DNA of 61,708 nucleotides, from assembly GCA_028292505.1 (NCBI GenBank), contig JAQGMF010000007.1, positions 1 through 61,708 of the forward strand. The letters run 5' to 3'. Shown here piece by piece: positions 1 to 61,708 of this stretch; the stretch's first letter is position 1; each line of letters begins with the position of its first letter. The translations under genes and the position numbers were made by a program. This DNA comes from Rhodocyclales bacterium. GTDB taxonomy: Bacteria; Pseudomonadota; Gammaproteobacteria; Burkholderiales; Rhodocyclaceae. Below the pieces are notes generated by a model. It was not told the DNA's origin and made no database searches. It saw only the letters and a program-made list of their open reading frames with translations.

Positions 1-214
1 TCGCGCCCGCCGGCCGCAGCATCGCCAAGCGGCCAAGCGTGTGCTCGGTCAGTGCATCCCGGATGATCTCGGCGCTGGGCTGGCCGGTCAGCGTCTTGAG
101 CGCGATCACGGCCTCGGCAACAGCCGCAGGCACGGCCGTCTTGATGTCGGTGTCGCACTTGCCCAAGGGATGGCTGACACCGCGGCGCGCGTGTAACGAC
201 TCTTTGGTTTTCAT
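1..214 (-). CDS. Partial small prophage protein downstream of the Cro-like gene
   Basis: The frame starts at an ATG (complement of 212-214) and runs off the window after 71 codons. The N-terminus is basic (MKTKESLHARRGVSH) and is followed by a predicted helical segment ending near ALTEHTLGRLAML. I do not recognise the family; a small helical DNA-binding protein is possible but not shown. It is the second gene of the leftward early operon behind the Cro-like gene, where lambda-like phages place CII-type activators and replication genes. The gap to the upstream gene is about 60 bases with no obvious terminator. Confidence 0.55.
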   Translation of the reverse strand, partial: MKTKESLHARRGVSHPLGKCDTDIKTAVPAAVAEAVIALKTLTGQPSAEIIRDALTEHTLGRLAMLRPAGA

Positions 215-276
215 GGGTACTCGCTTTGGATATCGCACAGAGAGGGGTGGTAGGCGGCAAACGAGCAAGCGGCACC

Positions 277-534
277 CTAAGGCGGCGATTCAGCTACTGG
301 CGGCGGCGCGGTGGACTGGCGGATGTAGGCCCAATCGACATCGGCGCGCATGTCCTCGCACGCCACGGCACCGCCGGACTCGCGTTCCATGTTGATGCAG
401 AGGCTTTCGCCAAATTGCTGCTTGATGGACATTGCCTTGCGGAGATAGCCCAGCGTGGTGCCGCACCGCGTCGCGAAGTCGATGCGCGCGTCGTCGTCGG
501 GCAGGCTCTTGAGATATGCGCGAAGTGAGTTCAT
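277..534 (-). CDS. Cro/YdaS-like prophage transcriptional regulator
   Basis: 85 residues. The N-terminal 60 residues resemble the YdaS/Cro-like helix-turn-helix family: MNSLRAYLKSLPDDDARIDF, then the CGTTLGYLRKA turn-recognition segment, a second helix with SLCINMERESGG, and the typical ending ACEDMRADVDWAYIR. Proteins of this family bind phage operators as small dimers and turn on the lytic programme. It is divergent from the CI-like gene and read from a leftward promoter (541-569) whose -10 overlaps the first operator. The Pro-rich tail after residue 72 is probably disordered. Confidence 0.85.
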   Translation of the reverse strand: MNSLRAYLKSLPDDDARIDFATRCGTTLGYLRKAMSIKQQFGESLCINMERESGGAVACEDMRADVDWAYIRQSTAPPPVAESPP

Positions 535-540
535 GCCTAT

Positions 541-569
541 AAATTACTGGACGGTAATACACATGTCAA
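541..569 (-). promoter_or_regulatory. Leftward early promoter (PR-like) for the Cro-like gene
   Basis: On the complement strand a -35 TTGACA (564-569) is followed by a 17-base spacer (547-563) and a -10 TAATTT (541-546), seven bases upstream of the Cro-like start codon. The operator palindrome 543-558 covers the -10 and part of the spacer; the second operator covers the -35 and its upstream side. Because the start codon is so close, the message would be leaderless or nearly so. The architecture matches the rightward promoter at 3221-3249. Confidence 0.75.
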
Positions 570-598
570 TACCGTTTGGTGATTTACCTTGCGGTAAC
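543..598. promoter_or_regulatory. Triple CI/Cro operator between the divergent regulators
   Basis: Three 16-base imperfect palindromes with half-site close to ATTACYG: ATTACTGGACGGTAAT (543-558), AATACCGTTTGGTGAT (568-583) and TTTACCTTGCGGTAAC (583-598). Centres are 25 and 15 bases apart. The first two overlap the leftward promoter; the third lies just upstream of the repressor start at 612 and could allow autoregulation. The same motif occurs twice more at 3207-3247. Confidence 0.78.
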
Positions 599-611
599 AG
601 AAAATTGATCA

Positions 612-1370
612 ATGGACGATCTCGAAACAAGACACCGACGTGCACGGCTTCGCGAGCTGATCGATGTCGGCTTCGATCAGAAGCTTGTCAATCTGCTTCG
701 ATTTATCGAACAAAGAACGGGCACCGCGCCCAATCAGGGCGAACTCTCCGCGTTGAAGCGCGAGAACAGCGGAAAGTCGTTTGGGGATAAAAAGGCAAGA
801 ACGCTGACCGAGCAAATCGGCCTGGATCGACGCTGGTTCGACGAACCGATGGGTTCGGGTCTTGAGCGGTTTCGCTCCGATGCGATGACCTATGAAACCA
901 TCGCTGCCGCATCGGTACCCAGCGAAGAGAGCCTGAACGAGCGCCGTGTCGGTGAACGACTCACCCCCTATCGCCGAGATGTCACGCCGATAGAGCTACA
1001 CCTTGAGGCGGCAGCAGATCGATTGCAGCTTGTGCAGAGCGGGAAGATGGGGCTGGCCCGCTATGCCCTGCCCAATGACCGCACGCAGGCCGTGCTGATC
1101 ACCGGCGGGGGATTGTCGCCACGCGTCGAGCATCGCGAGTTGCTGATTGTCGAGCTTGTGGAATTCTCGCCCGCCGTGGGCGACACCGTGTTGGTCTGCG
1201 GGCCGAGTCGGGAAGACTACGCCTTGGGTCGCGTACGCAGCTACTTTGCTGCAGAGCTCGAGATCGACCCCATGCAGGGCGGCAGGCCAGTGGCCATCCG
1301 CGGCGAGCATCTCTACTACTACACGCTCAAAGCCATTTTGATGCGCGGCGCCAATGTCACGCCAGTGTGA
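612..1370 (+). CDS. CI-like prophage repressor
   Basis: 252 residues. Residues about 8-75 look like the divergent HTH of betaproteobacterial phage repressors (RRARLRELIDVGF, then SFGDKKARTLTEQIGLDRRWFD). Residues about 150-245 resemble the S24/LexA-type dimerisation domain (HRELLIVELVEFSPAVGD); I cannot place a confident Ser-Lys catalytic dyad, so RecA-stimulated self-cleavage is uncertain. It is divergent from the Cro-like gene over the triple operator, so it should maintain lysogeny by blocking both early promoters and regulate itself from the third operator. The start is the ATG at 612. Confidence 0.82.
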   Translation: MDDLETRHRRARLRELIDVGFDQKLVNLLRFIEQRTGTAPNQGELSALKRENSGKSFGDKKARTLTEQIGLDRRWFDEPMGSGLERFRSDAMTYETIAAASVPSEESLNERRVGERLTPYRRDVTPIELHLEAAADRLQLVQSGKMGLARYALPNDRTQAVLITGGGLSPRVEHRELLIVELVEFSPAVGDTVLVCGPSREDYALGRVRSYFAAELEIDPMQGGRPVAIRGEHLYYYTLKAILMRGANVTPV

Positions 1371-1376
1371 AAACCG

Positions 1377-1811
1377 TCACGGCGTGAGGCCCGCCATATT
1401 GCCGAACAGGTGCAGATCGCAGTCGAACAAGATGCTCTGCCCCAGGATCATCGAGTAGCCCATGCCCATGAGCTGCGCCACAGCCGCTTTCACCAAAGGC
1501 TTGGGTTCGGCGTCGAAATCGTCGCCCACCATCACCACCGAAATGTCATAGACATAGGGTGTGGCAGGCATGGAGAAGACACCGGCAACCATTGCGATGC
1601 CAGAACAGACCAGATCGAGCTTGCGCACCAACATTTCATCGATTGCGCATATCGTTGCGCCGGTATCGACGAGTGCCATGACTTCGATAGGCTGAGGAAT
1701 CAAGAGCCCGTCCATGGCACGCATACTGGCTCTGGGTTGTGACAAACCAATTCTCACCCTGGCTAACAGCCCTTGAGGGCTGCGCTGTAAGGGTATGGAG
1801 TAACGTGACAC
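1377..1811 (-). CDS. Retropepsin-like aspartic protease domain protein
   Basis: 144 residues. The signature VDTGAT at residues 48-53 (Asp49 the predicted catalytic aspartate) and the later hydrophobic segment GYSMILGQSILFDCDLHLF match single-domain bacterial retropepsin-like proteins, which act as dimers. No signal peptide or membrane segment is visible, so it is probably cytoplasmic. It is three bases downstream of the next small gene and convergent with the repressor gene. It sits in the immunity region, where expression in the lysogen is likely; its substrate is unknown. Confidence 0.75.
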   Translation of the reverse strand: MSRYSIPLQRSPQGLLARVRIGLSQPRASMRAMDGLLIPQPIEVMALVDTGATICAIDEMLVRKLDLVCSGIAMVAGVFSMPATPYVYDISVVMVGDDFDAEPKPLVKAAVAQLMGMGYSMILGQSILFDCDLHLFGNMAGLTP

Positions 1812-1814
1812 TGC

Positions 1815-2063
1815 TTATCCCCTGAGTATCTTGTTTTGGCTGACTATTTGCTTAACCAGCATCGCTTCTTGCGAAGGGTAAAGCACGCCTTGTGCGCGCA
1901 GAACCTCGTATGCCCGAAGGTACACCTCACTTTCGTCGGGATCGATCGCTAGAATGTCATCATGCCAGATGGCTACGTACCAACCTTCGTAGCGCTCGAC
2001 GAGATCAAGCCCGTCACGCGCCCAGGTTGCCAGCTCGCGCATCAGTGGAATTTCATTGTCCAT
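1815..2063 (-). CDS. Small DUF5678-like partner of the retropepsin-like protein
   Basis: 82 residues from the ATG at 2063 (MDNEIPLMREL); a longer frame reaches 2132 but adds residues unlike the rest. The core DLVERYEGWYVAIWHDDILA, followed by an acidic helix and LRAQGV, resembles the short DUF5678-type proteins often found next to retropepsin-like genes. It is almost contiguous with the protease gene (three-base gap), so the two are probably cotranscribed and may work as a pair. The family assignment is by recall of pattern, not by search. Confidence 0.55.
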   Translation of the reverse strand: MDNEIPLMRELATWARDGLDLVERYEGWYVAIWHDDILAIDPDESEVYLRAYEVLRAQGVLYPSQEAMLVKQIVSQNKILRG

Positions 2064-2160
2064 TGACTGATTATGGGCACAGCGCGCGTGGTCAGTTCCG
2101 CGTAGAAACAATTTTTTGCATGACCGACTCACCTACTGACAGTGCCATTGGGAGAAGAAA

Positions 2161-2556
2161 ATGAAAAATATTGCAGTCGTCATCGTGTCCTTGTTGGCTG
2201 CGGCTTGTGTCCAATTGCCGCCCACACCGGATAGTCGCTATCTTCAATATGTCTATCCAGGGACCCATGAAACCATAATGCAGATGACTGCGCCAAATGG
2301 CGAGACCTGCGCGCTATGGCTTTCCTTCATCAAGCGCAGTCCGAAAGTCGATAAGGCGGTGAGCGACAATTATCGCTGTACCCCTGTGTCCGCATCGAAC
2401 AACATGAAGGCCATTGCCATCATTCGCAACATGACTTTCAGGCTTTCCACCGATGTGGAAACGTTAACACTATCTCTGTGTGCAGAGACAATGCACGGAT
2501 TTCTCGCTGAGGCAGACAACATCACTGTTTTGTCAGAGTGCCGCAACAAGGACTAG
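2161..2556 (+). CDS. Prophage-encoded lipoprotein (immunity-region cargo)
   Basis: 131 residues. An N-terminal signal (MKNIAVVIVSLLAAACVQLP) carries a lipobox LAAAC with Cys16 as the predicted lipidated residue. The mature part has four further cysteines, which fits a disulfide-containing periplasmic or outer-membrane lipoprotein. A good ribosome-binding site (GGGAGAAG) precedes the start. No family recognised. Lipoproteins in prophage immunity regions are often expressed in lysogens and can block superinfection or alter the envelope; that role is inference. Base composition is more AT-rich than the neighbouring operon. Confidence 0.72.
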   Translation: MKNIAVVIVSLLAAACVQLPPTPDSRYLQYVYPGTHETIMQMTAPNGETCALWLSFIKRSPKVDKAVSDNYRCTPVSASNNMKAIAIIRNMTFRLSTDVETLTLSLCAETMHGFLAEADNITVLSECRNKD

Positions 2557-2707
2557 GGTGGAGACTACCCAACTTCAGCGGCGTGTCGAACCATGCAGCA
2601 ACCTCTGGCGGCGCAAGCCCGGCGCGATGGAACATTCATGTCGACCTGTTTGTTGAAGTAGTCGGGCTCCTGTCCAATTGAAAGTTGGCTAAGGGAGGAA
2701 TACGGGA

Positions 2708-3115
2708 ATGCAGAGATTGATGTTGGTGGGATTGTTGGTCTTGTGGGCTGCTCCAGGGATAGGAGAAAAGATCACAACCAAGAATACTGCGTTGGGTGAC
2801 TACCTTCAGAGTGTCATAAAATCCCAAGGCATATGGGTCAAGAATGGCTTCTTTACGGGGAATGACTACCGTGAGTTAAATGACGCGGATCGCGGAATTT
2901 ATTTGATGGGCATCATTGATGGATTCTTGTTTGCGCCAACATTTGGAGCGCCTCAAAATGGACCTATTAGACGCATTGAACGGTGTGTAACCAGCATGCG
3001 AAACAATCAGGTCACGGCTTTGGTCGATGGGTTCTTGCTCACGCGCCCAGTTCAATGGCATGAGGATATGCACGTGCTGACCTATCAAGCGCTTCTGGCT
3101 TCGTGCCCAAAATAA
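2708..3115 (+). CDS. Exported small protein, Rap1a/Tai-like pattern
   Basis: 135 residues. The first 19 residues form a signal peptide (MQRLMLVGLLVLWAAPGIG); a strong GGGAGG site lies nine bases before the start. The mature part has YLMGIIDGFL, a central Cys and a C-terminal Cys, and a conserved-looking tail (VDGFLLTRP, then HVLTYQALLASCPK). The DGF...C...Q...V...HP-like order recalls Rap1a/Tai immunity-type proteins, but the match is weak. It is AT-rich and followed directly by an intrinsic terminator, so it is an independently expressed cargo gene (moron). Confidence 0.68.
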   Translation: MQRLMLVGLLVLWAAPGIGEKITTKNTALGDYLQSVIKSQGIWVKNGFFTGNDYRELNDADRGIYLMGIIDGFLFAPTFGAPQNGPIRRIERCVTSMRNNQVTALVDGFLLTRPVQWHEDMHVLTYQALLASCPK

Positions 3116-3161
3116 ACGATGGCGACATAACAAACCAGCAATTCTCAGCCATCTGCCCCCA

Positions 3162-3186
3162 AACCCGCTCAGGCGGGTTTTTTATT
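3162..3186 (+). terminator. Intrinsic terminator after the exported cargo gene
   Basis: A 7-base stem AACCCGC (3162-3168) / GCGGGTT (3173-3179) with loop TCAG is followed by a T-rich run (TTTTTTATT overall). It closes the cargo unit and insulates it from the rightward early promoter just downstream. Confidence 0.85.
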
Positions 3187-3206
3187 GCCTTTTTTCCTGC
3201 ATAAAT

Positions 3207-3249
3207 ATTACTGAACAGTATTGACATATACATTACTGTTCGGTAATCT
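3207..3249 (+). promoter_or_regulatory. Rightward early promoter (PL-like) with two CI/Cro operators
   Basis: -35 TTGACA (3221-3226), 17-base spacer, -10 TAATCT (3244-3249). Operator ATTACTGAACAGTATT (3207-3222) abuts the -35 and ATTACTGTTCGGTAAT (3232-3247) covers the spacer and -10. Centres are 25 bases apart, exactly as for the two operators over the leftward promoter at 541-569. It should be silenced by the CI-like repressor and drives the 14-kb operon carrying the DGR, bet/exo and int. Confidence 0.8.
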
Positions 3250-3431
3250 TCATCCCATCAACACCGCGAAGCCGATAAGCCGAGCCAGCAAAACGCCTTC
3301 GGGATGAGCTGGGGAAGCAAGAGCAAAAGGGGCAGGCGTAGCAGCACGAAGCTGCAGGTGAAGTAGGGATTTATTCGGCGTTTGGCCGACCGTCGTTATG
3401 ACAAACCGATCAATTTTTTAGGGGTACTCAC
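3250..3431 (+). other. Untranslated leader of the rightward early operon with a boxB-sized hairpin
   Basis: About 180 bases without a convincing gene lie between the promoter and the first start codon. At 3341-3355 a perfect 5-base stem (GCAGC/GCTGC) encloses the 5-base loop ACGAA, the size of a lambdoid boxB hairpin. No clear boxA or N-like gene was found, so an antitermination role is only a suggestion. The rest of the leader holds nothing else I recognise. Confidence 0.35.
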
Positions 3432-3617
3432 ATGAAAAAGCTCTCGCTCTCCATCTTCGCGCTGGCACTGCTGTCCAGCATCTCGCTCGCTTCGGCCAGT
3501 GCCGCGCCGCAAGCGCCCAGCAAACAGAAATCCATCGTTTCCACGCAGCACGCCTCCACTGATTTTGTGCTCGTCGCACACGGCGGCCGCCACAGCAAAG
3601 GCAAGGGCAAGAAGTAA
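3432..3617 (+). CDS. Small exported basic protein, first gene of the rightward operon
   Basis: 61 residues. A Sec-type signal (MKKLSLSIFALALLSSISLA, cleavage near ASA-AP) is followed by a short mature peptide ending in the basic tail HSKGKGKK. An AGGGG site precedes the start. I do not recognise the family; small exported basic peptides are common as first genes of betaproteobacterial prophage operons, but no function can be assigned. About 105 bases separate it from the next coupled cluster. Confidence 0.6.
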   Translation: MKKLSLSIFALALLSSISLASASAAPQAPSKQKSIVSTQHASTDFVLVAHGGRHSKGKGKK

Positions 3618-3722
3618 CGGCGTCTCTCTCGTCTGCGCACTGACCGCGTGCAGACGCTTTGCCGACCGGGGCTATGCAGGCTCTACCGGATCGCTTCGGA
3701 GCCTGCTTTTTAGGACAAGAAC

Positions 3723-3758
3723 ATGAGCAAGCCTTTTGCACGAGCACTTCCAAGATGA
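3723..3758 (+). CDS. Possible 11-codon leader peptide coupled to the next gene
   Basis: ATG at 3723 reads MSKPFARALPR and stops in TGA (3756-3758), overlapping the ATG at 3755 as ATGA. A purine-rich AGGACAAG lies just upstream, whereas the following gene has no site of its own. Translational coupling would explain expression of the following gene. The call rests only on this arrangement. Confidence 0.3.
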   Translation: MSKPFARALPR

Positions 3759-3931
3759 AATCGCCCGTCATCACGCCACGCGCTGTGTTCTTCATTGCGC
3801 TGATCTTCCTCGCCCTAGGTGTCGCGGTAGGCATCCAGTGGAACGAAGAGATCAAGCACCGCGCGGCAATGCGCAAGGCCACGTCGTCGCCCTGCGTCGA
3901 AGCGCCACACATCTATGCGAGGGCTCTCTGA
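3755..3931 (+). CDS. Small single-pass membrane protein
   Basis: 58 residues from the ATG at 3755. Residues about 9-27 (AVFFIALIFLALGVAVGIQ) form one membrane helix, followed by a charged segment (WNEEIKHRAAMRK). No ribosome-binding site of its own; the start overlaps the stop of the possible leader peptide. The stop overlaps the next start as TGATG. Function unknown; it may be a lambdoid-type early membrane protein. Confidence 0.5.
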   Translation: MKSPVITPRAVFFIALIFLALGVAVGIQWNEEIKHRAAMRKATSSPCVEAPHIYARAL

Positions 3932-4263
3932 TGAAAGCCGCGCTACTCATTCTGGCTGCGTTGATCTCTGCGCATTGCCGTGCTGATGATGGTTGCATCG
4001 CGGCCGCAATGCTTCACACCGCCGACTGGCTGCAAACGCGCCAGATCGCCCGTGATCCAGATCACTGGTACGAGACCAATGCGTTACTCGGACGTCATCC
4101 CTCGATTGGCAAGGTGAACAACTACTTCGCCCTGACCGGTGCATTGCTCTACACGGCATGCGAATCGGGTTATGGCGGCAAGTGGGTCAAGTACATCTGG
4201 ATCGCTACCGAGGCGGGCACAGTCGCCCACAACCTCAGTGCTGGCATACAGGTGAAGTGGTGA
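3931..4263 (+). CDS. Exported prophage protein of unknown function
   Basis: 110 residues from the ATG at 3931 (preceded by GAGGG). The signal sequence MKAALLILAALISAHCRA is followed by a mature part with WLQTRQIARDP, YETNALLGRHPS, NNYFALTGALLYTA and a second hydrophobic stretch; this order recalls a conserved phage membrane/periplasmic protein seen in several proteobacterial prophages. Both ends overlap neighbours by one base or so (TGATG at each), so it is translationally coupled on both sides. Function unknown. Confidence 0.65.
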   Translation: MKAALLILAALISAHCRADDGCIAAAMLHTADWLQTRQIARDPDHWYETNALLGRHPSIGKVNNYFALTGALLYTACESGYGGKWVKYIWIATEAGTVAHNLSAGIQVKW

Positions 4264-4448
4264 TGACCACACCAGAAACCGCACGCTTCCTTGCTTTGAT
4301 TGCAGCAGCACAAGCGCGCATCGCTGGCATGCAAGCAGCTAACGACATGAACAAAGCCGTGTGCGGGCTCGTGAGGTACAGCGAGAAAGACTTTCATTCC
4401 GAAGCCTTCGGCCTTGAGCAAATAGCCATACAGGTGATCAATCAATGA
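4263..4448 (+). CDS. Small prophage protein
   Basis: 61 residues, predicted mostly helical (TARFLALIAAAQARIAGMQA). It begins at TGATG with the previous stop and ends at ATGA with the next start. No family recognised; the chain of overlaps is the main evidence that it is real. Confidence 0.5.
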   Translation: MTTPETARFLALIAAAQARIAGMQAANDMNKAVCGLVRYSEKDFHSEAFGLEQIAIQVINQ

Positions 4449-4549
4449 CTTCCTGTCCTGCCACCTTCGCCGAAGCCCTCACATGCGCACTCATTGGTGG
4501 CGTGTGCCTTCCTCTGTTGTTGCTGCTGGCCGAAAGGCTGATGTCATGA
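4445..4549 (+). CDS. 34-residue membrane peptide
   Basis: Reads MTSCPATFAEALTCALIGGV followed by CLPLLLLLAERLMS. One hydrophobic helix spans about residues 12-28. The start overlaps the previous stop and the stop overlaps the next start, both as ATGA. It is short, but the unbroken series of overlaps on both sides supports translation. Function unknown. Confidence 0.45.
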   Translation: MTSCPATFAEALTCALIGGVCLPLLLLLAERLMS

Positions 4550-4722
4550 ACACCAAGCCAATCTCCATGCCAATCCAATACGCCCAACGCTCCGCATGCA
4601 GCACGTGCGGCGTGTACTACGCACAACCAGGTGAGCGCATCTGTACCGAGTGCAAGGATCTCGCGCAAGAGCGTCAAGCTGAAGACCTGGTTGCCGAGCT
4701 TCGCTTGACTGGCGCGATGTAG
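4546..4722 (+). CDS. Small zinc-ribbon protein
   Basis: 58 residues. Two CxxC knuckles (ACSTC and ICTEC) separated by about 14 residues form a probable zinc ribbon; the C-terminus is an acidic helix (DLAQERQAEDLVAEL). It starts in an ATGA overlap and ends four bases before the first possible start of DGR target 1. Such ribbons can bind nucleic acid or protein; its role is unknown. Confidence 0.6.
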   Translation: MNTKPISMPIQYAQRSACSTCGVYYAQPGERICTECKDLAQERQAEDLVAELRLTGAM

Positions 4723-4726
4723 TCCG

Positions 4727-5449
4727 ATGCCAACAAATCAAATCGAAATCACAAGGGAAAACTTCCAAATGTCATCTGATCAATTCGTCAGCATTCCCGA
4801 AACGACACTCCCCGGCGGAAGTGTGGTGCCGGCATTCCAAGTCATGCAGTACCCGGCATCCACGCTGGATGGCAAGCCGGTAAGCACACGTGAAGGCAAG
4901 CCATGGGTGCGCATCAGCTACCACGGCGCGGTGAAGGCTGCAGAGTCTGCTGGCTACAAGCTCGAGCGCGAAAGCCAGCGCTTGGCAGTGGCGTATCACA
5001 TCGCGGCGCAGCCCGCGAATTGGATGGGCGGCAAGGTCGGAGAAGGCAAGCTCTTCCAAGGTCTGCGCAAGGGCAATGCCAATGGCGTGCAAGACGCGGC
5101 TTATGAATCGAATGATCCAGACGAGCGCCGCTGGTTTGCGCTGCCCGGCGACCAAGTTATTTACGACATCGCTGGAAACGTCTGGCAGTGGGTCTTCGAC
5201 GACGTCCAAGGCGACTCACGCGGCTTGATCGGGAAGCCTTTTGCTGCCGACTCGGCGAGTCTCGTCATTCCCTTCCCAGACAAGCAGATGGGGCAAGGCT
5301 GGACGCCCAACGTTGGTGCCAATTGGTCCGGCCTTGCGCTCATTCGCGGCGGCTGCTGGCTTTCCGAGCGCGATGCGGGCGTCTTCCATCTCTACAACGA
5401 CTGGCCCGGCCTCGAGTACGACCTCATCGGCTTTCGCTGCACCAAATAA
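4727..5449 (+). CDS. DGR target protein 1 (C-type-lectin/FGE-like fold, variable C-terminus)
   Basis: 240 residues from 4727; an ATG at 4769 (residue 15) has the better upstream AAGGG and may be the true start. The protein is one formylglycine-generating-enzyme/C-type-lectin-like domain: ETTLPGGSVVPAFQV, WVRISYHGAVKAAE, NWMGGKVGEGKLFQGL, YDIAGNVWQWVFDD, then the variable end running from GANWSG to the terminal GFRCTK. In this fold the last ~40 residues form a surface loop set that tolerates massive change. No signal peptide or membrane segment is seen, so it is either cytoplasmic or a virion component. It lacks the ~90-residue N-terminal domain of target 2. Confidence 0.93.
   Translation: MPTNQIEITRENFQMSSDQFVSIPETTLPGGSVVPAFQVMQYPASTLDGKPVSTREGKPWVRISYHGAVKAAESAGYKLERESQRLAVAYHIAAQPANWMGGKVGEGKLFQGLRKGNANGVQDAAYESNDPDERRWFALPGDQVIYDIAGNVWQWVFDDVQGDSRGLIGKPFAADSASLVIPFPDKQMGQGWTPNVGANWSGLALIRGGCWLSERDAGVFHLYNDWPGLEYDLIGFRCTK
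5325..5439 (+). repeat. Variable repeat VR1
   Basis: 115 bases aligned without gaps to TR 10081-10195. Fifteen substitutions, all at TR adenines (A to T, C or G); every one of the 88 non-adenine bases is identical. Template Asn codons have become Leu, Leu, Asp, His, Tyr, Leu, Tyr and Leu, and the template Tyr codon has become Cys. The shared 3' end ATCGGCTTTCGCTG acts as the likely initiation-of-homing side; beyond it VR reads CACCAAATAA where TR reads ACCCAAGGAC. Confidence 0.97.
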
Positions 5450-5472
5450 CGGTCTCTGGACACCGGTCACGG

Positions 5473-5492
5473 GTCGCCGCTTCAGCGGTGAC
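5473..5492 (+). other. Hairpin downstream of VR1
   Basis: GTCGCCGCT / AGCGGTGAC, a 9-base stem with one G-T pair and a TC loop, begins 34 bases after the VR1 end and just beyond the stop codon. A hairpin at the same distance follows VR2 with different flank sequence but preserved pairing. Hairpin/cruciform structures after the VR are known to aid target recognition in the Bordetella phage DGR. Confidence 0.75.
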
Positions 5493-5519
5493 TCACAACA
5501 CAACAGCATGGAATAAATC

Positions 5520-6455
5520 ATGACATCAGCACTCGTAACACTGACGTCGAAGCTGGCACAGCGCTTGGACATGGGCGACGGTACAGGGTTGGTCGATGTG
5601 CTCAAAGCCACAGCCTTCAAGGGGCAGGTATCCGATGCGCAAATGACCGCATTGATGGTCGTAGCAAACCAGTACGGACTAAATCCTTGGACGAAGGAAA
5701 TCTATGCATTCCCCGATAAGAACAACGGCATTGTTCCTGTCGTTGGAGTTGATGGATGGTCACGCATCATCAACGAGCATCCTCAGTTCGATGGCGTTGA
5801 GTTCGAATATGGCCCAGCAACCGGCAATCACTTCGACTGGATTGAATGCGTGCTCTATAGGAAAGACCGCTCACGGCCAATCCGCGCGCGCGAGTTCTTT
5901 ACCGAGGTCTATCGAGATAACGCCCAACCGTGGAAAAGCCATCCCAACAGGATGCACCGTCACAAGTCACTCATCCAATGTTCCCGCATCGCGTTCGGCT
6001 TCGGCGGGATCTATGACCAGGACGAAGCCGAACGAATCATCGAAGGAAAAGAGATCGACATGGGCAGCGCCGATGTGGTCAGCACGCGCGCCGCCAAATC
6101 TGCCGAGCTGCCAGTTTATTCCAACGCCGACTTCCAAAAGAACCTGCCTGCATGGACGAAGCTGATTCAAGACGGCCGCGCGCCAGAGCGAATCATCGGC
6201 AAGGTCAACACGACAAGCCGCATGACCGATCAGCAGATTGCAGCTCTGCATGCGCTGGTCCCGAAGGCCGAAGCGCCGGCAGGCGAACTCATGGCCTCTA
6301 CTGCGCAGATAGACATCATCAAGACCACTGCCGATGCAGCGGCAGTCGGTAGCTCCGACATCTTCAACACGTTCGACATCGCCAGCTATGACGAAGTCAC
6401 GACAGCGATGGTTGATCCCATCCTCGATTTCATTGCTAACCCGATCACGGAGTAA
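5520..6455 (+). CDS. bet: Bet-like (RecT family) single-strand annealing protein
   Basis: 311 residues. The N-terminal two thirds match phage Bet: LKATAFKGQVSDAQMTALM, NQYGLNPWTKEIYAFPDKNN, VVGVDGWSRIINEHPQFDG, and later the basic HKSLIQCSRIAFGFGGIYDQ. It anneals complementary single strands made by the partner exonuclease. It is longer than lambda Bet because of a C-terminal extension (residues ~220-311) of low complexity. Start at 5520 with GGA upstream. It is followed two bases later by the YqaJ exonuclease gene and lies between the two DGR targets. Confidence 0.93.
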   Translation: MTSALVTLTSKLAQRLDMGDGTGLVDVLKATAFKGQVSDAQMTALMVVANQYGLNPWTKEIYAFPDKNNGIVPVVGVDGWSRIINEHPQFDGVEFEYGPATGNHFDWIECVLYRKDRSRPIRAREFFTEVYRDNAQPWKSHPNRMHRHKSLIQCSRIAFGFGGIYDQDEAERIIEGKEIDMGSADVVSTRAAKSAELPVYSNADFQKNLPAWTKLIQDGRAPERIIGKVNTTSRMTDQQIAALHALVPKAEAPAGELMASTAQIDIIKTTADAAAVGSSDIFNTFDIASYDEVTTAMVDPILDFIANPITE

Positions 6456-6457
6456 TC

Positions 6458-8182
6458 ATGCAACGCATTCAACACGATCTACTTCCGGGCACCGAGTCCT
6501 GGCAACAGTTCCGCATGGAGCACGACGGCGCCAGCGAAGCCGCGGCAATGCTTGGGCTCTCTGGCACGACCACGCGCAACGAGCTCCTGCGCCTCAAGCA
6601 CACCGGCATCGCGAAGGAATTCTGCGACTGGGTACAGCAAAACGTTCTCGACTACGGCCACGAAGTCGAAGCCAAGGCGCGCCCCATCGTCGAAGCGATG
6701 ATCGAAGAAGACCTCTACCCGGTCACGTTCTCCTACGGACAGATGTCTGCGTCATGTGACGGGCTGACTATGAACGAATCGACGGCCTTCGAGCATAAGC
6801 AACACAACGTCGAGCTGGCTGCTTCTGTCCGTGCCGGTGTGCTGCCTGAAGCCCACATGCCGCAGTGCCAGCAGATCATGTTCGTCACTGGCGCGCAGAA
6901 GGTCATCTTCGTGTGTTCGGATGGTACCGAAGACAACTTCGTCTGCATCGACGTACTGCCTGATCCAGCATGGTTTGCGCGCATCGAAGCAGGCTGGAAG
7001 CAGTTCCATGAAGACCTGCTCGATTACGCGCCCGCCGATATCGCACCAAAGGCAGTACCAGCACCAGTGAAGGATTTGCCCGCGATCGTTTATCGCCTCA
7101 ACGGTCTGGCCCTTCAGTCGAACCTGCCTGAGTACAAGGCCGCTGCGCTACAGCTGGTCGAAGACTCGAAGCGCGAGCTCGTCACTGATCAAGACTTCGC
7201 CGATCGCGACACGCTCTGCAAAGCTTTCAAGCTGGCCGAGCAGTCGATAGAACTGAAGAAGAAACAGGTGCTCGGCGAGATTACCGACGTCGACACCTTC
7301 TGCCGCGCCCTGGATGAAATCGGGGCACTCATTCGACAAGCGCGACTCGCCGGCGAGAAGATGGTCGAAGCTGAAAAGACCAATCGCAAGACTGCCATCG
7401 TCGCTGGCGCGCGCGAGAAGTGGGAAGCGCATCTTGCCGGCTTGAACAAGCAGCTCGGCAAGCCGTATATGCCTGTCATTTCCGCCGACTTCGGACTCTC
7501 TATCAAAGGCCTGAAGAGTCTCGAAAGCATGCACAACGCGGTCGATACGGAGCTGTCGCGCGCCAAGATCGAAGCCAATGCCGTCGCGCAGCGCATTCAG
7601 TTGAATCTGGCAAGCCTCACCGAGCTGGCCAGCGACCACAAGTTCCTTTTCGCCGACACCGCACAGCTGGTGCTCAAGCAGAACGACGACCTGATTGCGC
7701 TGGTGAAGACGCGCATCGCCGAGCATCAAGCGGCTGAGGCCAAACGCCTCGACGCCGAGCGCCAACGCATCCGCGCCGAAGAGCAGGCCAAGGCTGAGAA
7801 AGAAGCCGCCGCCAAGGTGAAGGCCGAGCAGGATGTGCTCGAAGCAAAGGCGCGTGAGGAAGAGCGTGCCCGCCAGCTTGCGACAGCCACACCAGCGCAA
7901 ACCCCAGCCGCAGAACCGGTAACGCTTCGTCAGGTTCTGCATTCAGCCTTGGCAGCACCAGTAGCTGACGCAATTTCGCCAAGCACGCCTCCGACACTGA
8001 CCCTCGGCAACATCAGCAAGCGACTGGGCTTCGACGTGCGCGCCGACTTCCTACACTCACTCGGCTTCGAAGGTCACAAAGATCGCTCGGCAATCCTCTA
8101 CCACGAGAGTGATTACCCGCGTATCTGCGCCGCAATCATCGCGCATATCCAGAACGTCAGCAGCCTGCGCGCAGCAGCGTAA
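6458..8182 (+). CDS. YqaJ-family phage exonuclease with long helical C-terminal part
   Basis: 574 residues. The N-terminal ~200 residues are a YqaJ/lambda-exonuclease nuclease domain: SWQQFRMEHDGASEAAAMLG, a helix carrying YGHEVEAKA, Asp101 in SASCDGL and Glu112-x-Lys114 in FEHKQHN as predicted metal-binding and catalytic residues. The remainder is helical, including a strongly charged coiled coil around residues 415-480 (Ala/Glu/Lys/Arg-rich), then an ordered end. It resects DNA to give Bet its single-stranded substrate. GGAG precedes the start at 6458. Confidence 0.88.
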   Translation: MQRIQHDLLPGTESWQQFRMEHDGASEAAAMLGLSGTTTRNELLRLKHTGIAKEFCDWVQQNVLDYGHEVEAKARPIVEAMIEEDLYPVTFSYGQMSASCDGLTMNESTAFEHKQHNVELAASVRAGVLPEAHMPQCQQIMFVTGAQKVIFVCSDGTEDNFVCIDVLPDPAWFARIEAGWKQFHEDLLDYAPADIAPKAVPAPVKDLPAIVYRLNGLALQSNLPEYKAAALQLVEDSKRELVTDQDFADRDTLCKAFKLAEQSIELKKKQVLGEITDVDTFCRALDEIGALIRQARLAGEKMVEAEKTNRKTAIVAGAREKWEAHLAGLNKQLGKPYMPVISADFGLSIKGLKSLESMHNAVDTELSRAKIEANAVAQRIQLNLASLTELASDHKFLFADTAQLVLKQNDDLIALVKTRIAEHQAAEAKRLDAERQRIRAEEQAKAEKEAAAKVKAEQDVLEAKAREEERARQLATATPAQTPAAEPVTLRQVLHSALAAPVADAISPSTPPTLTLGNISKRLGFDVRADFLHSLGFEGHKDRSAILYHESDYPRICAAIIAHIQNVSSLRAAA

Positions 8183-8228
8183 TCGCTACCCAAAGCAGTT
8201 CTATCTCAACCGTCGAAGGAATCACCAA

Positions 8229-9143
8229 ATGAACGCACCTGAATCAGCAGTAGCCGTGAATCCAGATACCCAGCGTGGCATCTACCCCAAGTACAACGTC
8301 TCACGCGTCGATGGCAGCGACGCGCCCGGCGAACGCAATCATGGCCACATGCATTTCGTTCTGGACCTGGACAAGTTGGCGACGGATGCGCATGCCAAGT
8401 CTGCAATCGTGGCTTACATCGAATCGTGCGAAGAAGAATTCCCGCTGCTCGCTGAAGACCTACGCGGCTATGTGGATCGCATGCAGCCGGTCGCGTTCAT
8501 CTCAGTTCCAGAAGTGACGTTACCGAACGGCGTTGTCGTGCCGAGCTTCAGCGTCGGTCAGCACCTGTGCAGCCAGTCCCCTGATGGAACGCCTTGGGTT
8601 GAAGTCAGTTACCACAATGCGCGCAAGGCCTGCGAACGCGCCGGCACGAAGCTCATCACCGAACTGCAAGCCCTGGCCATCGCTCACGAAATCGCGCAGC
8701 AGGACATCAACTGGACGGGCGGCAAAGTTGGCGAAGGCAACATCTTCATTGGAATCCACAAGGGCAACGTAGGAGAGGTGCAGCCGGCCGCCTACATCTC
8801 ACCCGATGAAGAAGAGCGCCGCTGGCATCAGCTGAGCAATGGCGAATGCATTTACGACTTCGCCGGACACTGCTTCACCTGGGTGTTTGACGATGTACAG
8901 GGCAATGCCGACGGCATCGTGGATCGTGTCATTGCGGCTGACTCGCCCAGCCTGACGACAGCGCCTTTCCCAAGCCGCGAGAAGGGCACCGGATGGCGGC
9001 CCCAAGCTGGTGCCAATTGGTCCGGCAGTGCGCTCATACGCGGCGGCTGCTGGCATTCCGGGCGCCATGCGGGCGTCTTCTATCTCGGCTACGTCTGGCC
9101 CGACCGCGAGTTCGACAACATCGGCTTTCGCTGCACCAAATAA
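8229..9143 (+). CDS. DGR target protein 2 (N-terminal phage domain plus lectin-like variable domain)
   Basis: 304 residues from the ATG at 8229, which has AAGGA upstream; the longer open frame overlaps exo and is not needed. Residues ~18-90 form an extra domain (KYNVSRVDGSDAPGERNHGH, FVLDLDKLATDAHAKSAI) typical of small phage proteins. Residues ~95-304 are the same lectin/FGE-like fold as target 1 (WVEVSYHNARKACERAG, NWTGGKVGEGNIFIGI, YDFAGHCFTWVFDD), ending in VR2 and GFRCTK. No signal peptide. The two targets share the fold but are well diverged outside the VR, so they are not a recent duplication. Confidence 0.93.
   Translation: MNAPESAVAVNPDTQRGIYPKYNVSRVDGSDAPGERNHGHMHFVLDLDKLATDAHAKSAIVAYIESCEEEFPLLAEDLRGYVDRMQPVAFISVPEVTLPNGVVVPSFSVGQHLCSQSPDGTPWVEVSYHNARKACERAGTKLITELQALAIAHEIAQQDINWTGGKVGEGNIFIGIHKGNVGEVQPAAYISPDEEERRWHQLSNGECIYDFAGHCFTWVFDDVQGNADGIVDRVIAADSPSLTTAPFPSREKGTGWRPQAGANWSGSALIRGGCWHSGRHAGVFYLGYVWPDREFDNIGFRCTK
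9019..9133 (+). repeat. Variable repeat VR2
   Basis: 115 bases aligned without gaps to TR. Fourteen substitutions, all at TR adenines, none elsewhere. Eight template adenine sites are changed in both VRs, some to different bases, and the others are changed in only one, so the two VRs were mutated independently. Template Asn codons became Ser, His, His, Tyr, Gly, Tyr, Arg and Phe, Glu became Gly and Asp became Val. As in VR1, the template Tyr codon TAC is TGC (Cys). Confidence 0.97.
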
Positions 9144-9165
9144 CGGTCTCTGGTTTCAGGTCACG

Positions 9166-9186
9166 GGTCGCCGCGTAGCGGTGGCC
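9166..9186 (+). other. Hairpin downstream of VR2
   Basis: GGTCGCCGC / GCGGTGGCC pair over 9 bases (two G-T pairs) with loop GTA, starting 33 bases after VR2. The left arm is nearly the same as after VR1 but the outer right arm differs (GGCC here, GAC there). It sits at the same place relative to the stop codon. Confidence 0.72.
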
Positions 9187-9205
9187 TGCCCTCAGCCACT
9201 TTGAA

Positions 9206-10057
9206 ATGATCATGACAAACAGCACGCCATCATCCGAAGAGTTGCAGCAGCTTGGCATACGCGCATACCGCGGCATTGAGCTCGGCTTGGGCGAGTCAGA
9301 TCCAGGTGCAGCCATCTCGGCCAAACTCGAAGTGCAGTATCCGGGACATCTGGTGCTCGTACAGGCGGGCACCTTTCTGCACGGTTACGACCGCACGGCG
9401 CACGCGCTCAGCACTCTGAAGCAGTACAAGCTGAAGCTGGTCGGCACGGCCAACGATCCGCACTTACGGGTTGGATTTCCGCTCGGAAACTTCAAGCGCC
9501 GCTTGTGGCAGATGGTCGATGAATTCGGCATTCCCTATGTCGTGGCACTCGGCACTCAAGCCAGCGGCCGAACGATCTACACATCGAATCAGCCCACCGG
9601 AAACACTCGCGTACTGGCTGCAATCTCCCAAGACATCATCAGCCAGGTGATTGACGATTTGCGCCAGCGCGGAGAGCTGAACAAAGCGTCCGTGAAACAG
9701 ATGCTGACCCATCCAGACAGCACAGGATTCAAGCTCAAGAGTCACGCGGTCGAACTCGACACGATGCTGATGCAGGACATTGTGAAGATGCCACGCGATC
9801 TGCGCACGACGTACGGCGAGAACGTGCGTATCTGCATGGCCCGCATCATGCACGGCGTCATGGGATATGGCGTCACCAATCACAAGGTCGACGTGCTGCA
9901 TGGCCTGTCCGGCGACATCGACCTGCTGAAGCATTACCTCATTCAGGCCAAACAGCTTAGCCAACTCAAGTTCGCATTCGCGCAGCGAGCTGGCTTAGCT
10001 GTTGAGCTTGGGCGCCTCCTTGGTGGCATGCTGAATGCACAAAGGACAGCGTCATGA
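9206..10057 (+). CDS. DGR accessory protein: MutS-I-like domain fused to an Avd-like helical domain
   Basis: 283 residues (a second ATG at 9212 is equally possible; no strong ribosome-binding site). Residues ~41-150 resemble MutS domain I: QYPGHLVLVQAGTFLHGYDR, VGFPLGNFKRRLWQMVDEFG, then IPYVVALGTQ and a strand pair. Residues ~185-278 look like an Avd-type four-helix bundle (helices around DLRTTYGENVRIC, DIDLLKHYLIQAKQ and LAVELGRLLGGML). Avd binds the reverse transcriptase and template RNA; MutS-like accessory domains have been noted in DGR surveys. The stop overlaps the first RT start as ATGA. Confidence 0.78.
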   Translation: MIMTNSTPSSEELQQLGIRAYRGIELGLGESDPGAAISAKLEVQYPGHLVLVQAGTFLHGYDRTAHALSTLKQYKLKLVGTANDPHLRVGFPLGNFKRRLWQMVDEFGIPYVVALGTQASGRTIYTSNQPTGNTRVLAAISQDIISQVIDDLRQRGELNKASVKQMLTHPDSTGFKLKSHAVELDTMLMQDIVKMPRDLRTTYGENVRICMARIMHGVMGYGVTNHKVDVLHGLSGDIDLLKHYLIQAKQLSQLKFAFAQRAGLAVELGRLLGGMLNAQRTAS

Positions 10058-11346
10058 CCGACAAGGGGAGCTTTCTCAAAGGTCCGGCAATGCGCTCATA
10101 CGCGGCGGCTACTGGAATTCCGAGCGCAATGCGGGCGTCTTCAATCTCAACAACGACTGGCCCGACAACGAGAACGACAACATCGGCTTTCGCTGACCCA
10201 AGGACATATAGCTCGGACGCCGGCCACGCTGGCGGGGAGTTCCTTCTTGGTCGAGAGTTTCCTGGGGCGAATGTTGCCTCGAAAGCACGGCAATATGCCA
10301 ACCCTGTAACCGCGACGGGGCCTACGGGTGCCGTTGCGGAAGCACGGTCCGACTTCTTCGCTCTGACCTCGCTGGACAACCTGTACGCCTGCTGGATGAG
10401 GGCTAAGGCAAGCAAGGGCCAGTCGATCAGGGTACAGCGCTTTGCCGAAGATCCGCTGCGCTACCTGCTGCTCATTCAGCAACGCCTGCGTGCGCGCAAC
10501 TACACATTCGGCCCGTACCGAACTTTCACCGTCATTGAGAAGAAACGTCGCGACGTAGTCGATGCTCCGATGAAAGACCGCATCGTGCATTGGATGCTGT
10601 ACGAATATCTGCTGCCCATCTGGCAGCCGAGAATGATTCACGACACCTACGGCAATCTGCCTGGCCGTGGAACGCTCGCAGCGGTGCAACGCCTCGCACA
10701 GTTCTGCCGCTCCGGAAATGCCAAGTGGGCGCTGCAGCTCGATGTCAGCAAGTATTTCTACTCGGTACCGCATGAAGGTCTGAAGGCGCGCGCGTTGCGT
10801 TACATCGGCGACCATGACGTGCGGCAATTGCTCATCAGCCTGATCGATTCGTACCGCACCGATGATCGTTACGACGAATTGTTTTCAGCTGAAAGCCTCT
10901 ACCGCACCACGGAGGCCAAGGGCATGCCGATCGGCAACCTGAGCAGCCAGCTGTTCGCGAATATCTTTCTGTGCGACTTCGATCATTGGGTAAAGCAGAC
11001 CCTCTGCGTCAATCGCTACATCCGATATGTCGACGACATCGTCATCGTGTCTGACGACCGCGACGAACTCATCTCGCAAGGCCGGCAAATCACTGAACGT
11101 CTCGCCGCCATGGGCTTGACGATTCACCCGTACAAGGCGCGCCTGGCGCGCATTACGGCCAGCGCACCGTTCCTTGGCTATGTGGTGTGGCCGAACCACA
11201 TCAGCGCTGGTCAGCGAATCCGTAGCCGGTATCACCGCCGCCTGCGTCAGCACGAGCGCGGCGAGCGTGACCGCTCCGAATCAATTCAGTCCTATCGCTC
11301 GATGCTTGCGCACACGGGCTCAACCGTTTCCCACACAAAGGAGTAG
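10054..11346 (+). CDS. DGR-type reverse transcriptase
   Basis: 430 codons from the ATG at 10054. The recognisable RT begins near residue 104 (LTSLDNLYACWMRAK) and has Asp230 in LQLDVSKYF, the DGR-typical GMPIGNLSSQ at 290-299, YVDD at 325-328 and a thumb-like end. GNLSSQ replaces the QGxxxSP motif of most other RTs and marks DGR enzymes. In frame there is no ATG, GTG or TTG between 10129 and 10396, and starting at 10396 would cut into the conserved N-terminus. So the likely start is 10054 (AGGA upstream, ATGA overlap with the accessory gene) or an ATG inside TR (10090, 10129). It copies TR RNA with errors at adenines. Confidence 0.93.
   Translation: MTDKGSFLKGPAMRSYAAATGIPSAMRASSISTTTGPTTRTTTSAFADPRTYSSDAGHAGGEFLLGREFPGANVASKARQYANPVTATGPTGAVAEARSDFFALTSLDNLYACWMRAKASKGQSIRVQRFAEDPLRYLLLIQQRLRARNYTFGPYRTFTVIEKKRRDVVDAPMKDRIVHWMLYEYLLPIWQPRMIHDTYGNLPGRGTLAAVQRLAQFCRSGNAKWALQLDVSKYFYSVPHEGLKARALRYIGDHDVRQLLISLIDSYRTDDRYDELFSAESLYRTTEAKGMPIGNLSSQLFANIFLCDFDHWVKQTLCVNRYIRYVDDIVIVSDDRDELISQGRQITERLAAMGLTIHPYKARLARITASAPFLGYVVWPNHISAGQRIRSRYHRRLRQHERGERDRSESIQSYRSMLAHTGSTVSHTKE
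10081..10195 (+). repeat. Template repeat TR
   Basis: 115 bases with 27 adenines, giving nine AAY Asn codons when read in the VR frame. The match to both VRs starts abruptly at GGTCCGG and ends at TTCGCTG; in the VR frame TR then meets TGA where VRs read TGC (Cys). It lies between the accessory gene stop and the RT core and is also inside the open RT frame, read one base out of phase as a Thr/Ser/Ala-rich stretch. The ~150 bases after it probably form the spacer part of the template RNA. Confidence 0.97.
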
Positions 11347-11348
11347 CC

Positions 11349-11951
11349 ATGCACGCAATCGTATTCGACACGGAAACAACTGGCTTACCAGATTGGAAAG
11401 AGCCATCCGAATCGCCCCAGCAACCCCATATCGTCCAGATAGCTGCCGAGCTGATAAATCTCGACACACGCGAAGTGCTGGATAGCATGGACGTGATTGT
11501 GAAGCCGGACGGCTGGACCATCAGCGAGGAGATGACCGCCATTCACGGCATCAGCCACGACTACGCGATAGAAGTCGGCATCGCCGAGAAAGACGCGGTC
11601 GATATGCTGTTGGCAATGCGCGCCAAGTCAGTCCTGCGCATCGCTCACAACCGCACCTTCGATGATCGCATCGTGCGCATCGCGCTCAAGCGCTACTTCG
11701 ATGACCACGCCGCGGCCGAGGAAGTTCTGCAGCCATCCGACCACTGGAAGGATGGCGAGGGCTTCTGTACCTGCTACGGCGCACGCGCGTTGTGTGCGCT
11801 GCCCAAGGCAAAGCTTCCCACGCTTCAGGAGGCACACACGATCCTGGTAGGCCTGCCGCTCGAAGGCACTCACAACGCGAAGAACGATGTGGCCGGTTGC
11901 CGTGCCGTGTACTTCGCCATTCTCGACGCTAAGGCAAAGCTCGCGGCGTAA
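11349..11951 (+). CDS. DnaQ-like 3'-5' exonuclease
   Basis: 200 residues. DEDD-family motifs are visible: Exo I FDTETTGLP at the N-terminus, IAHNRTFDDRIV (Exo II region) and HNAKNDVAGC (Exo III with His/Asp). The protein is a stand-alone proofreading-type or processing exonuclease. A strong AAGGAG precedes the start, three bases after the RT stop, so it is cotranscribed with the DGR; related exonucleases are common in lambda-like recombination operons. A direct role in DGR homing is possible but not shown. Confidence 0.85.
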   Translation: MHAIVFDTETTGLPDWKEPSESPQQPHIVQIAAELINLDTREVLDSMDVIVKPDGWTISEEMTAIHGISHDYAIEVGIAEKDAVDMLLAMRAKSVLRIAHNRTFDDRIVRIALKRYFDDHAAAEEVLQPSDHWKDGEGFCTCYGARALCALPKAKLPTLQEAHTILVGLPLEGTHNAKNDVAGCRAVYFAILDAKAKLAA

Positions 11952-12051
11952 CCCTTTCACGGGCATCTCCCGTCCCGCTGCGAATCCCGTCTGCGGACGG
12001 TGGAGGCGAACGGCGAGATGCCCACCACTTTACCCACCACCAGGAGCAACC

Positions 12052-12735
12052 ATGCAACTCGTACTTGAAAGCCGATCAGCAATCCTTCAGTCATTCACTG
12101 CGCGTACTGAACATCATGGGCCAGAACTCGAATCACGCAGCACCCTGCGCTTTTCGCTTGATGTGTCAAACGACATTCTGTCGGAAATTCATCCTTCATT
12201 GCGCCACATGATCTACGAGAAGGAAGTCGACGCCCAAGAAGAGTTGCTGGATGTTCCACTCACAAAATTGCGCATTCCTCAGCTCAAACCGAACTACCCG
12301 TTGAAGTCCGACTGGAAGGGAATCGGCTACGAAATGAAGATGGATGTCGGCGTCTCAGGCCATGACGATGTCAATCTTGATCTGTGCAATATCGACAAAT
12401 TCATTTACGAACCGAAAGAAGGCGGCACGGTGAATATCAAATTCAATGTCGCCTGCGATCCATCGGAGAAGGACGTTGGCACGATCTACAGCCTCATGGG
12501 CAAGGAAGTCACGCTCAGCCTGACGCCACCTTCAGCAGAGAAGATGGCTCAAATGAACAAGGCCGCAGCGACGACTGAGCCGCTGTTCAAGGACGAGCCT
12601 GCGCCTGACAGCAAGGAAGCCCAGGTAGCCGAACTCGACAAGTTGTTCGGCCCCGCCGATGGCGAAGAGCAAGCAGGCGACGACTCGGCCAACGATGATG
12701 ACGATATCGGCAACGAGCACGACGAAGCCGCGTAA
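12052..12735 (+). CDS. Prophage protein with acidic tail, possible ssDNA-binding protein
   Basis: 227 residues from the ATG at 12052 (CAGGAG upstream). Residues 1-165 look like a beta-rich domain (TLRFSLDVSNDILSEIHPSL, then GYEMKMDVGVSGHDDVNLDL and GGTVNIKFNVACDP). The C-terminal 50 residues are strongly acidic (DDSANDDDDIGNEHDE), as in single-stranded-DNA-binding proteins that use an acidic tail to recruit partners. Its place behind DnaQ-like and Bet/Exo genes fits such a role, but I recognise no family for certain. Confidence 0.6.
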   Translation: MQLVLESRSAILQSFTARTEHHGPELESRSTLRFSLDVSNDILSEIHPSLRHMIYEKEVDAQEELLDVPLTKLRIPQLKPNYPLKSDWKGIGYEMKMDVGVSGHDDVNLDLCNIDKFIYEPKEGGTVNIKFNVACDPSEKDVGTIYSLMGKEVTLSLTPPSAEKMAQMNKAAATTEPLFKDEPAPDSKEAQVAELDKLFGPADGEEQAGDDSANDDDDIGNEHDEAA

Positions 12736-12737
12736 TC

Positions 12738-12911
12738 GTGATCGACATCAACCAAGCCATCGTGCGGCTGACCCAAACCGATGAGCTCGCACCGGAGCAT
12801 CGCGAGTTCGTCGAGGGTCTGCATGCACGCATCCATGCCGGCGAAGTGACGGCCCTCAGCGAGGTGCAAATTGCGCAGCTTCGCGAGTTATACCAAAGGC
12901 ATCATGCATGA
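12738..12911 (+). CDS. Small helical prophage protein (GTG start)
   Basis: 57 residues from GTG at 12738, two bases after the previous stop, reading VIDINQAIVRLTQTDELAPE and onward. It is predicted as two amphipathic helices. The stop overlaps the next start as ATGA (12908-12911). No family recognised. Confidence 0.5.
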   Translation: MIDINQAIVRLTQTDELAPEHREFVEGLHARIHAGEVTALSEVQIAQLRELYQRHHA

Positions 12912-13321
12912 AACACCCTGAAGTCATCTGTCCGTATTGCTACAAGCCAGCGGCATTCGTCACGGGCGCCGTGGTGTATCCGACTCGCATTGATCTTGCC
13001 CACAAGCATTTTTACCGGTGTGCGCAGTGTGATGCCCTCGTGGGCTGTCATCCGCCGCATGGCAAGAATCGCAAGATCATCGACAAGCCACTCGGCCGGC
13101 TGGCCAACGCCGAGCTGCGCCGCGCGAAACGCAATGCCCACGACGCATTCGATCCGCTCTGGCGCGAGCGTGCTTTCCACAACCGCAGCACTGCTTATGC
13201 GTGGCTGAGCGAAAAACTCAACATCCCGAAAGACGAAACGCATATCGGCATGATGGACGTCGAGCGCTGCAAGGCGGTTGTCGAGGCATGCCAGTCATTC
13301 AGGAAGGAAGTGCTGGCATGA
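12908..13321 (+). CDS. DUF3268-like zinc-finger protein
   Basis: 137 residues. A CPYC pair near the N-terminus and a later CAQC pair form a zinc site; the following segments LVGCHPPHGKNR, PLGRLANAELRRAKRNAHDA, FDPLW, TAYAWLSEKLNI and HIGMMDVERC match the DUF3268 zinc-finger family found in many prophages. The molecular role of the family is unknown. Translation is coupled on both sides by ATGA overlaps. Confidence 0.82.
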   Translation: MKHPEVICPYCYKPAAFVTGAVVYPTRIDLAHKHFYRCAQCDALVGCHPPHGKNRKIIDKPLGRLANAELRRAKRNAHDAFDPLWRERAFHNRSTAYAWLSEKLNIPKDETHIGMMDVERCKAVVEACQSFRKEVLA

Positions 13322-13935
13322 CAGTCTCAGCACACCCATTGCAGTGGCCAACAGGTCGCCCACGCACGCAACACTACGAGCGCGAGAACGCCAAATTCGA
13401 TGTGACATTTGTGCGCGCCAGAGACAACATCATCGCCGAAGTGAAGCTGCTCACCGGCGGTCGCTGGGGCCCAGATCCACTCACCGTCATCAGCACGAAT
13501 ATCCCATTGCGCAGTGATGGCTTGCCGCTGGCTCGCCAGCGCGCGCCCGATGACGTTGGCGTGGCCGTGTATTTCACCTACAAGAAGCGGCAGATGTCGT
13601 TCGCATGCGATCGGTGGCTGAAGATAGAGCACAACATGCAAGCGATTGCGAAGACCATCGAGGCGCTGCGCGGCATTGCGCGCTGGGGTACGGGCGACAT
13701 GCTCGAAGCCGCGTTTCATGGCTTCATGGCATTGCCTGAGCCCGCATCGAAGCGTTCCTGGCGTGAAGTGCTTGGGGTCAGCCCGAACGTTGAAGCTACA
13801 TACGACGTTGTGCGATCTGCGTTTCGACAAGCGGCGGCAACTGCGCACCCTGACCGCGCCGGTGGCAGCCACGATGCCATGGCAGCCATCAATGCCGCCT
13901 ATGACGAAGCCAAGAAGGCGCTGGGGTTTGTATGA
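13318..13935 (+). CDS. J-domain-containing prophage protein
   Basis: 205 residues from the ATG at 13318 overlapping the previous stop. Residues ~1-140 have no family I recognise. Residues ~145-203 form a J domain: SWREVLGVSPNVEATYDVVR, the HPD motif in TAHPDRAGGSHDAM, and AINAAYDEAKKALG. J domains stimulate DnaK ATPase, so the protein may recruit host Hsp70 to a phage target, for example for remodelling a replication complex. Confidence 0.78.
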   Translation: MTVSAHPLQWPTGRPRTQHYERENAKFDVTFVRARDNIIAEVKLLTGGRWGPDPLTVISTNIPLRSDGLPLARQRAPDDVGVAVYFTYKKRQMSFACDRWLKIEHNMQAIAKTIEALRGIARWGTGDMLEAAFHGFMALPEPASKRSWREVLGVSPNVEATYDVVRSAFRQAAATAHPDRAGGSHDAMAAINAAYDEAKKALGFV

Positions 13936-14471
13936 AGCGCTCCGCGCAACTCTCCACCTGTGGCACTTACCGTTTCACGCTCACGCGCGAATGGGATGAG
14001 CGTCCGAAGCTGCTGGTTTGCATGTTCAATCCGAGTACCGCAGATGCTGAGGTCGACGACCCGACCATATCGCTGGTCTGCCACATCGCGAGCCACAACG
14101 GTTATGGCGGAATCGCAGTGGTGAATGCAATCCCGCTGCGCTGCTCAGTGCCACAGCCGGCCATCGAGATGGTCATGACGTGGGACAAGCGCCAAGACTG
14201 GCATGCCCGTGATCGCCTGCAAGAGAACCTATCGGTCATCAATGACCAGGCGGGCAAGTGCGGCGCCGTGTTGATCGCATGGGGAGCGCTCGGCGAACGC
14301 TGCGGCTTCTGGATGGACACGGTTCTTGAAGAGATTGAATGTGGCCTGCCCGAGGGCGTGCATGTGTTCTGTCTCGGCAAGACGAAGGCGGGATACCCAA
14401 AGCATCCGCTGGCGCGCGGTAAGCATCGTGTGCCGAAAGACCAGCAACTCATTCCGTGGAGGTCGGCATGA
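13932..14471 (+). CDS. DUF1643 family protein
   Basis: 179 residues. Conserved features of DUF1643 are visible: LLVCMFNPSTADAEVDDPTI near the N-terminus, NGYGGIAVVNAIPLR, a central AVLIAWGALGE and the C-terminal GYPKHPLARGKHRVP. The biochemical role of the family is unknown to me. ATGA overlaps with the genes on either side (13932 and 14468) place it firmly in the operon. Confidence 0.82.
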   Translation: MKRSAQLSTCGTYRFTLTREWDERPKLLVCMFNPSTADAEVDDPTISLVCHIASHNGYGGIAVVNAIPLRCSVPQPAIEMVMTWDKRQDWHARDRLQENLSVINDQAGKCGAVLIAWGALGERCGFWMDTVLEEIECGLPEGVHVFCLGKTKAGYPKHPLARGKHRVPKDQQLIPWRSA

Positions 14472-14659
14472 CGCAACTCGACAAAGAAGAGTGGATCGCT
14501 CGCTGCAAGGCTCAATACGCAAAGCGCGCCGGCCTGACCGAAGATGAAGCGCAGGCGTGTGCTGAAGTCGCATTTGATGAAGAAGGTGATGACGATGACG
14601 TAACGCCTGAAGAAGCCGCCGACAACGACATGGATTGCTGGGATGACGACGGTGAATGA
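14468..14659 (+). CDS. Small acidic prophage protein
   Basis: 63 residues from the ATG at 14468. A basic helical start (EEWIARCKAQYAKRAGL) is followed by a very acidic second half (DEEGDDDDVTPEEAADND). Overlaps the previous stop. Acidic small proteins of this kind in phages can act as DNA mimics or chaperone-like partners, but there is no specific evidence. Confidence 0.5.
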   Translation: MTQLDKEEWIARCKAQYAKRAGLTEDEAQACAEVAFDEEGDDDDVTPEEAADNDMDCWDDDGE

Positions 14660-14660
14660 C

Positions 14661-15056
14661 ATGAAACTCGACAAAGACACCGTGCTGCGGCTGGCCGGTA
14701 AGGTCGGCGCGCGCATCATGCACGATCACGAGACGCAGGAGGAAAAGCTTTGCTTTCCTGTCGGTGCCGTCCATGAGTTCGCCGCCCTCATCCAAGCCGA
14801 GCTGGAGAAGGATTCGACAGTATTTGGCTGGCTAATTGAGCATGCGGTTGATGGGCATTGTTTATGGCTTACGGCTAGCGGAGACTTTGTAAATGACTCG
14901 AATAGGGGTCTTCGCTTTGCGCGGCAAGAAGATGCGGAGGCGTTCTTGAAAATTTACCTAGAAGCCAAAATCGGCACGGATGTAATTGGCATATATAAGC
15001 AGCGTCTGGGCATGTCGTGTTTTTCAGTGTCTGAACATGCGTGGGGTACGAAATGA
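14661..15056 (+). CDS. Prophage hypothetical protein
   Basis: 131 residues from the ATG at 14661, directly after the previous stop; an ATG at 14643 gives six more residues but overlaps. The N-terminus (MKLDKDTVLRLAGKVG) looks helical, the rest mixed (EDAEAFLKIYLEAKIG). From here to ~16400 the DNA becomes more AT-rich than the upstream operon. No family recognised. The stop overlaps the next start. Confidence 0.5.
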   Translation: MKLDKDTVLRLAGKVGARIMHDHETQEEKLCFPVGAVHEFAALIQAELEKDSTVFGWLIEHAVDGHCLWLTASGDFVNDSNRGLRFARQEDAEAFLKIYLEAKIGTDVIGIYKQRLGMSCFSVSEHAWGTK

Positions 15057-15868
15057 CAAACGAGAACAAGACCGTGGCGCAGCTACTGGAAGGCGTTGAG
15101 GTGGATGCATGGTTACGCGTGTCCAACATCTCGGGATTGTCCACCAGGGCATCTCTTTCCGATAGCGTGGAACTGGCATCCGAAAGCATTTTTCCGCTTC
15201 GACGTGATACAACTTTCGAGCGCGTGTTCGGGCCGGTGGTGGCGGAGTTCAACACATATAGAAAGTTTCATTCGGCTTATGCGGACACAAGCGTTTTGCG
15301 CGAAAAGGAACTCGAAGCGCAATGTGCCAACCTCTCCCGCGCTGTCGCAGAACTGACCGAGACTAAGGATGCTGCGTATCTGTCTGGAGTGGGAGTGGGT
15401 GAAGCTCGGCGAGCAAAAAAGTTGGCAGAAGAGCTGGCAGAAGGCGTGCTGGCTCTGAGTCATCCAATGGATTGCGAATGTGAATGGTGCTCTGGGAAGA
15501 ATCCCCTGCAAGAACTCGCCGACGAATCTCAGCGGCTTGGGCTGTATGACGTGCAACAACTAGGATGGCCTGTTGGCAAAGTGCATGAGCTGAAATGCTG
15601 GACGAGTTATTTTGGAGCGGTCTATAGCGGCATCAAGTCGTTTGAGGTGCGTTTTAACGACAGAGATTTCCGAAAAGGCGACTTGTTATTGTTACGCGAA
15701 TGGAATGTCGAGCGAAAAGACTATACCGGACGGATGTGCGAGCGGCTTATAACGTATGTATTAACTGCTTCTGAATTTTGCAAAGAAGGCTTTGCAATAC
15801 TTTCATTATGCCCGCTGGATTGCTACATCCAGCGAGCCGATGCAGCCAAGAAGGAGTCCGGGGAATGA
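15053..15868 (+). CDS. Prophage protein with C-terminal DUF3850/ASCH-like domain
   Basis: 271 residues from the ATG at 15053. The middle has a coiled-coil stretch (ELEAQCANLSRAVAELTETK) and a CECEWC pair. Residues ~178-255 match the DUF3850/ASCH-like fold: HELKCWTSYFGAVYSGIKSF, EVRFNDRDFRKGDLLLLREW, and a closing strand. ASCH-like domains bind RNA or modified bases; the substrate here is unknown. Both ends show ATGA overlaps. Confidence 0.7.
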   Translation: MTNENKTVAQLLEGVEVDAWLRVSNISGLSTRASLSDSVELASESIFPLRRDTTFERVFGPVVAEFNTYRKFHSAYADTSVLREKELEAQCANLSRAVAELTETKDAAYLSGVGVGEARRAKKLAEELAEGVLALSHPMDCECEWCSGKNPLQELADESQRLGLYDVQQLGWPVGKVHELKCWTSYFGAVYSGIKSFEVRFNDRDFRKGDLLLLREWNVERKDYTGRMCERLITYVLTASEFCKEGFAILSLCPLDCYIQRADAAKKESGE

Positions 15869-15990
15869 GCAAAAGTCTTGCCATTCTGTGCATTGCTGTT
15901 GGCGTATGCATAGGTGTAAATGATTGGCCGCTCTGGAGTTGCTTTCTTTGTGGCTCAGCGCTGGGAATTCTTTGGAGGGCTAGGGAATGA
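15865..15990 (+). CDS. 41-residue membrane peptide
   Basis: MSKSLAILCIAVGVCIGV starts a hydrophobic segment, a short turn (NDWPLW) follows and then a second hydrophobic stretch ending in RARE. A small two-segment membrane peptide, coupled to both neighbours by ATGA. Function unknown. Confidence 0.45.
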   Translation: MSKSLAILCIAVGVCIGVNDWPLWSCFLCGSALGILWRARE

Positions 15991-16331
15991 GTGATACGCC
16001 ACAAAACTCTAGATATGCAGCGCTGCTGAATGACTTATGCGAGATGCAAGATTCGATCATTTACGCCGCCAGAAAGAATGTATTGATCCGTGCAGAACAT
16101 GCCATCGCCGATATGGAGAAAAGGCTGAATAAAGCAGAAGCCCTCGTCGCTGAGCAGATTGCGCTGGCTGTGGCGCCGATTTTGGATGGGTTTAAAGGCG
16201 TCAGATTCTCTGATCCAGGCGGCCCGCGAATCACGATCTGCTACGCCGGCAATCTTCAGGCAGGCAGGGCAATGGATATGCTGATTGGCATGTACGAACG
16301 CGCACCACAACCCAAAGGGAAGGATGACTGA
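15987..16331 (+). CDS. Prophage hypothetical protein with helical N-terminus
   Basis: 114 residues. The first 65 residues are helical with a short coiled coil (AIADMEKRLNKAEALVAEQI); the rest holds GGPRITICYAGNLQAGRA. No family recognised. Overlaps both neighbours. Confidence 0.5.
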   Translation: MSDTPQNSRYAALLNDLCEMQDSIIYAARKNVLIRAEHAIADMEKRLNKAEALVAEQIALAVAPILDGFKGVRFSDPGGPRITICYAGNLQAGRAMDMLIGMYERAPQPKGKDD

Positions 16332-16471
16332 TGATTTACTTCGCATTGCGTGACGAGGTCGCCGCACCGCGCGCCGAGCAGCCAGAGCCATCAACAACTA
16401 TCCGGAATTCCCGGACACATGCTGATGCCTCGCTGGTTGACGCTGCGTCTACTAAATTGGCAACGGATTAG
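16331..16471 (+). CDS. Possible 46-residue prophage peptide
   Basis: Starts at ATG 16331, overlapping the previous stop by one base (TGATG), and reads MIYFALRDEVAAPRAEQPEP onward to TAG at 16471. No recognisable domain. Supported only by the coupling pattern and by filling the gap before the excisionase-like gene. Confidence 0.35.
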   Translation: MIYFALRDEVAAPRAEQPEPSTTIRNSRTHADASLVDAASTKLATD

Positions 16472-16482
16472 TAGGGCTTGAC

Positions 16483-16761
16483 ATGAGCCACGCCACCACA
16501 TCCTATCCGGTCCTGCCGCAAGAGTTCTTCAGCATTGCCGAGCTCGTTGCAATGCTTGGACCACAGCGTCGCGACGGGCTAATCGGGTTACTCAAAGCCG
16601 CCAACGTTTCCTTTGTTGTCGGCCGCCATGGCTGGCCACTTGTGTATCGCGACCGGCTATTGCCAGGTACCGAGGCAAGCGAGCAAGATTCGACGACGCC
16701 ATCATTCAACTTCGATGCTATCCATGCCGCCAGCAGGACGTCCGCGCACCGCCGCCAATAG
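16483..16761 (+). CDS. Excisionase-like (DUF4224-type) protein
   Basis: 92 residues. The segment EFFSIAELVAMLGPQRRDGL followed by LKAANVSFVVGRHGWPLVYR matches the short DUF4224/AlpA-like proteins that sit directly before phage integrases and act as directionality factors. The C-terminal ~30 residues are probably unstructured. Its 3' end overlaps the 5' end of the integrase gene by about 38 bases in another frame, which suggests coupled expression. Confidence 0.7.
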   Translation: MSHATTSYPVLPQEFFSIAELVAMLGPQRRDGLIGLLKAANVSFVVGRHGWPLVYRDRLLPGTEASEQDSTTPSFNFDAIHAASRTSAHRRQ

Positions 16762-17797
16762 GGACTTGCCGCCGAATATGCTTCGGCGCAAGCGTGGCGA
16801 CTCGACGCTCTATTACTACCAGCATGCGGACGGTCGGCATGAAGCGCTAGGCTCTGACTTCCGCAAGGCGCAGATCCGCTGGAGCGCGATACAGGCCGAA
16901 CTTGCTTCGCACTCTGCCGATGGCTTCACAGCAGTGGCCGAAGCCTATGAGAAACGCGGCATAGCAGCACTATCGCCAAAGACACAGAGCGAATACTGCG
17001 CCGCGCTGGTCAGGCTTAAAGCCGTTTTTCGCAATGCACCGATGCACACTGTCTTGCCCGGCGATGTTGGCAAGATGATGGACAAGCTGATCGACACACC
17101 ATTCCTCGCCAACCGCATCAAGGCAACGCTCTCGCGCATGTGGAATTGGGCGCGTGGCAAAGGGCTAACCAGCGCCCCCAATCCCTGCGTCGGCGTCGAG
17201 AGCTACCATGAACCGCGTCGTCAAGTACTCGTTACGCCCCAGATGTTTTGGGATATGCATGACGCTGGCGATCAGGTATTGAAAGACTGGCTGCGCCTGG
17301 ACATGCTCATCGGGCAACGTGTAACCGACATTCTCAAATTGCGCCGGGATCAGATTACGATCAAGGAAGATCGGCAGGTCCTGGGCATGCGCGCGAAAAA
17401 GAACCGTGCGCTCGGCCAATTCAATGTCACCGGGGACCTGGCAGCCCTTCTCGACGAGCTGTTGATGCGCCCGCGCAAGGCGACAGGTCCGTGGCTAGTG
17501 CAGACCGACGATGGCCAGCGAGTCACTTATACGATGCTTAAGAACCGCTTCGACGCCGCGCGCGATGTGCTGCGAGAACGAGCAGAGAAAGCCGGAGAGG
17601 AGTGGGTGCATTGGCAGCGTCGCGACCTCCGCAAAGCTTCGCTGAACCTTGCAAAAACGCTGGAAGAGGCGCGCCGTCGCGGGCTCCATCTTGACAGCCG
17701 GACCACTGCTCGACACTATGAATTAGCCATTGAAGCAGAGGCTGCAAGCATGCCAAAACGCGTCAGTAATTCAGACACAGACCCGCATCAAACCTAG
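16724..17797 (+). CDS. int: Tyrosine-type phage integrase
   Basis: 357 residues from the ATG at 16724 (16715 is possible). An AP2-like arm-binding N-terminus (MLRRKRGDSTLYYYQHADGR), a SAM-like core-binding domain (~60-160) and the catalytic domain follow. The first catalytic Arg lies in LIGQRVTDILKLR; box II reads WQRRDLRKASL (RDLR in place of HxxR, as in some phage integrases); the nucleophile is the Tyr in TTARHYE. The canonical LGH of box III is not visible. The gene points at the tRNA fragment 68 bases downstream, as expected for an integrase next to its attachment site. Confidence 0.9.
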   Translation: MPPAGRPRTAANRDLPPNMLRRKRGDSTLYYYQHADGRHEALGSDFRKAQIRWSAIQAELASHSADGFTAVAEAYEKRGIAALSPKTQSEYCAALVRLKAVFRNAPMHTVLPGDVGKMMDKLIDTPFLANRIKATLSRMWNWARGKGLTSAPNPCVGVESYHEPRRQVLVTPQMFWDMHDAGDQVLKDWLRLDMLIGQRVTDILKLRRDQITIKEDRQVLGMRAKKNRALGQFNVTGDLAALLDELLMRPRKATGPWLVQTDDGQRVTYTMLKNRFDAARDVLRERAEKAGEEWVHWQRRDLRKASLNLAKTLEEARRRGLHLDSRTTARHYELAIEAEAASMPKRVSNSDTDPHQT

Positions 17798-17864
17798 GTC
17801 TACATCAAGGCTTCGTCAGTTATTCAAAGCTGGTAAGTTGTTGATCTGCACCACAACCGCCACA

Positions 17865-17911
<47 letters not shown>

Positions 17912-17921
17912 GAAAAACAGG

Positions 17922-17951
17922 GGGTCGGCGTTTGCCGGCCCTTTGTCGTTT
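17922..17951 (+). terminator. Terminator following the tRNA fragment
   Basis: GGGTCGGC (17922-17929) / GCCGGCCC (17934-17941) with loop GTTT, one G-T pair, then TTTGTCGTTT. Probably the original terminator of the tRNA-Thr gene; now it would end the prophage early transcript. Confidence 0.65.
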
Positions 17952-17958
17952 CTGGCGA

Positions 17959-18798
17959 CTACTGCCTGTGTTCGGCCACGTTGCCGACTTCAGCCCACTC
18001 CTGGTCAGTTGCTCGAATCGGGTTGATGTCCAGCCCTCCCCTTCGCGTGTAACGCGCCCATACCGCCAAACGCCTGGGACTGCAGTAGCGCTGTATGTCG
18101 CAGAAGATGCGTTCGACGCATTGTTCGTGGAATTCGTTGTGCTCGCGGAATGAGACGATGTAGCGCAGCAGGGCTTCGTGGTCGATGGTGGGGCCGCTAT
18201 ATCGTATGGCGAGCATGCCCCAGTCAGGTTGCGCTGTAACCAGGCAATTCGACTTGAGTAGATGGGAATAGAGAGTCTCGTTGACTACAACCGTGCCAGC
18301 CGCGCTTTGTAGTAGTTCGGGGGCCGGCGTGTAAGTATCAATCTCAATGTCAATGTCATCGAGACAGATGCCTTCCGGTACCCCCATACGGCGTGCGCTT
18401 GCTTGACCTATTGAGGTGAGCTTTACCGTGACCGGCGCTCCTGTTACCTTGCTGAGATCCGCAGCGATACAGCCTTCGACTTCTTCCTGACTGCTCAGCT
18501 GCGTCTGGTTGTATGAGTTCAGGTAGAGCTTGAGCGATTTCGATTCGACGATGCGTGGCGAGTCCGCCGGAACGATGAATTCAGCGAGCGCAACTAGTGG
18601 CTTGCCGCGCGGGTTGAGCCAGGAGAGTTCATATGCATTCCAGATATCCATGCCAACGAATGGCAGGACGTCGGTGATGCCCAGCTCTGCGCGCTTGTCG
18701 GCGCGTGGCATCGGATAGAGGAGCGCCGGGTTGTATTGCGTCTCGTACGCTACGCGCTTGCCTAGGGGCGAGCCCTTGCTGGAGTCGACGATGCTCAT
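17959..18798 (-). CDS. queF: NADPH-dependent 7-cyano-7-deazaguanine (preQ0) reductase
   Basis: 279 residues, the long bimodular (YqeF-type) QueF. The motif ESKSLKLYLNSYNQT lies in the N-terminal module; LKSNCLVTAQPDWGMLAIRY carries the predicted nucleophilic Cys, and SFREHNEFHEQCVERIFCDI the C-terminal catalytic region. It reduces preQ0 to preQ1 in queuosine synthesis. The start overlaps the stop of the carboxypeptidase gene (ATGA), so it is the last gene of a leftward three-gene run. Confidence 0.95.
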   Translation of the reverse strand: MSIVDSSKGSPLGKRVAYETQYNPALLYPMPRADKRAELGITDVLPFVGMDIWNAYELSWLNPRGKPLVALAEFIVPADSPRIVESKSLKLYLNSYNQTQLSSQEEVEGCIAADLSKVTGAPVTVKLTSIGQASARRMGVPEGICLDDIDIEIDTYTPAPELLQSAAGTVVVNETLYSHLLKSNCLVTAQPDWGMLAIRYSGPTIDHEALLRYIVSFREHNEFHEQCVERIFCDIQRYCSPRRLAVWARYTRRGGLDINPIRATDQEWAEVGNVAEHRQ

Positions 18799-19952
18799 GT
18801 CATTATCCTACGCAAATGTGCAAGAATGGGGTGCAGCAACAATGCGCCAAGACGCTTGCTGCGCGCGCCGCTCCAGCCGGTTCTTGCGTCTGGCGCCTTG
18901 GCGTTGTCCTTGAATGGCATTTCCAGGGTCAGGGCGACGCAGTTGAATTGATGCGCAACCCACTTGGATGCGAGCGTCAGCAGTTCGTCATCGAAGCGGT
19001 TGTCCGCATAGCCTTTCGCGGTCTGGAAATCCGGGCTGGCGACACTCAGGTCATCGAGAAAGCCCTGCTGAAGTGCGAGATTGCGTTCGCCATAACCGGG
19101 CACCATGTGGCTGCCATCGATGAAAACGTAAGGCAGTGTTTCATCGCCGTGCAAATCGATGAACAGATCGACGCCCGTGTCGAGCATGCCTTGCCGCACA
19201 CACAAGACTTCGGGGCTGCGCTCGATGGTGGGCATGCGCCATTCGCGATTCAGATTGGCGCCCGCTGCGTTGCTGCGCAGGTTGCCCAAGGTGCTGCCGT
19301 CAGGGTTCATATTGGGGACGATGTGTATGCAGGCACGCTGACGTATTTCGCTTGCGATATGCCCGAATTCAGTATCCGCGTCGTCAAGTAAGGCTTCGAG
19401 CAGACCTTCGGCGCACCACTCGGCCATGGATTCACCGGGGTGCTGGCGCGCGATGATCCACACGTTGCGCGGCGCCGCGCAGCCTATGCGCAATGCATCA
19501 ATGCTGCGGCCCTCGACGGAATTGCCTAGCTGTACAAGTTGCGCATCGGTTTTCTGCGCGCAACGCGCCAACAGGTCGAAGTGCCGCTCCAGCGAGTAGG
19601 GTTGGAAATATGCAAGCCAGATACTGTCTTGCTGCATGACGAATTCGATGGTGAGCCTCTCACCGTCGTAATGCGTTGCCGCGATACGGAACCAGTCGTG
19701 CCGATCATGGCTGGCAGCGCATTGGTAACCATGCCAGCCCTCGGCGTAACTACACTCGCCCGCATTTTCGATGACGATGCGCACGGCGCTTGCCGTCGGT
19801 GCCGCGAGACGGAAATGAAACCATTGAAAAAAATCGGCGTTGCTGTCCTTGCAAATGCGCAGTCTTATGTCATATGTGGTTTCCGCACGCACCACTTCGA
19901 TATTGCCGCTGTCAAATCGGCTGTTGATGTGTGGCTTTACTGGATGGGTCAT
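18795..19952 (-). CDS. M14-family zinc carboxypeptidase (cytosolic type)
   Basis: 385 residues from the ATG at 19952 (MTHPVKPHINSRFDSGNIEV). An N-terminal beta domain (~1-120, including FFQWFHFRL and WYHGYQ-like WHGYQCAAS) precedes the peptidase M14 domain with the zinc motif RQHPGESMAEW, NPDGSTLGNLRSNAAGANLN and a distal LHGDE; a late ALTLEMPF holds the general-base Glu. It resembles the cytosolic carboxypeptidase/AGBL-like group seen widely in proteobacteria. Start and stop overlap yaaA and queF respectively. Confidence 0.88.
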   Translation of the reverse strand: MTHPVKPHINSRFDSGNIEVVRAETTYDIRLRICKDSNADFFQWFHFRLAAPTASAVRIVIENAGECSYAEGWHGYQCAASHDRHDWFRIAATHYDGERLTIEFVMQQDSIWLAYFQPYSLERHFDLLARCAQKTDAQLVQLGNSVEGRSIDALRIGCAAPRNVWIIARQHPGESMAEWCAEGLLEALLDDADTEFGHIASEIRQRACIHIVPNMNPDGSTLGNLRSNAAGANLNREWRMPTIERSPEVLCVRQGMLDTGVDLFIDLHGDETLPYVFIDGSHMVPGYGERNLALQQGFLDDLSVASPDFQTAKGYADNRFDDELLTLASKWVAHQFNCVALTLEMPFKDNAKAPDARTGWSGARSKRLGALLLHPILAHLRRIMT

Positions 19953-20737
19953 TGCGACTCCCATGCGGCGCGGCGACGAAATACCCATGTGTCGTCACTC
20001 GAAACTTCGGGGGCGAATGCGTAGCCCTCGGCATCGAAATTTTTGAGTGCCTCGACGTCCACGATGCGATTGACAATGGCATAACGGCTCATGAGGCCGC
20101 GCGCACGCTTTGCATAGAAGCTGACGATCTTGTAGCCGGTGTTCTTCCATTCATGGAAGACAGGCGTGACGACACGAGCTGACAGTTTCCTGGGGCGCAC
20201 GGATCTGAAATATTCCTCGGAGGCGAGATTGACCAAGACATTTTCAGGCGACTGGGCAAAGTCTGCATTGAGCGCCTGCGTGATGGTATCGCTCCAGAAC
20301 GAGTACAGGTCTTTGCCTTTGGGATGCATCAATCGCGTTCCCATTTCGAGACGATACGCCTGCATGAGATCGAGCGGCCGCAAAAGTCCGTACAGCCCTG
20401 ACAGGATGCGCAGATGCCGCTGTGCCCAGGCGAGGTCCTCGGCATCGAGACTGTGCACATCGAGTCCGCCATAGACGTCGCCATTGAAGGCGAGTACAGC
20501 CTGACGAGCATTGTCCGCCGTAAAAGGTGTCGTCCACTGCGCGTAACGTTCCGCGTTAAGCGCTGCGAGCTGATCGGATATTTTCATGAGCCGCGCGAGC
20601 GTGGCGGGCGCCAGCTTGCGCGCAATCTTGATGAGCTTGGCGGACTGGTCGAGGAACGAAGGCTGCGTATGCGGCAGCTCGCGTGTCGGCGATTCGAAGT
20701 CCAGCGACTTGGCTGGAGAGATGACAATTTGGATCAT
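19949..20737 (-). CDS. yaaA: Peroxide stress protein YaaA (DUF328)
   Basis: 262 residues. Family features throughout: VISPAKSLDFESP at the N-terminus, KLIKIARKLAPATLARLMKI, FNGDVYGGLDV, HLRILSGLYGLLRPLDLMQA, YRLEMGTRL and VNLASEEYF. In E. coli YaaA lowers free iron during peroxide stress and binds DNA. First gene of the leftward run with the carboxypeptidase and queF; its stop overlaps the carboxypeptidase start. Divergent from bioA over a ~100-base promoter region. Confidence 0.95.
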   Translation of the reverse strand: MIQIVISPAKSLDFESPTRELPHTQPSFLDQSAKLIKIARKLAPATLARLMKISDQLAALNAERYAQWTTPFTADNARQAVLAFNGDVYGGLDVHSLDAEDLAWAQRHLRILSGLYGLLRPLDLMQAYRLEMGTRLMHPKGKDLYSFWSDTITQALNADFAQSPENVLVNLASEEYFRSVRPRKLSARVVTPVFHEWKNTGYKIVSFYAKRARGLMSRYAIVNRIVDVEALKNFDAEGYAFAPEVSSDDTWVFRRRAAWESQ

Positions 20738-20835
20738 GTGCGCATTCTACAAGTCCTGCGATCCTGACGCTTTTTTGCCTGCCGGCGCAATACAAAGGAA
20801 GATGCAGATCTCGCTCTGAATCACGAGTCCTCCAC

Positions 20836-22143
20836 ATGACCGACCTCCTCGCCCGTTCGCTCGCCGCCGTGTGGCACCCATGCACGCAGATGAAGCAACA
20901 CGAATCGACGCCGCTGATTGCCATCGCGCGCGGCGACGGGCCATGGCTGTATGACACGAACGGTAGGCGCTACCTGGACGCAGTCAGCTCGTGGTGGGTG
21001 AACCTGTTCGGACATTGCCATCCGCACATCAATCGGCGCCTGCGCGAGCAGCTCGAAAAACTCGAACATGTGATGTTGGCTGGCTTCACGCATGAACCAG
21101 TGGTGACACTCTCCGAGAAGCTGTCAGCCCTCACTAGCGGCGTGCTGGGACATGCCTTCTACGCGTCGGACGGCGCTTCAGCCACCGAGATCGCCTTGAA
21201 GATGAGTCTGCATTACTGGCGCAACCTCGGTCGTGCCGATAAGAATCGCTTCGTCTGCCTGGAAGGCAGTTATCACGGCGAAACCGTCGGCGCGTTGGCC
21301 GTGACCGATATCGCCCTGTTCCGCGATGCCTACGCGCCACTGGTACGCGTGGCAGACACCGTGCCGTCACCGGATTGGCGGCGCGCTGCCGATGGGGAAG
21401 ACGCTGTGGATGTGGCGCGACGCGCGGCCAACGCGCTGGAAGCCTGGCTTGAAACGCATCATGCGCAGACCGCCGCGCTGATCGTCGAGCCCCTCGTGCA
21501 GTGCGCGACAGGCATGGCAATGTACGACGCCGAATACCTGCGTCTGGCGCGTGCGCTTTGCGATCGCTACGAAGTCCACCTCATTGCCGACGAAATCGCC
21601 GTCGGCTGCGGACGCACCGGCAACTTCTTCGCCTGCGAGCAGGCCGGTATCTGGCCGGATTTCTTGTGCCTGTCCAAAGGCATTTCGGGCGGCTACCTGC
21701 CCTTGTCGCTGGTACTGAGCCGCGAGGCTATCTACCAAGCATTTTATGCGGACGAAACGAGCCGCGGCTTCCTGCATTCGCACTCCTATACCGGCAATCC
21801 CCTGGCTTGCACAGCGGCCCTGGCGACCCTGGAGTTATTCGAACAGGATCAAGTCATCGCCGCCAACCGTGAGCTCGCTGGCTGGCTAGCGGAGGCCGCG
21901 CAGCCCCTCGCCGCGCATCACAACGTGCGTCACATGCGCCAGACCGGGACGATTCTTGCATTTGATGTCGATACAGTCGCCCCAGATTTCAGCCGTCGCT
22001 TTGCACAAGCAGCGATCGGTCAAGGGCTCTTGCTTCGTCCTATCGGCGCGACGATCTACTGGATGCCCCCCTACATCGTTGATCGCGCAACGCTCGCTTT
22101 GCTAGGTGAAGGCACGCTTGCTGCGCTGAATGCCAGCCTTTAA
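20836..22143 (+). CDS. bioA: Adenosylmethionine-8-amino-7-oxononanoate aminotransferase
   Basis: 435 residues of a class III PLP aminotransferase. WHPCTQMKQHE, YLDAVSSWWVNLFGHCHP, FYASDGASATEIALKMSLHY, LIADEIAVGCGRTG (PLP-binding Asp) and CLSKGISGGYLPLSL (Schiff-base Lys) are all present; the HPCTQM start separates BioA from other members. It makes 7,8-diaminopelargonate in biotin synthesis. No other bio gene lies beside it. I could not identify a BirA operator upstream. Confidence 0.95.
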   Translation: MTDLLARSLAAVWHPCTQMKQHESTPLIAIARGDGPWLYDTNGRRYLDAVSSWWVNLFGHCHPHINRRLREQLEKLEHVMLAGFTHEPVVTLSEKLSALTSGVLGHAFYASDGASATEIALKMSLHYWRNLGRADKNRFVCLEGSYHGETVGALAVTDIALFRDAYAPLVRVADTVPSPDWRRAADGEDAVDVARRAANALEAWLETHHAQTAALIVEPLVQCATGMAMYDAEYLRLARALCDRYEVHLIADEIAVGCGRTGNFFACEQAGIWPDFLCLSKGISGGYLPLSLVLSREAIYQAFYADETSRGFLHSHSYTGNPLACTAALATLELFEQDQVIAANRELAGWLAEAAQPLAAHHNVRHMRQTGTILAFDVDTVAPDFSRRFAQAAIGQGLLLRPIGATIYWMPPYIVDRATLALLGEGTLAALNASL

Positions 22144-22271
22144 AGGCCTCAAACCGCAAGAAAACAAAATTTTTTTGCATAGCTTGTCATCCCGCCGCGT
22201 TGACGACGCGTTGTTGAGCATGTCCGGGCGATATCCCGGCCATCAAACTCAACCTTTAAAGGAAACGAAAC

Positions 22272-22466
22272 ATGACCAAGCTGCTGACCGCCCTGATCGC
22301 TGGCGCCTTCATTTCTTCCGCTGCTTTCGCTGCTAGCGCACCGGCGGCTTCGCCTGCTCCTGCTGCTATGGCTGCTTCGTCGTCGGCTGCTCCGATGGCA
22401 AAGAAGGCAAAGAAGGCTAAGAAGGCTAAGAAGTCCGCTTCGTCTTCTTCCGCAATGGCCAAGTAA
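22272..22466 (+). CDS. Small exported Ala/Lys-rich protein
   Basis: 64 residues. A signal peptide (MTKLLTALIAGAFISSAAFA) precedes a mature peptide made of Ala/Ser/Pro and then four KKAK-like steps (MAKKAKKAKKAKKS). AAAGGAAACG lies before the start and a perfect terminator follows. Such peptides are frequent in Burkholderiales; the basic tail could bind DNA, polyphosphate or acidic envelope polymers. No function is established. Confidence 0.7.
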   Translation: MTKLLTALIAGAFISSAAFAASAPAASPAPAAMAASSSAAPMAKKAKKAKKAKKSASSSSAMAK

Positions 22467-22480
22467 TACTCCGGTCGTTC

Positions 22481-22522
22481 AAGTAAAACGGCGCGCAGCC
22501 TTGGCTGCGCGCCGTTTTACTT
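22481..22522. terminator. Bidirectional intrinsic terminator
   Basis: A perfect 20-base inverted repeat (AAGTAAAACGGCGCGCAGCC and its complement) with a TT loop. A-rich and T-rich ends make it active in both directions, so it ends the small Ala/Lys gene and, from the other side, the flagellar operon after flgJ. Confidence 0.93.
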
Positions 22523-22559
22523 TGTGGCGTCCGAATAGCGGCTAGCGTTCGGAGGCAAA

Positions 22560-23474
22560 TCAGCGCGCGCTGGCGAGCAGGCTGTGCCTGAGCGTATTGC
22601 CGTTGATGAGCCGGGTTAGTTTGTCGGCATAAGCAGGGTCGGTGGCATACCCGCCCGCCTGCAAGGCCTTGGCAAAGCTCGATGCCTCGCCCTGCCCCAT
22701 GGCGGCGGCATAGCGCGGCGATTGCTGAACGAGGTGCGCATAGTCCTGGAACGCCTCGGCATACGAGCCATAAGCACGGAAACGCTCGGTGCGCGTCTGT
22801 GCCACGCCGTTGTCATACTCCGCTGTTTGCGCGTCGACCGTCGCACCACTCCAGCCTTTGCCCGCTTTGATGTTGAACAGGTTGTAGGTCGGCCGGCCAT
22901 CTGCCGTGCGCAGTTCGGATTTACCCCAGCCGGTTTCGAGCGCAGCCTGCGCGACGAGAAAATGCGCGGGCACACCAAGACTTTGCGCAGCTTCTGTCGC
23001 CTGTGGCATGAGCGCGTCAACAAAACGTTGCGGATCGCCACTGCTTGTCGAAGCGCCACTCACTGCAGATGGCACGGAGGACGACACGCCATCAGGCAAG
23101 TTTGGCAGCGTCACGCTCGCTTTGGCAGGCAACGGTGGTAAGTTTGGCGGCGTCGCCTGTCCATCGGCTGGCATCGACAAGCCCGCCTGCCGCATCAGTT
23201 GCTTCTCTAGCGCAGCGGCCAGCCCAACGCCGCCACGTTGCGCCAGTACGGCGGCCATCTGCTGGTCACCCATCTCTTCGTAGAAGCGCGTGGAATCGCT
23301 GTCGAGCATGCCGTCCTTCGGCACCGTATCGCGCAGCGATTTAAGCACGAGTTGCAGGAACACTCCCTCGAATTGCTTGGCCGTGGCCTTGATCGCCTCC
23401 GGCGAATTGTCGTGCGCTGAGCGCTTGAGCGCGCTCAGCGCGTTGACGTCGAGCGTGTTGATCTGGTCGATCAT
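22560..23474 (-). CDS. flgJ: Flagellar rod-assembly protein / peptidoglycan hydrolase FlgJ
   Basis: 304 residues. The N-terminal rod-binding domain (ATAKQFEGVFLQLVLKSLRD, GDQQMAAVLAQRGGVGLA) is followed by a Pro/Ser linker and a C-terminal glucosaminidase domain (AQAALETGWGKSE with the catalytic Glu, PTYNLFNIKAG). It cuts peptidoglycan locally so the rod can pass. Dual-domain form as in beta- and gammaproteobacteria. Last gene of the flgB-J operon. Confidence 0.95.
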   Translation of the reverse strand: MIDQINTLDVNALSALKRSAHDNSPEAIKATAKQFEGVFLQLVLKSLRDTVPKDGMLDSDSTRFYEEMGDQQMAAVLAQRGGVGLAAALEKQLMRQAGLSMPADGQATPPNLPPLPAKASVTLPNLPDGVSSSVPSAVSGASTSSGDPQRFVDALMPQATEAAQSLGVPAHFLVAQAALETGWGKSELRTADGRPTYNLFNIKAGKGWSGATVDAQTAEYDNGVAQTRTERFRAYGSYAEAFQDYAHLVQQSPRYAAAMGQGEASSFAKALQAGGYATDPAYADKLTRLINGNTLRHSLLASAR

Positions 23475-23505
23475 ATTTTTCGTGAGGCGTGATTGCGTTC
23501 GATTT

Positions 23506-24624
23506 TCAAATCACTTCCAGCTCAGCGCGCAAGGCACCGGCGGCCTTCATCGCCTGCAGAATGTTGATGAGATCGAGCGGATTGGCGCCGACCGAATTGA
23601 GCGCCTTAACGATGTCGGCGAGATTGGCGCCGACCGGGAAGCGCACCAGTCCACCGCCACCTTGTTTGATATCGACACTCCCGTTCTCCGTCACGGTCGT
23701 CTGCCCACCGGACAATGCATTGGGTTGGCTGACCTGCGGATTGGCACTCACCGACACGGAAAGATTGCCGTGCGCCACTGCGCATTCTTGCAGCGTGACA
23801 GCCTGATTCATGACCACCGAGCCGGTACGGGAATTGACGATGACGCGCGCCGCGCCCGCCAGCGGCGTTACTTCAAGATTCTCGATGCGTCCCAGAAATG
23901 CCACGCGCTCGTATGCCGTAGCGGGCGCACGCACCTGGATGCGACGACCATCGACAGGCCACGCCGTGCCCGCAACGTTGGCCTGGTTGATGACATCGGC
24001 AACACGCTGCGCCGTGCCGAAATCGGACGCGCTCAATTCGTAGGTGATGGTGTCTTCCTGGCCGACCTGCATCGGCACGGCACGCTCGACAGACGCGCCT
24101 GCGGGAATTCTGCCGGCCGACAGATGATTGACGACGACACTCGCGCCACCCGCTTGGCCGCCTGCACCGCCGACGATGATGCTGCCTTGCGCGACCGCAT
24201 AGACCTGTCCGTCCGCGCCTTTGAGCGGCGTCATCAGCAGCGTGCCGCCCTTGATGCTCTTGGCATTAGCCATCGACGAGACGGTGACATCGAATTGCTG
24301 GCCTGGCTGCGCAAACGGCGGCAATAGCATGGTAACCATGACGGCCGCGACATTCTTGAGTTGCAGGGAAGTGCCGGGCGGAATGCTGACGCCCATATTG
24401 CCCAGCATATTGATCAGGCTCTGCGTGGTGAAAGGCGCCTGCGTGGTCTGATCGCCCGTGCCATCGAGGCCGACGACGATGCCATAGCCGACCAGCTGAT
24501 TGCTGCGCACGCCAGCGACGGTAGCGATGTCCTTTATGCGCTCAGCATGGGCCAGCGACATTGCACAAACGCACAGGGACAGCACGCAGAACATCCACAC
24601 ACACATCTGGGTCGTACGTCTCAT
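23506..24624 (-). CDS. flgI: Flagellar P-ring protein FlgI
   Basis: 372 residues with a signal peptide ending near AHA-ERIKD. Typical segments: IKDIATVAGVRSNQLVGYGI, GLDGTGDQT, LKNVAAVMVTMLLPPF, ARVIVNSRTGSVVMNQAV and LVRFPVGANLADIVKALNSV. Forms the periplasmic P ring around the rod. Start at 24624; in-frame ATGs at codons 7 and 11 are alternatives within the signal region. Confidence 0.96.
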   Translation of the reverse strand: MRRTTQMCVWMFCVLSLCVCAMSLAHAERIKDIATVAGVRSNQLVGYGIVVGLDGTGDQTTQAPFTTQSLINMLGNMGVSIPPGTSLQLKNVAAVMVTMLLPPFAQPGQQFDVTVSSMANAKSIKGGTLLMTPLKGADGQVYAVAQGSIIVGGAGGQAGGASVVVNHLSAGRIPAGASVERAVPMQVGQEDTITYELSASDFGTAQRVADVINQANVAGTAWPVDGRRIQVRAPATAYERVAFLGRIENLEVTPLAGAARVIVNSRTGSVVMNQAVTLQECAVAHGNLSVSVSANPQVSQPNALSGGQTTVTENGSVDIKQGGGGLVRFPVGANLADIVKALNSVGANPLDLINILQAMKAAGALRAELEVI

Positions 24625-24683
24625 TTTTCCACCTGCTCAATGCTGCTTTCAAACACCTGCTGGCGGATCGACGGATACGACGC

Positions 24684-25364
24684 TCAGAACGGCAGGATGT
24701 TCATGAAGATGCGCTGCATCCAGCCCATGGTCTGAGCTTCATCGATGTAGCCACTTCCCTTGTACTCGACCCGTGCATCGGCCACTTGAACCGACTGCAC
24801 GGTATTGGAGGTTGTCACATAGTTGGGATTGACGACGCCCGAAAAACGGATGAATTCCTGCCCTTGATTGATGGCTACCTGTTTCTCGCCCGACACCAGC
24901 AGGTTGCCATTGGCATAAACCTCGATCACGGTGACGGTGATCGTGCCGGTGAAAGTATTGTTGGCAGCCGATGCGCCCTTGCCGGTGAAGGAAGTGTCGT
25001 CCTTGGCACCAACCGATAGCGGCTCGAGGAACTTGCCGGGCACGCCGGCCAGCGAGGAGATACCGACCGATGTACTGCCGCCGCGTGTGGCGTTGCTGTT
25101 GGCGCTCTTGCTGGCCTGCGTCTTCTCGACAATGTTGACGGTCAAGGTATCGCCCACCAGACGTGCGCGACGGTCCTCGAAAATCGGTCGCGTGGCCGCG
25201 CCGTAAATCGAGCCGTTGGAAGACTGCACCATTGGCGCCGGTTCGGGACGTGCCGTCATCGGTTGATGCACGGAGGTCGGCGTGGTCATCAAGCTGCATG
25301 CCGATAGCATCGTCACCAGTGCAGCAGGAAGACAACGCAAAGCGTGGCGAGAGGAACGGGTCAT
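24684..25364 (-). CDS. flgH: Flagellar L-ring lipoprotein FlgH
   Basis: 226 residues. The N-terminus has a lipobox-type end (VTMLSACSLM). The mature part has YGAATRPIFEDRRARLVGDT, LTVNIVEKTQASKSAN and the late VVNPNYVTTSNTVQSVQVAD with ARVEYKGSGYIDEAQTMGWM, all typical FlgH. Builds the outer-membrane L ring. Follows flgG by about 20 bases. Confidence 0.95.
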   Translation of the reverse strand: MTRSSRHALRCLPAALVTMLSACSLMTTPTSVHQPMTARPEPAPMVQSSNGSIYGAATRPIFEDRRARLVGDTLTVNIVEKTQASKSANSNATRGGSTSVGISSLAGVPGKFLEPLSVGAKDDTSFTGKGASAANNTFTGTITVTVIEVYANGNLLVSGEKQVAINQGQEFIRFSGVVNPNYVTTSNTVQSVQVADARVEYKGSGYIDEAQTMGWMQRIFMNILPF

Positions 25365-25383
25365 TTCAGTTCACGCTTTCCAA

Positions 25384-26166
25384 TCAGAGCTGCGCCAGAC
25401 TGCTGAGCATCTGGTCGGCCGTGGTCACGACCTTGGAGTTGAATTCGTAGGCGCGCTGCGTCTGGATCATGTTGACCAGCTCTTCGGCGACGTTGACGTT
25501 GGAGGTCTCGACAAAGCCCTGATTGATCGTGCCCGCGCCGCTGGTGCCCGGCGTGACGGGCGTCGCCGTGCCGCTGGACGATGTCTCAAGGAAAAGATTC
25601 TCGCCGACGCTCTGCAGGCCGCCCGGATTGACGAAGGTCGCGACCTGCAGACTGCCCACCTGCGTCGAGCCCGTGCTGCCCGGTTGCGTGACGCTCACCG
25701 TGCCGTCCTTACCGATGGTGACAGACAAGGCGTCGGCTGGAATGGTGATCGAAGGCTGTACTGGATTGCCCGCAGACGTCACCAGCTGACCTTGCGAATC
25801 CTGCTGGAATGAGCCGTCGCGCGTGTAGCCGGCGGTGCCATCGGGCAGCAGAACCTGGAAGAAGCCTGAGCCCTGAATGGCGAGATCGAAGTTGTTGCTG
25901 GTCTGCTGCAGATTGCCCTGCGCCTGGTTGCGCACCGTCGCCACCGGGCGCACGCCGGTACCGACCTGCAAGCCTGAAGGAATGGTGGTGGTCTGTGAGC
26001 TTTGCGCGCCGGGCTGGCGCAGGTTTTGGTAAAGCAGATCCTCGAACACCGCGCGGGCACGCTTGAAACCATTGGTTGCCGTGTTGGCAAGATTATTGGA
26101 TATGACGTCCAGTTGCAGTTGCTGGGCATCGAGACCAGTTCGGGCAACCCACAGGGCGTTAATCAT
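25384..26166 (-). CDS. flgG: Flagellar distal rod protein FlgG
   Basis: 260 residues, the normal length. Starts [20 protein letters not shown] with the flagellar rod-family motif [20 protein letters not shown], then [13 protein letters not shown], and ends in [20 protein letters not shown] with the rod C-terminal motif. Forms the distal rod between flgF and the hook. Confidence 0.97.
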
Positions 26167-26193
26167 TTCGCATATCCTTTCGTTTGTCTCTTA

Positions 26194-26931
26194 TCAGCGA
26201 TCGATGATCGTTGTTGCGGCTTTGTCGTTCTCTTGCGCGGTCTCCAGCATCTTCGTCTGCATCTGGAATTGACGCGACAAGGACACCATATTGACCATCT
26301 GCTCGACCACGCTGACGTTGCTGCCCTCGACGAAGCCGACGGCAACTTTCACGTTTTCGTCTTGTTGGGCCGGCGTGCCGTTCGTGGTGCGGAACAGGCC
26401 GTCCTCGCCCCGGCGCAAATCCGTTTCTGCCGGATTGACCAGTTTGAGGCGGCCCACCGCGTTGGCTGCGTTTCTCAGCCCTGTTGTAGGCGTCGCCGTA
26501 ATCGTGCCGTCACTTGCGATCTCGATGCCATTGTCCGGCGGAATCGTAATTGATCCGGAATCCCCGACCACCGCCAGACCGGTGTTGGTGCGCAATACGC
26601 CATTGGCATCAACGGTGAAACTGCCATTGCGTGTGTAGGCTTCCTTGCCGTCCGGCGTCTGCACGACGAACATGCCATCGCCATGAATGGCGACATCGTA
26701 GGGGCTGTCCGTCTTGATCATCGGCCCCGAACGGAAGTCCGTCGCTACGCTGTCGTCCACCACGAAGGCGCGCGTCGGCGAAGCGGGCGACTGCACATTG
26801 ACGGCGCGAAACCTGTGCATCTCGGCGCGAAAACCACTGGTCGACGCATTCGCAAGATTGTTGGCGACGGCAGTCTGCTGCCCCATCGTCGCCTTTGCCC
26901 CGCTCATCGCCGTGTAGATCAGTCTGTCCAT
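26194..26931 (-). CDS. flgF: Flagellar proximal rod protein FlgF
   Basis: 245 residues. MDRLIYTAMSGAKATMGQQT and AVANNLANASTSGFRAEMHR at the N-terminus, DVAIHGDGMFVVQTPDGKEA in the middle, EGSNVSVVEQMVNMVSLSRQ and QFQMQTKMLETAQENDKAAT at the C-terminus. Part of the proximal rod. Leads into flgG with a short gap. Confidence 0.96.
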   Translation of the reverse strand: MDRLIYTAMSGAKATMGQQTAVANNLANASTSGFRAEMHRFRAVNVQSPASPTRAFVVDDSVATDFRSGPMIKTDSPYDVAIHGDGMFVVQTPDGKEAYTRNGSFTVDANGVLRTNTGLAVVGDSGSITIPPDNGIEIASDGTITATPTTGLRNAANAVGRLKLVNPAETDLRRGEDGLFRTTNGTPAQQDENVKVAVGFVEGSNVSVVEQMVNMVSLSRQFQMQTKMLETAQENDKAATTIIDR

Positions 26932-27000
26932 GATTTTCGATCAATGACAATTGGATATAAATAACTGGGTCACTCGTGCGCGAGCACTTATGCCCTAGCC

Positions 27001-28260
27001 TTAGCGGAGATTCACCAGGGTCTGCATCACCTGATCTTCGGTCTTGATCGATTGCGCGTTCGCCTGGTAATTGCGCTGCTGGGTGATCATGCTCACCAGC
27101 TCGGCAGTCAGGTCGACGTTCGACTCTTCGACCGCACCCGCCTGCAACAGGCCACGCTTACCGATGCCTGGCGCACCGAGCTGTGCGGCGCCCGATTCGG
27201 CGGATTCCGCCCAGAAATTGCTGCCGATCGACAACAGGCCGTTGGGGCTGGCAAAAGTGGCCAGCGCAACGGTGGCGATGTCGGTGGTCTGGCCGTTGGA
27301 GTAACGACCCTGTATGACACCGTCCTTACTGACGGTGATGCCCGACAGCGTGCCGGGCGCAAAACCATCCTGCGTCTGCGACGTAACATTGAAGGTGCTG
27401 CCGTACTGCGTACTGCCGACCAAGCTGATGGGGAAAGCCAGCGGGGTGGTTGCGCCCGTCGCCACCGCAAAACTGGCCGGGATGGTGAAAGTACCAACCG
27501 CCGAGGTGCCGACCAAGGTGCCGGCACTATTGAATTCCATCTTGTTCGCCACCGCGCTCGGCACGCCGTTGTCGATGGACTTGTACACGTCCCAGCGCGT
27601 GGTAGCGCCTGCCAGGGCCGGCGCGGTCGCGCTGCGCACGAAGTACATGGTAACGGCATGCGGATTGCCCAAGCTGTCGTAAGCCGTCGTCGCGGTCGAC
27701 GAGTTGTAGGTCTTGGTATTGGTGTAATCGAAGGGAGTGATGGCCGGCGTGACATCGCGCGAATCGAGGTTCGTGCCGATGCTCATGGTGGTCGTGGGCG
27801 CTGGCGCGCCGGTCAGCGAACTATTGCTGGCGGAGAGCTGGATCGGCGAGGCCGTTGTCGAACCGCCCCCAGGCAGGAAACCCATCAATTTGTAGCCGGT
27901 GGCGTTGACGACGAAGCCCTTCGCATCGACATCGAATTGCCCGTTGCGGCTGTACGCGGTCACCGACGCATCCGGCGACTGCACGATGAAGAAGCCATCG
28001 CCGTTGATGGCAATGTCCAACGGATTGTCGGTCGGCGTGATATTGCCTTGCGTAAATTGCTGCGAGACCTGGTTCAACGCCGTACCGATACCTATCTGCA
28101 CGCCTGCCGCCGCCCCATTAAGCGCTGCCGCAAAAACGTCGCCGAACTGCGCGGCCGAGGTTTTGTAACCGATCGTGCTGCCGTTGGAGACGTTGTTGCT
28201 GATGACGTCCAGCGCCTTGGAAGCCGCATTGAGACCGGATAGACCTTGTTGGAATGCCAT
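27001..28260 (-). CDS. flgE: Flagellar hook protein FlgE
   Basis: 419 residues. N-terminal MAFQQGLSGLNAASKALDVI and SNNVSNGSTIGYKTSAAQFG, the central hook domains with FDYTNTKTYNSSTATTAYDS, and the C-terminal EESNVDLTAELVSMITQQRN and YQANAQSIKTEDQVMQTLVN. Polymerises into the hook on FlgD scaffold. The length is in the usual range for the family. Confidence 0.97.
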   Translation of the reverse strand: MAFQQGLSGLNAASKALDVISNNVSNGSTIGYKTSAAQFGDVFAAALNGAAAGVQIGIGTALNQVSQQFTQGNITPTDNPLDIAINGDGFFIVQSPDASVTAYSRNGQFDVDAKGFVVNATGYKLMGFLPGGGSTTASPIQLSASNSSLTGAPAPTTTMSIGTNLDSRDVTPAITPFDYTNTKTYNSSTATTAYDSLGNPHAVTMYFVRSATAPALAGATTRWDVYKSIDNGVPSAVANKMEFNSAGTLVGTSAVGTFTIPASFAVATGATTPLAFPISLVGSTQYGSTFNVTSQTQDGFAPGTLSGITVSKDGVIQGRYSNGQTTDIATVALATFASPNGLLSIGSNFWAESAESGAAQLGAPGIGKRGLLQAGAVEESNVDLTAELVSMITQQRNYQANAQSIKTEDQVMQTLVNLR

Positions 28261-28278
28261 GTTATTGCTCCCGACTAA

Positions 28279-28959
28279 CTAGATGATGCTACGGATATCG
28301 GACAGGCCCAGCTTGCTGAAGCGGCCCGCGTTGATGCTGACGCCCGAATCCCCATTTGCGACGCTGGTCACGGTGGCCATCTCCTCCGCAGTGGAAGTGA
28401 TCGAATCCGTGCCCTTGCTTGCGGTAATCGTCATCGTGTATTTGCCGTCGGCGGCGACCGAGCCATTAGTCGTCGTACCGTCCCAGGCGAAACTGTGGAT
28501 GCCCGAATCCTGATTGCTCAGCACCTCATTTGCCACTTCGACGTTGTTGCCGTCGCGGATGGATATGCTGACCTTGTCTGCGGGCGCGGACAGATTGAAA
28601 CCGCCTACCGCATAGCCGCTCTGCAGATTCATCTGGTTGCCATCGACCAGGATCTGCTGGCCGACGAGCGCTGCCGCCTGCAGCGTCTGGCTGCTCTGGT
28701 AGCTGCTCATCAGGGTCTTCATGGTCGCATTGAGCTGCGTGATGCCATCGACGGTGCTGATCTGCGCAAGCTGTGACGTCGTCTGCGCGCTGTCCACCGG
28801 ATTGGTCGGATCCTGGTTCTTCAGCTGCGCCGTCAGCAAGGTCAGGAAGCGCGACTGGGCGTCGTCCGTCTTGCTGGTTGTCTTGGTCGTCGTCGGATTG
28901 GTCAGTGACTGATAGACCGAACTCGTCGCGCTGGTATCCGTTGTGGAACTGACTGTCAT
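28279..28959 (-). CDS. flgD: Flagellar hook-capping/assembly protein FlgD
   Basis: 226 residues. The N-terminal capping part has SRFLTLLTAQLKNQDPTNPV and DSAQTTSQLAQISTVDGITQ; the C-terminal FlgD Ig-like/tudor-like domains include VGGFNLSAPADKVSISIRDG. The first ~30 residues are Ser/Thr-rich and variable. It caps the growing hook and is lost when the filament starts. Confidence 0.95.
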   Translation of the reverse strand: MTVSSTTDTSATSSVYQSLTNPTTTKTTSKTDDAQSRFLTLLTAQLKNQDPTNPVDSAQTTSQLAQISTVDGITQLNATMKTLMSSYQSSQTLQAAALVGQQILVDGNQMNLQSGYAVGGFNLSAPADKVSISIRDGNNVEVANEVLSNQDSGIHSFAWDGTTTNGSVAADGKYTMTITASKGTDSITSTAEEMATVTSVANGDSGVSINAGRFSKLGLSDIRSII

Positions 28960-29005
28960 GACATCATCCTCTTTCCTGGTCCTGCTATTGAGCCCTGCGG
29001 TTTGA

Positions 29006-29413
29006 CTACTGGCCGATCGTCAGGGTTTTCTGCAAAAGCGTTTTGGCCGTATTCATCATTTCAACATTGGTCTGATATGAGCGTGATGCTGATATCATAT
29101 TCGTCATCTCTTCCACGACATCCACGTTCGGCATCGACACATAGCCTTCCGCGCTCGCGGCTGGATTCTTCGGGTCATACACCATGCGTAGCGGCGCGGC
29201 GCTTTCGACCACCTGCGCAACCTGCACGCCTTGGGCGTAAGGATTGTTGCCCATTTGCTGCGCCTGAAACACCACCTGCTTGGCGCGATACGGTTTGCCA
29301 TCCGGCCCGGCTATGCTTTCGGCATTGGCCAGGTTGCTGGCCGTCGTGTTGAGGCGCCTGGACTGGGCCTGCATCGCAGAACCGGCAATTCCGAAGACAT
29401 CGAGCATGCTCAT
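29006..29413 (-). CDS. flgC: Flagellar proximal rod protein FlgC
   Basis: 135 residues. [20 protein letters not shown] and [20 protein letters not shown], then [12 protein letters not shown], and the C-terminal [20 protein letters not shown] with [20 protein letters not shown]: complete FlgC signature. Lies between flgB and flgD with short gaps. Confidence 0.97.
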
Positions 29414-29430
29414 GATGATTCTCCGGGCGC

Positions 29431-29835
29431 TCAGCTTTGGCCGGTCACGGCGGCCTGCATGCTCTTGAGCAAGCCGCTGATGAAGGTGAGACTCGCTTCA
29501 TACTGGAAGGTGTTCTCGGCCATCGCCGAGCGCTCCACATCCATGTCGACTGTGTTGCCATCCACGCTGGATTGCGTTTCGGGGCGATATTGCAATGACG
29601 GTGGCATCGCGATGCCGCTCGCCGCCATATGGCCCGATGCAGTCGTCGCCAGTGCCAGCGGCTGGCCGGCGCGCCCTTGCAGGGCGCCGTTGAGCGCGGC
29701 GCTGAAATTCATGTCGCGTGCCTTGTAGTTAGGCGTGTCGGCGTTGGCTATATTGGAGGCCAGCACCGATTGGCGCTGCGAACGCAAATTCAGCGCTGTC
29801 TGATGAAAGCTCAATACATCGTCGAGGCGGCTCAT
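29431..29835 (-). CDS. flgB: Flagellar proximal rod protein FlgB
   Basis: 134 residues from the ATG at 29835, which has GGAG nine bases upstream and gives the usual family N-terminus [20 protein letters not shown], followed by [20 protein letters not shown]. The end [20 protein letters not shown] is also typical. An in-frame ATG 44 codons upstream (29967) has an even better AGGAG site and would add a basic extension rich in Arg; I keep the family-length start. First gene of the rod/hook operon. Confidence 0.93.
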
Positions 29836-30256
29836 ACTTTGTTCTCCATCGCGGACACGGTACAGCTTGGTGGATGCTGCATTGACAGCAGACAGGGCCT
29901 GGCGAACACTCAATCGCACGAGGCGATTGAAACGTGTCAGCCGACTTTGTCTTTGTCTTGCGGTCATGTGCGTCTCCTGCTTACCGGCAAATCGCCGCGT
30001 ACCCGACACACACTTTGCAGCTTTCGTGCCAGCATCGTAATCGCCGCAAGCAGGCCGCATCGGGCCGAAAAAGCGGCAAAACGACCGGCTATCCGGCAGC
30101 GCCGCAAGCCGCACCGGCAAACATTGCCGGTCATGAAAACGGGATATGTGACAGGCTCGAAAGTGGGCGCATTTCACGGCTCTATTCTGCGTCTGTGTCG
30201 CTGCACACCGTGCTCAAATCATTAGATATCCGCGTAGCGCCATCACCTGTCCACCC
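29836..30256. other. flgB-flgA divergent intergenic region
   Basis: 421 bases. It holds the sigma-54-type promoter for flgB (30016-30031, complement), a possible in-frame upstream start for flgB (29967) and, close to 30257, the flgA start region. I see no other gene; short open frames here have no coding character I trust. Confidence 0.6.
30016..30031 (-). promoter_or_regulatory. Sigma-54-type promoter for the flgB operon
   Basis: On the complement strand the sequence is TGGCACGAAAGCTGCA: -24 GG and -12 GC with the standard 10 bases between, one mismatch (C for T) to TGGCACG-N4-TTGCA. It points at flgB 180 bases away. Sigma-54 control of rod/hook genes is known in several proteobacteria, so the site is plausible, though not proof. 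Confidence 0.6.
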
Positions 30257-30958
30257 ATGAAGAAGAATGTCACCGTCCTGCTGTGCAGCTTGTCGTGTCT
30301 GTTGGCTGCGCAGTCCGCTGCGGTCGCCGCCAATGCGCAGAATGTCGTTACGACCGTGACGGCATTCCTGCTGGAACGTACCCACAACATACCTGGCAGC
30401 GTCGGCGTCACGGTCAAGGCGCCGGACGAACGACAGCTCAGCCTGGCAAGCTGCATGCAGTTCCAGGCCTTTCTGCCGCAGGGACAGCAGGCCTGGGGAC
30501 GCGTCACCGTCGGCGTGCGCTGCATCAGCGGGCCGAATGCCTCGCTGTATGTCAGCGCGATGGTCAAAGTCGATGGCAGCTACGTAAAGCTGACGCGGCC
30601 CGTATCGGGTGGTCAGACAATCGGTGAAGGCGATGTGCAGCTCGAACAGGGCGAGTTGACGGCCCACCCTTCCGACCTGGTGCTCACGCTGAAAGACGCC
30701 GTCGGTCAGACGGCCCGGCAGGCGCTATCGCCTGGTCAGCCCCTGCGCAACACCTACTTACAGCATGAAGGCGGCATACGCGCCGGCCAGTTGGTCAAAA
30801 TCGTGGCCAACGGCAACGGCTTCTCGGTAGTCAATCACGGCCGTGCGCTCAATGGTGCCATGCGCGGCGAACTCATCCGCGTGAAACTCGACGATGGCCG
30901 GGTGCTCAGTGGCATTGCCGGTGACGCAGGCGTGGTGGATGTCAGCAGCACGCGCTAG
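30257..30958 (+). CDS. flgA: Flagellar P-ring assembly chaperone FlgA
   Basis: 233 residues with a signal peptide (MKKNVTVLLCSLSCLLAAQS, cleavage near VAA). The mature SAF-like domain has GRVTVGVRC, YVKLTRPVSGGQTIGEGDV, ALSPGQPLRNTYLQ and RAGQLVKIVANGNGFSVVNH, then GRALNGAMRGELIRVKLDDG. Needed for FlgI ring assembly. Divergent from flgB as in other betaproteobacteria. Confidence 0.95.
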   Translation: MKKNVTVLLCSLSCLLAAQSAAVAANAQNVVTTVTAFLLERTHNIPGSVGVTVKAPDERQLSLASCMQFQAFLPQGQQAWGRVTVGVRCISGPNASLYVSAMVKVDGSYVKLTRPVSGGQTIGEGDVQLEQGELTAHPSDLVLTLKDAVGQTARQALSPGQPLRNTYLQHEGGIRAGQLVKIVANGNGFSVVNHGRALNGAMRGELIRVKLDDGRVLSGIAGDAGVVDVSSTR

Positions 30959-31073
30959 CGGCTCATTTCACCCGTTCGAACGATATTTTCAAGGCAAGTG
31001 CATCCGGCAGGCCGCGCGCGGCGTATCTCTGCGCATAGGCCTGTTCGTTCCATAATCCGGAGTACTGGCATCC

Positions 31074-31862
31074 ATGTATCAGGAAAACAGCCATGCAGGC
31101 ATTGGCAAGCATGATGACAATTTCATACTCGCTCATCAGGCCATGAACGGCGGCTCGAGTGCGCCGGACGAAGGTTCGATGCTCCTGCCCGCCGACGCGG
31201 CGGCCGAACAGGAGGAAGCTACCGAGCCGGGGCTGACACGCAATCCGCCGGCAGTCCAGGTGGTGCGCGAGAGCCAGCTGCAGGGCTGGATCGAACGCAT
31301 CACCCGTCAGGACGCAGCCGCGTTGAACGCACTCTACGAAGCCTGCGTGGGCCGCGTGTACGGACTGGCGCTACGCATCACGCGCAACGCGGAGCTTGCC
31401 GAAGAAGTGGCCGAAGATACTTTCTGGCAAGTGTGGCGCCAGGCGCCGCGTTTCGATGCGACGCGCGGCACTGCGCTCGCCTGGATTCTCACTATGACCC
31501 GCAGCCGCGCGCTCGATGCATTGCGCGCACGCGACCCGGCCATCGTTACCGAAGATGCCTGCGCCCTGCTCGATGCCAAAGGCGAAAGCGACGACAGCCC
31601 CGAAGATCTGCTCGACGCCGTGCAAAGCGAACATCGCCTGCACAGCGCGCTCGAACGACTCGACACGCAACCGCGCCAACTGATCGCATTGGCATTTTTC
31701 CGCGGCCTCACCCACGACGAAATCGCCTCGCATACAGGCATCCCGCTGGGCACCGTCAAATCCCACATTCGCCGTGGCCTCAACACACTGCGCAGCCTGC
31801 TCGGCGAGCCGCTCAGTGGATTCGGTTCCACTGGCATGTCCACGGATTCGGAGACACCATGA
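31074..31862 (+). CDS. ECF-family RNA polymerase sigma factor (SigK/RpoE-like)
   Basis: 262 residues. Region 2: DAAALNALYEACVGRVYGLA and ITRNAELAEEVAEDTFWQVW; region 4: ALERLDTQPRQLIALAFFRG and THDEIASHTGIPLGTVKSHI. An unusually long, Ala/Glu-rich N-terminal extension of ~70 residues precedes region 2; internal ATGs at 31143 and 31179 may be the true start. The stop overlaps the anti-sigma start (ATGATG). It is placed between flgA and flgMN, where most relatives have no sigma factor. Confidence 0.9.
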   Translation: MYQENSHAGIGKHDDNFILAHQAMNGGSSAPDEGSMLLPADAAAEQEEATEPGLTRNPPAVQVVRESQLQGWIERITRQDAAALNALYEACVGRVYGLALRITRNAELAEEVAEDTFWQVWRQAPRFDATRGTALAWILTMTRSRALDALRARDPAIVTEDACALLDAKGESDDSPEDLLDAVQSEHRLHSALERLDTQPRQLIALAFFRGLTHDEIASHTGIPLGTVKSHIRRGLNTLRSLLGEPLSGFGSTGMSTDSETP

Positions 31863-32707
31863 TGAACACCCAAACACCCGCTCCCACCATGGACGACGCG
31901 AACGAAACCGCGCTGACCCTGGCCCTCCTCGCCGAAGGCCTGAGCCCCGCGCAGCTGACGCCTCCGCGCGAATTCGGCTTGCACAACCGCCTGCAGAACC
32001 GTGTCGCGGCCAGTGCCCTCAGGCATCGTGGTTTGCGTACCGTGCGCCATAGCGACCAGCAATGGCAGACCCTCAGCAAGGGCGTGCGCGCCTGCGTGCT
32101 ATATGACAATGGTATTGTCAGTTCAGCATTGGTGGAATTCGACCCCGGCACCCGTCTGCCCAGCCATCGTCACTTTGCGCACGAAGAATGCGTCGTGCTG
32201 CGCGGCAGTCTATCGACAGGCGATCTGCGTGTCGGCGCGCAGGACTACCATCTCGCCCCCAGCGGTAGCCGGCATCCGAGCATCGGTTCGGAAGAAGGCG
32301 CGCTGATCTTTCTGCGCGGCACCTCTATCGGCAAGGGTGCGCGCATGGTCCGTGAAATGCTATCGGCATGGTTGCCGGGACGTGGCGCACAACCGATCAC
32401 GATACGCGCGGACGACGACAACTGGCGCGTCGCGGGGGAAGGCGTGCGCGTCAAGCCGCTATGGCGCAATGAAGGCAGCACTTCGGTATTGGTAAGCCTC
32501 GCGCCCGGGGGACGTCTGCCCGGCTATGCACAGACACAGGAAGAAGAATGCCTGACGGTGTCTGGCGAAGTGTTCATGGGCGACATCCTGCTGCGTGCCG
32601 GCGAATATCAAATGGCGCCGCGCGCCACGACACGCGACGAAATCACGTCGGACGTGGGCGGCTTGCTGTTCCTGCACACCTCTGCGGACTTTGCCAACGT
32701 GTCCTGA
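31859..32707 (+). CDS. ChrR-like double-cupin anti-sigma factor
   Basis: 282 residues from the ATG at 31859 (31862 also possible). Two cupin repeats: VEFDPGTRLPSHRHFAHEEC with metal-ligand His residues near residue 105, and VSLAPGGRLPGYAQTQEEEC in the second copy, where the His pair is replaced by YAQTQ. The N-terminal ~80 residues would hold the sigma-binding part; the zinc-finger-like His/Cys set of classic ChrR is not obvious. Translationally coupled to the sigma gene, so it is the likely cognate regulator responding to oxidative or similar stress. Confidence 0.82.
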   Translation: MMNTQTPAPTMDDANETALTLALLAEGLSPAQLTPPREFGLHNRLQNRVAASALRHRGLRTVRHSDQQWQTLSKGVRACVLYDNGIVSSALVEFDPGTRLPSHRHFAHEECVVLRGSLSTGDLRVGAQDYHLAPSGSRHPSIGSEEGALIFLRGTSIGKGARMVREMLSAWLPGRGAQPITIRADDDNWRVAGEGVRVKPLWRNEGSTSVLVSLAPGGRLPGYAQTQEEECLTVSGEVFMGDILLRAGEYQMAPRATTRDEITSDVGGLLFLHTSADFANVS

Positions 32708-32733
32708 TTCAATGAGCCGGAGCAACAAAGCCT

Positions 32734-33777
32734 CTAAGCGTCAGTTTCCGCCATCTCGCCAGCAATAGGCGTCAACATCCTTGCCAGCACATCAGGGTTG
32801 GGCAAGCCTTGCGCAAGGAGCAACTGCAATTTAGCCACTGCGGCCGGCAAGCTCATATCTCTTGCCGACACCACGCCAACCCGCATCAAACCGACACCAG
32901 CAGCATAAGTCTGCATCTTGACCGCACCATGTCCGGTTTGCGTCACGGCCACGACAAGCACGCCGCGTTCGCGCGCGGCCTGCAAGGCATCGAGAAAATC
33001 CTGGCTGCTGGGCGCGTTGCCCGCCCCATAACAGGCCAGCACCCAACCACGTGGAGCGCTCGGCAAGGCCAGCGCGGCATGCAGCAATGCCACCGGAAAA
33101 CCAGGATGAAGGTGAATCGCCCAAACCGCGCGATTGGTGAGCGCTGTGCGGATATCCGTCAAGCTCGCCTGTGAAAGCTTGAATGGCACTGTCGGTGCCG
33201 ACAGCAAGGCTGCGGTATTCAGCGTTACGACGCCTTCCGCCGTTGTCCCTAGGATCGGCCAGTTAGGCGAAGCAAAGGCATCGAGATCGGTGGCGCTACG
33301 CTTGACGCTGCGATTGCCACGCAAAATCTGTCCGGCAAAACACACGACCACCTCGCACAAGCCAGGCGCTCGGGCTGCGACGATCGCATCCGCGATATTG
33401 CGCGGCGCGTCCGATTGCGTGGCCGATAGCGGGTATTGCGCGCCGGTCAGCACCACCGGCTTGTCGCTGCCTGCCAGCAAAAAGGATAGAGCCGCCGCTG
33501 TGTACGCCAGCGTATCAGTGCCATGCAACACGACAAAAGCATCGAAACTTGCCCAAGCATCGAGCAAGGCAGCGGCGATGTCCAGCCAGTTGGCAGGCTG
33601 CATGTTTGCACTGTCGAGCGGCTTTGACAGCGCGCGCAATTCGCATGCGACGTGAGCGGCAGGTATCAGTCCGGCTTCACCAAGACTTTGCTCGAAGCGC
33701 GCGGCGGACATGGGCGCGAGCGGCTGCCCCTCGCAGCCCACCGTACCGCCGGTGTACAACAACAGAATCCGTTTCAT
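32734..33777 (-). CDS. ansA: L-asparaginase (type I/cytoplasmic-like)
   Basis: 347 residues from the ATG at 33777, with GGAGAAGG upstream. The N-terminal active-site segment LLLYTGGTVGCEGQPLAP contains the nucleophilic Thr; VVLHGTDTLAYTAAALSFLL is the second active-site motif (HGTDT), followed by KPVVLTGAQYPLS. No signal peptide, consistent with the cytoplasmic form. Convergent with the anti-sigma gene; divergent from flgM. Confidence 0.9.
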   Translation of the reverse strand: MKRILLLYTGGTVGCEGQPLAPMSAARFEQSLGEAGLIPAAHVACELRALSKPLDSANMQPANWLDIAAALLDAWASFDAFVVLHGTDTLAYTAAALSFLLAGSDKPVVLTGAQYPLSATQSDAPRNIADAIVAARAPGLCEVVVCFAGQILRGNRSVKRSATDLDAFASPNWPILGTTAEGVVTLNTAALLSAPTVPFKLSQASLTDIRTALTNRAVWAIHLHPGFPVALLHAALALPSAPRGWVLACYGAGNAPSSQDFLDALQAARERGVLVVAVTQTGHGAVKMQTYAAGVGLMRVGVVSARDMSLPAAVAKLQLLLAQGLPNPDVLARMLTPIAGEMAETDA

Positions 33778-33943
33778 ACCTTCTCCGGCACGGCCTGCGG
33801 CTGCGCCATTTGTCACGTCGGTGCTACCGCAGCCCGCACGAAAATCGCGTCTGCCTAAAGAATACAGGGGGAAAGCCGCTGTATCTTGTACGTATGCAAT
33901 GGACAGCAAGACCCGAAGCAATGCCAAGGCCCAAAAAAAGGGT

Positions 33944-33971
33944 TAAAGTTTGCTTCAAATCCGTCCGTTAC
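33944..33971 (+). promoter_or_regulatory. FliA (sigma-28)-type promoter for flgM
   Basis: TAAAGTTT (33944-33951), 12 bases, then TCCGTTAC (33964-33971), close to the FliA consensus TAAAGTTT-N11/12-GCCGATAA. It lies about 80 bases before flgM, a gene often under FliA control. Only the -35 is a perfect match. Confidence 0.6.
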
Positions 33972-34048
33972 ATTCGGTGAGACGGCAGCTAGGGTTTACC
34001 GGTAGGTGAGCACGAGCCGCCCAAAGCCTTGAGTAAAAGGGGAACGCA

Positions 34049-34342
34049 GTGAAAATCGATAATTCAGTCAAATCTTCCGGCCCGGTCGGCGGTGATAGCA
34101 AGACGCGCTCGTCGCGCCAGACGTCGTCCGCTCCGGTTTCGAGCGGTGGCGGCACGCAGGTGGCGCTATCAGGCAAGCTGGACCAGCTGGTTGCGCAAGC
34201 GCCCGTCGTGGACGGCGCCAAGGTGGACGAAATCAAGCAAGCCATCTCCGATGGCCGTTTCCAGGTTCATCCGGAAAAGGTCGCCGATGGCCTGATTGAA
34301 AGCGTCCGTCAGATGCTGTCCGCGCAACCTCAGTCGGCCTGA
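34049..34342 (+). CDS. flgM: Anti-sigma-28 factor FlgM
   Basis: 97 residues. MKIDNSVKSSGPVGGDSKTR and the C-terminal helices VDGAKVDEIKQAISDGRFQV and HPEKVADGLIESVRQML are the FlgM signature. The Ser/Gly-rich middle is flexible, as usual. It holds FliA inactive until exported through the finished hook. GGGG... upstream of the start; followed by flgN. Confidence 0.95.
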   Translation: MKIDNSVKSSGPVGGDSKTRSSRQTSSAPVSSGGGTQVALSGKLDQLVAQAPVVDGAKVDEIKQAISDGRFQVHPEKVADGLIESVRQMLSAQPQSA

Positions 34343-34349
34343 TCGCAAC

Positions 34350-34841
34350 GTGTCTATCAGTGTTCAGGGCGGGATCGATCAGGGTGCTTTGCGGCAACGC
34401 CTGATCTCTCTGCTTGGCGCCGAGCGCGATCTCGTGCGCGATTTCATCGCCCTGCTTGGACAGGAGCGCGAGACACTGTCGCATGCCGACATGGAGCCAT
34501 TGTTCGCACTTTCCGAACGCAAGGGGCAGGTTGTCCGCCAGCTCGATCAACTCTCCACGGCACGGATTGCTTTGCTGGCGCAGGCGGGTTTGCCGCATGA
34601 CCGCGAAGGTATCCAGAAGCTGCTCGGCGATGCTGGCGCGCCAACCTGGAACGAATTTCTCGCGGCGGCCGAACAGGCGCGCAATATCAATCTGGAAAAC
34701 GGCCGCATCATCACCGAGCGGATGAAGAACAATCATCAAGCGCTTGCCGTGCTGATGGCCCACGCCGATCAGCCCACCACCTATGGACGCGACGGCATGT
34801 CGCGCACGCGACCGGGCTCGCGCATCCTCGGTAGCGTGTAG
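34350..34841 (+). CDS. flgN: Flagellar export chaperone FlgN (GTG start)
   Basis: 163 residues from GTG at 34350, eight bases after the flgM stop. All-helical FlgN-type sequence: RQRLISLLGAERDLVRDFIA, LLGQERETLSHADMEPLFAL, SERKGQVVRQLDQL and the C-terminal ARNINLENGRIITERMKNNH. Chaperone for hook-associated proteins FlgK/FlgL, which are not in this window. The ribosome-binding site is weak, consistent with coupling to flgM. Confidence 0.9.
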   Translation: MSISVQGGIDQGALRQRLISLLGAERDLVRDFIALLGQERETLSHADMEPLFALSERKGQVVRQLDQLSTARIALLAQAGLPHDREGIQKLLGDAGAPTWNEFLAAAEQARNINLENGRIITERMKNNHQALAVLMAHADQPTTYGRDGMSRTRPGSRILGSV

Positions 34842-34852
34842 ACGCGGCACGC

Positions 34853-34867
34853 GGGCACAACGTGCCC
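34853..34867. terminator. Possible hairpin terminator between convergent flgN and pilR
   Basis: GGGCAC / GTGCCC with a three-base AAC loop in the 30-base gap between the convergent stops. There is no U tract, so it may only be a weak or factor-assisted terminator. Confidence 0.4.
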
Positions 34868-34871
34868 ACTG

Positions 34872-36254
34872 CTACGGCTGTTCCTTCATCCCCAGCCGCT
34901 CCATGCGATAGCGTAGCGAGCGGAAGGTCACGCCCAGCAATTGCGCGGCACGCGTGCGATTTCCGCCGGTTTTCGACAAGGCCTCCACGATTGCCAGCTT
35001 CTCGACCCGATCGAGATGATCCTGCAGATTGCCAGCTTCACCGGCGCCACCTGCCGACAACTCCGATGACAGAGACATAGGCTCAAGACGCAGATCCGAT
35101 TCGTCGATATCGTCACCCGACGACAGCGCCAGCGCGCGTTCGAGAATGTTCTCCAGTTCGCGCACATTGCCAGGAAACGCGTAGCGTTCCAGCGCCTTCA
35201 CTGCCGCCGCAGTCAGGCGCGGCAATTTCATGCCGCTGTCATGAGCAAGACGCTGCAGAATGCTTTGCGCGAGTTCCGGGATGTCTTCGCGACGCTCGCG
35301 CAAGGCCGGCATGTGCATCTCGATGACGTTGAGCCGATAGAACAAGTCCTGACGGAATCGCCCCGCGTCGACCTGCTCCTTGAGACTCTGATGCGTCGCC
35401 GAAATGATGCGCACATCGACGGCCTGCTCTTGCGTGTCGCCGACGCGGCGCACGCGGCGCTCCTGGATCACGCGCAATAATTTGACCTGCATCGCCAGCG
35501 GCAGATCGGCGACTTCATCGAGAAACAGCGTGCCGCCATTGGCCGCATGAAAGAAGCCATCGCGATCCGTTTCGGCGCCGGTGAACGCGCCCTTGCGATA
35601 GCCGAAGAATTCGGACTCCATGAGATTCTCGGGAATCGCGCCGCAGTTGACGGCGATGAAGGGTTGGTCCGCGCGCGGCCCCAGCATGTGGATCATGCGT
35701 GCGGCGCGTTCCTTGCCACTGCCGGATTCGCCCGACACATAGACCGGCGCCAGACTGCGCGCCAGACGTTCGACCAGGGTACGCACCTGCTCCATGGCCT
35801 GCGAGCTGCCGGTGAACTGCGGCGTCTTGTCCGTCGGTGCGCTCGACTGGCGCGTGCGCACGTCGAGCGCCGACTTCACGAGTGCCCGTAGCTGTTCGAG
35901 TGAAACAGGTTTCGATAGATAGTCGAACGCGCCTGCCTTGAGCGCCGCCACGGCATTGTCCATGCTGCCATGCGCGGTGATGACCGCCACCGGCAGATCG
36001 TTGGAGCGCGCCGTAATATGACGAACGACTTCCAGCCCCTCGCCGTCTGGCAAGCGCATATCGGTGAGTACCAGACGATACTTTCGCTCCGACAACAGCT
36101 TGATCGCGCCAGCGACGCTGCCGATGCTGTCCGCGCCCAATCCCATGCGCATCAGGGAGATTTCGAGCAATTCGCGAATATCATCTTCGTCATCGACGAT
36201 CAGCACGTCGGCGTCCCGCGGACCCGACCGGCGTTCCCCGGCTTGCGCACTCAT
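34872..36254 (-). CDS. pilR: NtrC-family response regulator (PilR-like)
   Basis: 460 residues. Receiver domain with VLIVDDEDDI, phospho-acceptor Asp in LVLTDMRLPDGEGL and SKPVS; AAA+ domain with GESGSGKERAARMIH (Walker A), YRKGAFTGAETDRDGFFHAA (GAFTGA sigma-54 contact) and GGTLFLDEVADLPLAMQVKL; C-terminal Fis-type HTH GNRTRAAQLLGVTFRSLRYR. Acts on sigma-54 promoters, in relatives for type IV pilin. Its start overlaps the stop of pilS. Confidence 0.93.
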   Translation of the reverse strand: MSAQAGERRSGPRDADVLIVDDEDDIRELLEISLMRMGLGADSIGSVAGAIKLLSERKYRLVLTDMRLPDGEGLEVVRHITARSNDLPVAVITAHGSMDNAVAALKAGAFDYLSKPVSLEQLRALVKSALDVRTRQSSAPTDKTPQFTGSSQAMEQVRTLVERLARSLAPVYVSGESGSGKERAARMIHMLGPRADQPFIAVNCGAIPENLMESEFFGYRKGAFTGAETDRDGFFHAANGGTLFLDEVADLPLAMQVKLLRVIQERRVRRVGDTQEQAVDVRIISATHQSLKEQVDAGRFRQDLFYRLNVIEMHMPALRERREDIPELAQSILQRLAHDSGMKLPRLTAAAVKALERYAFPGNVRELENILERALALSSGDDIDESDLRLEPMSLSSELSAGGAGEAGNLQDHLDRVEKLAIVEALSKTGGNRTRAAQLLGVTFRSLRYRMERLGMKEQP

Positions 36255-37804
36255 GCCTGCCCTCTCGCAATCAAATGAAATTCGGCGCCCTGTTCGGCGT
36301 CGGCCAGCACGAGGCGCGCGCCATTGGCATCCGCCAGTTCTTGTGCCACGTACAGTCCCAGGCCCGTCCCCTTCGGATCGGTCGTGTGGAAGGGCTCGAA
36401 AATGCGGCCACGCTCCTCCGCCGCGATGCCCGGACCATCATCGCTGATGGACAGCAATAGCTGCTCGTCGCTCTGCGTCACAACGCTCACCCGCACCGAA
36501 CCGGGCTGCTGCCGACAATAGCGCAAAGCATTGCTCAGCAGGTTGCCGAGTATCTGTGCCAGGTGCACCCGATCGAAACATATCTTCGGCTGACCTTCGA
36601 TTTCGAGCTGCACGCATTGGCGCGTCGCCTGCGTGTGCATGGCGAATTCCTCGATAAAATTGTGCAGAAAGGCGGTCGCATCCAGTGCCTCGATTGTCGC
36701 CCTGTCGCGCCGCCCGACCTCCAGCACATCGTGCACGATGCGCTCGATGCGTGCCGCGTTGTCGAGCACGATGCGCGACAGGCGCTGCTGCATCTGCGTG
36801 CGCTTTTCATCCTGCAGCAACTCGGCCGCCTGCGTCACGGAAGCCAGCGGATTGCGTATTTCGTGCGCGATATTGGCAGTCAAGCGACCGAGCGCCGCCA
36901 GCTTGATCTGTTGCGCCTGCGCCTCGATACGGTCGAGATCTTCGAGATACAAGACCTGGTCACCGCCCTCCCCCGTGAGCACGCGACGCAGCCGGATGGT
37001 CTTGCCGCTGCGTTCGATACGCAAAACCGGAGATGGCATTTGCATCGCATCTTCGAGCCCCGCGCCGAGTTCGGGCACGCGCATCCCGACGCGTTCGCCC
37101 TCGACCAGTTCGACACCCAGCAACGCCGCGGCGCGTGGATTGATCTGTCGCACAGCACCCTTTTCGTCGACCACCACCACACCGTCCTGCATGTCCTCGA
37201 TGATGCGTGAATTGATGCGCATCTGGCGTTGCAGTGCCGCCCCGCGGTGTCGCGCCAAAGCTTCGTTGACCAGCGCGCGCCGCGCCAACAGACGCGCCAA
37301 CAACGCGACTGCAAAATATCCCAAACAGGTAATACCTGTACGCGTCAGATCGTCGGCATGCACACCGAGCAGAACGATGCGCGCTACCTGCTCGGCGAGT
37401 ACCGAAATGGTCGCCATGGCGGCGAAGCCCAGCACCATGCGCCCCTCGCCGACAAGCGCGGCGCCGGCCAGGGTCGTCATCAGCAGATACGGCACCGAAC
37501 CGCGCTGCGCGCCGCTGATGAACATGATGGCAGTGAGCACCACCACGTCCAGCGCCACCTGCCACATCAGCAGCGTGTTGAGCTGGCTGCGCGTTTGCGG
37601 TGTGATCAGCATGAAGCCGACCGCTGCTACCCAGTATGCGAAAACCACCATCGCATAGGCGGCGGGCGACGCTTCACCAATCTGGAAAACGGCGCCAAAA
37701 ATGCCGAGCAGGCTGGCAATGACAAGTCGATAAAAATTGAAATAGCGTATCGACACGCTACGCGAGGTCTCACCCGGCAGGGGAAGCGACCCGGCTTCGT
37801 TCAT
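36251..37804 (-). CDS. pilS: Sensor histidine kinase PilS-like
   Basis: 517 residues from the ATG at 37804. Six hydrophobic segments (~residues 20-200) form the membrane sensor, then a PAS domain ([20 protein letters not shown]), the H box ([20 protein letters not shown]), the N box ([14 protein letters not shown]) and the G boxes ([34 protein letters not shown]). The pairing with PilR and the neighbouring PP0621 gene is the common betaproteobacterial arrangement. Coupled on both sides by ATGA overlaps. Confidence 0.93.
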
Positions 37805-38040
37805 TGAGTCGCTGGGCCCAGACGCGAGTGCTCTACCGAACAGAAGAAATGTCCTTGCGCCTGTAGCCCTTCGCTGGCCGGCACCAGCAGGCCGCAATGA
37901 TCACACGGCAGTACCCGCTCCGCTTCGCGTGGGGGCTCTGCCGCCGTTTTCGCGCTGTCGCCAGCTTCGTCGTTTGCCATCAAGCGACGCAGGTAATACA
38001 CGCCGATCAGTATGAAGAGGAAGAGCAGTAGATTGCGCAT
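37801..38040 (-). CDS. PP0621 family small membrane protein
   Basis: 79 residues. One N-terminal membrane helix (MRNLLLFLFILIGVYYLRRL), an Ala/Glu-rich linker and a small zinc-binding-like end (LPCDHCGLLVPASEGL, HFFCSVEH). This is the PP0621-type protein regularly found just upstream of pilS. Its stop overlaps the pilS start. Function unknown. Confidence 0.85.
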   Translation of the reverse strand: MRNLLLFLFILIGVYYLRRLMANDEAGDSAKTAAEPPREAERVLPCDHCGLLVPASEGLQAQGHFFCSVEHSRLGPATQ

Positions 38041-38092
38041 GCAGGATGACGTTGGAGATTGTGGTAGAGCCTGAGTTTAAGCGCTCAGACGA

Positions 38093-38638
38093 TCATTGTG
38101 GGAGCGGATTCGCGCTGCTCGATGAGGCACTGGAGCCGGTACCCGCATCGCCGCCCGCGCCATACCCAGAAGAACCACCGAGGAATTTCGGCATGACCAG
38201 GCTATCCGTATGCTCAAAAGGCAGCTTGCCATAATCGTGGATCGAGGCCTCGCCCCTGATCACATAGTTGATCCGCCCATCGCTCTGCACCAGCAAGGGA
38301 AGACGTCGCAAAATATCGAGCGTGTGCGCCGTCGCGTTGATGTCGACGAGTGTGTCGCTCATGCGCGCCAGCACGATGGGATCGGTGCGGGCCCCTCTTG
38401 CCAACACGAAATCGCCAGCGAGCATGTCGAAGCTGAGGGCATCCAGCACTATGTCTTTGTCATTTTCGTTATGCACGCGCAGCTTCAGGGCCAGACGGCT
38501 CTCCTGCAGGTTGCCGCCAGCCAGCCTGACATCCACCAGCGACACTTGCGGCTTGTGCCACCTGACGCTGGCGCAGCCTGTCACAAGAAATGCAAACAGC
38601 ATTGCCGGCATTACACACTTCAGAAATTTTGCCTTCAC
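38093..38638 (-). CDS. LEA-type-2/WHy-like lipoprotein
   Basis: 181 residues from GTG at 38638, which has AAGGA five bases upstream; an ATG seven codons earlier (38659) has no such site. The signal ends in the lipobox LVTGC. The mature part has QVSLVDVRLAGGNLQESRLA, LKLRVHNENDKDIVLDALSF and a later VDINATAHTLDILRRLP, as in LEA-14/WHy domain lipoproteins. The C-terminus is Gly/Ser-rich. Role unknown; such proteins are linked to desiccation or hypersensitive response in other organisms. Confidence 0.72.
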   Translation of the reverse strand: MKAKFLKCVMPAMLFAFLVTGCASVRWHKPQVSLVDVRLAGGNLQESRLALKLRVHNENDKDIVLDALSFDMLAGDFVLARGARTDPIVLARMSDTLVDINATAHTLDILRRLPLLVQSDGRINYVIRGEASIHDYGKLPFEHTDSLVMPKFLGGSSGYGAGGDAGTGSSASSSSANPLPQ

Positions 38639-38792
38639 TTGATTCCTTTCAACTTTCATCAATGTCGCCGCAGGCCGCATGGATGCTGGCGCAAACGCAG
38701 CGCGCAGCCCATAATTCCGGCGTTCCGCCAACCCGCGCGAAGACCGGCATGCGCACACTTTCGCAATTCGCGACGAAAATCCCCTGCAGCCT

Positions 38793-39704
38793 ATGAAGTA
38801 CGCACAAATCATCAAGGAAATCGGTCGTGGCGCCAAGGGCGCGCGGCCGATCCCGAGACAGCAGGCCGAATCCCTGTTCGCGGCCATTCTTGATGGCGTC
38901 GTTCCCGACATGGAACTCGGCGCCATTCTCCTGTCCCTACGCATCAAGGGAGAAGACCTCGAAGAACTCTCGGGGTTCAAAGCCGCGCTGGATAGCCGCT
39001 GCCGCCAGATCGTCGTGCCGCCTGGCCCGCGTTGCGTCGTGCTGCCGACCTACAATGGCGCCCGCAAGCAGGCCAACCTGATGCCCGTCGTCGCGGGTCT
39101 GCTGGCACGCCAAGGTATTCCCGTGCTGATCCAGGGACGTCACGACTTCGATTCGCGCGTCAGCCCTTTCGCGTTGCTGGCAGCACTCGATATTCCACTT
39201 GCCACCACCCTGTCGGAAGCGGCACAGCAACTGCAAGTCGAACGCTTGGCATGCCTGCCGCTCGCCGCACTGAGCCCCGGTCTCGATCGCCTGCTGGCAT
39301 TGCGCCCGCGGCTAGGCGTGCGCAATAGCGGCCACACCATAGCCAAACTGCTCGATCCGGCGCCTGGTCGCAGCGTGCGCGTCGTGGCCGTTACGCATCC
39401 GGAATATCTGGTATTGATGGAACAGTTTCTCACCCAGGAAAATGCCTGCGCGTTGCTCATGCGTGGCACGGAGGGCGAAGCCTACGCCAGCCCACGCCGT
39501 CGCCCACGCCTGCTGGGTTTTCGGCGCGGCGTGGCGACGGAATTGTTCGAGCAGGTGTCGGTGGAAGCTGAAGCGATCGCCGACGAAGAATGCTCGGTAG
39601 AAAAAAATGCAGTGATCGTGCGCACCATGCTGGCCGGCAGTGTGCCGGTGCCTCAACCCATCCTTGATCAAGTGGCCGCATTGGCTATGCTGGCGACATC
39701 CTGA
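38793..39704 (+). CDS. ybiB: YbiB family protein (anthranilate phosphoribosyltransferase-like, DNA-binding)
   Basis: 303 residues. The N-terminus YAQIIKEIGRGAKGARPIPR and the helical domain LFAAILDGVVPDMELGAILL match TrpD-like YbiB/TrpD2 proteins; VVLPTYNGARKQANLMPVVA replaces the phosphoribosyl-binding glycine loop of true TrpD. E. coli YbiB binds nucleic acid and is LexA-regulated; it is not a tryptophan enzyme. No trp gene lies near. Confidence 0.88.
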   Translation: MKYAQIIKEIGRGAKGARPIPRQQAESLFAAILDGVVPDMELGAILLSLRIKGEDLEELSGFKAALDSRCRQIVVPPGPRCVVLPTYNGARKQANLMPVVAGLLARQGIPVLIQGRHDFDSRVSPFALLAALDIPLATTLSEAAQQLQVERLACLPLAALSPGLDRLLALRPRLGVRNSGHTIAKLLDPAPGRSVRVVAVTHPEYLVLMEQFLTQENACALLMRGTEGEAYASPRRRPRLLGFRRGVATELFEQVSVEAEAIADEECSVEKNAVIVRTMLAGSVPVPQPILDQVAALAMLATS

Positions 39705-39707
39705 TGT

Positions 39708-40520
39708 CTACTCGATTTTCAGTTTGGCAAAGGCCGGATTGGCCTTGGGCGGCTTGAGCTTCATCGACTTCAATGCGGCCAGGCATAGCTCGGCGATCAT
39801 CACGTTGCGATGCGTCTTGGAATTGGCCGGCACCACAAACCAGGGAGCATCGTCGGTGCTGGTTGCCGCCAGTGCCGCAGCGTAAGCGGCCTGGTAGTCA
39901 GCCCAGCGTTTGCGTTCCTGCAAATCGGCGGGGTTGAATTTCCAATGCTTGGCGGGATCGTCCACGCGCGCTTGCAAGCGGGCTTTCTGCTCATCTTTCG
40001 AGATATGCAAAAAGCATTTCAGGACAACCGTGCCACGATCGATCAGCAATTTTTCGAAGTGGCGGATGTGCGCCATGCGCCGCTCGGCTTCCTTGTCATC
40101 GATCCAACCCTTGACGCGTGTGATCAGCACATCTTCGTAGTAACTGCGATTGAAGATGGCAATCTTGCCCGCCGCGGGCGTGTGCGGATGAATGCGCCAC
40201 AAGAAATCGTGGTCCTGCTCGTCCGCTGTCGGCGCCTTGAAACCCGCCACGCTGATGCCTTGCGGATTGACGTGCGAAAACACGCTGCGCACCGTGCCAT
40301 CCTTGCCACTGGTGTCGGTGCCCTGCAGCACGACCAGCAGACTGCGTGTGTGATTGGCGTAGAGCAGTTCCTGCAGCGCGCGGATTTTGTCCGACAGCGT
40401 CGCCAGGTACGCGAGGTCATCGACTTTATTGCCGAGACTGAACGGTTTCGAAGCCGGATCCATGTCGTCCAGGTCGAAAGACTTGTTCAGCGGTATCCGG
40501 TATTTCGCTAACGAGGCCAT
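39708..40520 (-). CDS. ppk2: Polyphosphate kinase 2 family protein
   Basis: 270 residues. The Walker A motif LQGTDTSGKDGTVRSVF, SVAGFKAPTADEQDHDFLWR, PAAGKIAIFNRSYYEDVLIT and the lid region KCFLHISKDEQKARLQAR are the PPK2 signature. It moves phosphate between polyphosphate and nucleotides; the single domain suggests class I or III. Convergent with ybiB, four bases apart; upstream of it lies parA on the same strand. Confidence 0.93.
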   Translation of the reverse strand: MASLAKYRIPLNKSFDLDDMDPASKPFSLGNKVDDLAYLATLSDKIRALQELLYANHTRSLLVVLQGTDTSGKDGTVRSVFSHVNPQGISVAGFKAPTADEQDHDFLWRIHPHTPAAGKIAIFNRSYYEDVLITRVKGWIDDKEAERRMAHIRHFEKLLIDRGTVVLKCFLHISKDEQKARLQARVDDPAKHWKFNPADLQERKRWADYQAAYAAALAATSTDDAPWFVVPANSKTHRNVMIAELCLAALKSMKLKPPKANPAFAKLKIE

Positions 40521-40524
40521 TGTC

Positions 40525-41292
40525 TTATCCGTTGAGTGAATCGTGCAGGGCCACGTATTCTTGCGTGAGTTTGTGGCGCGGATCGAGATAAATCATCGGC
40601 TTGCTCTGCTGATGCGACTCGCGGATTCGCACCGAGCTCGACAGGTAGTTGTCGAGAATCGGCAGCCCTTCATCCTTGAGCTCCTGGACAATACGTTGCG
40701 GCAGGCTGGCGCGCGGCTGGAACTGGTTTACGACGATGCCTTCGATATGCAGATTGTCATTGTGGTCGCTGCGGATTTCTTCGACATTTTCCAGCAACGA
40801 ATACAGTGCGCGACGCGAGAAATCGTCGCAGTCGAATGGAATAAGGCAGCTGTCCGCGGCGATCAGCGCCGAGCGCGTGTAAAAATTCAGGGCGGGCGGT
40901 GTGTCGATATAGATGTAATCGAAATCGGCCGACAACTCTTCGAGCGCCTCGCGCAATTTGAAAATCTTGTAGCGTGATTCGAGCTTGCCCATCAGTTCTT
41001 CCAGGCGCTTTGAAGACGTCATCACGGAGAGGTTCGGGAAGGGACTGGCCTGCACATAGCCGCTGACGGGCAAGTGCTCGAAGCGCACGGTCAGCGTCTG
41101 CTCGAACAGCTCGGCACTGGTCTGCTCGACCTCATCGGCGGCGTTCCCAAGCAGATAGTGCGAAGAGTTACCCTGCGCGTCGAGATCGATCAGCAAGGTG
41201 CGCAAACCCTTTGCGGCAGAGATGGCCGCCAGATTGCAGGCAATGGTCGATTTTCCGACGCCGCCCTTCTGGTTGAACACGACGCGCTTCAT
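40525..41292 (-). CDS. Orphan ParA/MinD-type ATPase
   Basis: 255 residues. The deviant Walker A FNQKGGVGKSTIACNLAAIS with the signature Lys, LLIDLDAQGNSSHYLLG and YIYIDTPPALNFYTRSALIA. There is no parB-like gene beside it. Lone ParA proteins of this type position other cargo (chemoreceptors, flagella, polyhydroxyalkanoate or carbon-storage granules); its place next to ppk2 might hint at polyphosphate granules. Five bases upstream of ppk2, so probably cotranscribed. Confidence 0.9.
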   Translation of the reverse strand: MKRVVFNQKGGVGKSTIACNLAAISAAKGLRTLLIDLDAQGNSSHYLLGNAADEVEQTSAELFEQTLTVRFEHLPVSGYVQASPFPNLSVMTSSKRLEELMGKLESRYKIFKLREALEELSADFDYIYIDTPPALNFYTRSALIAADSCLIPFDCDDFSRRALYSLLENVEEIRSDHNDNLHIEGIVVNQFQPRASLPQRIVQELKDEGLPILDNYLSSSVRIRESHQQSKPMIYLDPRHKLTQEYVALHDSLNG

Positions 41293-41477
41293 GGCAAAGT
41301 CCCTATGAAAAATGGTTCACTGCGGTGACGGACTGCAATTGCTGCATTGTGCCAAAAATTAGTGGGCGAAAGCTGTCCCCTAACAAACACAGCTTGGGAT
41401 CGGGCACAAGGTCGGCATAGGGTCTGCTGACATACAATGCAGCCTCGTTTCGCGGTCACCTTTGAGAGGACGCATCC

Positions 41478-41945
41478 ATGCCTGCGGCAGCACCCCGTTC
41501 CTTGCGTTATTTTTTGCGTGCGTCACTCGCATGCCTGCTGTGCTGGAGCCTTGCCGCGCCGGCCGCCGAGTTTGTGAACTTCGGCGGCGTATCCCGCCAC
41601 TTCGAGCGCGACCTGGGTCTCAACGAGTTCAACCCGGGCATCGGTTACGAGAAAGATTTGAACGACGACCTGTCCTGGTCGGCCGGCGTTTTCAAAAACA
41701 GCCTGCGACGCGCCGCCTTCTATGGCACGGTCGATTACGCCATCTGGCACCCTGCTGAGGGCTGGCGCCTCGGCGGAACGGTCGGCCTGTCCACCGGCTA
41801 TCACCATGCCGCCATCGTGCCGCTGGTCATGCCCTTCCTCGAATGGCGCGTCAGCAAGGTCGGCGTACAGGCTTACGTCATCCCGACCATCAAGCCCTAC
41901 GTGGATGGAGCCGTGGTACTGCAATTTAAGTGGCGCATCGACTGA
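41478..41945 (+). CDS. Exported small beta-barrel-like protein
   Basis: 155 residues. A signal peptide (hydrophobic ASLACLLCWSLAAPAAE) is followed by short alternating strands: GGVSRHFERDLGLNEFNPGI, GYEKDLNDDLSWSAGVFKNS, FYGTVDYAIWHP and a C-terminal strand VVLQFKWRID. The NPGIGYE/GVFKNS pattern recalls small outer-membrane barrels such as PagP-like proteins, but I cannot identify catalytic residues. No close neighbours in operon. Confidence 0.6.
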   Translation: MPAAAPRSLRYFLRASLACLLCWSLAAPAAEFVNFGGVSRHFERDLGLNEFNPGIGYEKDLNDDLSWSAGVFKNSLRRAAFYGTVDYAIWHPAEGWRLGGTVGLSTGYHHAAIVPLVMPFLEWRVSKVGVQAYVIPTIKPYVDGAVVLQFKWRID

Positions 41946-42091
41946 TGTCGTAACAATTGGACGTCAACAGCCCGCGAACTCGCGCGTTGCTAGGTATGGT
42001 ACAAACCGTGCCACGCCCCGTAACCCTGGCCATCGCGTCATTGCAATGTCATGACGAATGCCGCCGACAGCCACTGCGCCAATAAAAGAAC

Positions 42092-42460
42092 ATGACAAAT
42101 ACTGGTCTCGCTCGTCGTTTCACCGGCCTTCTTGTTGTCTGCTGCCTCCTGCTCGGTGGTGTCGTCCACGCACAACAATTGACGCCGGCACAGATGGCCT
42201 ATCTCAAGGCCGAGACACGCAAGGCCGACGAGGCCTTCGTCAAGGATGTCGCTGGCATAGTCGGCGTTCATAGCAGCGTGGTCGCCAAGGAGATGCCGGA
42301 ACGCGGCCGCATCGCGGACCCGGTGGCACGCCTCGTCGCGGGACTCGAACGCAGTCTCGGCAAGCCCTTGAGCGATGCGCAGAAGGCAGCGATCCGCGCT
42401 GCCGACGCGCAACGCCTGCAGGCCATCGAACAGGCCAACAAGAACGCTCCGACACGCTGA
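42092..42460 (+). CDS. Exported hypothetical protein
   Basis: 122 residues. Signal peptide ending near VHA-QQLTP, then a helical mature part (PAQMAYLKAETRKADEAFVK, ALERSLGKPL-like LERSLGKPLSDAQKAAIRAA) ending in Gln/Asn-rich sequence. Not recognised. The next gene begins about 30 bases downstream, so the two may be cotranscribed. Confidence 0.55.
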   Translation: MTNTGLARRFTGLLVVCCLLLGGVVHAQQLTPAQMAYLKAETRKADEAFVKDVAGIVGVHSSVVAKEMPERGRIADPVARLVAGLERSLGKPLSDAQKAAIRAADAQRLQAIEQANKNAPTR

Positions 42461-42488
42461 TACGCAATAGCCTGATTTCAAGAAACGC

Positions 42489-43607
42489 TTGAACGAAGAC
42501 GAATTCATCGATCGCCTGCATGCGCGCGTCGAACGCACCTGGCTCAGCTATGCGCTGATCGGTATTTGTGTCGTCGTATTCATCGCCGAGCTATGGCAGG
42601 GGCGCACCTGGTGGACAGTGCGCAGCGATGTGCTGCTGGCGATGGGCGCCGACTTCGGGCCGAAAGTCCAGTCAGGCGAAAGCTGGCGCTTGCTGACGGC
42701 CATATTCCTGCACGGCAATCCCCTGCACATCGTGCTCAATATGCTGGCGCTGTGGCAAGTCGGCTATTTCGTCGAACGCATTTTTGGTCGCTTCGGCATG
42801 GCGCTGCTTTTTCTGGTCTGCGGCTTGATGGGCTCGCTGGCGAGCATCTGGTGGCGCGCGCAAGGGCTCAGCGTCGGCGCGTCCGGCGCCATCTTCGGCC
42901 TCTATGGCGCGCTACTGGTGTGGCTCATACGACGTCGTCATGAAGTGCCGCTGGGTATTTTCAAACAATTGCGCAGCGGCACGCTTGGTTTCATCGTGTA
43001 TTCATTGTTCGCTGGTGTGGCGCTGCCCGGCATCGACAACGCCGCGCACCTCGGCGGCTTGCTCGGCGGCATGCTGCTCGGCAGCGGCATGGCGCCCCCA
43101 CTCGGCAAACCGGCGCGGCAGCAATGGCGACAGCGCACGACGTGGCTGGCTCTGCTCGCGGTATTGGCATGCGCAGGTTGGCTATGGCACAGCGTACCGC
43201 AAGTTGCCGTGGCCTGGCAGCAGCACGCCGAATTCTCCCAGGTCGTGCACGACTTTGCGTTACATGACGCACAACTGGAACAACAGGTGCAGAGCCTGAT
43301 GCGCCAGATGCAAGCGCACCAATTGCGTCAGGCCGATGCGGCACGCATGCTCGATGAAGAACTGCTACCTGGCTGGCAGGCACAGATCGATCGGCTCGCA
43401 GCCATCTCGGTGGCGCCTGCCGACGCCAGCCGGCATCAGGCACTGCTGCGCTATGCCAGCTTGCGCCATAGCGCATTGCTGATGCTCGCCCGCGCGCTCA
43501 TGACGGGCCAGCCACAATGGCTACGCATTGCAGCACAACGCCAGCAGGAAGCGGAAGCGGCCCTACTCGACAGTCGCGAAGAGCGTCGTGAACAATCTGC
43601 ACGATAG
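42489..43607 (+). CDS. Rhomboid-family intramembrane serine protease (TTG start)
   Basis: 372 residues; TTG at 42489 is the only suitable start before the first membrane helix. Seven or so hydrophobic segments; the catalytic Ser is in SVGASGAIFGLYGALL (GxSG) and the catalytic His in DNAAHLGGLLGGMLLGSGMA. LTAIFLHGNPLHIVLNMLAL is the conserved HGN-N region. The C-terminal ~140 residues are a helical domain outside the rhomboid core (QVVHDFALHDAQLEQQVQSL). Confidence 0.9.
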   Translation: MNEDEFIDRLHARVERTWLSYALIGICVVVFIAELWQGRTWWTVRSDVLLAMGADFGPKVQSGESWRLLTAIFLHGNPLHIVLNMLALWQVGYFVERIFGRFGMALLFLVCGLMGSLASIWWRAQGLSVGASGAIFGLYGALLVWLIRRRHEVPLGIFKQLRSGTLGFIVYSLFAGVALPGIDNAAHLGGLLGGMLLGSGMAPPLGKPARQQWRQRTTWLALLAVLACAGWLWHSVPQVAVAWQQHAEFSQVVHDFALHDAQLEQQVQSLMRQMQAHQLRQADAARMLDEELLPGWQAQIDRLAAISVAPADASRHQALLRYASLRHSALLMLARALMTGQPQWLRIAAQRQQEAEAALLDSREERREQSAR

Positions 43608-43657
43608 TCGGGCAGCAGCCACCCCCTGCTATAATTTCACCTTTTCATCCAGCCTTC

Positions 43658-44596
43658 ATGCAGGTCTTCCGCGGCATCCCCAACTTCAATGAGCGCCCCT
43701 GCGTGCTCACCGTCGGCAACTTCGATGGCGTGCACCTAGGTCACCAGGCCTTGCTGGCCAGGTTGCGCCATCGCGCCGCAACGCTGGGGTTGCCTCCGGC
43801 CGTGATGACCTTCGAGCCACTGCCGCGAGAATTCTTCGCGCCGGACGATGCGCCACCGCGCCTGACCAGCCTGCGCCGCAAGCTCGAACTGCTCGAAGCG
43901 CAGGGCGTCCATCAGGTCTATGTACAGTCGTTCAATGCGCGCTTTGCCTCGATGTCCGCCGAAGATTTCATCGACAGCGTGCTGGTACGCGGCCTGCGGG
44001 CGCGACATCTGCTGATCGGTGACGACTTCCGTTTCGGCAAGGGCCGCAGTGGTGATTTTAAAATGCTGCGGGCAGCTGGCGATCTGCATGGTTTTCGCGT
44101 CGAGGCGCTGGACACGGTCGACTTCAACGGCGAGCGCGTCTCCAGCTCGGCAGTGCGCGATGCGATGTTGGCGGGCGACATGGTGCATGCCAATATGCTG
44201 CTTGGTACGCCGTTCGAAGTAGTCGGTCGCGTCATGCACGGCGACAAGATCGGCCGCACCATCGGTTTTCCGACGGCGAATATCCAGTTGCGGCAGAAGA
44301 CCATGCCGTTATCCGGCATCTTCGCCGTCACCGTCGAAGGTGGTCCGCTCAAGCACGTGCCCGGTGCCGCCAGTATTGGCGTGCGCCCGACCATCGGCGA
44401 CAAACTGGAACTGCGGCTGGAAGTTTTCGTGCTCGACTTCGATGGCGATCTTTATCACCAGCGACTGCGTGTGCGCTTCTGGCGCAAGATTCGCAACGAA
44501 GCCAAATACGACTCGCTGGCCGCGCTGACGGCCGCGATTGCAAAGGACTGCGAACAAGTGCGGCAATATTTTGCCAGCGGTGAATCGTATTACTGA
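43658..44596 (+). CDS. ribF: Bifunctional riboflavin kinase / FAD synthetase
   Basis: 312 residues. FAD synthetase domain: LTVGNFDGVHLGHQALLARL, the later LLIGDDFRFGKGRSGD and NGERVSSSAVRDAML; riboflavin kinase domain: VMHGDKIGRTIGFPTANIQL and GAASIGVRPTIGD, LEVFVLDFDGDLYHQRLRVR. Makes FMN and FAD. First gene of the ribF-ileS-lspA-fkpB-ispH series. Confidence 0.97.
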   Translation: MQVFRGIPNFNERPCVLTVGNFDGVHLGHQALLARLRHRAATLGLPPAVMTFEPLPREFFAPDDAPPRLTSLRRKLELLEAQGVHQVYVQSFNARFASMSAEDFIDSVLVRGLRARHLLIGDDFRFGKGRSGDFKMLRAAGDLHGFRVEALDTVDFNGERVSSSAVRDAMLAGDMVHANMLLGTPFEVVGRVMHGDKIGRTIGFPTANIQLRQKTMPLSGIFAVTVEGGPLKHVPGAASIGVRPTIGDKLELRLEVFVLDFDGDLYHQRLRVRFWRKIRNEAKYDSLAALTAAIAKDCEQVRQYFASGESYY

Positions 44597-44623
44597 AACC
44601 TACTGACATCTCATCAAGACAAA

Positions 44624-47416
44624 ATGGCCGAGTACCGACAGACCCTGAATATGCCCGACACCGCGTTTCCCATGCGCGGCGATCTGCCCAAGCGCGAGCC
44701 GGGCTGGGTGGCGCAATGGCAGCAGCAGAAACTGTACGAAAAAATCCGCAAGGTTTCTGCCGGCCGGCCGAAATTCATTCTGCATGACGGTCCGCCGTAT
44801 GCCAATGGCAATATCCACATCGGTCACGCGCTCAACAAAATTCTCAAGGACATCATCGTCCGCTCGAAGACGCTGGCCGGTTTCGACGCGCCCTATGTGC
44901 CCGGTTGGGACTGCCACGGCCTGCCGATCGAGCACAAGATCGAAGTCACGCATGGCAAGAACCTGCCCGGCGATAAAGTACGTGCGCTGAGCCGTGCCTA
45001 TGCCACCGAGCAGATCGAAGGGCAACGTCGCGACTTCATCCGCCTCGGCGTACTCGGCGACTGGGAACATCCCTATCGCACCATGGACTTCGCCAACGAA
45101 GCAGGCACCATCCGCGCACTGGCAGTGATGGTGGAGCGTGGCTACGTCTTCAAGGGTCTCAAGCCGGTGAACTGGTGCTTCGATTGCGGTTCGGCGCTGG
45201 CCGAAGCCGAGGTCGAATACGAGGACAAGAAGTCGGATGCCATCGATGTGGCTTTCCGCTGCGGTCAGGTCGAGCAGCTTGCCATCGCATTCCATATGGA
45301 TAGTCTGCCGAAGCCGGCGTATGCGGTGATCTGGACGACGACGCCATGGACGATCCCGGCCAACCAGGCACTCAACGTCCATCCCGATATCGATTACGTG
45401 CTGATCGACGTCGGCGACAAGTTGCTCGTGCTGGCGGCCGAACTCGTCGAAAGCTGCTTGCTACGCTACAAGCTCAAGGGCTCTATCATGGGCACGGCCA
45501 AGGGCGCACGTCTGGCGAGCATCGAATTCCGCCATCCCTTCTACGACCGTGTCTCGCCCGTGTATCTCGCCGAGTACGTTGGCATAGACGCGGGCACGGG
45601 CATCGTGCATTGCGCGCCAGCTTATGGTGTGGATGACTTCAATACCTGGCGCGCCAATGGCCGCGGGTTCGACGAAATCCTCAACCCGGTGCAAGGCAAC
45701 GGCGTGTATGTGACTAGCCTGGAATTCTTCGGTGGTCAGTTCATCTGGAAAGCCAATCCGCATATCGTGGACAAGCTGCGCGAGGTCGGTGCACTGCTCC
45801 ACCACGAGACCATCACGCACAGCTATATGCATTGCTGGCGTCACAAGACGCCGCTGATCTACCGTGCCACTGCGCAATGGTTCGTAGGCATGGACATCAA
45901 ACCCAACGGCATAAATTCGCTGCGCGAGCAGGCCCTGCAAGCCATCGAAGACACGCAGTTCTTTCCTGCCTGGGGCAAGCCGCGCCTGCATGCCATGATC
46001 GCCAACCGTCCCGACTGGTGCATCTCGCGCCAGCGCAACTGGGGCGTGCCGATTCCTTTCTTTCTCGACAACGAGACGGGCGAATTGCATCCACGCACGC
46101 TGGAACTGATGGAAGAAGTCGCCAAGCGCGTCGCCCAGGGCGGCATCGAAGCCTGGTTCGATCTGGACGCAGCCGAGCTGCTCGGCGACAAGGCTGCGCG
46201 CTATCACAAGATCAAGGACATCCTCGACGTGTGGTTCGACTCCGGCACCACGCATGTCCATGTCTTGCGCGGTTCGCACGCCGATCAACACGTCTGGCCG
46301 GCCGATCTGTATCTCGAAGGCTCGGACCAGCATCGCGGCTGGTTCCACTCCTCGCTGCTCACGGGTTGCTGCATCGATGGTCGCGCGCCGTACAAAGCGC
46401 TGCTCACGCATGGCTTCGTGGTCGATGGACAGGGCCGCAAGATGAGCAAGTCGCTCGGCAACACGGTCGTGCCGCAGGAAGTCTCGGACAAGCTCGGCTC
46501 CGAAATCCTGCGCCTGTGGGCGGCTTCGACTGATTACTCGGGCGAGGTATCGATCAGCAAGGAAATCCTCGACCGTGTTGTCGAGACCTATCGTCGCATC
46601 CGCAACACACTGCGCTTCCTGCTCGCCAATACGGCGGACTTCGATTTCGCAACGGATGCGTTGCCAGTCGAGCAATGGTTCGAGATCGACCGCTATGCGC
46701 TGGCGCTGACACGTCAGCTCGCCGATCAGGCCGAGGCCAACTATGCGCAGTTCGATTTCCAACGCGTGATCCAGGCGCTGCAGATTTTCTGCTCAGAAGA
46801 TCTCGGCGGTTTCTATCTCGACATCCTGAAAGATCGCCTCTATACGAGCGCGCCGAAGTCTGTTGCGCGTCGCTCGGCACAGACTGCGTTATGGCACATC
46901 ACGCAAACTGTGGTGAAGTTGATGGCCCCGGTGTTGTCTTTCACGGCAGAAGAAGTCTGGCAAGTACTGAGCAATAGTGTCGATGACAGCATCATGCTGC
47001 ACGGTTTTCACGCGCTGCCCGATGCAAGCATCGATGCAGCGTCGCTCGAGCGCTGGACGACGATCCGCGCCGTGCGTGCCGAAGCGATGAAGGTCATCGA
47101 AGCAGTACGCACCGAAGGCAAGGTTGGCTCCTCGCTGCAGGCGGAGTTGAGCGTGGCGGCCAGCGGTGCCAAATACAAGGCACTGACATCGCTCGGCGAT
47201 GATCTGCGTTTCGTGTTCATCACCTCACGTGTGGATGTCGTGCAAGCAAGCGACGAAGCGGGCGAACAAATTGTCGCCACGCCGAGCACTCATCAAAAGT
47301 GTGCCCGCTGCTGGCACTATCGCGCCGACGTCGGCGTCAATCCTGCACACCCCGAGCTATGCGGGCGTTGCGATGCCAATCTGCACGGCAGCGGCGAACA
47401 CCGGGAATTCGCATGA
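44624..47416 (+). CDS. ileS: Isoleucyl-tRNA synthetase
   Basis: 930 residues, bacterial length. HIGH motif in [25 protein letters not shown] in [16 protein letters not shown], editing (CP1) domain with [20 protein letters not shown], WxxQ-type [17 protein letters not shown] and a C-terminal zinc finger [12 protein letters not shown]...CGRC. Starts [19 protein letters not shown]. Its stop overlaps the lspA start. Confidence 0.98.
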
Positions 47417-47913
47417 CGACGAACTCACCCAAGCGCCTGCTCTTCTGGCTGTCCATTGCCGTCATGGTCATCGTGTTCGATCAGGCCAGCAAGCATATCG
47501 TGGTGACACATTTGTCATACGGCGAGGCCGTGCGCGTGACTGATTTCTTCGATCTCGTACTGCTCTACAACCCAGGCGCGGCTTTCAGTTTTCTGGCTTC
47601 ACATTCGGGTTGGCAACGCTGGTTCTTCGTCGTGCTGGCAATCGTCGTCAGCGCTTGGCTACTGGTGTTGATACGCCGCCATCAGGCCGAGACCTTGCAG
47701 CCGCTGGCTTTTTCGCTGGTGGTCGGCGGAGCGCTGGGCAATGTGATCGACCGCTGCCAGATGGGCGCGGTGGTGGACTTCCTGTATTTCCACATCGCTC
47801 AGCACGGTTGGCCGGCATTCAATCTGGCGGACTCCGCTATTTGTCTCGGCGTTGGCCTGATGATTCTGTCGCAAGTGCGCGAAGGACAAGCCAAGAAGGC
47901 CATCGCACCATGA
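47413..47913 (+). CDS. lspA: Lipoprotein signal peptidase (signal peptidase II)
   Basis: 166 residues from the ATG at 47413. Four membrane helices; the catalytic Asp residues lie in [20 protein letters not shown] and [26 protein letters not shown] and [12 protein letters not shown] are further family motifs. Processes lipid-modified prolipoproteins. Coupled to ileS and fkpB by ATGA overlaps. Confidence 0.97.
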
Positions 47914-48356
47914 GTATTTTCACAGCAGGCAGTATTCACGCCCATAGCCTGGTGACGCTGAATTTTCGCGTCACGCATCCGGCGACGAGCCAGACACTGA
48001 TCTCCACCTTCGAATCGACGCCGGCGACCATGCAGCTCGGCGCCGGCGAGTTGATGGCGGCACTCGAATCGCGCCTGATCGGCCTCGCGCCCGGTGCGCG
48101 CAAGATATTTCACTTCGCGCCCGGTGAGGCCTTCGGCGAATACAGCGACGCGCTGATCGAACGCGTGCAACGTAAGCACATTCCACCGAGCCTGTATCTT
48201 GAGCAGGACACGGTCTATGCTTTCCCTGCGCCCGATGGCAGCAGCTACCCCGGCCTCGTGCGCGAGCTGACCGACACGGAGGCCCTGATCGACTTCAACC
48301 ATCCGATGGCGGGCAAGGCGGTCGATGTGGAAGTCGAGATCATCGGCGTTATTTGA
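47910..48356 (+). CDS. fkpB: FKBP-type peptidyl-prolyl isomerase (SlpA/FkpB)
   Basis: 148 residues from the ATG at 47910. SlpA-like order: [60 protein letters not shown] and [20 protein letters not shown] with the inserted IF domain. The place between lspA and ispH is the classical one. Cytoplasmic fold helper. Confidence 0.95.
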
Positions 48357-48387
48357 TCGTCATATGAATGAAAGCAAGGAAGCACTC

Positions 48388-49341
48388 ATGAACGACACTG
48401 CGATCAACGAAGCCGAAGTGCTGCTTGCCAATCCACGCGGCTTCTGCGCCGGCGTGGAGCGCGCCATTTCCATTGTCGAGCGCGCGCTTGAAATCCACGG
48501 CGCGCCGATCTATGTGCGCCACGAAGTCGTGCACAACAAGTTCGTTGTCGAGGACTTGCGCAACAAGGGTGCGGTGTTCATCGAAGAACTCGACGATGTG
48601 CCCGCCGGCAGCACGCTGATCTTCTCGGCGCATGGCGTGCCGCAGAGCGTGCGGCGCGACGCGGAAGCACGCGGCCTGCGCGTTTTCGATGCGACCTGTC
48701 CGCTGGTCACCAAGGTGCACGTCGAGGTTGGCAAGATGCGTGCGCAAGGCCGCGAGATCGTCATGATCGGCCACAAGGGCCATCCGGAAGCGGAAGGCAC
48801 GATGGGCCAGAGCGAAGGCGGCATGTACCTCGTCGAGACGGTCGACGATGTGGCGGCACTGAAGGTCAGCGATCCGACGATGCTGGCCTACGTGACGCAG
48901 ACCACGCTATCGGTCGACGATGCACAGATCGTGGTGGATGCGCTCAAGCTGCGCTTCCCGGCCATCGTCGGACCGAAGAAGGACGACATCTGCTACGCGA
49001 CGCAGAACCGCCAGGACGCCGTCAAATTCATGGCGCCGCAGGTCGATGCTGTCATCGTCGTCGGCTCCAGGAATAGTTCGAATTCCAATCGCCTGCGTGA
49101 AGTCGCAGCAGCCCGCAACGTGCCGGCCTGGCTCGTCGACAATGCCACTGACATTGATCCGGCATGGCTCGAAGGCAAGCGCCGCATCGGCGTTACGGCC
49201 GGCGCATCGGCACCTGAAGTGCTGGTCAATGAAGTAATCGAACGTCTGCGCAGCCTGGGGGCGAAGACGGTGCGTACCCTGGAAGGCGTGACCGAGCATG
49301 TGACTTTTCCGCTGCCGAAGGATTTGCAGGCGCGGGGGTAA
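48388..49341 (+). CDS. ispH: 4-hydroxy-3-methylbut-2-enyl diphosphate reductase
   Basis: 317 residues from the ATG at 48388 (AAGGA upstream); an ATG eight codons earlier lacks a ribosome-binding site. Fe-S cysteines in [27 protein letters not shown] and [30 protein letters not shown] and [16 protein letters not shown] are also typical. Last step of the MEP isoprenoid pathway. Ends the ribF-ileS series. Confidence 0.97.
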
Positions 49342-49385
49342 TTGCAGGGCTTCACTACGAAGACACAGAGAACACCGGTGTCACT

Positions 49386-49415
49386 CCGTCATTCCCGCGA
49401 AGGCGGGAATGACGG
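49386..49415. repeat. REP-like palindrome
   Basis: CCGTCATTCCCGC (13 bases) pairs with GCGGGAATGACGG across a GAAG loop. The GTCATTCCCGC...GCGGGAATGAC motif is a widespread intergenic REP-type unit in proteobacteria; a second copy lies at 57972-57999. It sits between convergent ispH and the ABC transporter gene and may end transcription from both sides. Confidence 0.8.
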
Positions 49416-49446
49416 GGCGGGAGTGCGGCGCTGTCTTGCAACCCAT

Positions 49447-51219
49447 TCAAGCTTGCTGAATTGCATACATCGCGCCGAAGCGCGTCGCCGGATCGAGTGC
49501 CAGCTTCTGGAACTCGCCCTCTTCCACCAATTCGCCGCGCTCGAAGACGACGATCTTGTCGGCTGCTTTCAAGGTGCTGATGCGATGCGCCACGATGAGC
49601 ATGGTGCGGCCGTCGCCGTATTCGGTCATGAGCCCGTCCATGACCTTTTGCTCGGTCGCCGTATCGAGCGCCGAGGTAGCTTCGTCGAGCAGCATGATGG
49701 GAGCATTTCTGCAGATAGCGCGCGCGATACCGACACGCTGGCGTTCGCCGCCCGAGAGCGAATAGCCACGTTCGCCGACAATCGTCTCGAGCCCTTCCGG
49801 CAGGCGCGCGATGAGGTCGGCGAGGCACGCCGTCTCGCAGGCGCGCTGCAGCAGTAGTGGCGGCACCTCGCGCATCATGGTGATGTTTTCCTTGAGCGTG
49901 AGGTTGAACATCTCCGTTTCCTGCAGCACAACAGCGACATGCGCGGTCAGGTCTTCGTGGCGTATCTTGTCGACGGGTGTTTCGCCGATCAGCATTTCGC
50001 CCTCTTCAATATGATAAAGGCCTAACAATAGCTTGATCAGGGTCGACTTGCCGGAGCCGGAATGACCAGCGATGCCGACGATTTCGCCACGCCTCACTTC
50101 CAGCGACAACGGGCCAACGGCGGGTTTGTCGCCATAGCGAAATACCGCCTTGCGCACGCTGATGCCACGCCAATCCTCGGGAAATGGTTGATCGCCTTTG
50201 GCAAGGCTGTTGTCCGTCCAGAACAGCGGCATCATGCGGCCGAGGTTGGACTTGCGTTCGATCATGGTCTGTATGCGATCGGTGAAATCCACCGCCGAAT
50301 CGCGCAGCTTATCGAAGTACACCACATAGGTGAGAAAGAAACCGGGCTGCAACTTGCCGTGCATGACCATGTAGCCAATGACAAGCAGATATGCACCCCA
50401 ACTGATGCCGTTGTGCAGCTGGAAGCACATCCACTTAGTGTTGGAGAGACGCAGGCGCTGGTAGGACAGCAGGCGCGCCTGCTCTTCGCGCTGGGCGATG
50501 TTGCTGGTCATACCATCGCTGGCACCCATGGCCTTGACAGCGAGGATGTTCGCAGCGCTTTCGACGAAGGAGCCACTGGCGTTCTCCATCGACTTGTTGA
50601 TGTGGTCGGAGAGACGCGAAATACGATAGTCGAAATACGCCTCGGTACCAAGCAATATGCCAAGGTAGTAAATGAAGAACAACACGAATGCCGGATGCAA
50701 TAGTACGCAAGCGATCAGCGAGCCGATGAAGGCAATGCCAGCCGGGAATATATTGTTGACGATGTCGCCGGTCCACTCGCGAATCGCCTCGGCGCCGGTG
50801 AGGATGCGCTGTGCCTTGTTGCCAGTGCTCTCCTGCTGATGCCAGGCCAGCGATGAATCGAGCAATCGCTCGAAGCCCCACACCTTGGCGTGATAGCGCG
50901 CGTTGAGGCTGATACGGCCCAGCACGCGTTTGCTCGACAGGCGCACCAGCGAGATCGCGATATGGCTGCCGGCAAGCGCGCCGACCATCCAGAACAACGG
51001 CGTGGCGGAATGTGGCGCAGCCGCATCGAGCTTGACGTAGCCGATGAGAAAGTTGGCGATCAGGCCGATGATGTAAGGCGGCACCATGGTGTAGGACAAC
51101 ACCACGACGAGCACGATGGTGAAGCAGAGATATTTCCAGCGCTCTCGTTCGAGGAAATACCAGAGTGCGCGCGGCACATCGAAAAAGGTAAAGCGTGCCG
51201 GATCTTTGACGGGCTGCAT
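49447..51219 (-). CDS. ABC exporter, fused permease and ATPase (MsbA/LapB-like subfamily)
   Basis: 590 residues. About six membrane helices in the first 310 residues, then the ATPase: Walker A GHSGSGKSTLIKLLLGLYHI, signature YSLSGGERQRVGIARAI, Walker B PIMLLDEATSALD. Reads as a half-transporter that dimerises. Start MQPVKDPARFTFFDVPRALW. Convergent with ispH; no adjacent substrate gene. Substrate unknown (lipid, polysaccharide or drug are options). Confidence 0.88.
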   Translation of the reverse strand: MQPVKDPARFTFFDVPRALWYFLERERWKYLCFTIVLVVVLSYTMVPPYIIGLIANFLIGYVKLDAAAPHSATPLFWMVGALAGSHIAISLVRLSSKRVLGRISLNARYHAKVWGFERLLDSSLAWHQQESTGNKAQRILTGAEAIREWTGDIVNNIFPAGIAFIGSLIACVLLHPAFVLFFIYYLGILLGTEAYFDYRISRLSDHINKSMENASGSFVESAANILAVKAMGASDGMTSNIAQREEQARLLSYQRLRLSNTKWMCFQLHNGISWGAYLLVIGYMVMHGKLQPGFFLTYVVYFDKLRDSAVDFTDRIQTMIERKSNLGRMMPLFWTDNSLAKGDQPFPEDWRGISVRKAVFRYGDKPAVGPLSLEVRRGEIVGIAGHSGSGKSTLIKLLLGLYHIEEGEMLIGETPVDKIRHEDLTAHVAVVLQETEMFNLTLKENITMMREVPPLLLQRACETACLADLIARLPEGLETIVGERGYSLSGGERQRVGIARAICRNAPIMLLDEATSALDTATEQKVMDGLMTEYGDGRTMLIVAHRISTLKAADKIVVFERGELVEEGEFQKLALDPATRFGAMYAIQQA

Positions 51220-51471
51220 GGGAATTTCCGTGAGTGTGCGGGATGGTAGGCGACAAGCACCTACCCGAGGTAGAGCGCTATTTTACGCCTTGGCAACATG
51301 GCGGAACCGGGAGCCGCTCGCCAAAATCGGCAGAGACCCTTGTTTGCAGACGGATTCGCCGCGGCGTACCGCATTGACACGGCCCCACCCCGCTTGCACA
51401 CTCGCGCCGGGGTTCAAAACGAGACCGCTGTTCGAGTCAATGCAGCGCGCTGACATGGAGACAGGCATTAA

Positions 51472-53076
51472 ATGGTAAAGCCAAAAAAAGCATCGCGTAA
51501 CAGCACCGGCAATGGCGCAACATCTGAAGAGGTGACGTCTCCCATAGCGGAGAATTTCTTCACGCGTCGCGTGACGCCGCTGATCGAACGCGTGCCGCCT
51601 TGGGCGCGCACGACGCTTTGCCTGTTGATCGTGCTGATCGCCGCGACCTGCGCCTATGTCGTCGGCAAGGCCGAGCCACCATACCCGTTCTGGGACGAGA
51701 ACTATCACATGACCTCCGCGCAGCGCTACATCGAGGGCATCGGCCACTTCGAGCCGCATCCGCCGCTGGCGCTGCTGTTGATTGCCGCTGGCGAGAAACT
51801 TTCCGGCGCCAATGCACACATCGATAAACATGTACTTGTCATAGAGAAGTACATCAGCGGCGACAAGCTGCCCCCCAAATTCTCCTTTGCAGGTCTGCGC
51901 CTGGCGCCTAGCCTGTTTGCCGCTTTTGGCGCCCTGCTGTTCTTCGGCCTGCTGCGCACACTGACCGGCGATCGGCTGGTGGCCCTCCTATTCACCACGC
52001 TGTACGTGTTTGAAAACGCCTACGTGGTGCACTTCCGTGCAGTGCAGCTGGACGCCATCCAGATGTTTTTCTCGCTGGCAACCATCTGGCAATTCGTGCG
52101 CTTGTGGAAGCGTCCCGCCCCCCTCTCGTGGCGCGACTACGCCTGGCTCGGCGTGCTGTGCGGCCTGGCGATCATGGCCAAGATCAATGCAGCACTGCTG
52201 CTGATCATCTTCCCGATGCTCTATTTCAAGGGCGCCTACGCCTTTCCCATCCGATCGCCCGCAGCGCTGACACGCGACTTCCTCGCCAAGAGCGGCGCAA
52301 GCATCGTGGCGATTCTGGCGGTGGTGTTCATCATTTTTGCGATACACGGCGCTATCGGCCGCAAGCTGCCCGATCCGGAAAGCCCGGCCGGCAAGCAAGA
52401 CATCGAGAATATGTCACCGACATACAAGGAATATCTTGCCCTGCACCAGTCGCTCACGCCAGGGGTGGTCATGGCGATCACCGCTGACTACTTCAAGTTC
52501 ATGGACAAGGACCACCTTGGCGTTCCCAAACTGGATGTCTGCAAGCCCGGCGAAAACGGCTCGCATCCGCTGCACTGGCTGGTCATGGACAAGACCATCA
52601 ACTACCGCTGGGATTCGGCCGACAACAAGACCAGCTACGTGCAATTGGTCGGCAACGAATTCAGCTGGTTCCTGGGGCTGGGCGCGCTGATATTGTCGAT
52701 CGCGTTGATCATCAATCACCGCGCCTTCAGGAACCCGATCGGCAATCGCCAGACCTATCACCTGATCGAAGTATTCACCGGCCTGTATGCCACCTTCATG
52801 GTGCTGCACCTGTATTTCGGCACCCAGCGGGTGATGTACCTGTACCACTACTTCCTCGGCCTGCTGATCACTTACGTGCTCATCGTGCTGCAGTGGCAAT
52901 ACCTGACCGATCTGCACGCGCTCAAGGCACGCACCCGGCTGTGGATCGCTGGCGGCATCACGCTGGCAGTCTGCCTCTCGTTTGCCTTCTTTGCGCCGCT
53001 GAGCAATCACAGCCCACTGACTCACGACCAATGCGAGGCGCGCAATATCTTTACGCACATCGTTGACTGCCAATAA
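51472..53076 (+). CDS. Family-39-like membrane glycosyltransferase (PMT/ArnT-like)
   Basis: 534 residues, ten or more membrane helices. The PMT/GT39 feature is the acidic pair after the first helix (PFWDENYHMTSAQRYI, with GHFEPHPPLALLLIAAGEKL), followed by FAGLRLAPSLFAAFGALLFF. The C-terminal helices include TYHLIEVFTGLYATFMVLHL. It would move a sugar from a polyprenyl-phosphate donor to a protein or lipid in the periplasm. The first ~30 residues are Ser/Thr/Asn-rich and cytoplasmic. Confidence 0.8.
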   Translation: MVKPKKASRNSTGNGATSEEVTSPIAENFFTRRVTPLIERVPPWARTTLCLLIVLIAATCAYVVGKAEPPYPFWDENYHMTSAQRYIEGIGHFEPHPPLALLLIAAGEKLSGANAHIDKHVLVIEKYISGDKLPPKFSFAGLRLAPSLFAAFGALLFFGLLRTLTGDRLVALLFTTLYVFENAYVVHFRAVQLDAIQMFFSLATIWQFVRLWKRPAPLSWRDYAWLGVLCGLAIMAKINAALLLIIFPMLYFKGAYAFPIRSPAALTRDFLAKSGASIVAILAVVFIIFAIHGAIGRKLPDPESPAGKQDIENMSPTYKEYLALHQSLTPGVVMAITADYFKFMDKDHLGVPKLDVCKPGENGSHPLHWLVMDKTINYRWDSADNKTSYVQLVGNEFSWFLGLGALILSIALIINHRAFRNPIGNRQTYHLIEVFTGLYATFMVLHLYFGTQRVMYLYHYFLGLLITYVLIVLQWQYLTDLHALKARTRLWIAGGITLAVCLSFAFFAPLSNHSPLTHDQCEARNIFTHIVDCQ

Positions 53077-53116
53077 GGCAGGGCGGCTTTGGCGGTCCGC
53101 CATGATGACCATGGAG

Positions 53117-53141
53117 CCGCGCCAGCATTAAAGTGGCGCGG
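53117..53141. other. Inverted repeat in the glycosyltransferase-53307 gap
   Basis: CCGCGCCA / TGGCGCGG (8-base perfect stem) with a 9-base loop. It has no T run. The whole 230-base gap (53077-53306) shows no gene; a promoter for the secretion cluster probably lies here but I cannot name its elements. Confidence 0.45.
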
Positions 53142-53306
53142 CCTGGCGGCCGTTAAAGCATGAGTTGCCCCCTATTGCTCCGGACAGCGTGATCTGGCGT
53201 GGCTTTTGTCACGAACCCAGATATCGAAAAAACGCATCCGATGATCGTGTCCCCAGGCCTGATCGCAAGCTGTTAGATTCGGGGTGCCTTGTAAAAGCGA
53301 GTCGCC

Positions 53307-53642
53307 ATGCCGTTTGTACGCAGAAATGCCGAAGGTCGTATCGTCGCCCTACTGGACGGGGAGGAGGCTGCCTCCTTTCCCGGCAATAGTGTTGAGCAGT
53401 TGCCGGGCACACACCCGGAAGTCGTGGCATTCCTTGGTACCGACCCCGCCGAAAGCTTCAATGGACTGGACGCCAGCTTCATCCGCGTCATGGAAGATCT
53501 GATCGATGTGCTGATCGAAAAAGGCGTGCTGCGCCTCACCGATCTGCCCGGCGACGCACAGCGCAAGTTGCTGGAGCGCAAGGACATGCGCCGCAAACTA
53601 CAGGGCGCACTTGACCTTCTGGGTGATCGCGATGTCATCTGA
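53307..53642 (+). CDS. Small conserved-looking protein before the type I secretion genes
   Basis: 111 residues. MPFVRRNAEGRIVALLDGEE, then acidic and helical segments (SFIRVMEDLIDVLIEKGVLR) and a basic KLLERKDMRRKLQGALDLLG. Proteins of this shape recur next to Lap-like secretion systems and other gene clusters in betaproteobacteria; their function is unknown to me. About 70 bases separate it from the ABC transporter gene. Confidence 0.65.
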   Translation: MPFVRRNAEGRIVALLDGEEAASFPGNSVEQLPGTHPEVVAFLGTDPAESFNGLDASFIRVMEDLIDVLIEKGVLRLTDLPGDAQRKLLERKDMRRKLQGALDLLGDRDVI

Positions 53643-53711
53643 ATACTCATCTGAGTACAATCGACACGTTCGGATACCGGGTGCCAACCCGGCAAACAAG
53701 GTGACTAGCCG

Positions 53712-55922
53712 ATGAGCGAATCACAACCTACTATCTTGCAGACCGAACCCACTGCACCTGCCGCCGGCGTGGCGCCGACGAGCACGTGGCGTATCAATCC
53801 CCATACCACGCACGTTGACCCGCTGGTCAGCTGCCTGGTGCTGCTGACACGCCACTTTGGTCATCCATGGACGGCCGAAGCCCTGGTAGCTGGCCTGCCT
53901 TGCGTGGACCACCTGTTGCCCCCGTCGCAGTTGTCACGTGCGGCGAGTCGCGCCGGCCTTTCGGTCAGTCTTGCGCGTCGGCCGCTCGGGCATCTGCGCG
54001 AACATCACCTGCCCGCACTGCTGCTATTGCATGACAAGCACGCCTGCCTGTTGCTGGAGCGCCGCCTCGACGGCACCTGTCTGATCCGCGAGCCCGAATC
54101 CCCCGAGGCCGTACACGAAATCCCGCTTGCCCAGCTCGAAGCGAGTTATACCGGCACCGTGGCGATCATCAAGCCGCGCTTCCGTTTCGATGCGCGCACG
54201 CCCGAAGTCGGCAAAGTGCGTGGCCGTCACTGGTTCTGGGGCGCGCTGTTCGCCAACTGGCGCCTGTACCGCGACGCGCTGCTGGCCGCCTTGTTGATCA
54301 ATATCTTCGCCACGATCATCCCGCTGTATTCGATGAACGTATATGACCGTGTCGTACCCAACCACGCGCTCGAAACGCTATGGGTACTGTCACTCGGTGC
54401 GCTATTGATGCTGTTCTTCGATCTGACGCTGCGCACCCTGCGCGCCTACATCATCGACACCGCCAGCAAACGCATCGATGTCAGCCTGTCGGCACTGATC
54501 ATGGAACGCGTGCTCGGCGTCAGACTCTCGTCGCGGCCTGTATCCGTCGGCTCGTTTGCGGCCAACCTGAAAGCCTTTGAAGGCGTGCGCGATTTCGTGG
54601 CGTCGGCAACGGTCACGGCCCTCATCGACCTGCCCTTCGTGCTGATCTTCCTATTCGTGCTGATCTGGATCTCACCGTGGATGTCCATACCGGCCCTGGT
54701 CGGCATGGTGCTGGTGGTCGGCACGGCGTGGATTACGCAAGCGAAAATGCACGAGCTGACCGAGACAACCTATCGCGCCAGCGCACAGCGCAATGCCACG
54801 CTCATCGAGAGTCTGGTCGGGCTGGAGACCATCAAGACGTTGGGCGCCGAAGGCGAGTTCCAACGCCGTTGGGAGCGCGCCACGCAGTTCATCGCGCAAG
54901 TCAGCAATCGCACCCGCCTGCTCTCTTCGGGCACGGTGAATTTTTCGCAAACGATTTCGCAACTGGTCAACATCACCACCATCATGACAGGTGTATATCT
55001 GCTGTCGGATGGCAAGATCACCATGGGTGCCATCATCGCCTCGAGCATGTTGTCGGGCCGCGCGCTGGCACCGCTGGGCCAGGTGGCGGGCCTGATGATG
55101 CAGTTCCAGGGGGCGCGTACCGGCATGACCTCGCTGGAGTCGCAGATGAAGCTCCCCGTCGAGCGCCCCGACGATGCGCCCTTCGTGCACCGACCGCAAT
55201 TTCAGGGCGACATCGAATTCAAGGACGTGGCTTTCGCCTATCCGGGCCGCGACCAGAAAGTGTTGCGCAAGGTCTCGTTCAAGATCAAGGCCGGTGAGAA
55301 GGTCGGCATCATCGGTCGCATCGGTTCGGGCAAGACGACGCTGGAAAAACTCATCCTTGGCCTGTACCAGCCGACCGAAGGTGCCGTCCTCATCGACGGC
55401 GTGGACGCGCGCCAGATCGACCCGGCCGAACTGCGCCGCGCTATCGGCTTCGTGCCGCAAGACGTGACGCTGTTCTATGGCTCGCTCAAATACAACATCG
55501 CCATGGGCGCCCCGTTCGCCGATGACAGCACCATACTCGCGGCGGCGGAGCTGGCCGGTGTATCGGAATTCGCCAACGCGCATCCGCAGGGCTTCGACAT
55601 GCTCATCGGCGAGCGTGGCGAGTCGCTCTCTGGCGGCCAGCGCCAGACCGTGGCGATTGCACGCGCCATGATCACCGACCCGCCCATCCTGCTACTCGAC
55701 GAGCCCAGCGCCAGCATGGACCACCAGAGTGAGGAACAGCTCAAACAGCGCCTGCGCAATTTCGCCGTGCGCAAGACCGTTGTGCTCGTCACTCACCGCA
55801 CCTCGCTGCTGGACATGGTGGATCGCCTGATCGTCGTCGACAGCGGCACCATCGTGGCCGACGGACCGAAAGCACAGGTCGTCGAGGCCTTGCAACATGG
55901 CCGTATCGGGAGAGCGGCATGA
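53712..55922 (+). CDS. Type I secretion ABC transporter (LapB/LssB-like)
   Basis: 736 residues. An N-terminal C39-like domain (~45-160; DPLVSCLVLLTRHFGHPWTA and LHDKHACLLLERR) precedes six membrane helices and the ATPase with Walker A GRIGSGKTTLEKLILGLYQP, signature ESLSGGQRQTVAIARAM and Walker B PILLLDEPSASMD. Lap-type transporters keep a C39-like domain without peptidase activity; here a Cys is present but activity is unclear. Exports the giant adhesin downstream. Overlaps the membrane-fusion gene. Confidence 0.9.
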   Translation: MSESQPTILQTEPTAPAAGVAPTSTWRINPHTTHVDPLVSCLVLLTRHFGHPWTAEALVAGLPCVDHLLPPSQLSRAASRAGLSVSLARRPLGHLREHHLPALLLLHDKHACLLLERRLDGTCLIREPESPEAVHEIPLAQLEASYTGTVAIIKPRFRFDARTPEVGKVRGRHWFWGALFANWRLYRDALLAALLINIFATIIPLYSMNVYDRVVPNHALETLWVLSLGALLMLFFDLTLRTLRAYIIDTASKRIDVSLSALIMERVLGVRLSSRPVSVGSFAANLKAFEGVRDFVASATVTALIDLPFVLIFLFVLIWISPWMSIPALVGMVLVVGTAWITQAKMHELTETTYRASAQRNATLIESLVGLETIKTLGAEGEFQRRWERATQFIAQVSNRTRLLSSGTVNFSQTISQLVNITTIMTGVYLLSDGKITMGAIIASSMLSGRALAPLGQVAGLMMQFQGARTGMTSLESQMKLPVERPDDAPFVHRPQFQGDIEFKDVAFAYPGRDQKVLRKVSFKIKAGEKVGIIGRIGSGKTTLEKLILGLYQPTEGAVLIDGVDARQIDPAELRRAIGFVPQDVTLFYGSLKYNIAMGAPFADDSTILAAAELAGVSEFANAHPQGFDMLIGERGESLSGGQRQTVAIARAMITDPPILLLDEPSASMDHQSEEQLKQRLRNFAVRKTVVLVTHRTSLLDMVDRLIVVDSGTIVADGPKAQVVEALQHGRIGRAA

Positions 55923-57301
55923 ACATTTTTCAGAGCATCTACCTACGCTTCTCTTCCGCTTATGACAAATTCATGTCGCGGACAGAGCAGATGGCCAGCT
56001 ACGCCGAAGACGATTTCGAGGCCGACGCCAACTGGGCCATCAACGAACAAACACCACGTGGCGCGCGCCTTGCGGTATGGACAGCCGGGCTGTTCCTGCT
56101 GGCGCTGATCGTCTGGGCGGCGCTGGCCCAGCTCGACGAAGTCACACGCGGTGAAGGCAAGGTCATCCCATCGCGGCAGGTGCAGATCCTGCAGAGTCTG
56201 GACGGCGGCATCGTCGAGGAAATCCGCGTCGCGGAAGGTCAGGTGGTCAAGGCTGGCGATGTGCTGCTAAAGATCGATCCGACACGTTCCATTTCTTCGC
56301 TGAATGAAAACCGGGCCGACTACCTGTCGCTGCAGGCCAAGGCCTCACGCCTGCGCGCACTGGCCGAAGGCAAGCCTTTCGTGGCGCCCCCCGACGTGCA
56401 GTCGCAAGCGCCGGAAAACGTAAACCAGGAGCGCTTCCTGTACGAATCCAAGCGTTCGGAACTGGAAGCCAATATCGGCATCGCACGCCAGCAGTTGACG
56501 CAACGCGGTCAGGAACTGGCCGAGATGAAAGTGCGACGCGACAGCTCGTCGCAGAGCCTTGATCTGACACAGGCGGAGCTCGACAAGACGCGCCCGCTGT
56601 TCAAGACCGGCGCCGTTTCCGAAGTCGAATTGTTGCGCCTGGAACGCGACGTGGCGCGCTACAAGGGCGAACGCGATTCGGCCAGCGCACAGATTCCGCG
56701 CATCGAATCGGCAATGGCCGAAGCGCAACGCAAGATCCAGGAAGTCGAACTGACTTTTCGCAACCAGGCGCGCACCGAACTCTCCGACACTGTTGCAAAA
56801 CTTTCGCGTCTCAGCGAAGGCAGCGTCGGCTTGGCTGACCGCGTCAAGCAGACCGATATCCGCTCGCCGGTCAACGGCACCGTCAAGCAGTTACTGGTCA
56901 ACACAGTGGGCGGCGTCGTGCAGCCCGGCAAGGAGGTAATCGCTATCGTGCCGAGCGACGATGCCCTGCTGCTCGAAGCCCGCGTATCGCCGCGCGACAT
57001 TGCCTTCTTGCGCCCCGGACAGCCCGCGCTGGTCAAGTTCACCGCCTACGATTTCTCCATTTATGGCGGGCTGGACGCCAAGCTCGAACACATCGGCGCG
57101 GACACCATCACCGATGAAAAGGGCAATGCGTTTTACATCGTGCGCGTGCGCACGGTGACCACGCAGCTGGGCAAGCAGAAGCTGCCGATCATTCCCGGCA
57201 TGGTCGCGGAAGTCGACATTCTGACCGGCAAGAAATCCATCCTCTCCTACTTGCTCAAACCCGTGCTCAGAGCCCGAGCAACGGCGCTGACGGAAAGATG
57301 A
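55919..57301 (+). CDS. HlyD-family membrane fusion protein (LapC-like)
   Basis: 460 residues. One membrane helix at ~55-75 (VWTAGLFLLALIVWAALAQL), then EVTRGEGKVIPSRQVQILQS (barrel-sandwich entry), long coiled coils (~100-300) and the closing lipoyl part with KQTDIRSPVNGTVKQLLVNT and VVQPGKEVIAIVPSDDALLL. Bridges the ABC transporter to a TolC-like channel, which is not in the window. ATGA overlaps link it to both neighbours. Confidence 0.92.
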   Translation: MNIFQSIYLRFSSAYDKFMSRTEQMASYAEDDFEADANWAINEQTPRGARLAVWTAGLFLLALIVWAALAQLDEVTRGEGKVIPSRQVQILQSLDGGIVEEIRVAEGQVVKAGDVLLKIDPTRSISSLNENRADYLSLQAKASRLRALAEGKPFVAPPDVQSQAPENVNQERFLYESKRSELEANIGIARQQLTQRGQELAEMKVRRDSSSQSLDLTQAELDKTRPLFKTGAVSEVELLRLERDVARYKGERDSASAQIPRIESAMAEAQRKIQEVELTFRNQARTELSDTVAKLSRLSEGSVGLADRVKQTDIRSPVNGTVKQLLVNTVGGVVQPGKEVIAIVPSDDALLLEARVSPRDIAFLRPGQPALVKFTAYDFSIYGGLDAKLEHIGADTITDEKGNAFYIVRVRTVTTQLGKQKLPIIPGMVAEVDILTGKKSILSYLLKPVLRARATALTER

Positions 57302-57948
57302 TGCGTCGTCTCGACAGCCCCTCGCTGCATATCTTCACGGCAGACGAAACAGTGTTCCATCGCATCCGCGAAATGGGTACGCTGGGCGACGCCCACTGGC
57401 ATGCCAAGCGCCTGACGAATCCCGTCGAACTCGACAACCTGCCCGTTGGCAGCCTGGTGATGATCGACAGCGCGCATGCGCAGCGACCGGACTGGAATGA
57501 CACGCGCTGGCGCGCCTGGGCGGGCCACCTGTCCATCATCGTCCTCAGCAGCGAGCCGCGCGATGACGAAGGCATACTCGCAATGGATTCCGGCGCCTCT
57601 GGATACTGCAACGCCTACGCCAACGAAGCCACGCTGCGGCAAGTCGTCGAAGTGGTCGCCAGTGGTGAGCTGTGGGTCGGCCGCAGCCTGCTCACACGCT
57701 TGCTGCGCGGCGTCAGCCAGAACCTGGGCAAGAGCGCCGCGCCGACAAGCGATGCGTGGCGCAAGGCACTCACCGAACGCGAAGTCGAGGTCGCCACCAT
57801 GGCGGCGCAAGGCGCATCCAATCTGGGTATCGCCGAAGTCCTCGGCATTACCGAGCGCACCGTCAAGGCGCACCTTACCTCCATCTTCGAAAAACTCGAC
57901 ATTGCCGATCGCCTGCAACTGGCGCTCAGGGTGCACGGCGTCAAATAA
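57298..57948 (+). CDS. LuxR/NarL-type regulator with degenerate receiver
   Basis: 216 residues. The N-terminal ~130 residues look like a receiver fold (SLVMIDSAHAQRP with a possible phospho-Asp, LSIIVLSSEPRDD), but one member of the N-terminal acidic pair and the conserved Lys (here GASGYCNAYANE) are not visible, so phosphorylation is doubtful. The C-terminal HTH is typical: LTEREVEVATMAAQGASNLG, IAEVLGITERTVKAHLTSIF. Cotranscribed with the secretion genes, it probably controls the adhesin or its own operon. Confidence 0.85.
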   Translation: MMRRLDSPSLHIFTADETVFHRIREMGTLGDAHWHAKRLTNPVELDNLPVGSLVMIDSAHAQRPDWNDTRWRAWAGHLSIIVLSSEPRDDEGILAMDSGASGYCNAYANEATLRQVVEVVASGELWVGRSLLTRLLRGVSQNLGKSAAPTSDAWRKALTEREVEVATMAAQGASNLGIAEVLGITERTVKAHLTSIFEKLDIADRLQLALRVHGVK

Positions 57949-57971
57949 AAAACTGCCCTTCGCAAAGACAA

Positions 57972-57999
57972 CGTCATTCCCGCCTGCGCGGGAATAACG
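57972..57999. repeat. REP-like palindrome, second copy
   Basis: ACGTCATTCCCGC...GCGGGAATAACG with loop CTGC: the same GTCATTCCCGC family as at 49386-49415, with one stem mismatch. It follows the LuxR-type gene and may end the secretion operon before the adhesin. Confidence 0.72.
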
Positions 58000-58145
58000 G
58001 AGTTGAGGCCGTCCATCACGATCGAGCGTGATGAAAATCACGCCCGCACCGCCCTTTTCCCCCGGATTTAAACCCTACCTGTACCTGGGTACGATGCGCC
58101 GCCGCGTGCATGTCTTTAGTCTCTCCTGCCATAGACGTTAAAAGT

Positions 58146-58175
58146 GGTGGGACTCCGTCCGAATCCGGTCCCGCC
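58146..58175 (+). other. Hairpin in the adhesin leader
   Basis: GGTGGGAC / GTCCCGCC (8 pairs with one G-T) around a 14-base loop, about 35 bases before the adhesin start. The whole 57949-58210 gap has no gene; it holds the REP unit, this hairpin and the short palindrome GTACCTGGGTAC (58090-58101), a possible protein-binding site. Confidence 0.4.
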
Positions 58176-58210
58176 CAAATATTTGATCCGCGCTTCCCGC
58201 TGGAGTCACC

Positions 58211-61200
58211 ATGGCTGAAATGAATAATCCGCAGTTGCAAGGCACCGTTCAACACATCGAGGGCAATGCCTGGCTGAGGCTGCCCGATGGCAAGATGATC
58301 GTGCTCAAGGTGGGTGATCACATCAACCCCGGCGACGTCATCGTCACGGACCACAATGCCCACGTCGAACTCGCGCGGCCGAACGGCGCGGTACTGGACA
58401 TCGGCCCGGATCGCACCCTGCTCGCAGATCAGGACGTATTGAGCCAAAGCGCGCCAGATCGATCCGAAGCAGCGATCCTGCCGCTCGGCACCGATGCAGA
58501 ACGCGTCATCGCGGCTTTGAATGCCGGCCAGGATCCGTTCGCTATCGTTGACCCCGCCGAGGCCGGATTGATCGCTGGCGGCCAGGACAGTGGCCATGGC
58601 TTTGTGCGTCTGTTGCGTATCACCGAAGGTGTCACCGCGACGACTTTCGATGCCACTTCGGGCAGCACCCAGACCGAACTTCTGCCACCGCATGGCGCTG
58701 ATCCAGTACTGCAGCAACAAGCCCTTACGCCCACTCCCCCCCCCGCGCCGGATAGTCTAGTGCTCAGCACTTCTGGCGGTACGATCAGCGAGGGTGGCAG
58801 CATCGTTTACACGGTCAGTGCCGGCGCGCCGGTCAGCGGCACTCCGCTCGTCATCACACTCAGCTCGGGCACGACGATCACAATTCCTGTCGGCGCCAGC
58901 AGCGCCAGCAGCACGCCGGTTCCTGTTCGCAGCGACGATGTTTACATCGAGGGCCCCCAATCGATCACGGCGAGCATTACCTCGGCAACGGGCGGTACGT
59001 TCAGCACGTATGAAGCGGGCTCACCCGTCACGACGGTGGTGAACGACGATGCCGACACAACGACGGTCACCCTGGCTGCAACACCCTCGGCAACTGAAGG
59101 CGGCAATATCGTTTACACCGCCACGCTCAGCAACCCGGCCGCAACACCCGTCACCGTTGCACTGTCCAACGGCGCCCACATCACGATCGCCCCCGGCGCC
59201 GTCAGTGGCACGGTCACGGTTGCCGCACCGGCAGACGATGTATATGTCAATAGCGTACCCGTTACCACTGCCATCGTCAGCGCAAGCGGCGGTGGTTTTG
59301 AAAATCTGGTGCCCGATACGACACCGGCATCGACCACCATCAACGACACGGTCAACACCACCACGGTTACGTTGAGCGCCCCCGCCACCGCCATCGAAGC
59401 CGGCACCATCACCTATTCCGCCAGCGTCGACCACGCGGTCACCGGCAGTCCACTGGTGCTGACGCTGTCCAACGGCACAACAATCACCATCCCGGTCGGC
59501 AGTAGCACCGGGACCAGTGCACCGATCGTTGCGCGCACTGACGACGTCTATACGCAAGGCAGCACGGCCGTGCCTGTCAGTATCACCTCGCATACGGGTG
59601 GTAACTTCGAGGCGCTCGACACCAGCAGCACCGCGACGACTTCCGTCACCGACGACAGCGATGCGACAACGGTATCGCTTTCCGCAACACCGACCGTTGC
59701 CGAAGGCGGCTCGATCACTTACACCGCCACGCTGACGAGTGCTGCCGCATCGCCCGTCACAGTCACGCTCGATAATGGCGCTGTCATTACCATCGCCGCG
59801 GGTGCTCTGACCGGCAATGTCGCAGTCGCGGCGCCGGGCGATGATGTGTATGTCGATGCAGCACCCGTCAGCGCTGCGATTACCACGGCCACCGGTGGCG
59901 GTTTCGAGAACCTTGTGGTCAATGCCACGCCTGTAACAACAAATATTCCCGACACGATTGACACAGTCACGGCCACGCTCGGCGCGACACCGAGTGTCGT
60001 CGAAGGTGGCTCGATCACTTACACGGTTAACCTGCCTGTAAACGTGACGGGCTCCGCAGTCGTTGCAACACTCTCGAATGGCCTGACGATCACTATTCCC
60101 GTCGGCAGCAATACAGGCACAGCCAGTGTGCCTGCTGGAGACAATGTGTATGCTGGCGGCGGCAGTGCAACAGCTAGCATCACCGGCATTTCCGGCGGCA
60201 ACTTCGAACATCTCGTGGCCAGCAGCACGCCAGCGGCCACGACAATCACCGATGACAGCGACACAACGACCGTCTCGCTTTCCGCAACGCCGACCGTTGC
60301 CGAAGGCGGCTCGATCACTTACACCGCTACGCTGACGAGTGCTGCCGCATCGCCGGTTACCGTCACGCTCGATAATGGCGCTGTCATTACCATCGCGACG
60401 GGCGCTCTGACTGGCAATGTCGCGGTCGCGGCGCCGGGCGATGATGTGTATGTCGATGCTGCGCCCGTCAGTGCCAAGATTGCCGGCGCCACGGGCGGCG
60501 GTTTTGAGAACCTTGTAGTCAATGCAACGCCTGCGACAACAAACGTCCCCGATACCATTGACACGACCACAGTCTCGCTTTCCGCAACACCGACCGTTGC
60601 CGAAGGCGGTTCGATCACTTACACCGCCACACTGACAAGTGCCGCCGCGTCGCCGGTTACCGTCACGCTAAATAATGGCGCTGTCATTACCATCGCAGCG
60701 GGCGCTCTAACTGGCAATGTCGCGGTCGCGGCGCCGGGCGACGATGTGTATGTCGATGCAGCACCCGTCAGCGCCGCGATTGCTACGGCCACGGGCGGCG
60801 GTTTCGAGAACCTTGTGGTCAACGCCACGCCTGTAACAACAAATATTCCCGACACGATTGACACGGTGACAGCCACGCTCAGTGCGACACCGAGCGTCGT
60901 CGAAGGCGGCACGATCACCTATACCGTTACGCTGCCTGCAATGGTCACCGGCTCGCCGGTTGTGGCAACGCTTTCCAACGGCGCGACGATCACCATCCCG
61001 GTTGGTAGCAATACCGGCACGGCCAATGTGACAGCGGCCGATGATGTGTATGCGGGCGGCGGCAGTGCGACGGCGACCATCACGACAATTTCTGGTGGCA
61101 ATTTCGAGCACCTCGTTGCCAGTAGTGCACCTGCGACAAGCACGCTCACCGACGACAGCGATGCGACGACTGTCTCGCTTGCAGCCACGCCAACCGTTGC

Positions 61201-61708
61201 CGAAGGCGGCTCGATCACTTACACCGCCACACTGACGAGTGCTGCCGCATCGCCCGTCACGGTCACGCTCGATAATGGCGCTGTCATTACCATCGCGACG
61301 GGCGCACTAACTGGCAATGTCGCCGTCGCAGCGCCGGGCGATGATGTGTATGTCGATGCAGGAACCGTCAGTGCTGCGATTGTTACGGCCACAGGCGGCG
61401 GTTTCGAGAACCTTGTAGTCAACGCAGCTCCTGCTGCAACAAGCGTCCCCGATACCATTGATACAGTGACAGCCGCGCTCAGCGCGACACCGAGCGTCGT
61501 CGAAGGCGGCACGATCACCTATACCGTTACGCTGCCTGCAATGGTCACCGGCTCGCCGGTTGTAGCAACGCTTTCCAACGGCGCGACGATCACTATTCCT
61601 GTCGGCAGCAATACCGGCACGGCCAATGTGACAGCGGCCGATGATGTGTATGCGGGCGGCGGCAGTGCGACGGCGACCATCACGACAATTTCTGGCGGCA
61701 ATTTCGAG
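58211..61708 (+). CDS. Giant Lap-like adhesin, N-terminal part (continues past the window)
   Basis: 1166 codons without a stop, start ATG 58211 with GGAG upstream. Residues 1-110 are a retention module as in LapA/BapA-type adhesins (GTVQHIEGNAWLRLPDGKMI, VGDHINPGDVIVTDHNAHVE). After a short linker come tandem ~100-residue Ig-like repeats from residue ~180 on. Retention modules plug the secretion channel until a LapG-type protease cuts; here the site region reads DPAEAGLIAGGQD, without the usual TAAG. RTX and secretion signal must lie beyond the window. Secreted by the adjacent type I system. Confidence 0.9.
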   Translation, partial: MAEMNNPQLQGTVQHIEGNAWLRLPDGKMIVLKVGDHINPGDVIVTDHNAHVELARPNGAVLDIGPDRTLLADQDVLSQSAPDRSEAAILPLGTDAERVIAALNAGQDPFAIVDPAEAGLIAGGQDSGHGFVRLLRITEGVTATTFDATSGSTQTELLPPHGADPVLQQQALTPTPPPAPDSLVLSTSGGTISEGGSIVYTVSAGAPVSGTPLVITLSSGTTITIPVGASSASSTPVPVRSDDVYIEGPQSITASITSATGGTFSTYEAGSPVTTVVNDDADTTTVTLAATPSATEGGNIVYTATLSNPAATPVTVALSNGAHITIAPGAVSGTVTVAAPADDVYVNSVPVTTAIVSASGGGFENLVPDTTPASTTINDTVNTTTVTLSAPATAIEAGTITYSASVDHAVTGSPLVLTLSNGTTITIPVGSSTGTSAPIVARTDDVYTQGSTAVPVSITSHTGGNFEALDTSSTATTSVTDDSDATTVSLSATPTVAEGGSITYTATLTSAAASPVTVTLDNGAVITIAAGALTGNVAVAAPGDDVYVDAAPVSAAITTATGGGFENLVVNATPVTTNIPDTIDTVTATLGATPSVVEGGSITYTVNLPVNVTGSAVVATLSNGLTITIPVGSNTGTASVPAGDNVYAGGGSATASITGISGGNFEHLVASSTPAATTITDDSDTTTVSLSATPTVAEGGSITYTATLTSAAASPVTVTLDNGAVITIATGALTGNVAVAAPGDDVYVDAAPVSAKIAGATGGGFENLVVNATPATTNVPDTIDTTTVSLSATPTVAEGGSITYTATLTSAAASPVTVTLNNGAVITIAAGALTGNVAVAAPGDDVYVDAAPVSAAIATATGGGFENLVVNATPVTTNIPDTIDTVTATLSATPSVVEGGTITYTVTLPAMVTGSPVVATLSNGATITIPVGSNTGTANVTAADDVYAGGGSATATITTISGGNFEHLVASSAPATSTLTDDSDATTVSLAATPTVAEGGSITYTATLTSAAASPVTVTLDNGAVITIATGALTGNVAVAAPGDDVYVDAGTVSAAIVTATGGGFENLVVNAAPAATSVPDTIDTVTAALSATPSVVEGGTITYTVTLPAMVTGSPVVATLSNGATITIPVGSNTGTANVTAADDVYAGGGSATATITTISGGNFE
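58755..61708 (+). repeat. Tandem 300-base adhesin repeats of two alternating types
   Basis: Units of ~100 residues begin near 58755, 59060, 59366, 59666, 59966, 60266, 60566, 60866, 61166 and 61466; from 59666 the period is exactly 300 bases. Type A has TPTVAEGGSITYTATLTSAA and GGGFENLVVN; type B has TPSVVEGG, TLSNG-TITIPVGS and GGNFEHLVASS. Order of types: B', A', B', A, B, A, A, B, A, B. 60901-61108 and 61501-61708 differ at only 7 of 208 bases. Confidence 0.95.

Follow-up and report, generated by a model that had tools for sequence, protein, structure and literature searches.

A template repeat enclosed in the reverse transcriptase reading frame of a two-target, diversity-generating retroelement in a prophage early-gene arm

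Diversity-generating retroelements (DGRs) produce targeted protein diversity, and to our knowledge it is unsettled how they apportion resources between making the reverse transcriptase (RT) and using the template, and by what means mismatched cDNA persists despite host repair. A prophage locus of a Rhodocyclales bacterium (assembly GCA_028292505.1) raises a further question: can the template that a DGR copies also be coding sequence for the RT that copies it? We analyzed positions 1 to 61,708 of contig JAQGMF010000007.1, a stretch of 61,708 nucleotides referred to here as the window, together with related loci. A scan covered 86 loci including the window; six had no RT match, one (L065) had no RT near its Avd and one (L122) was misplaced, leaving 78 loci, 61 of them distinct by sequence.

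The initial annotation described one template repeat (TR) and two variable repeats (VR1 and VR2), and re-alignment returned exactly the same coordinates and adenine counts.

10081..10195, + strand: template repeat TR, defined by alignment to VR1 and VR2
5325..5439, + strand: variable repeat VR1, with 15 of 27 template adenines changed and none of the 88 other bases
9019..9133, + strand: variable repeat VR2, with 14 of 27 template adenines changed and none of the 88 other bases

Both alignments are gap-free. VR1 carries seven A-to-T, five A-to-C and three A-to-G changes, and VR2 six A-to-G, five A-to-T and three A-to-C; the chance of every change falling on an adenine is 7e-12 for VR1 and 6e-11 for VR2. 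The repeat can be extended upstream by three template adenines, giving 17/30 and 16/30 changed, respectively. TR, VR1 and VR2 were the sole copies when the organism's own assembly (3.80 Mb, 57 contigs, 92.7% complete) was searched at E 0.001.

Related cassettes showed the same specificity. Across 108 TR-VR pairs from 57 distinct loci, found by a search that tolerated up to 10 non-adenine mismatches per 117 bases, 1723 of 2754 adenines were changed compared to 39 of 9234 other bases. We also compared 16 pairs of records for natural variants. Seven pairs were the same source in duplicate and two lacked a matched VR (L015/L058 and L086/L093); the others comprised three with identical VRs and four that differed, and since L083 and L084 differ from L119 in the same way, these four represent three independent cases. 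In those three, all 46 VR differences were at TR-adenine sites: two phage records had 8 differences in 19,744 bases, all eight at template adenines of one VR, and two less similar pairs showed 15:0 and 23:0 at adenine and other sites. As far as the data reach, the VR variation followed the pattern that the initial annotation had proposed to check; in one of the three pairs (L088/L090), TR also differs at one adenine. These variant pairs are relatives, with Avd proteins 60-63% identical to that of the window.

The enzyme beside these repeats belongs with DGR RTs.

10354..11346, + strand: reverse transcriptase domain (PF00078, E 3.3e-23; phrog_1423, E 5.3e-99; tree)

Its translation contains IGNLSSQ, including the previously noted GNLSSQ motif, and YVDD. 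In a phylogenetic tree (midpoint-rooted for drawing only), the window RT fell within a clade of 24 rows (support 99/99) that includes every one of the 12 phage DGR RTs of the tree, the placement that had been expected, and 11 of the 14 rows outside this clade carry QGxxxSP, a motif known from group II-like RTs. The closest solved structure was the DGR RT 8ub7 (E 1.4e-30; runner-up 1.3e-13). The adenine-only difference between TR and VRs and the position of the RT among DGR RTs together confirm that the locus is a DGR.

Its remaining parts are an accessory protein, a spacer and two hairpins.

9206..10057, + strand: accessory protein, predicted MutS domain I plus Avd four-helix bundle (AlphaFold2, Foldseek)
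10195..10353, + strand: spacer, structured RNA open in the RT frame, eight helices in the family consensus
5471..5494, + strand: hairpin behind VR1, 10-bp stem, TTCA loop
9164..9188, + strand: hairpin behind VR2, 11-bp stem, GTA loop

The accessory gene had been called Avd-like, and its product does have a C-terminal Avd-like bundle by fold, but the whole is predicted to be a fusion of MutS domain I and Avd. Searching its AlphaFold2 model (mean pLDDT 71.8) with Foldseek returned MutS as the top three matches (best E 1.2e-3, probability 1.00, so that no match was as good as E 0.001) and the Avd chain 8ub7_C at E 0.038. By sequence, the Avd profile NF033474 scored 26 bits on the window protein against a cut-off of 80, and the Avd domain was likewise below Pfam cut-offs; bAvd matched 15 of 20 relatives at E 0.01, and PF01624 (MutS_I) matched 2 of 20 family members and not the window protein. 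Judged by its alignment, the spacer is a covarying RNA: 26 of 36 pairs changed on both sides, 96.3% of cells were paired, and none of 500 shuffles scored as high. A search of Rfam at gathering thresholds matched nothing in the window. Hairpins lie 3' of 91 of the 108 family VRs, compared to 4 of 108 after shuffling; a hairpin or cruciform in this place is a feature of a subset of DGRs. The earlier description of the element as complete omitted the spacer RNA and the hairpins behind the VRs, and the contig end cuts the prophage.

The two targets and their neighbors place the DGR in an early-gene arm.

277..534, - strand: Cro-like regulator (phrog_35 transcriptional repressor, E 1.3e-7)
612..1370, + strand: CI-like repressor candidate, named by eye (tblastn to locus L020, E 7e-8, residues 9-79)
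4727..5449, + strand: target gene 1 (VP1), FGE-sulfatase/C-type-lectin-like (PF03781, E 4.1e-7)
5520..6455, + strand: Bet/RecT single-strand annealing protein (TIGR01913, E 9.7e-26; phrog_252, E 1.3e-78)
6458..8182, + strand: RecE/YqaJ-type exonuclease (phrog_7655, E 2.5e-162; PF09588, E 1.8e-10)
8229..9143, + strand, inferred start: target gene 2 (VP2), lectin-like C-terminal part preceded by an additional N-terminal part (phrog_9572)
16613..17797, + strand: tyrosine integrase (phrog_1, E 2.4e-17)

As previously described, each VR sits at the 3' end of its own target gene. The lectin-like assignment comes from the FGE-sulfatase domain for VP1, which found no homologous PDB structure by sequence search at 0.01, and from PHROG only for VP2, where ORF 8109-9143 matched the sulfatase-modifying factor family phrog_9572 (E 4.6e-48) and a Pfam search gave no match; by eye, VP2 most likely starts at ATG 8229 within this ORF. 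The genes of both targets accompany bet and exo in the early arm and are not part of a tail module. The CI-like candidate had no match in a PHROG search, and the stretch of L020 that it resembles corresponds to its N-terminal part. The window is a contig from base 1, its start lying inside the prophage, and the other prophage end appears to lie near the integrase. Of the lambda-like prophage proposed at the outset, only about half is visible: the left arm from the Cro-like gene to the integrase is present (Cro, Bet, RecE, integrase), and two terminase queries of the assembly detected no late genes. A Red recombinase as a fixed part of such DGRs was not supported: Bet/RecT-type or phrog_3657 matches were found upstream in at least 13 of the 40 loci with 6 kb or more of upstream sequence, a lower bound from four query proteins. 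On this sequence evidence, we are confident (probability about 0.93) that the prophage early-gene arm carries a DGR in which a DGR-type RT and a predicted MutS-Avd protein likely copy one template with adenine errors, rewriting two predicted lectin-fold genes.

The initial annotation had overlooked that TR lies in frame within the RT ORF, which opens upstream of TR and encloses it.

10054..11346, + strand: RT ORF, its ATG overlapping the avd stop (ATGA), TR and spacer contained in frame

Upstream of the RT domain, the window offers three in-frame ATG, GTG or TTG codons, the ATGs at 10054, 10090 and 10129, all before or inside TR. An avd-overlapping ATG and an open frame through TR and spacer occurred in all 54 distinct type I loci (RT after the spacer), near-identical loci among these not being independent. 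Across the 54 loci, TR and spacer contained no stop in 5,383 codons of the RT frame, compared to 88 in one and 101 in the other of the two alternative frames, and spacer lengths ranged from 147 to 174, each a multiple of 3. Seven loci have an insertion between spacer and RT; in six of them the TR-spacer frame continues in frame into the inserted gene, and the RT carries an ATG of its own, L115 being excluded from this fusion count for its second TR-like copy. From codon 49 to the first RT-domain codons, no ATG, GTG or TTG was present in 13 of 54 loci, the window included; in some loci such a codon lies where the RT domain begins, or close by. Since TR lies in an open frame that runs into the RT, both in the window and in 53 related cassettes, translation of the template into protein is likely as well.

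Where translation starts, and whether the leader is selected, were examined in the same loci. Of 52 loci, 50 keep the ATG at codon 13, inside TR, which may serve as the RT start in most. A Shine-Dalgarno test was uninformative, SD-like cores being found in 49 of 54 loci both at the coupled ATG and at a control offset. An excess of third-codon-position change was strong in the RT domain and absent from TR (p 0.84) and spacer (p 0.11) in 52 of the 54 loci; L090, short at a contig end, and L095, whose RT ORF terminates at residue 226, were omitted. One row of this test shows ATC as first codon, against the overlapping ATG seen in 54 of 54 loci, which we took as an alignment shift. Selection on the leader peptide was not supported, no third-position excess having appeared in 17 loci or in the 52. 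The leader peptide is therefore not visibly selected, and we infer the start at the first ATG. Residues 1-97 were predicted with pLDDT below 50, and the RT domain was confident from about residue 101.

The open frame could instead be an accident of base composition, with RT translation beginning close to the domain from an atypical codon. The missing third-position signal in TR and spacer would fit such an accident, as would the start codons at or near the RT domain in some loci and the case of BPP-1, where the frame is open too, yet an ATG of its own follows the spacer. Chance of this kind is, however, hard to square with the lack of any stop where the two alternative frames have 88 and 101, with spacers whose lengths are all multiples of 3, with 13 loci, the window among them, that offer no start codon between codon 49 and the RT domain, and with inserted genes that are also in frame while the RT then has its own ATG. 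We therefore regard an accident as distinctly improbable, and a translated template as the better account.

Other alternatives concern what the DGR does, or whether it is one. That a group II intron, retron or defence RT merely lies beside chance repeats has a negligible probability: the NCBIfam model group_II_RT_mat matches at 114 bits, far under its cut-off of 300, whereas the tree (99/99) and the best PDB match rule out a group II intron or retron RT, and the SQ motif, the adenine-only changes, the Avd fold and the spacer RNA all argue against such an enzyme. A once-active DGR in a prophage remnant, with nothing now diversified in this genome, is unlikely. It would agree with the contig beginning within the prophage and with the terminase not being found in the assembly by two queries, a relative's protein and the PHROG family phrog_9 (the latter positive in 4 of 14 control genomes). 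Against it, the DGR genes are open, the VRs depart from TR only at adenines without decay elsewhere, and, in a genome 92.7% complete, late genes may sit on an unbinned contig. Nearer to even odds, though still short of them, is an ordinary tropism-switching DGR whose targets are virion receptor-binding parts and whose genes are only placed elsewhere. The targets look lectin-like, and where their genes lie is by itself no proof of a role outside the virion; however, all target copies lie within about 8 kb of TR in 8 of 10 virus records searched, and some copies at the opposite record end in G107 and G108 fit a circular record. In G108, a 38-kb record, the DGR occupies one strand and the tested head and tail genes the other. 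One gene of G108 is split across the record ends; for G107 circularity is an assumption.

For the DGR with an enclosed template, we tentatively propose a mechanism. Ribosomes ending avd would restart at the overlapping ATG and traverse TR and spacer, yielding an RT that begins with about 100 disordered residues. On ribosome-free transcripts, RT and Avd would bind the folded spacer, where cDNA would be primed, and this cDNA would replace the VR next to its hairpin. As the RT binding site would be part of the RT coding region, a bound RT would stop further translation of its own message, which may turn mRNA into template. The MutS domain may bind the mismatched cDNA/VR duplex. The full proposal, possible but doubtful, is that the template is obligatory coding sequence, that RT-Avd on the spacer switches the transcript between mRNA and template, and that this early-operon switch, with a mismatch-sensing MutS-Avd protein, diversifies two non-virion early proteins. 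The cassette family offers a natural case in which template, RT-binding RNA and coding sequence share one stretch of conserved frame; it adds an accessory protein with a predicted MutS domain and targets outside the tail module, and its 61 distinct loci supply sequence variation for designing removal tests.

TR translation, TR/RT-ORF overlap and MutS-like accessories have each been noted in DGRs before. Enclosure of TR as a universal DGR trait was rejected by a comparison of 13 phage DGRs. A stop lies between TR and RT in seven (Dulem37, nd12, BalMu-1, Perkons, crAss, YPCBV-1 and vir525), the frame is open with a start codon after TR in three (BPP-1, phiARM81mr and Haboob), the layout is window-like in two (ACA1 and VP58.5), and ANMV-1 was left unclassified. 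Among 12 further loci in this comparison, five had no RT match (L022, L025, L029, L049 and L050); of the other seven, TR is downstream of the RT in L024, L026 and L028, a stop lies between the two or inside TR in L023 and L027, and the frame is open through TR in L030 and L031.

The BPP-1 DGR (mtd-avd-TR-brt) shares with the window the order target-avd-TR-spacer-RT, adenine-only change, a brt frame without stops across TR and spacer, a hairpin directly behind the VR in sequence, and a structured spacer, which is described as recruiting RT-Avd (PMC12875486). Unlike the window, it has a brt ATG after the spacer, one tail target and an Avd without a MutS domain, and the two RTs are about 31% identical. 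The DGR of Pseudomonas phage Haboob also has two VRs, each in a gene of its own between CI and Bet, but its RT is on another branch, its TR ends just before the RT ATG, and a separate four-helix bundle protein stands where the window has the fusion. The layout of Pseudoalteromonas phage ACA1, an RT ORF running from the avd stop overlap through TR with no start codon before the RT domain, is present in the window and shared by Vibrio phage VP58.5; both phages differ in having a separate RT lineage and a plain Avd, and the ACA1 target is a tail antireceptor. TR translation was noted earlier for ACA phages (PMC10612066). Schillinger 2012 (PMC3521204) noted TR/RT-ORF overlap as a class of cassette layout, structure group 3, in a section that does not discuss frame conservation, avd coupling or gene fusions. 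MSL (MutS-like, PF01624) is a known DGR accessory protein (PMC10053308) that, by its published description, places MutS domain I beside a DGR RT; in the window protein a MutS domain I is predicted, fused to an Avd bundle.

The initial annotation described a two-target diversity-generating retroelement (DGR) in which a template repeat (TR) feeds two variable repeats (VRs) by adenine-only change, and both the positions and the pattern were borne out. The elements of the cassette are as follows.

5325-5439: VR1, in target gene 1
9019-9133: VR2, in target gene 2
9206-10057: avd, the accessory gene
10054-11346: reverse transcriptase (RT) ORF
10081-10195: TR
10195-10353: spacer between TR and RT domain

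Fifteen (VR1) and 14 (VR2) of the 27 template adenines differ, compared with none of the 88 other bases; three further adenine positions upstream could be added, giving 17/30 and 16/30. No further TR or VR copy was found in the same assembly at E 0.001. The RT matched RVT_1 (E 3.3e-23) and PHROG 1423 (E 5.3e-99), and its best solved relative was the DGR RT 8ub7_A (E 1.4e-30 vs. 1.3e-13 for the next). In a 38-row tree, midpoint-rooted for drawing only, five RTs of the family fell inside a 24-RT clade with the tree's 12 phage DGR RTs (support 99/99), as the annotation had expected, while 11 of the 14 rows outside this clade carry QGxxxSP motifs. The family RTs form a separate long branch (support 100/100, length 1.73), and no close phage record was found for the family, the best showing ~31% identity. 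That the cassette is a real DGR is well supported.

We gathered 86 loci, including the window, from viral and genome collections. The Avd and RT genes were in order in 78 of them, 61 being distinct by sequence. L015, L060 and L075 represent a single Aromatoleum toluclasticum prophage present in two collections, which gives the family a named, cultured host. Using a search in which adenine mismatches were free and at most 10 other mismatches were allowed per 117 bases, we located VRs in 57 of the 61 distinct loci, yielding 108 TR-VR pairs with changes at 1723/2754 adenines and 39/9234 other bases. Of the 40 loci having 6 kb or more of upstream sequence, 25 had two targets, eight had three and seven had one, so that one template with two targets is the commonest arrangement. 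The annotation had also predicted adenine-site VR variation within populations, which was seen in record pairs from relatives, not in this genome. Of 16 record pairs compared, seven each consisted of a single source recorded twice, two lacked a matched VR, three had identical VRs and four differed, the last amounting to three cases that are independent. L083 and L119 are IMG/VR records whose sample numbers differ; they showed eight differences over 19,744 bases, all eight at TR-adenine sites of a single VR. Between L097 and L101, 15/24 adenine sites and 0/87 others differed in one VR (6/200 upstream bases), and a second VR, compared by position only, added 15 differences at adenines and none elsewhere. 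Between L088 and L090 the counts were 23/29 and 0/82 (8/200 upstream bases), with one TR adenine differing too.

The template lies within the RT reading frame. The avd stop codon overlaps an ATG as ATGA (10054-10057), and the frame from that ATG spans the TR and spacer into the RT. This ATG and open frame were kept in all 54 distinct loci in which the RT directly follows the spacer (type I layout); the RT frame contained no stops in 5,383 codons after the start, whereas the two alternative frames contained 88 and 101, and spacer lengths, from 147 to 174 bases, were all multiples of three. In the seven other distinct loci, another gene or copy stands between spacer and RT. In six of these, the intervening gene continues the TR-spacer frame as an in-frame fusion, and the RT carries a separate ATG three codons ahead of its domain.

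TR-spacer fusions, with the partner gene
L062, 7251-8348: D12 adenine methyltransferase (E 3.3e-22)
L112, 4862-5641: Dam, adenine methyltransferase (E 2.1e-11)
L060 (copy of L015), 10843-11382: H-NS domain (E 1.4e-8)
L076, 2645-3241: no Pfam match at 0.01
L106, 10852-11916: no Pfam match at 0.01

L058 is closely related to L015. The exception, without in-frame fusion, is L115 (9336-10712), where a second TR-like copy between avd and the TR-RT ORF is a possible TR/VR recombination product.

A conserved frame could reflect selection on the leader peptide. Across 52 loci, the RT domain showed an excess of third-codon-position diversity (p 0.0002), and such an excess was absent in the TR (p 0.84) and spacer (p 0.11); leader residues 1-97 fell below pLDDT 50 and are predicted to be disordered. 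The missing excess and the predicted disorder count against peptide selection. The simplest reading of these sequences is that translatability of the TR-spacer RNA, not the peptide, is kept. As a universal DGR trait, a TR in the RT frame was rejected by comparison with other DGRs. Frame sharing is already on record in part: the ACA1 paper (PMC10612066) describes the TR of ACA phages as translated into an RT N-terminal extension, and Schillinger 2012 (PMC3521204) presents one DGR group whose TR overlaps an annotated RT ORF. The wider rule may already have been described.

The spacer is also a structured RNA with covarying pairs. In 41 of the 54 spacers, picked for diversity, a 36-pair consensus had 96.3% of cells paired (87.0 shuffled), with changes on both sides at 26 pairs (13.0) and 148 cells (38.7); none of 500 shuffles scored as high. 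Sliding partners by 1-3 columns lowered pairing to 35-49%, a comparison biased toward the structure, because that was derived from the same alignment. In all 41, helix 1 joins GACC at the TR end to GGTC within the spacer. Some 40 bases behind the VR core, 91/108 VRs have a hairpin of 8 bp or more (4/108 shuffled), and these hairpins contain covarying pairs. PMC3521204 mentions that some DGRs need a hairpin or cruciform downstream of the VR to recognise their target.

The AlphaFold2 model of the accessory protein (mean pLDDT 71.8) has two parts, reading as mixed helix/strand to about residue 126 and helices from 142. A fold search gave no match at E 0.001; the best matches were MutS chains (E 1.2e-3, probability 1.00, ~90-110 aligned columns), and the model also matched Avd-like bundles, among them 8ub7_C, the Avd chain of a DGR (E 0.038, TM-score by target 0.77). 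Sequence profiles at E 0.01 detected bAvd in 15 and MutS_I in two of 20 family proteins. Phe 57, kept in 20/20 aligned members, stands at the place of the MutS FxE Phe, and a nearly invariant His occupies the site where MutS has Glu. The fold suggests that the predicted MutS domain may act at mismatches. At E 0.001, 381 proteins matched, with query coverage of 94-100% in the 120 listed; source names, where present, were mostly betaproteobacteria (among them Undibacterium, Gallionella and Azonexus), with one Luteibacter.

Flanked by a Cro/CI-like region and an integrase, one strand carries in succession target 1, Bet, RecE, target 2, the predicted MutS-Avd gene, TR-RT and an RNase T-like exonuclease. 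All target copies lay within ~8 kb of the TR in eight of ten virus records. In the other two, G107 and G108, some copies lie at the opposite record end, which fits circular records; G108 has one target gene divided between its two ends, and circularity is unproven for G107. The terminase, portal, protease and tail genes of G108 are on the strand opposite to the DGR. Given this position, both targets may be early, non-virion proteins; in viral clades 1, 4 and 6, Roux 2021 (PMC8144416) reports targets that are mostly tail proteins. Elsewhere in the window, successive 300-base units (99-aa shadow ORFs, minus strand) run toward the end at 59021-61708, by eye from the ORF list, near genes (53712-57301) that by eye resemble an ABC exporter paired with a membrane fusion protein; the repeats are perhaps a repetitive secreted adhesin.

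Most likely, the cassette would be transcribed early and the TR-RT ORF translated by coupling to avd. RT-Avd would bind the folded spacer on transcripts without ribosomes; priming and mutagenic copying of the TR would follow, as PMC12875486 describes for BPP-1, and the VR would be replaced next to its hairpin. RT binding would be expected to repress RT synthesis, since the spacer forms part of the RT coding sequence. Bet might assist cDNA annealing, although related loci do not consistently have it nearby.

Like the window, BPP-1 has a visible hairpin downstream of its VR. Its RT frame (brt; L057:2238-2515) is likewise stop-free through TR and spacer, yet brt, unlike the type I RT of the window, has its own ATG. 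Pseudomonas phage Haboob (L132, 4145-7113) resembles the window in carrying two VRs in two genes of the early arm, between CI and Bet, whereas its RT belongs to a different branch. Taken with the window, Haboob raises the possibility that DGRs in early arms are more widespread.
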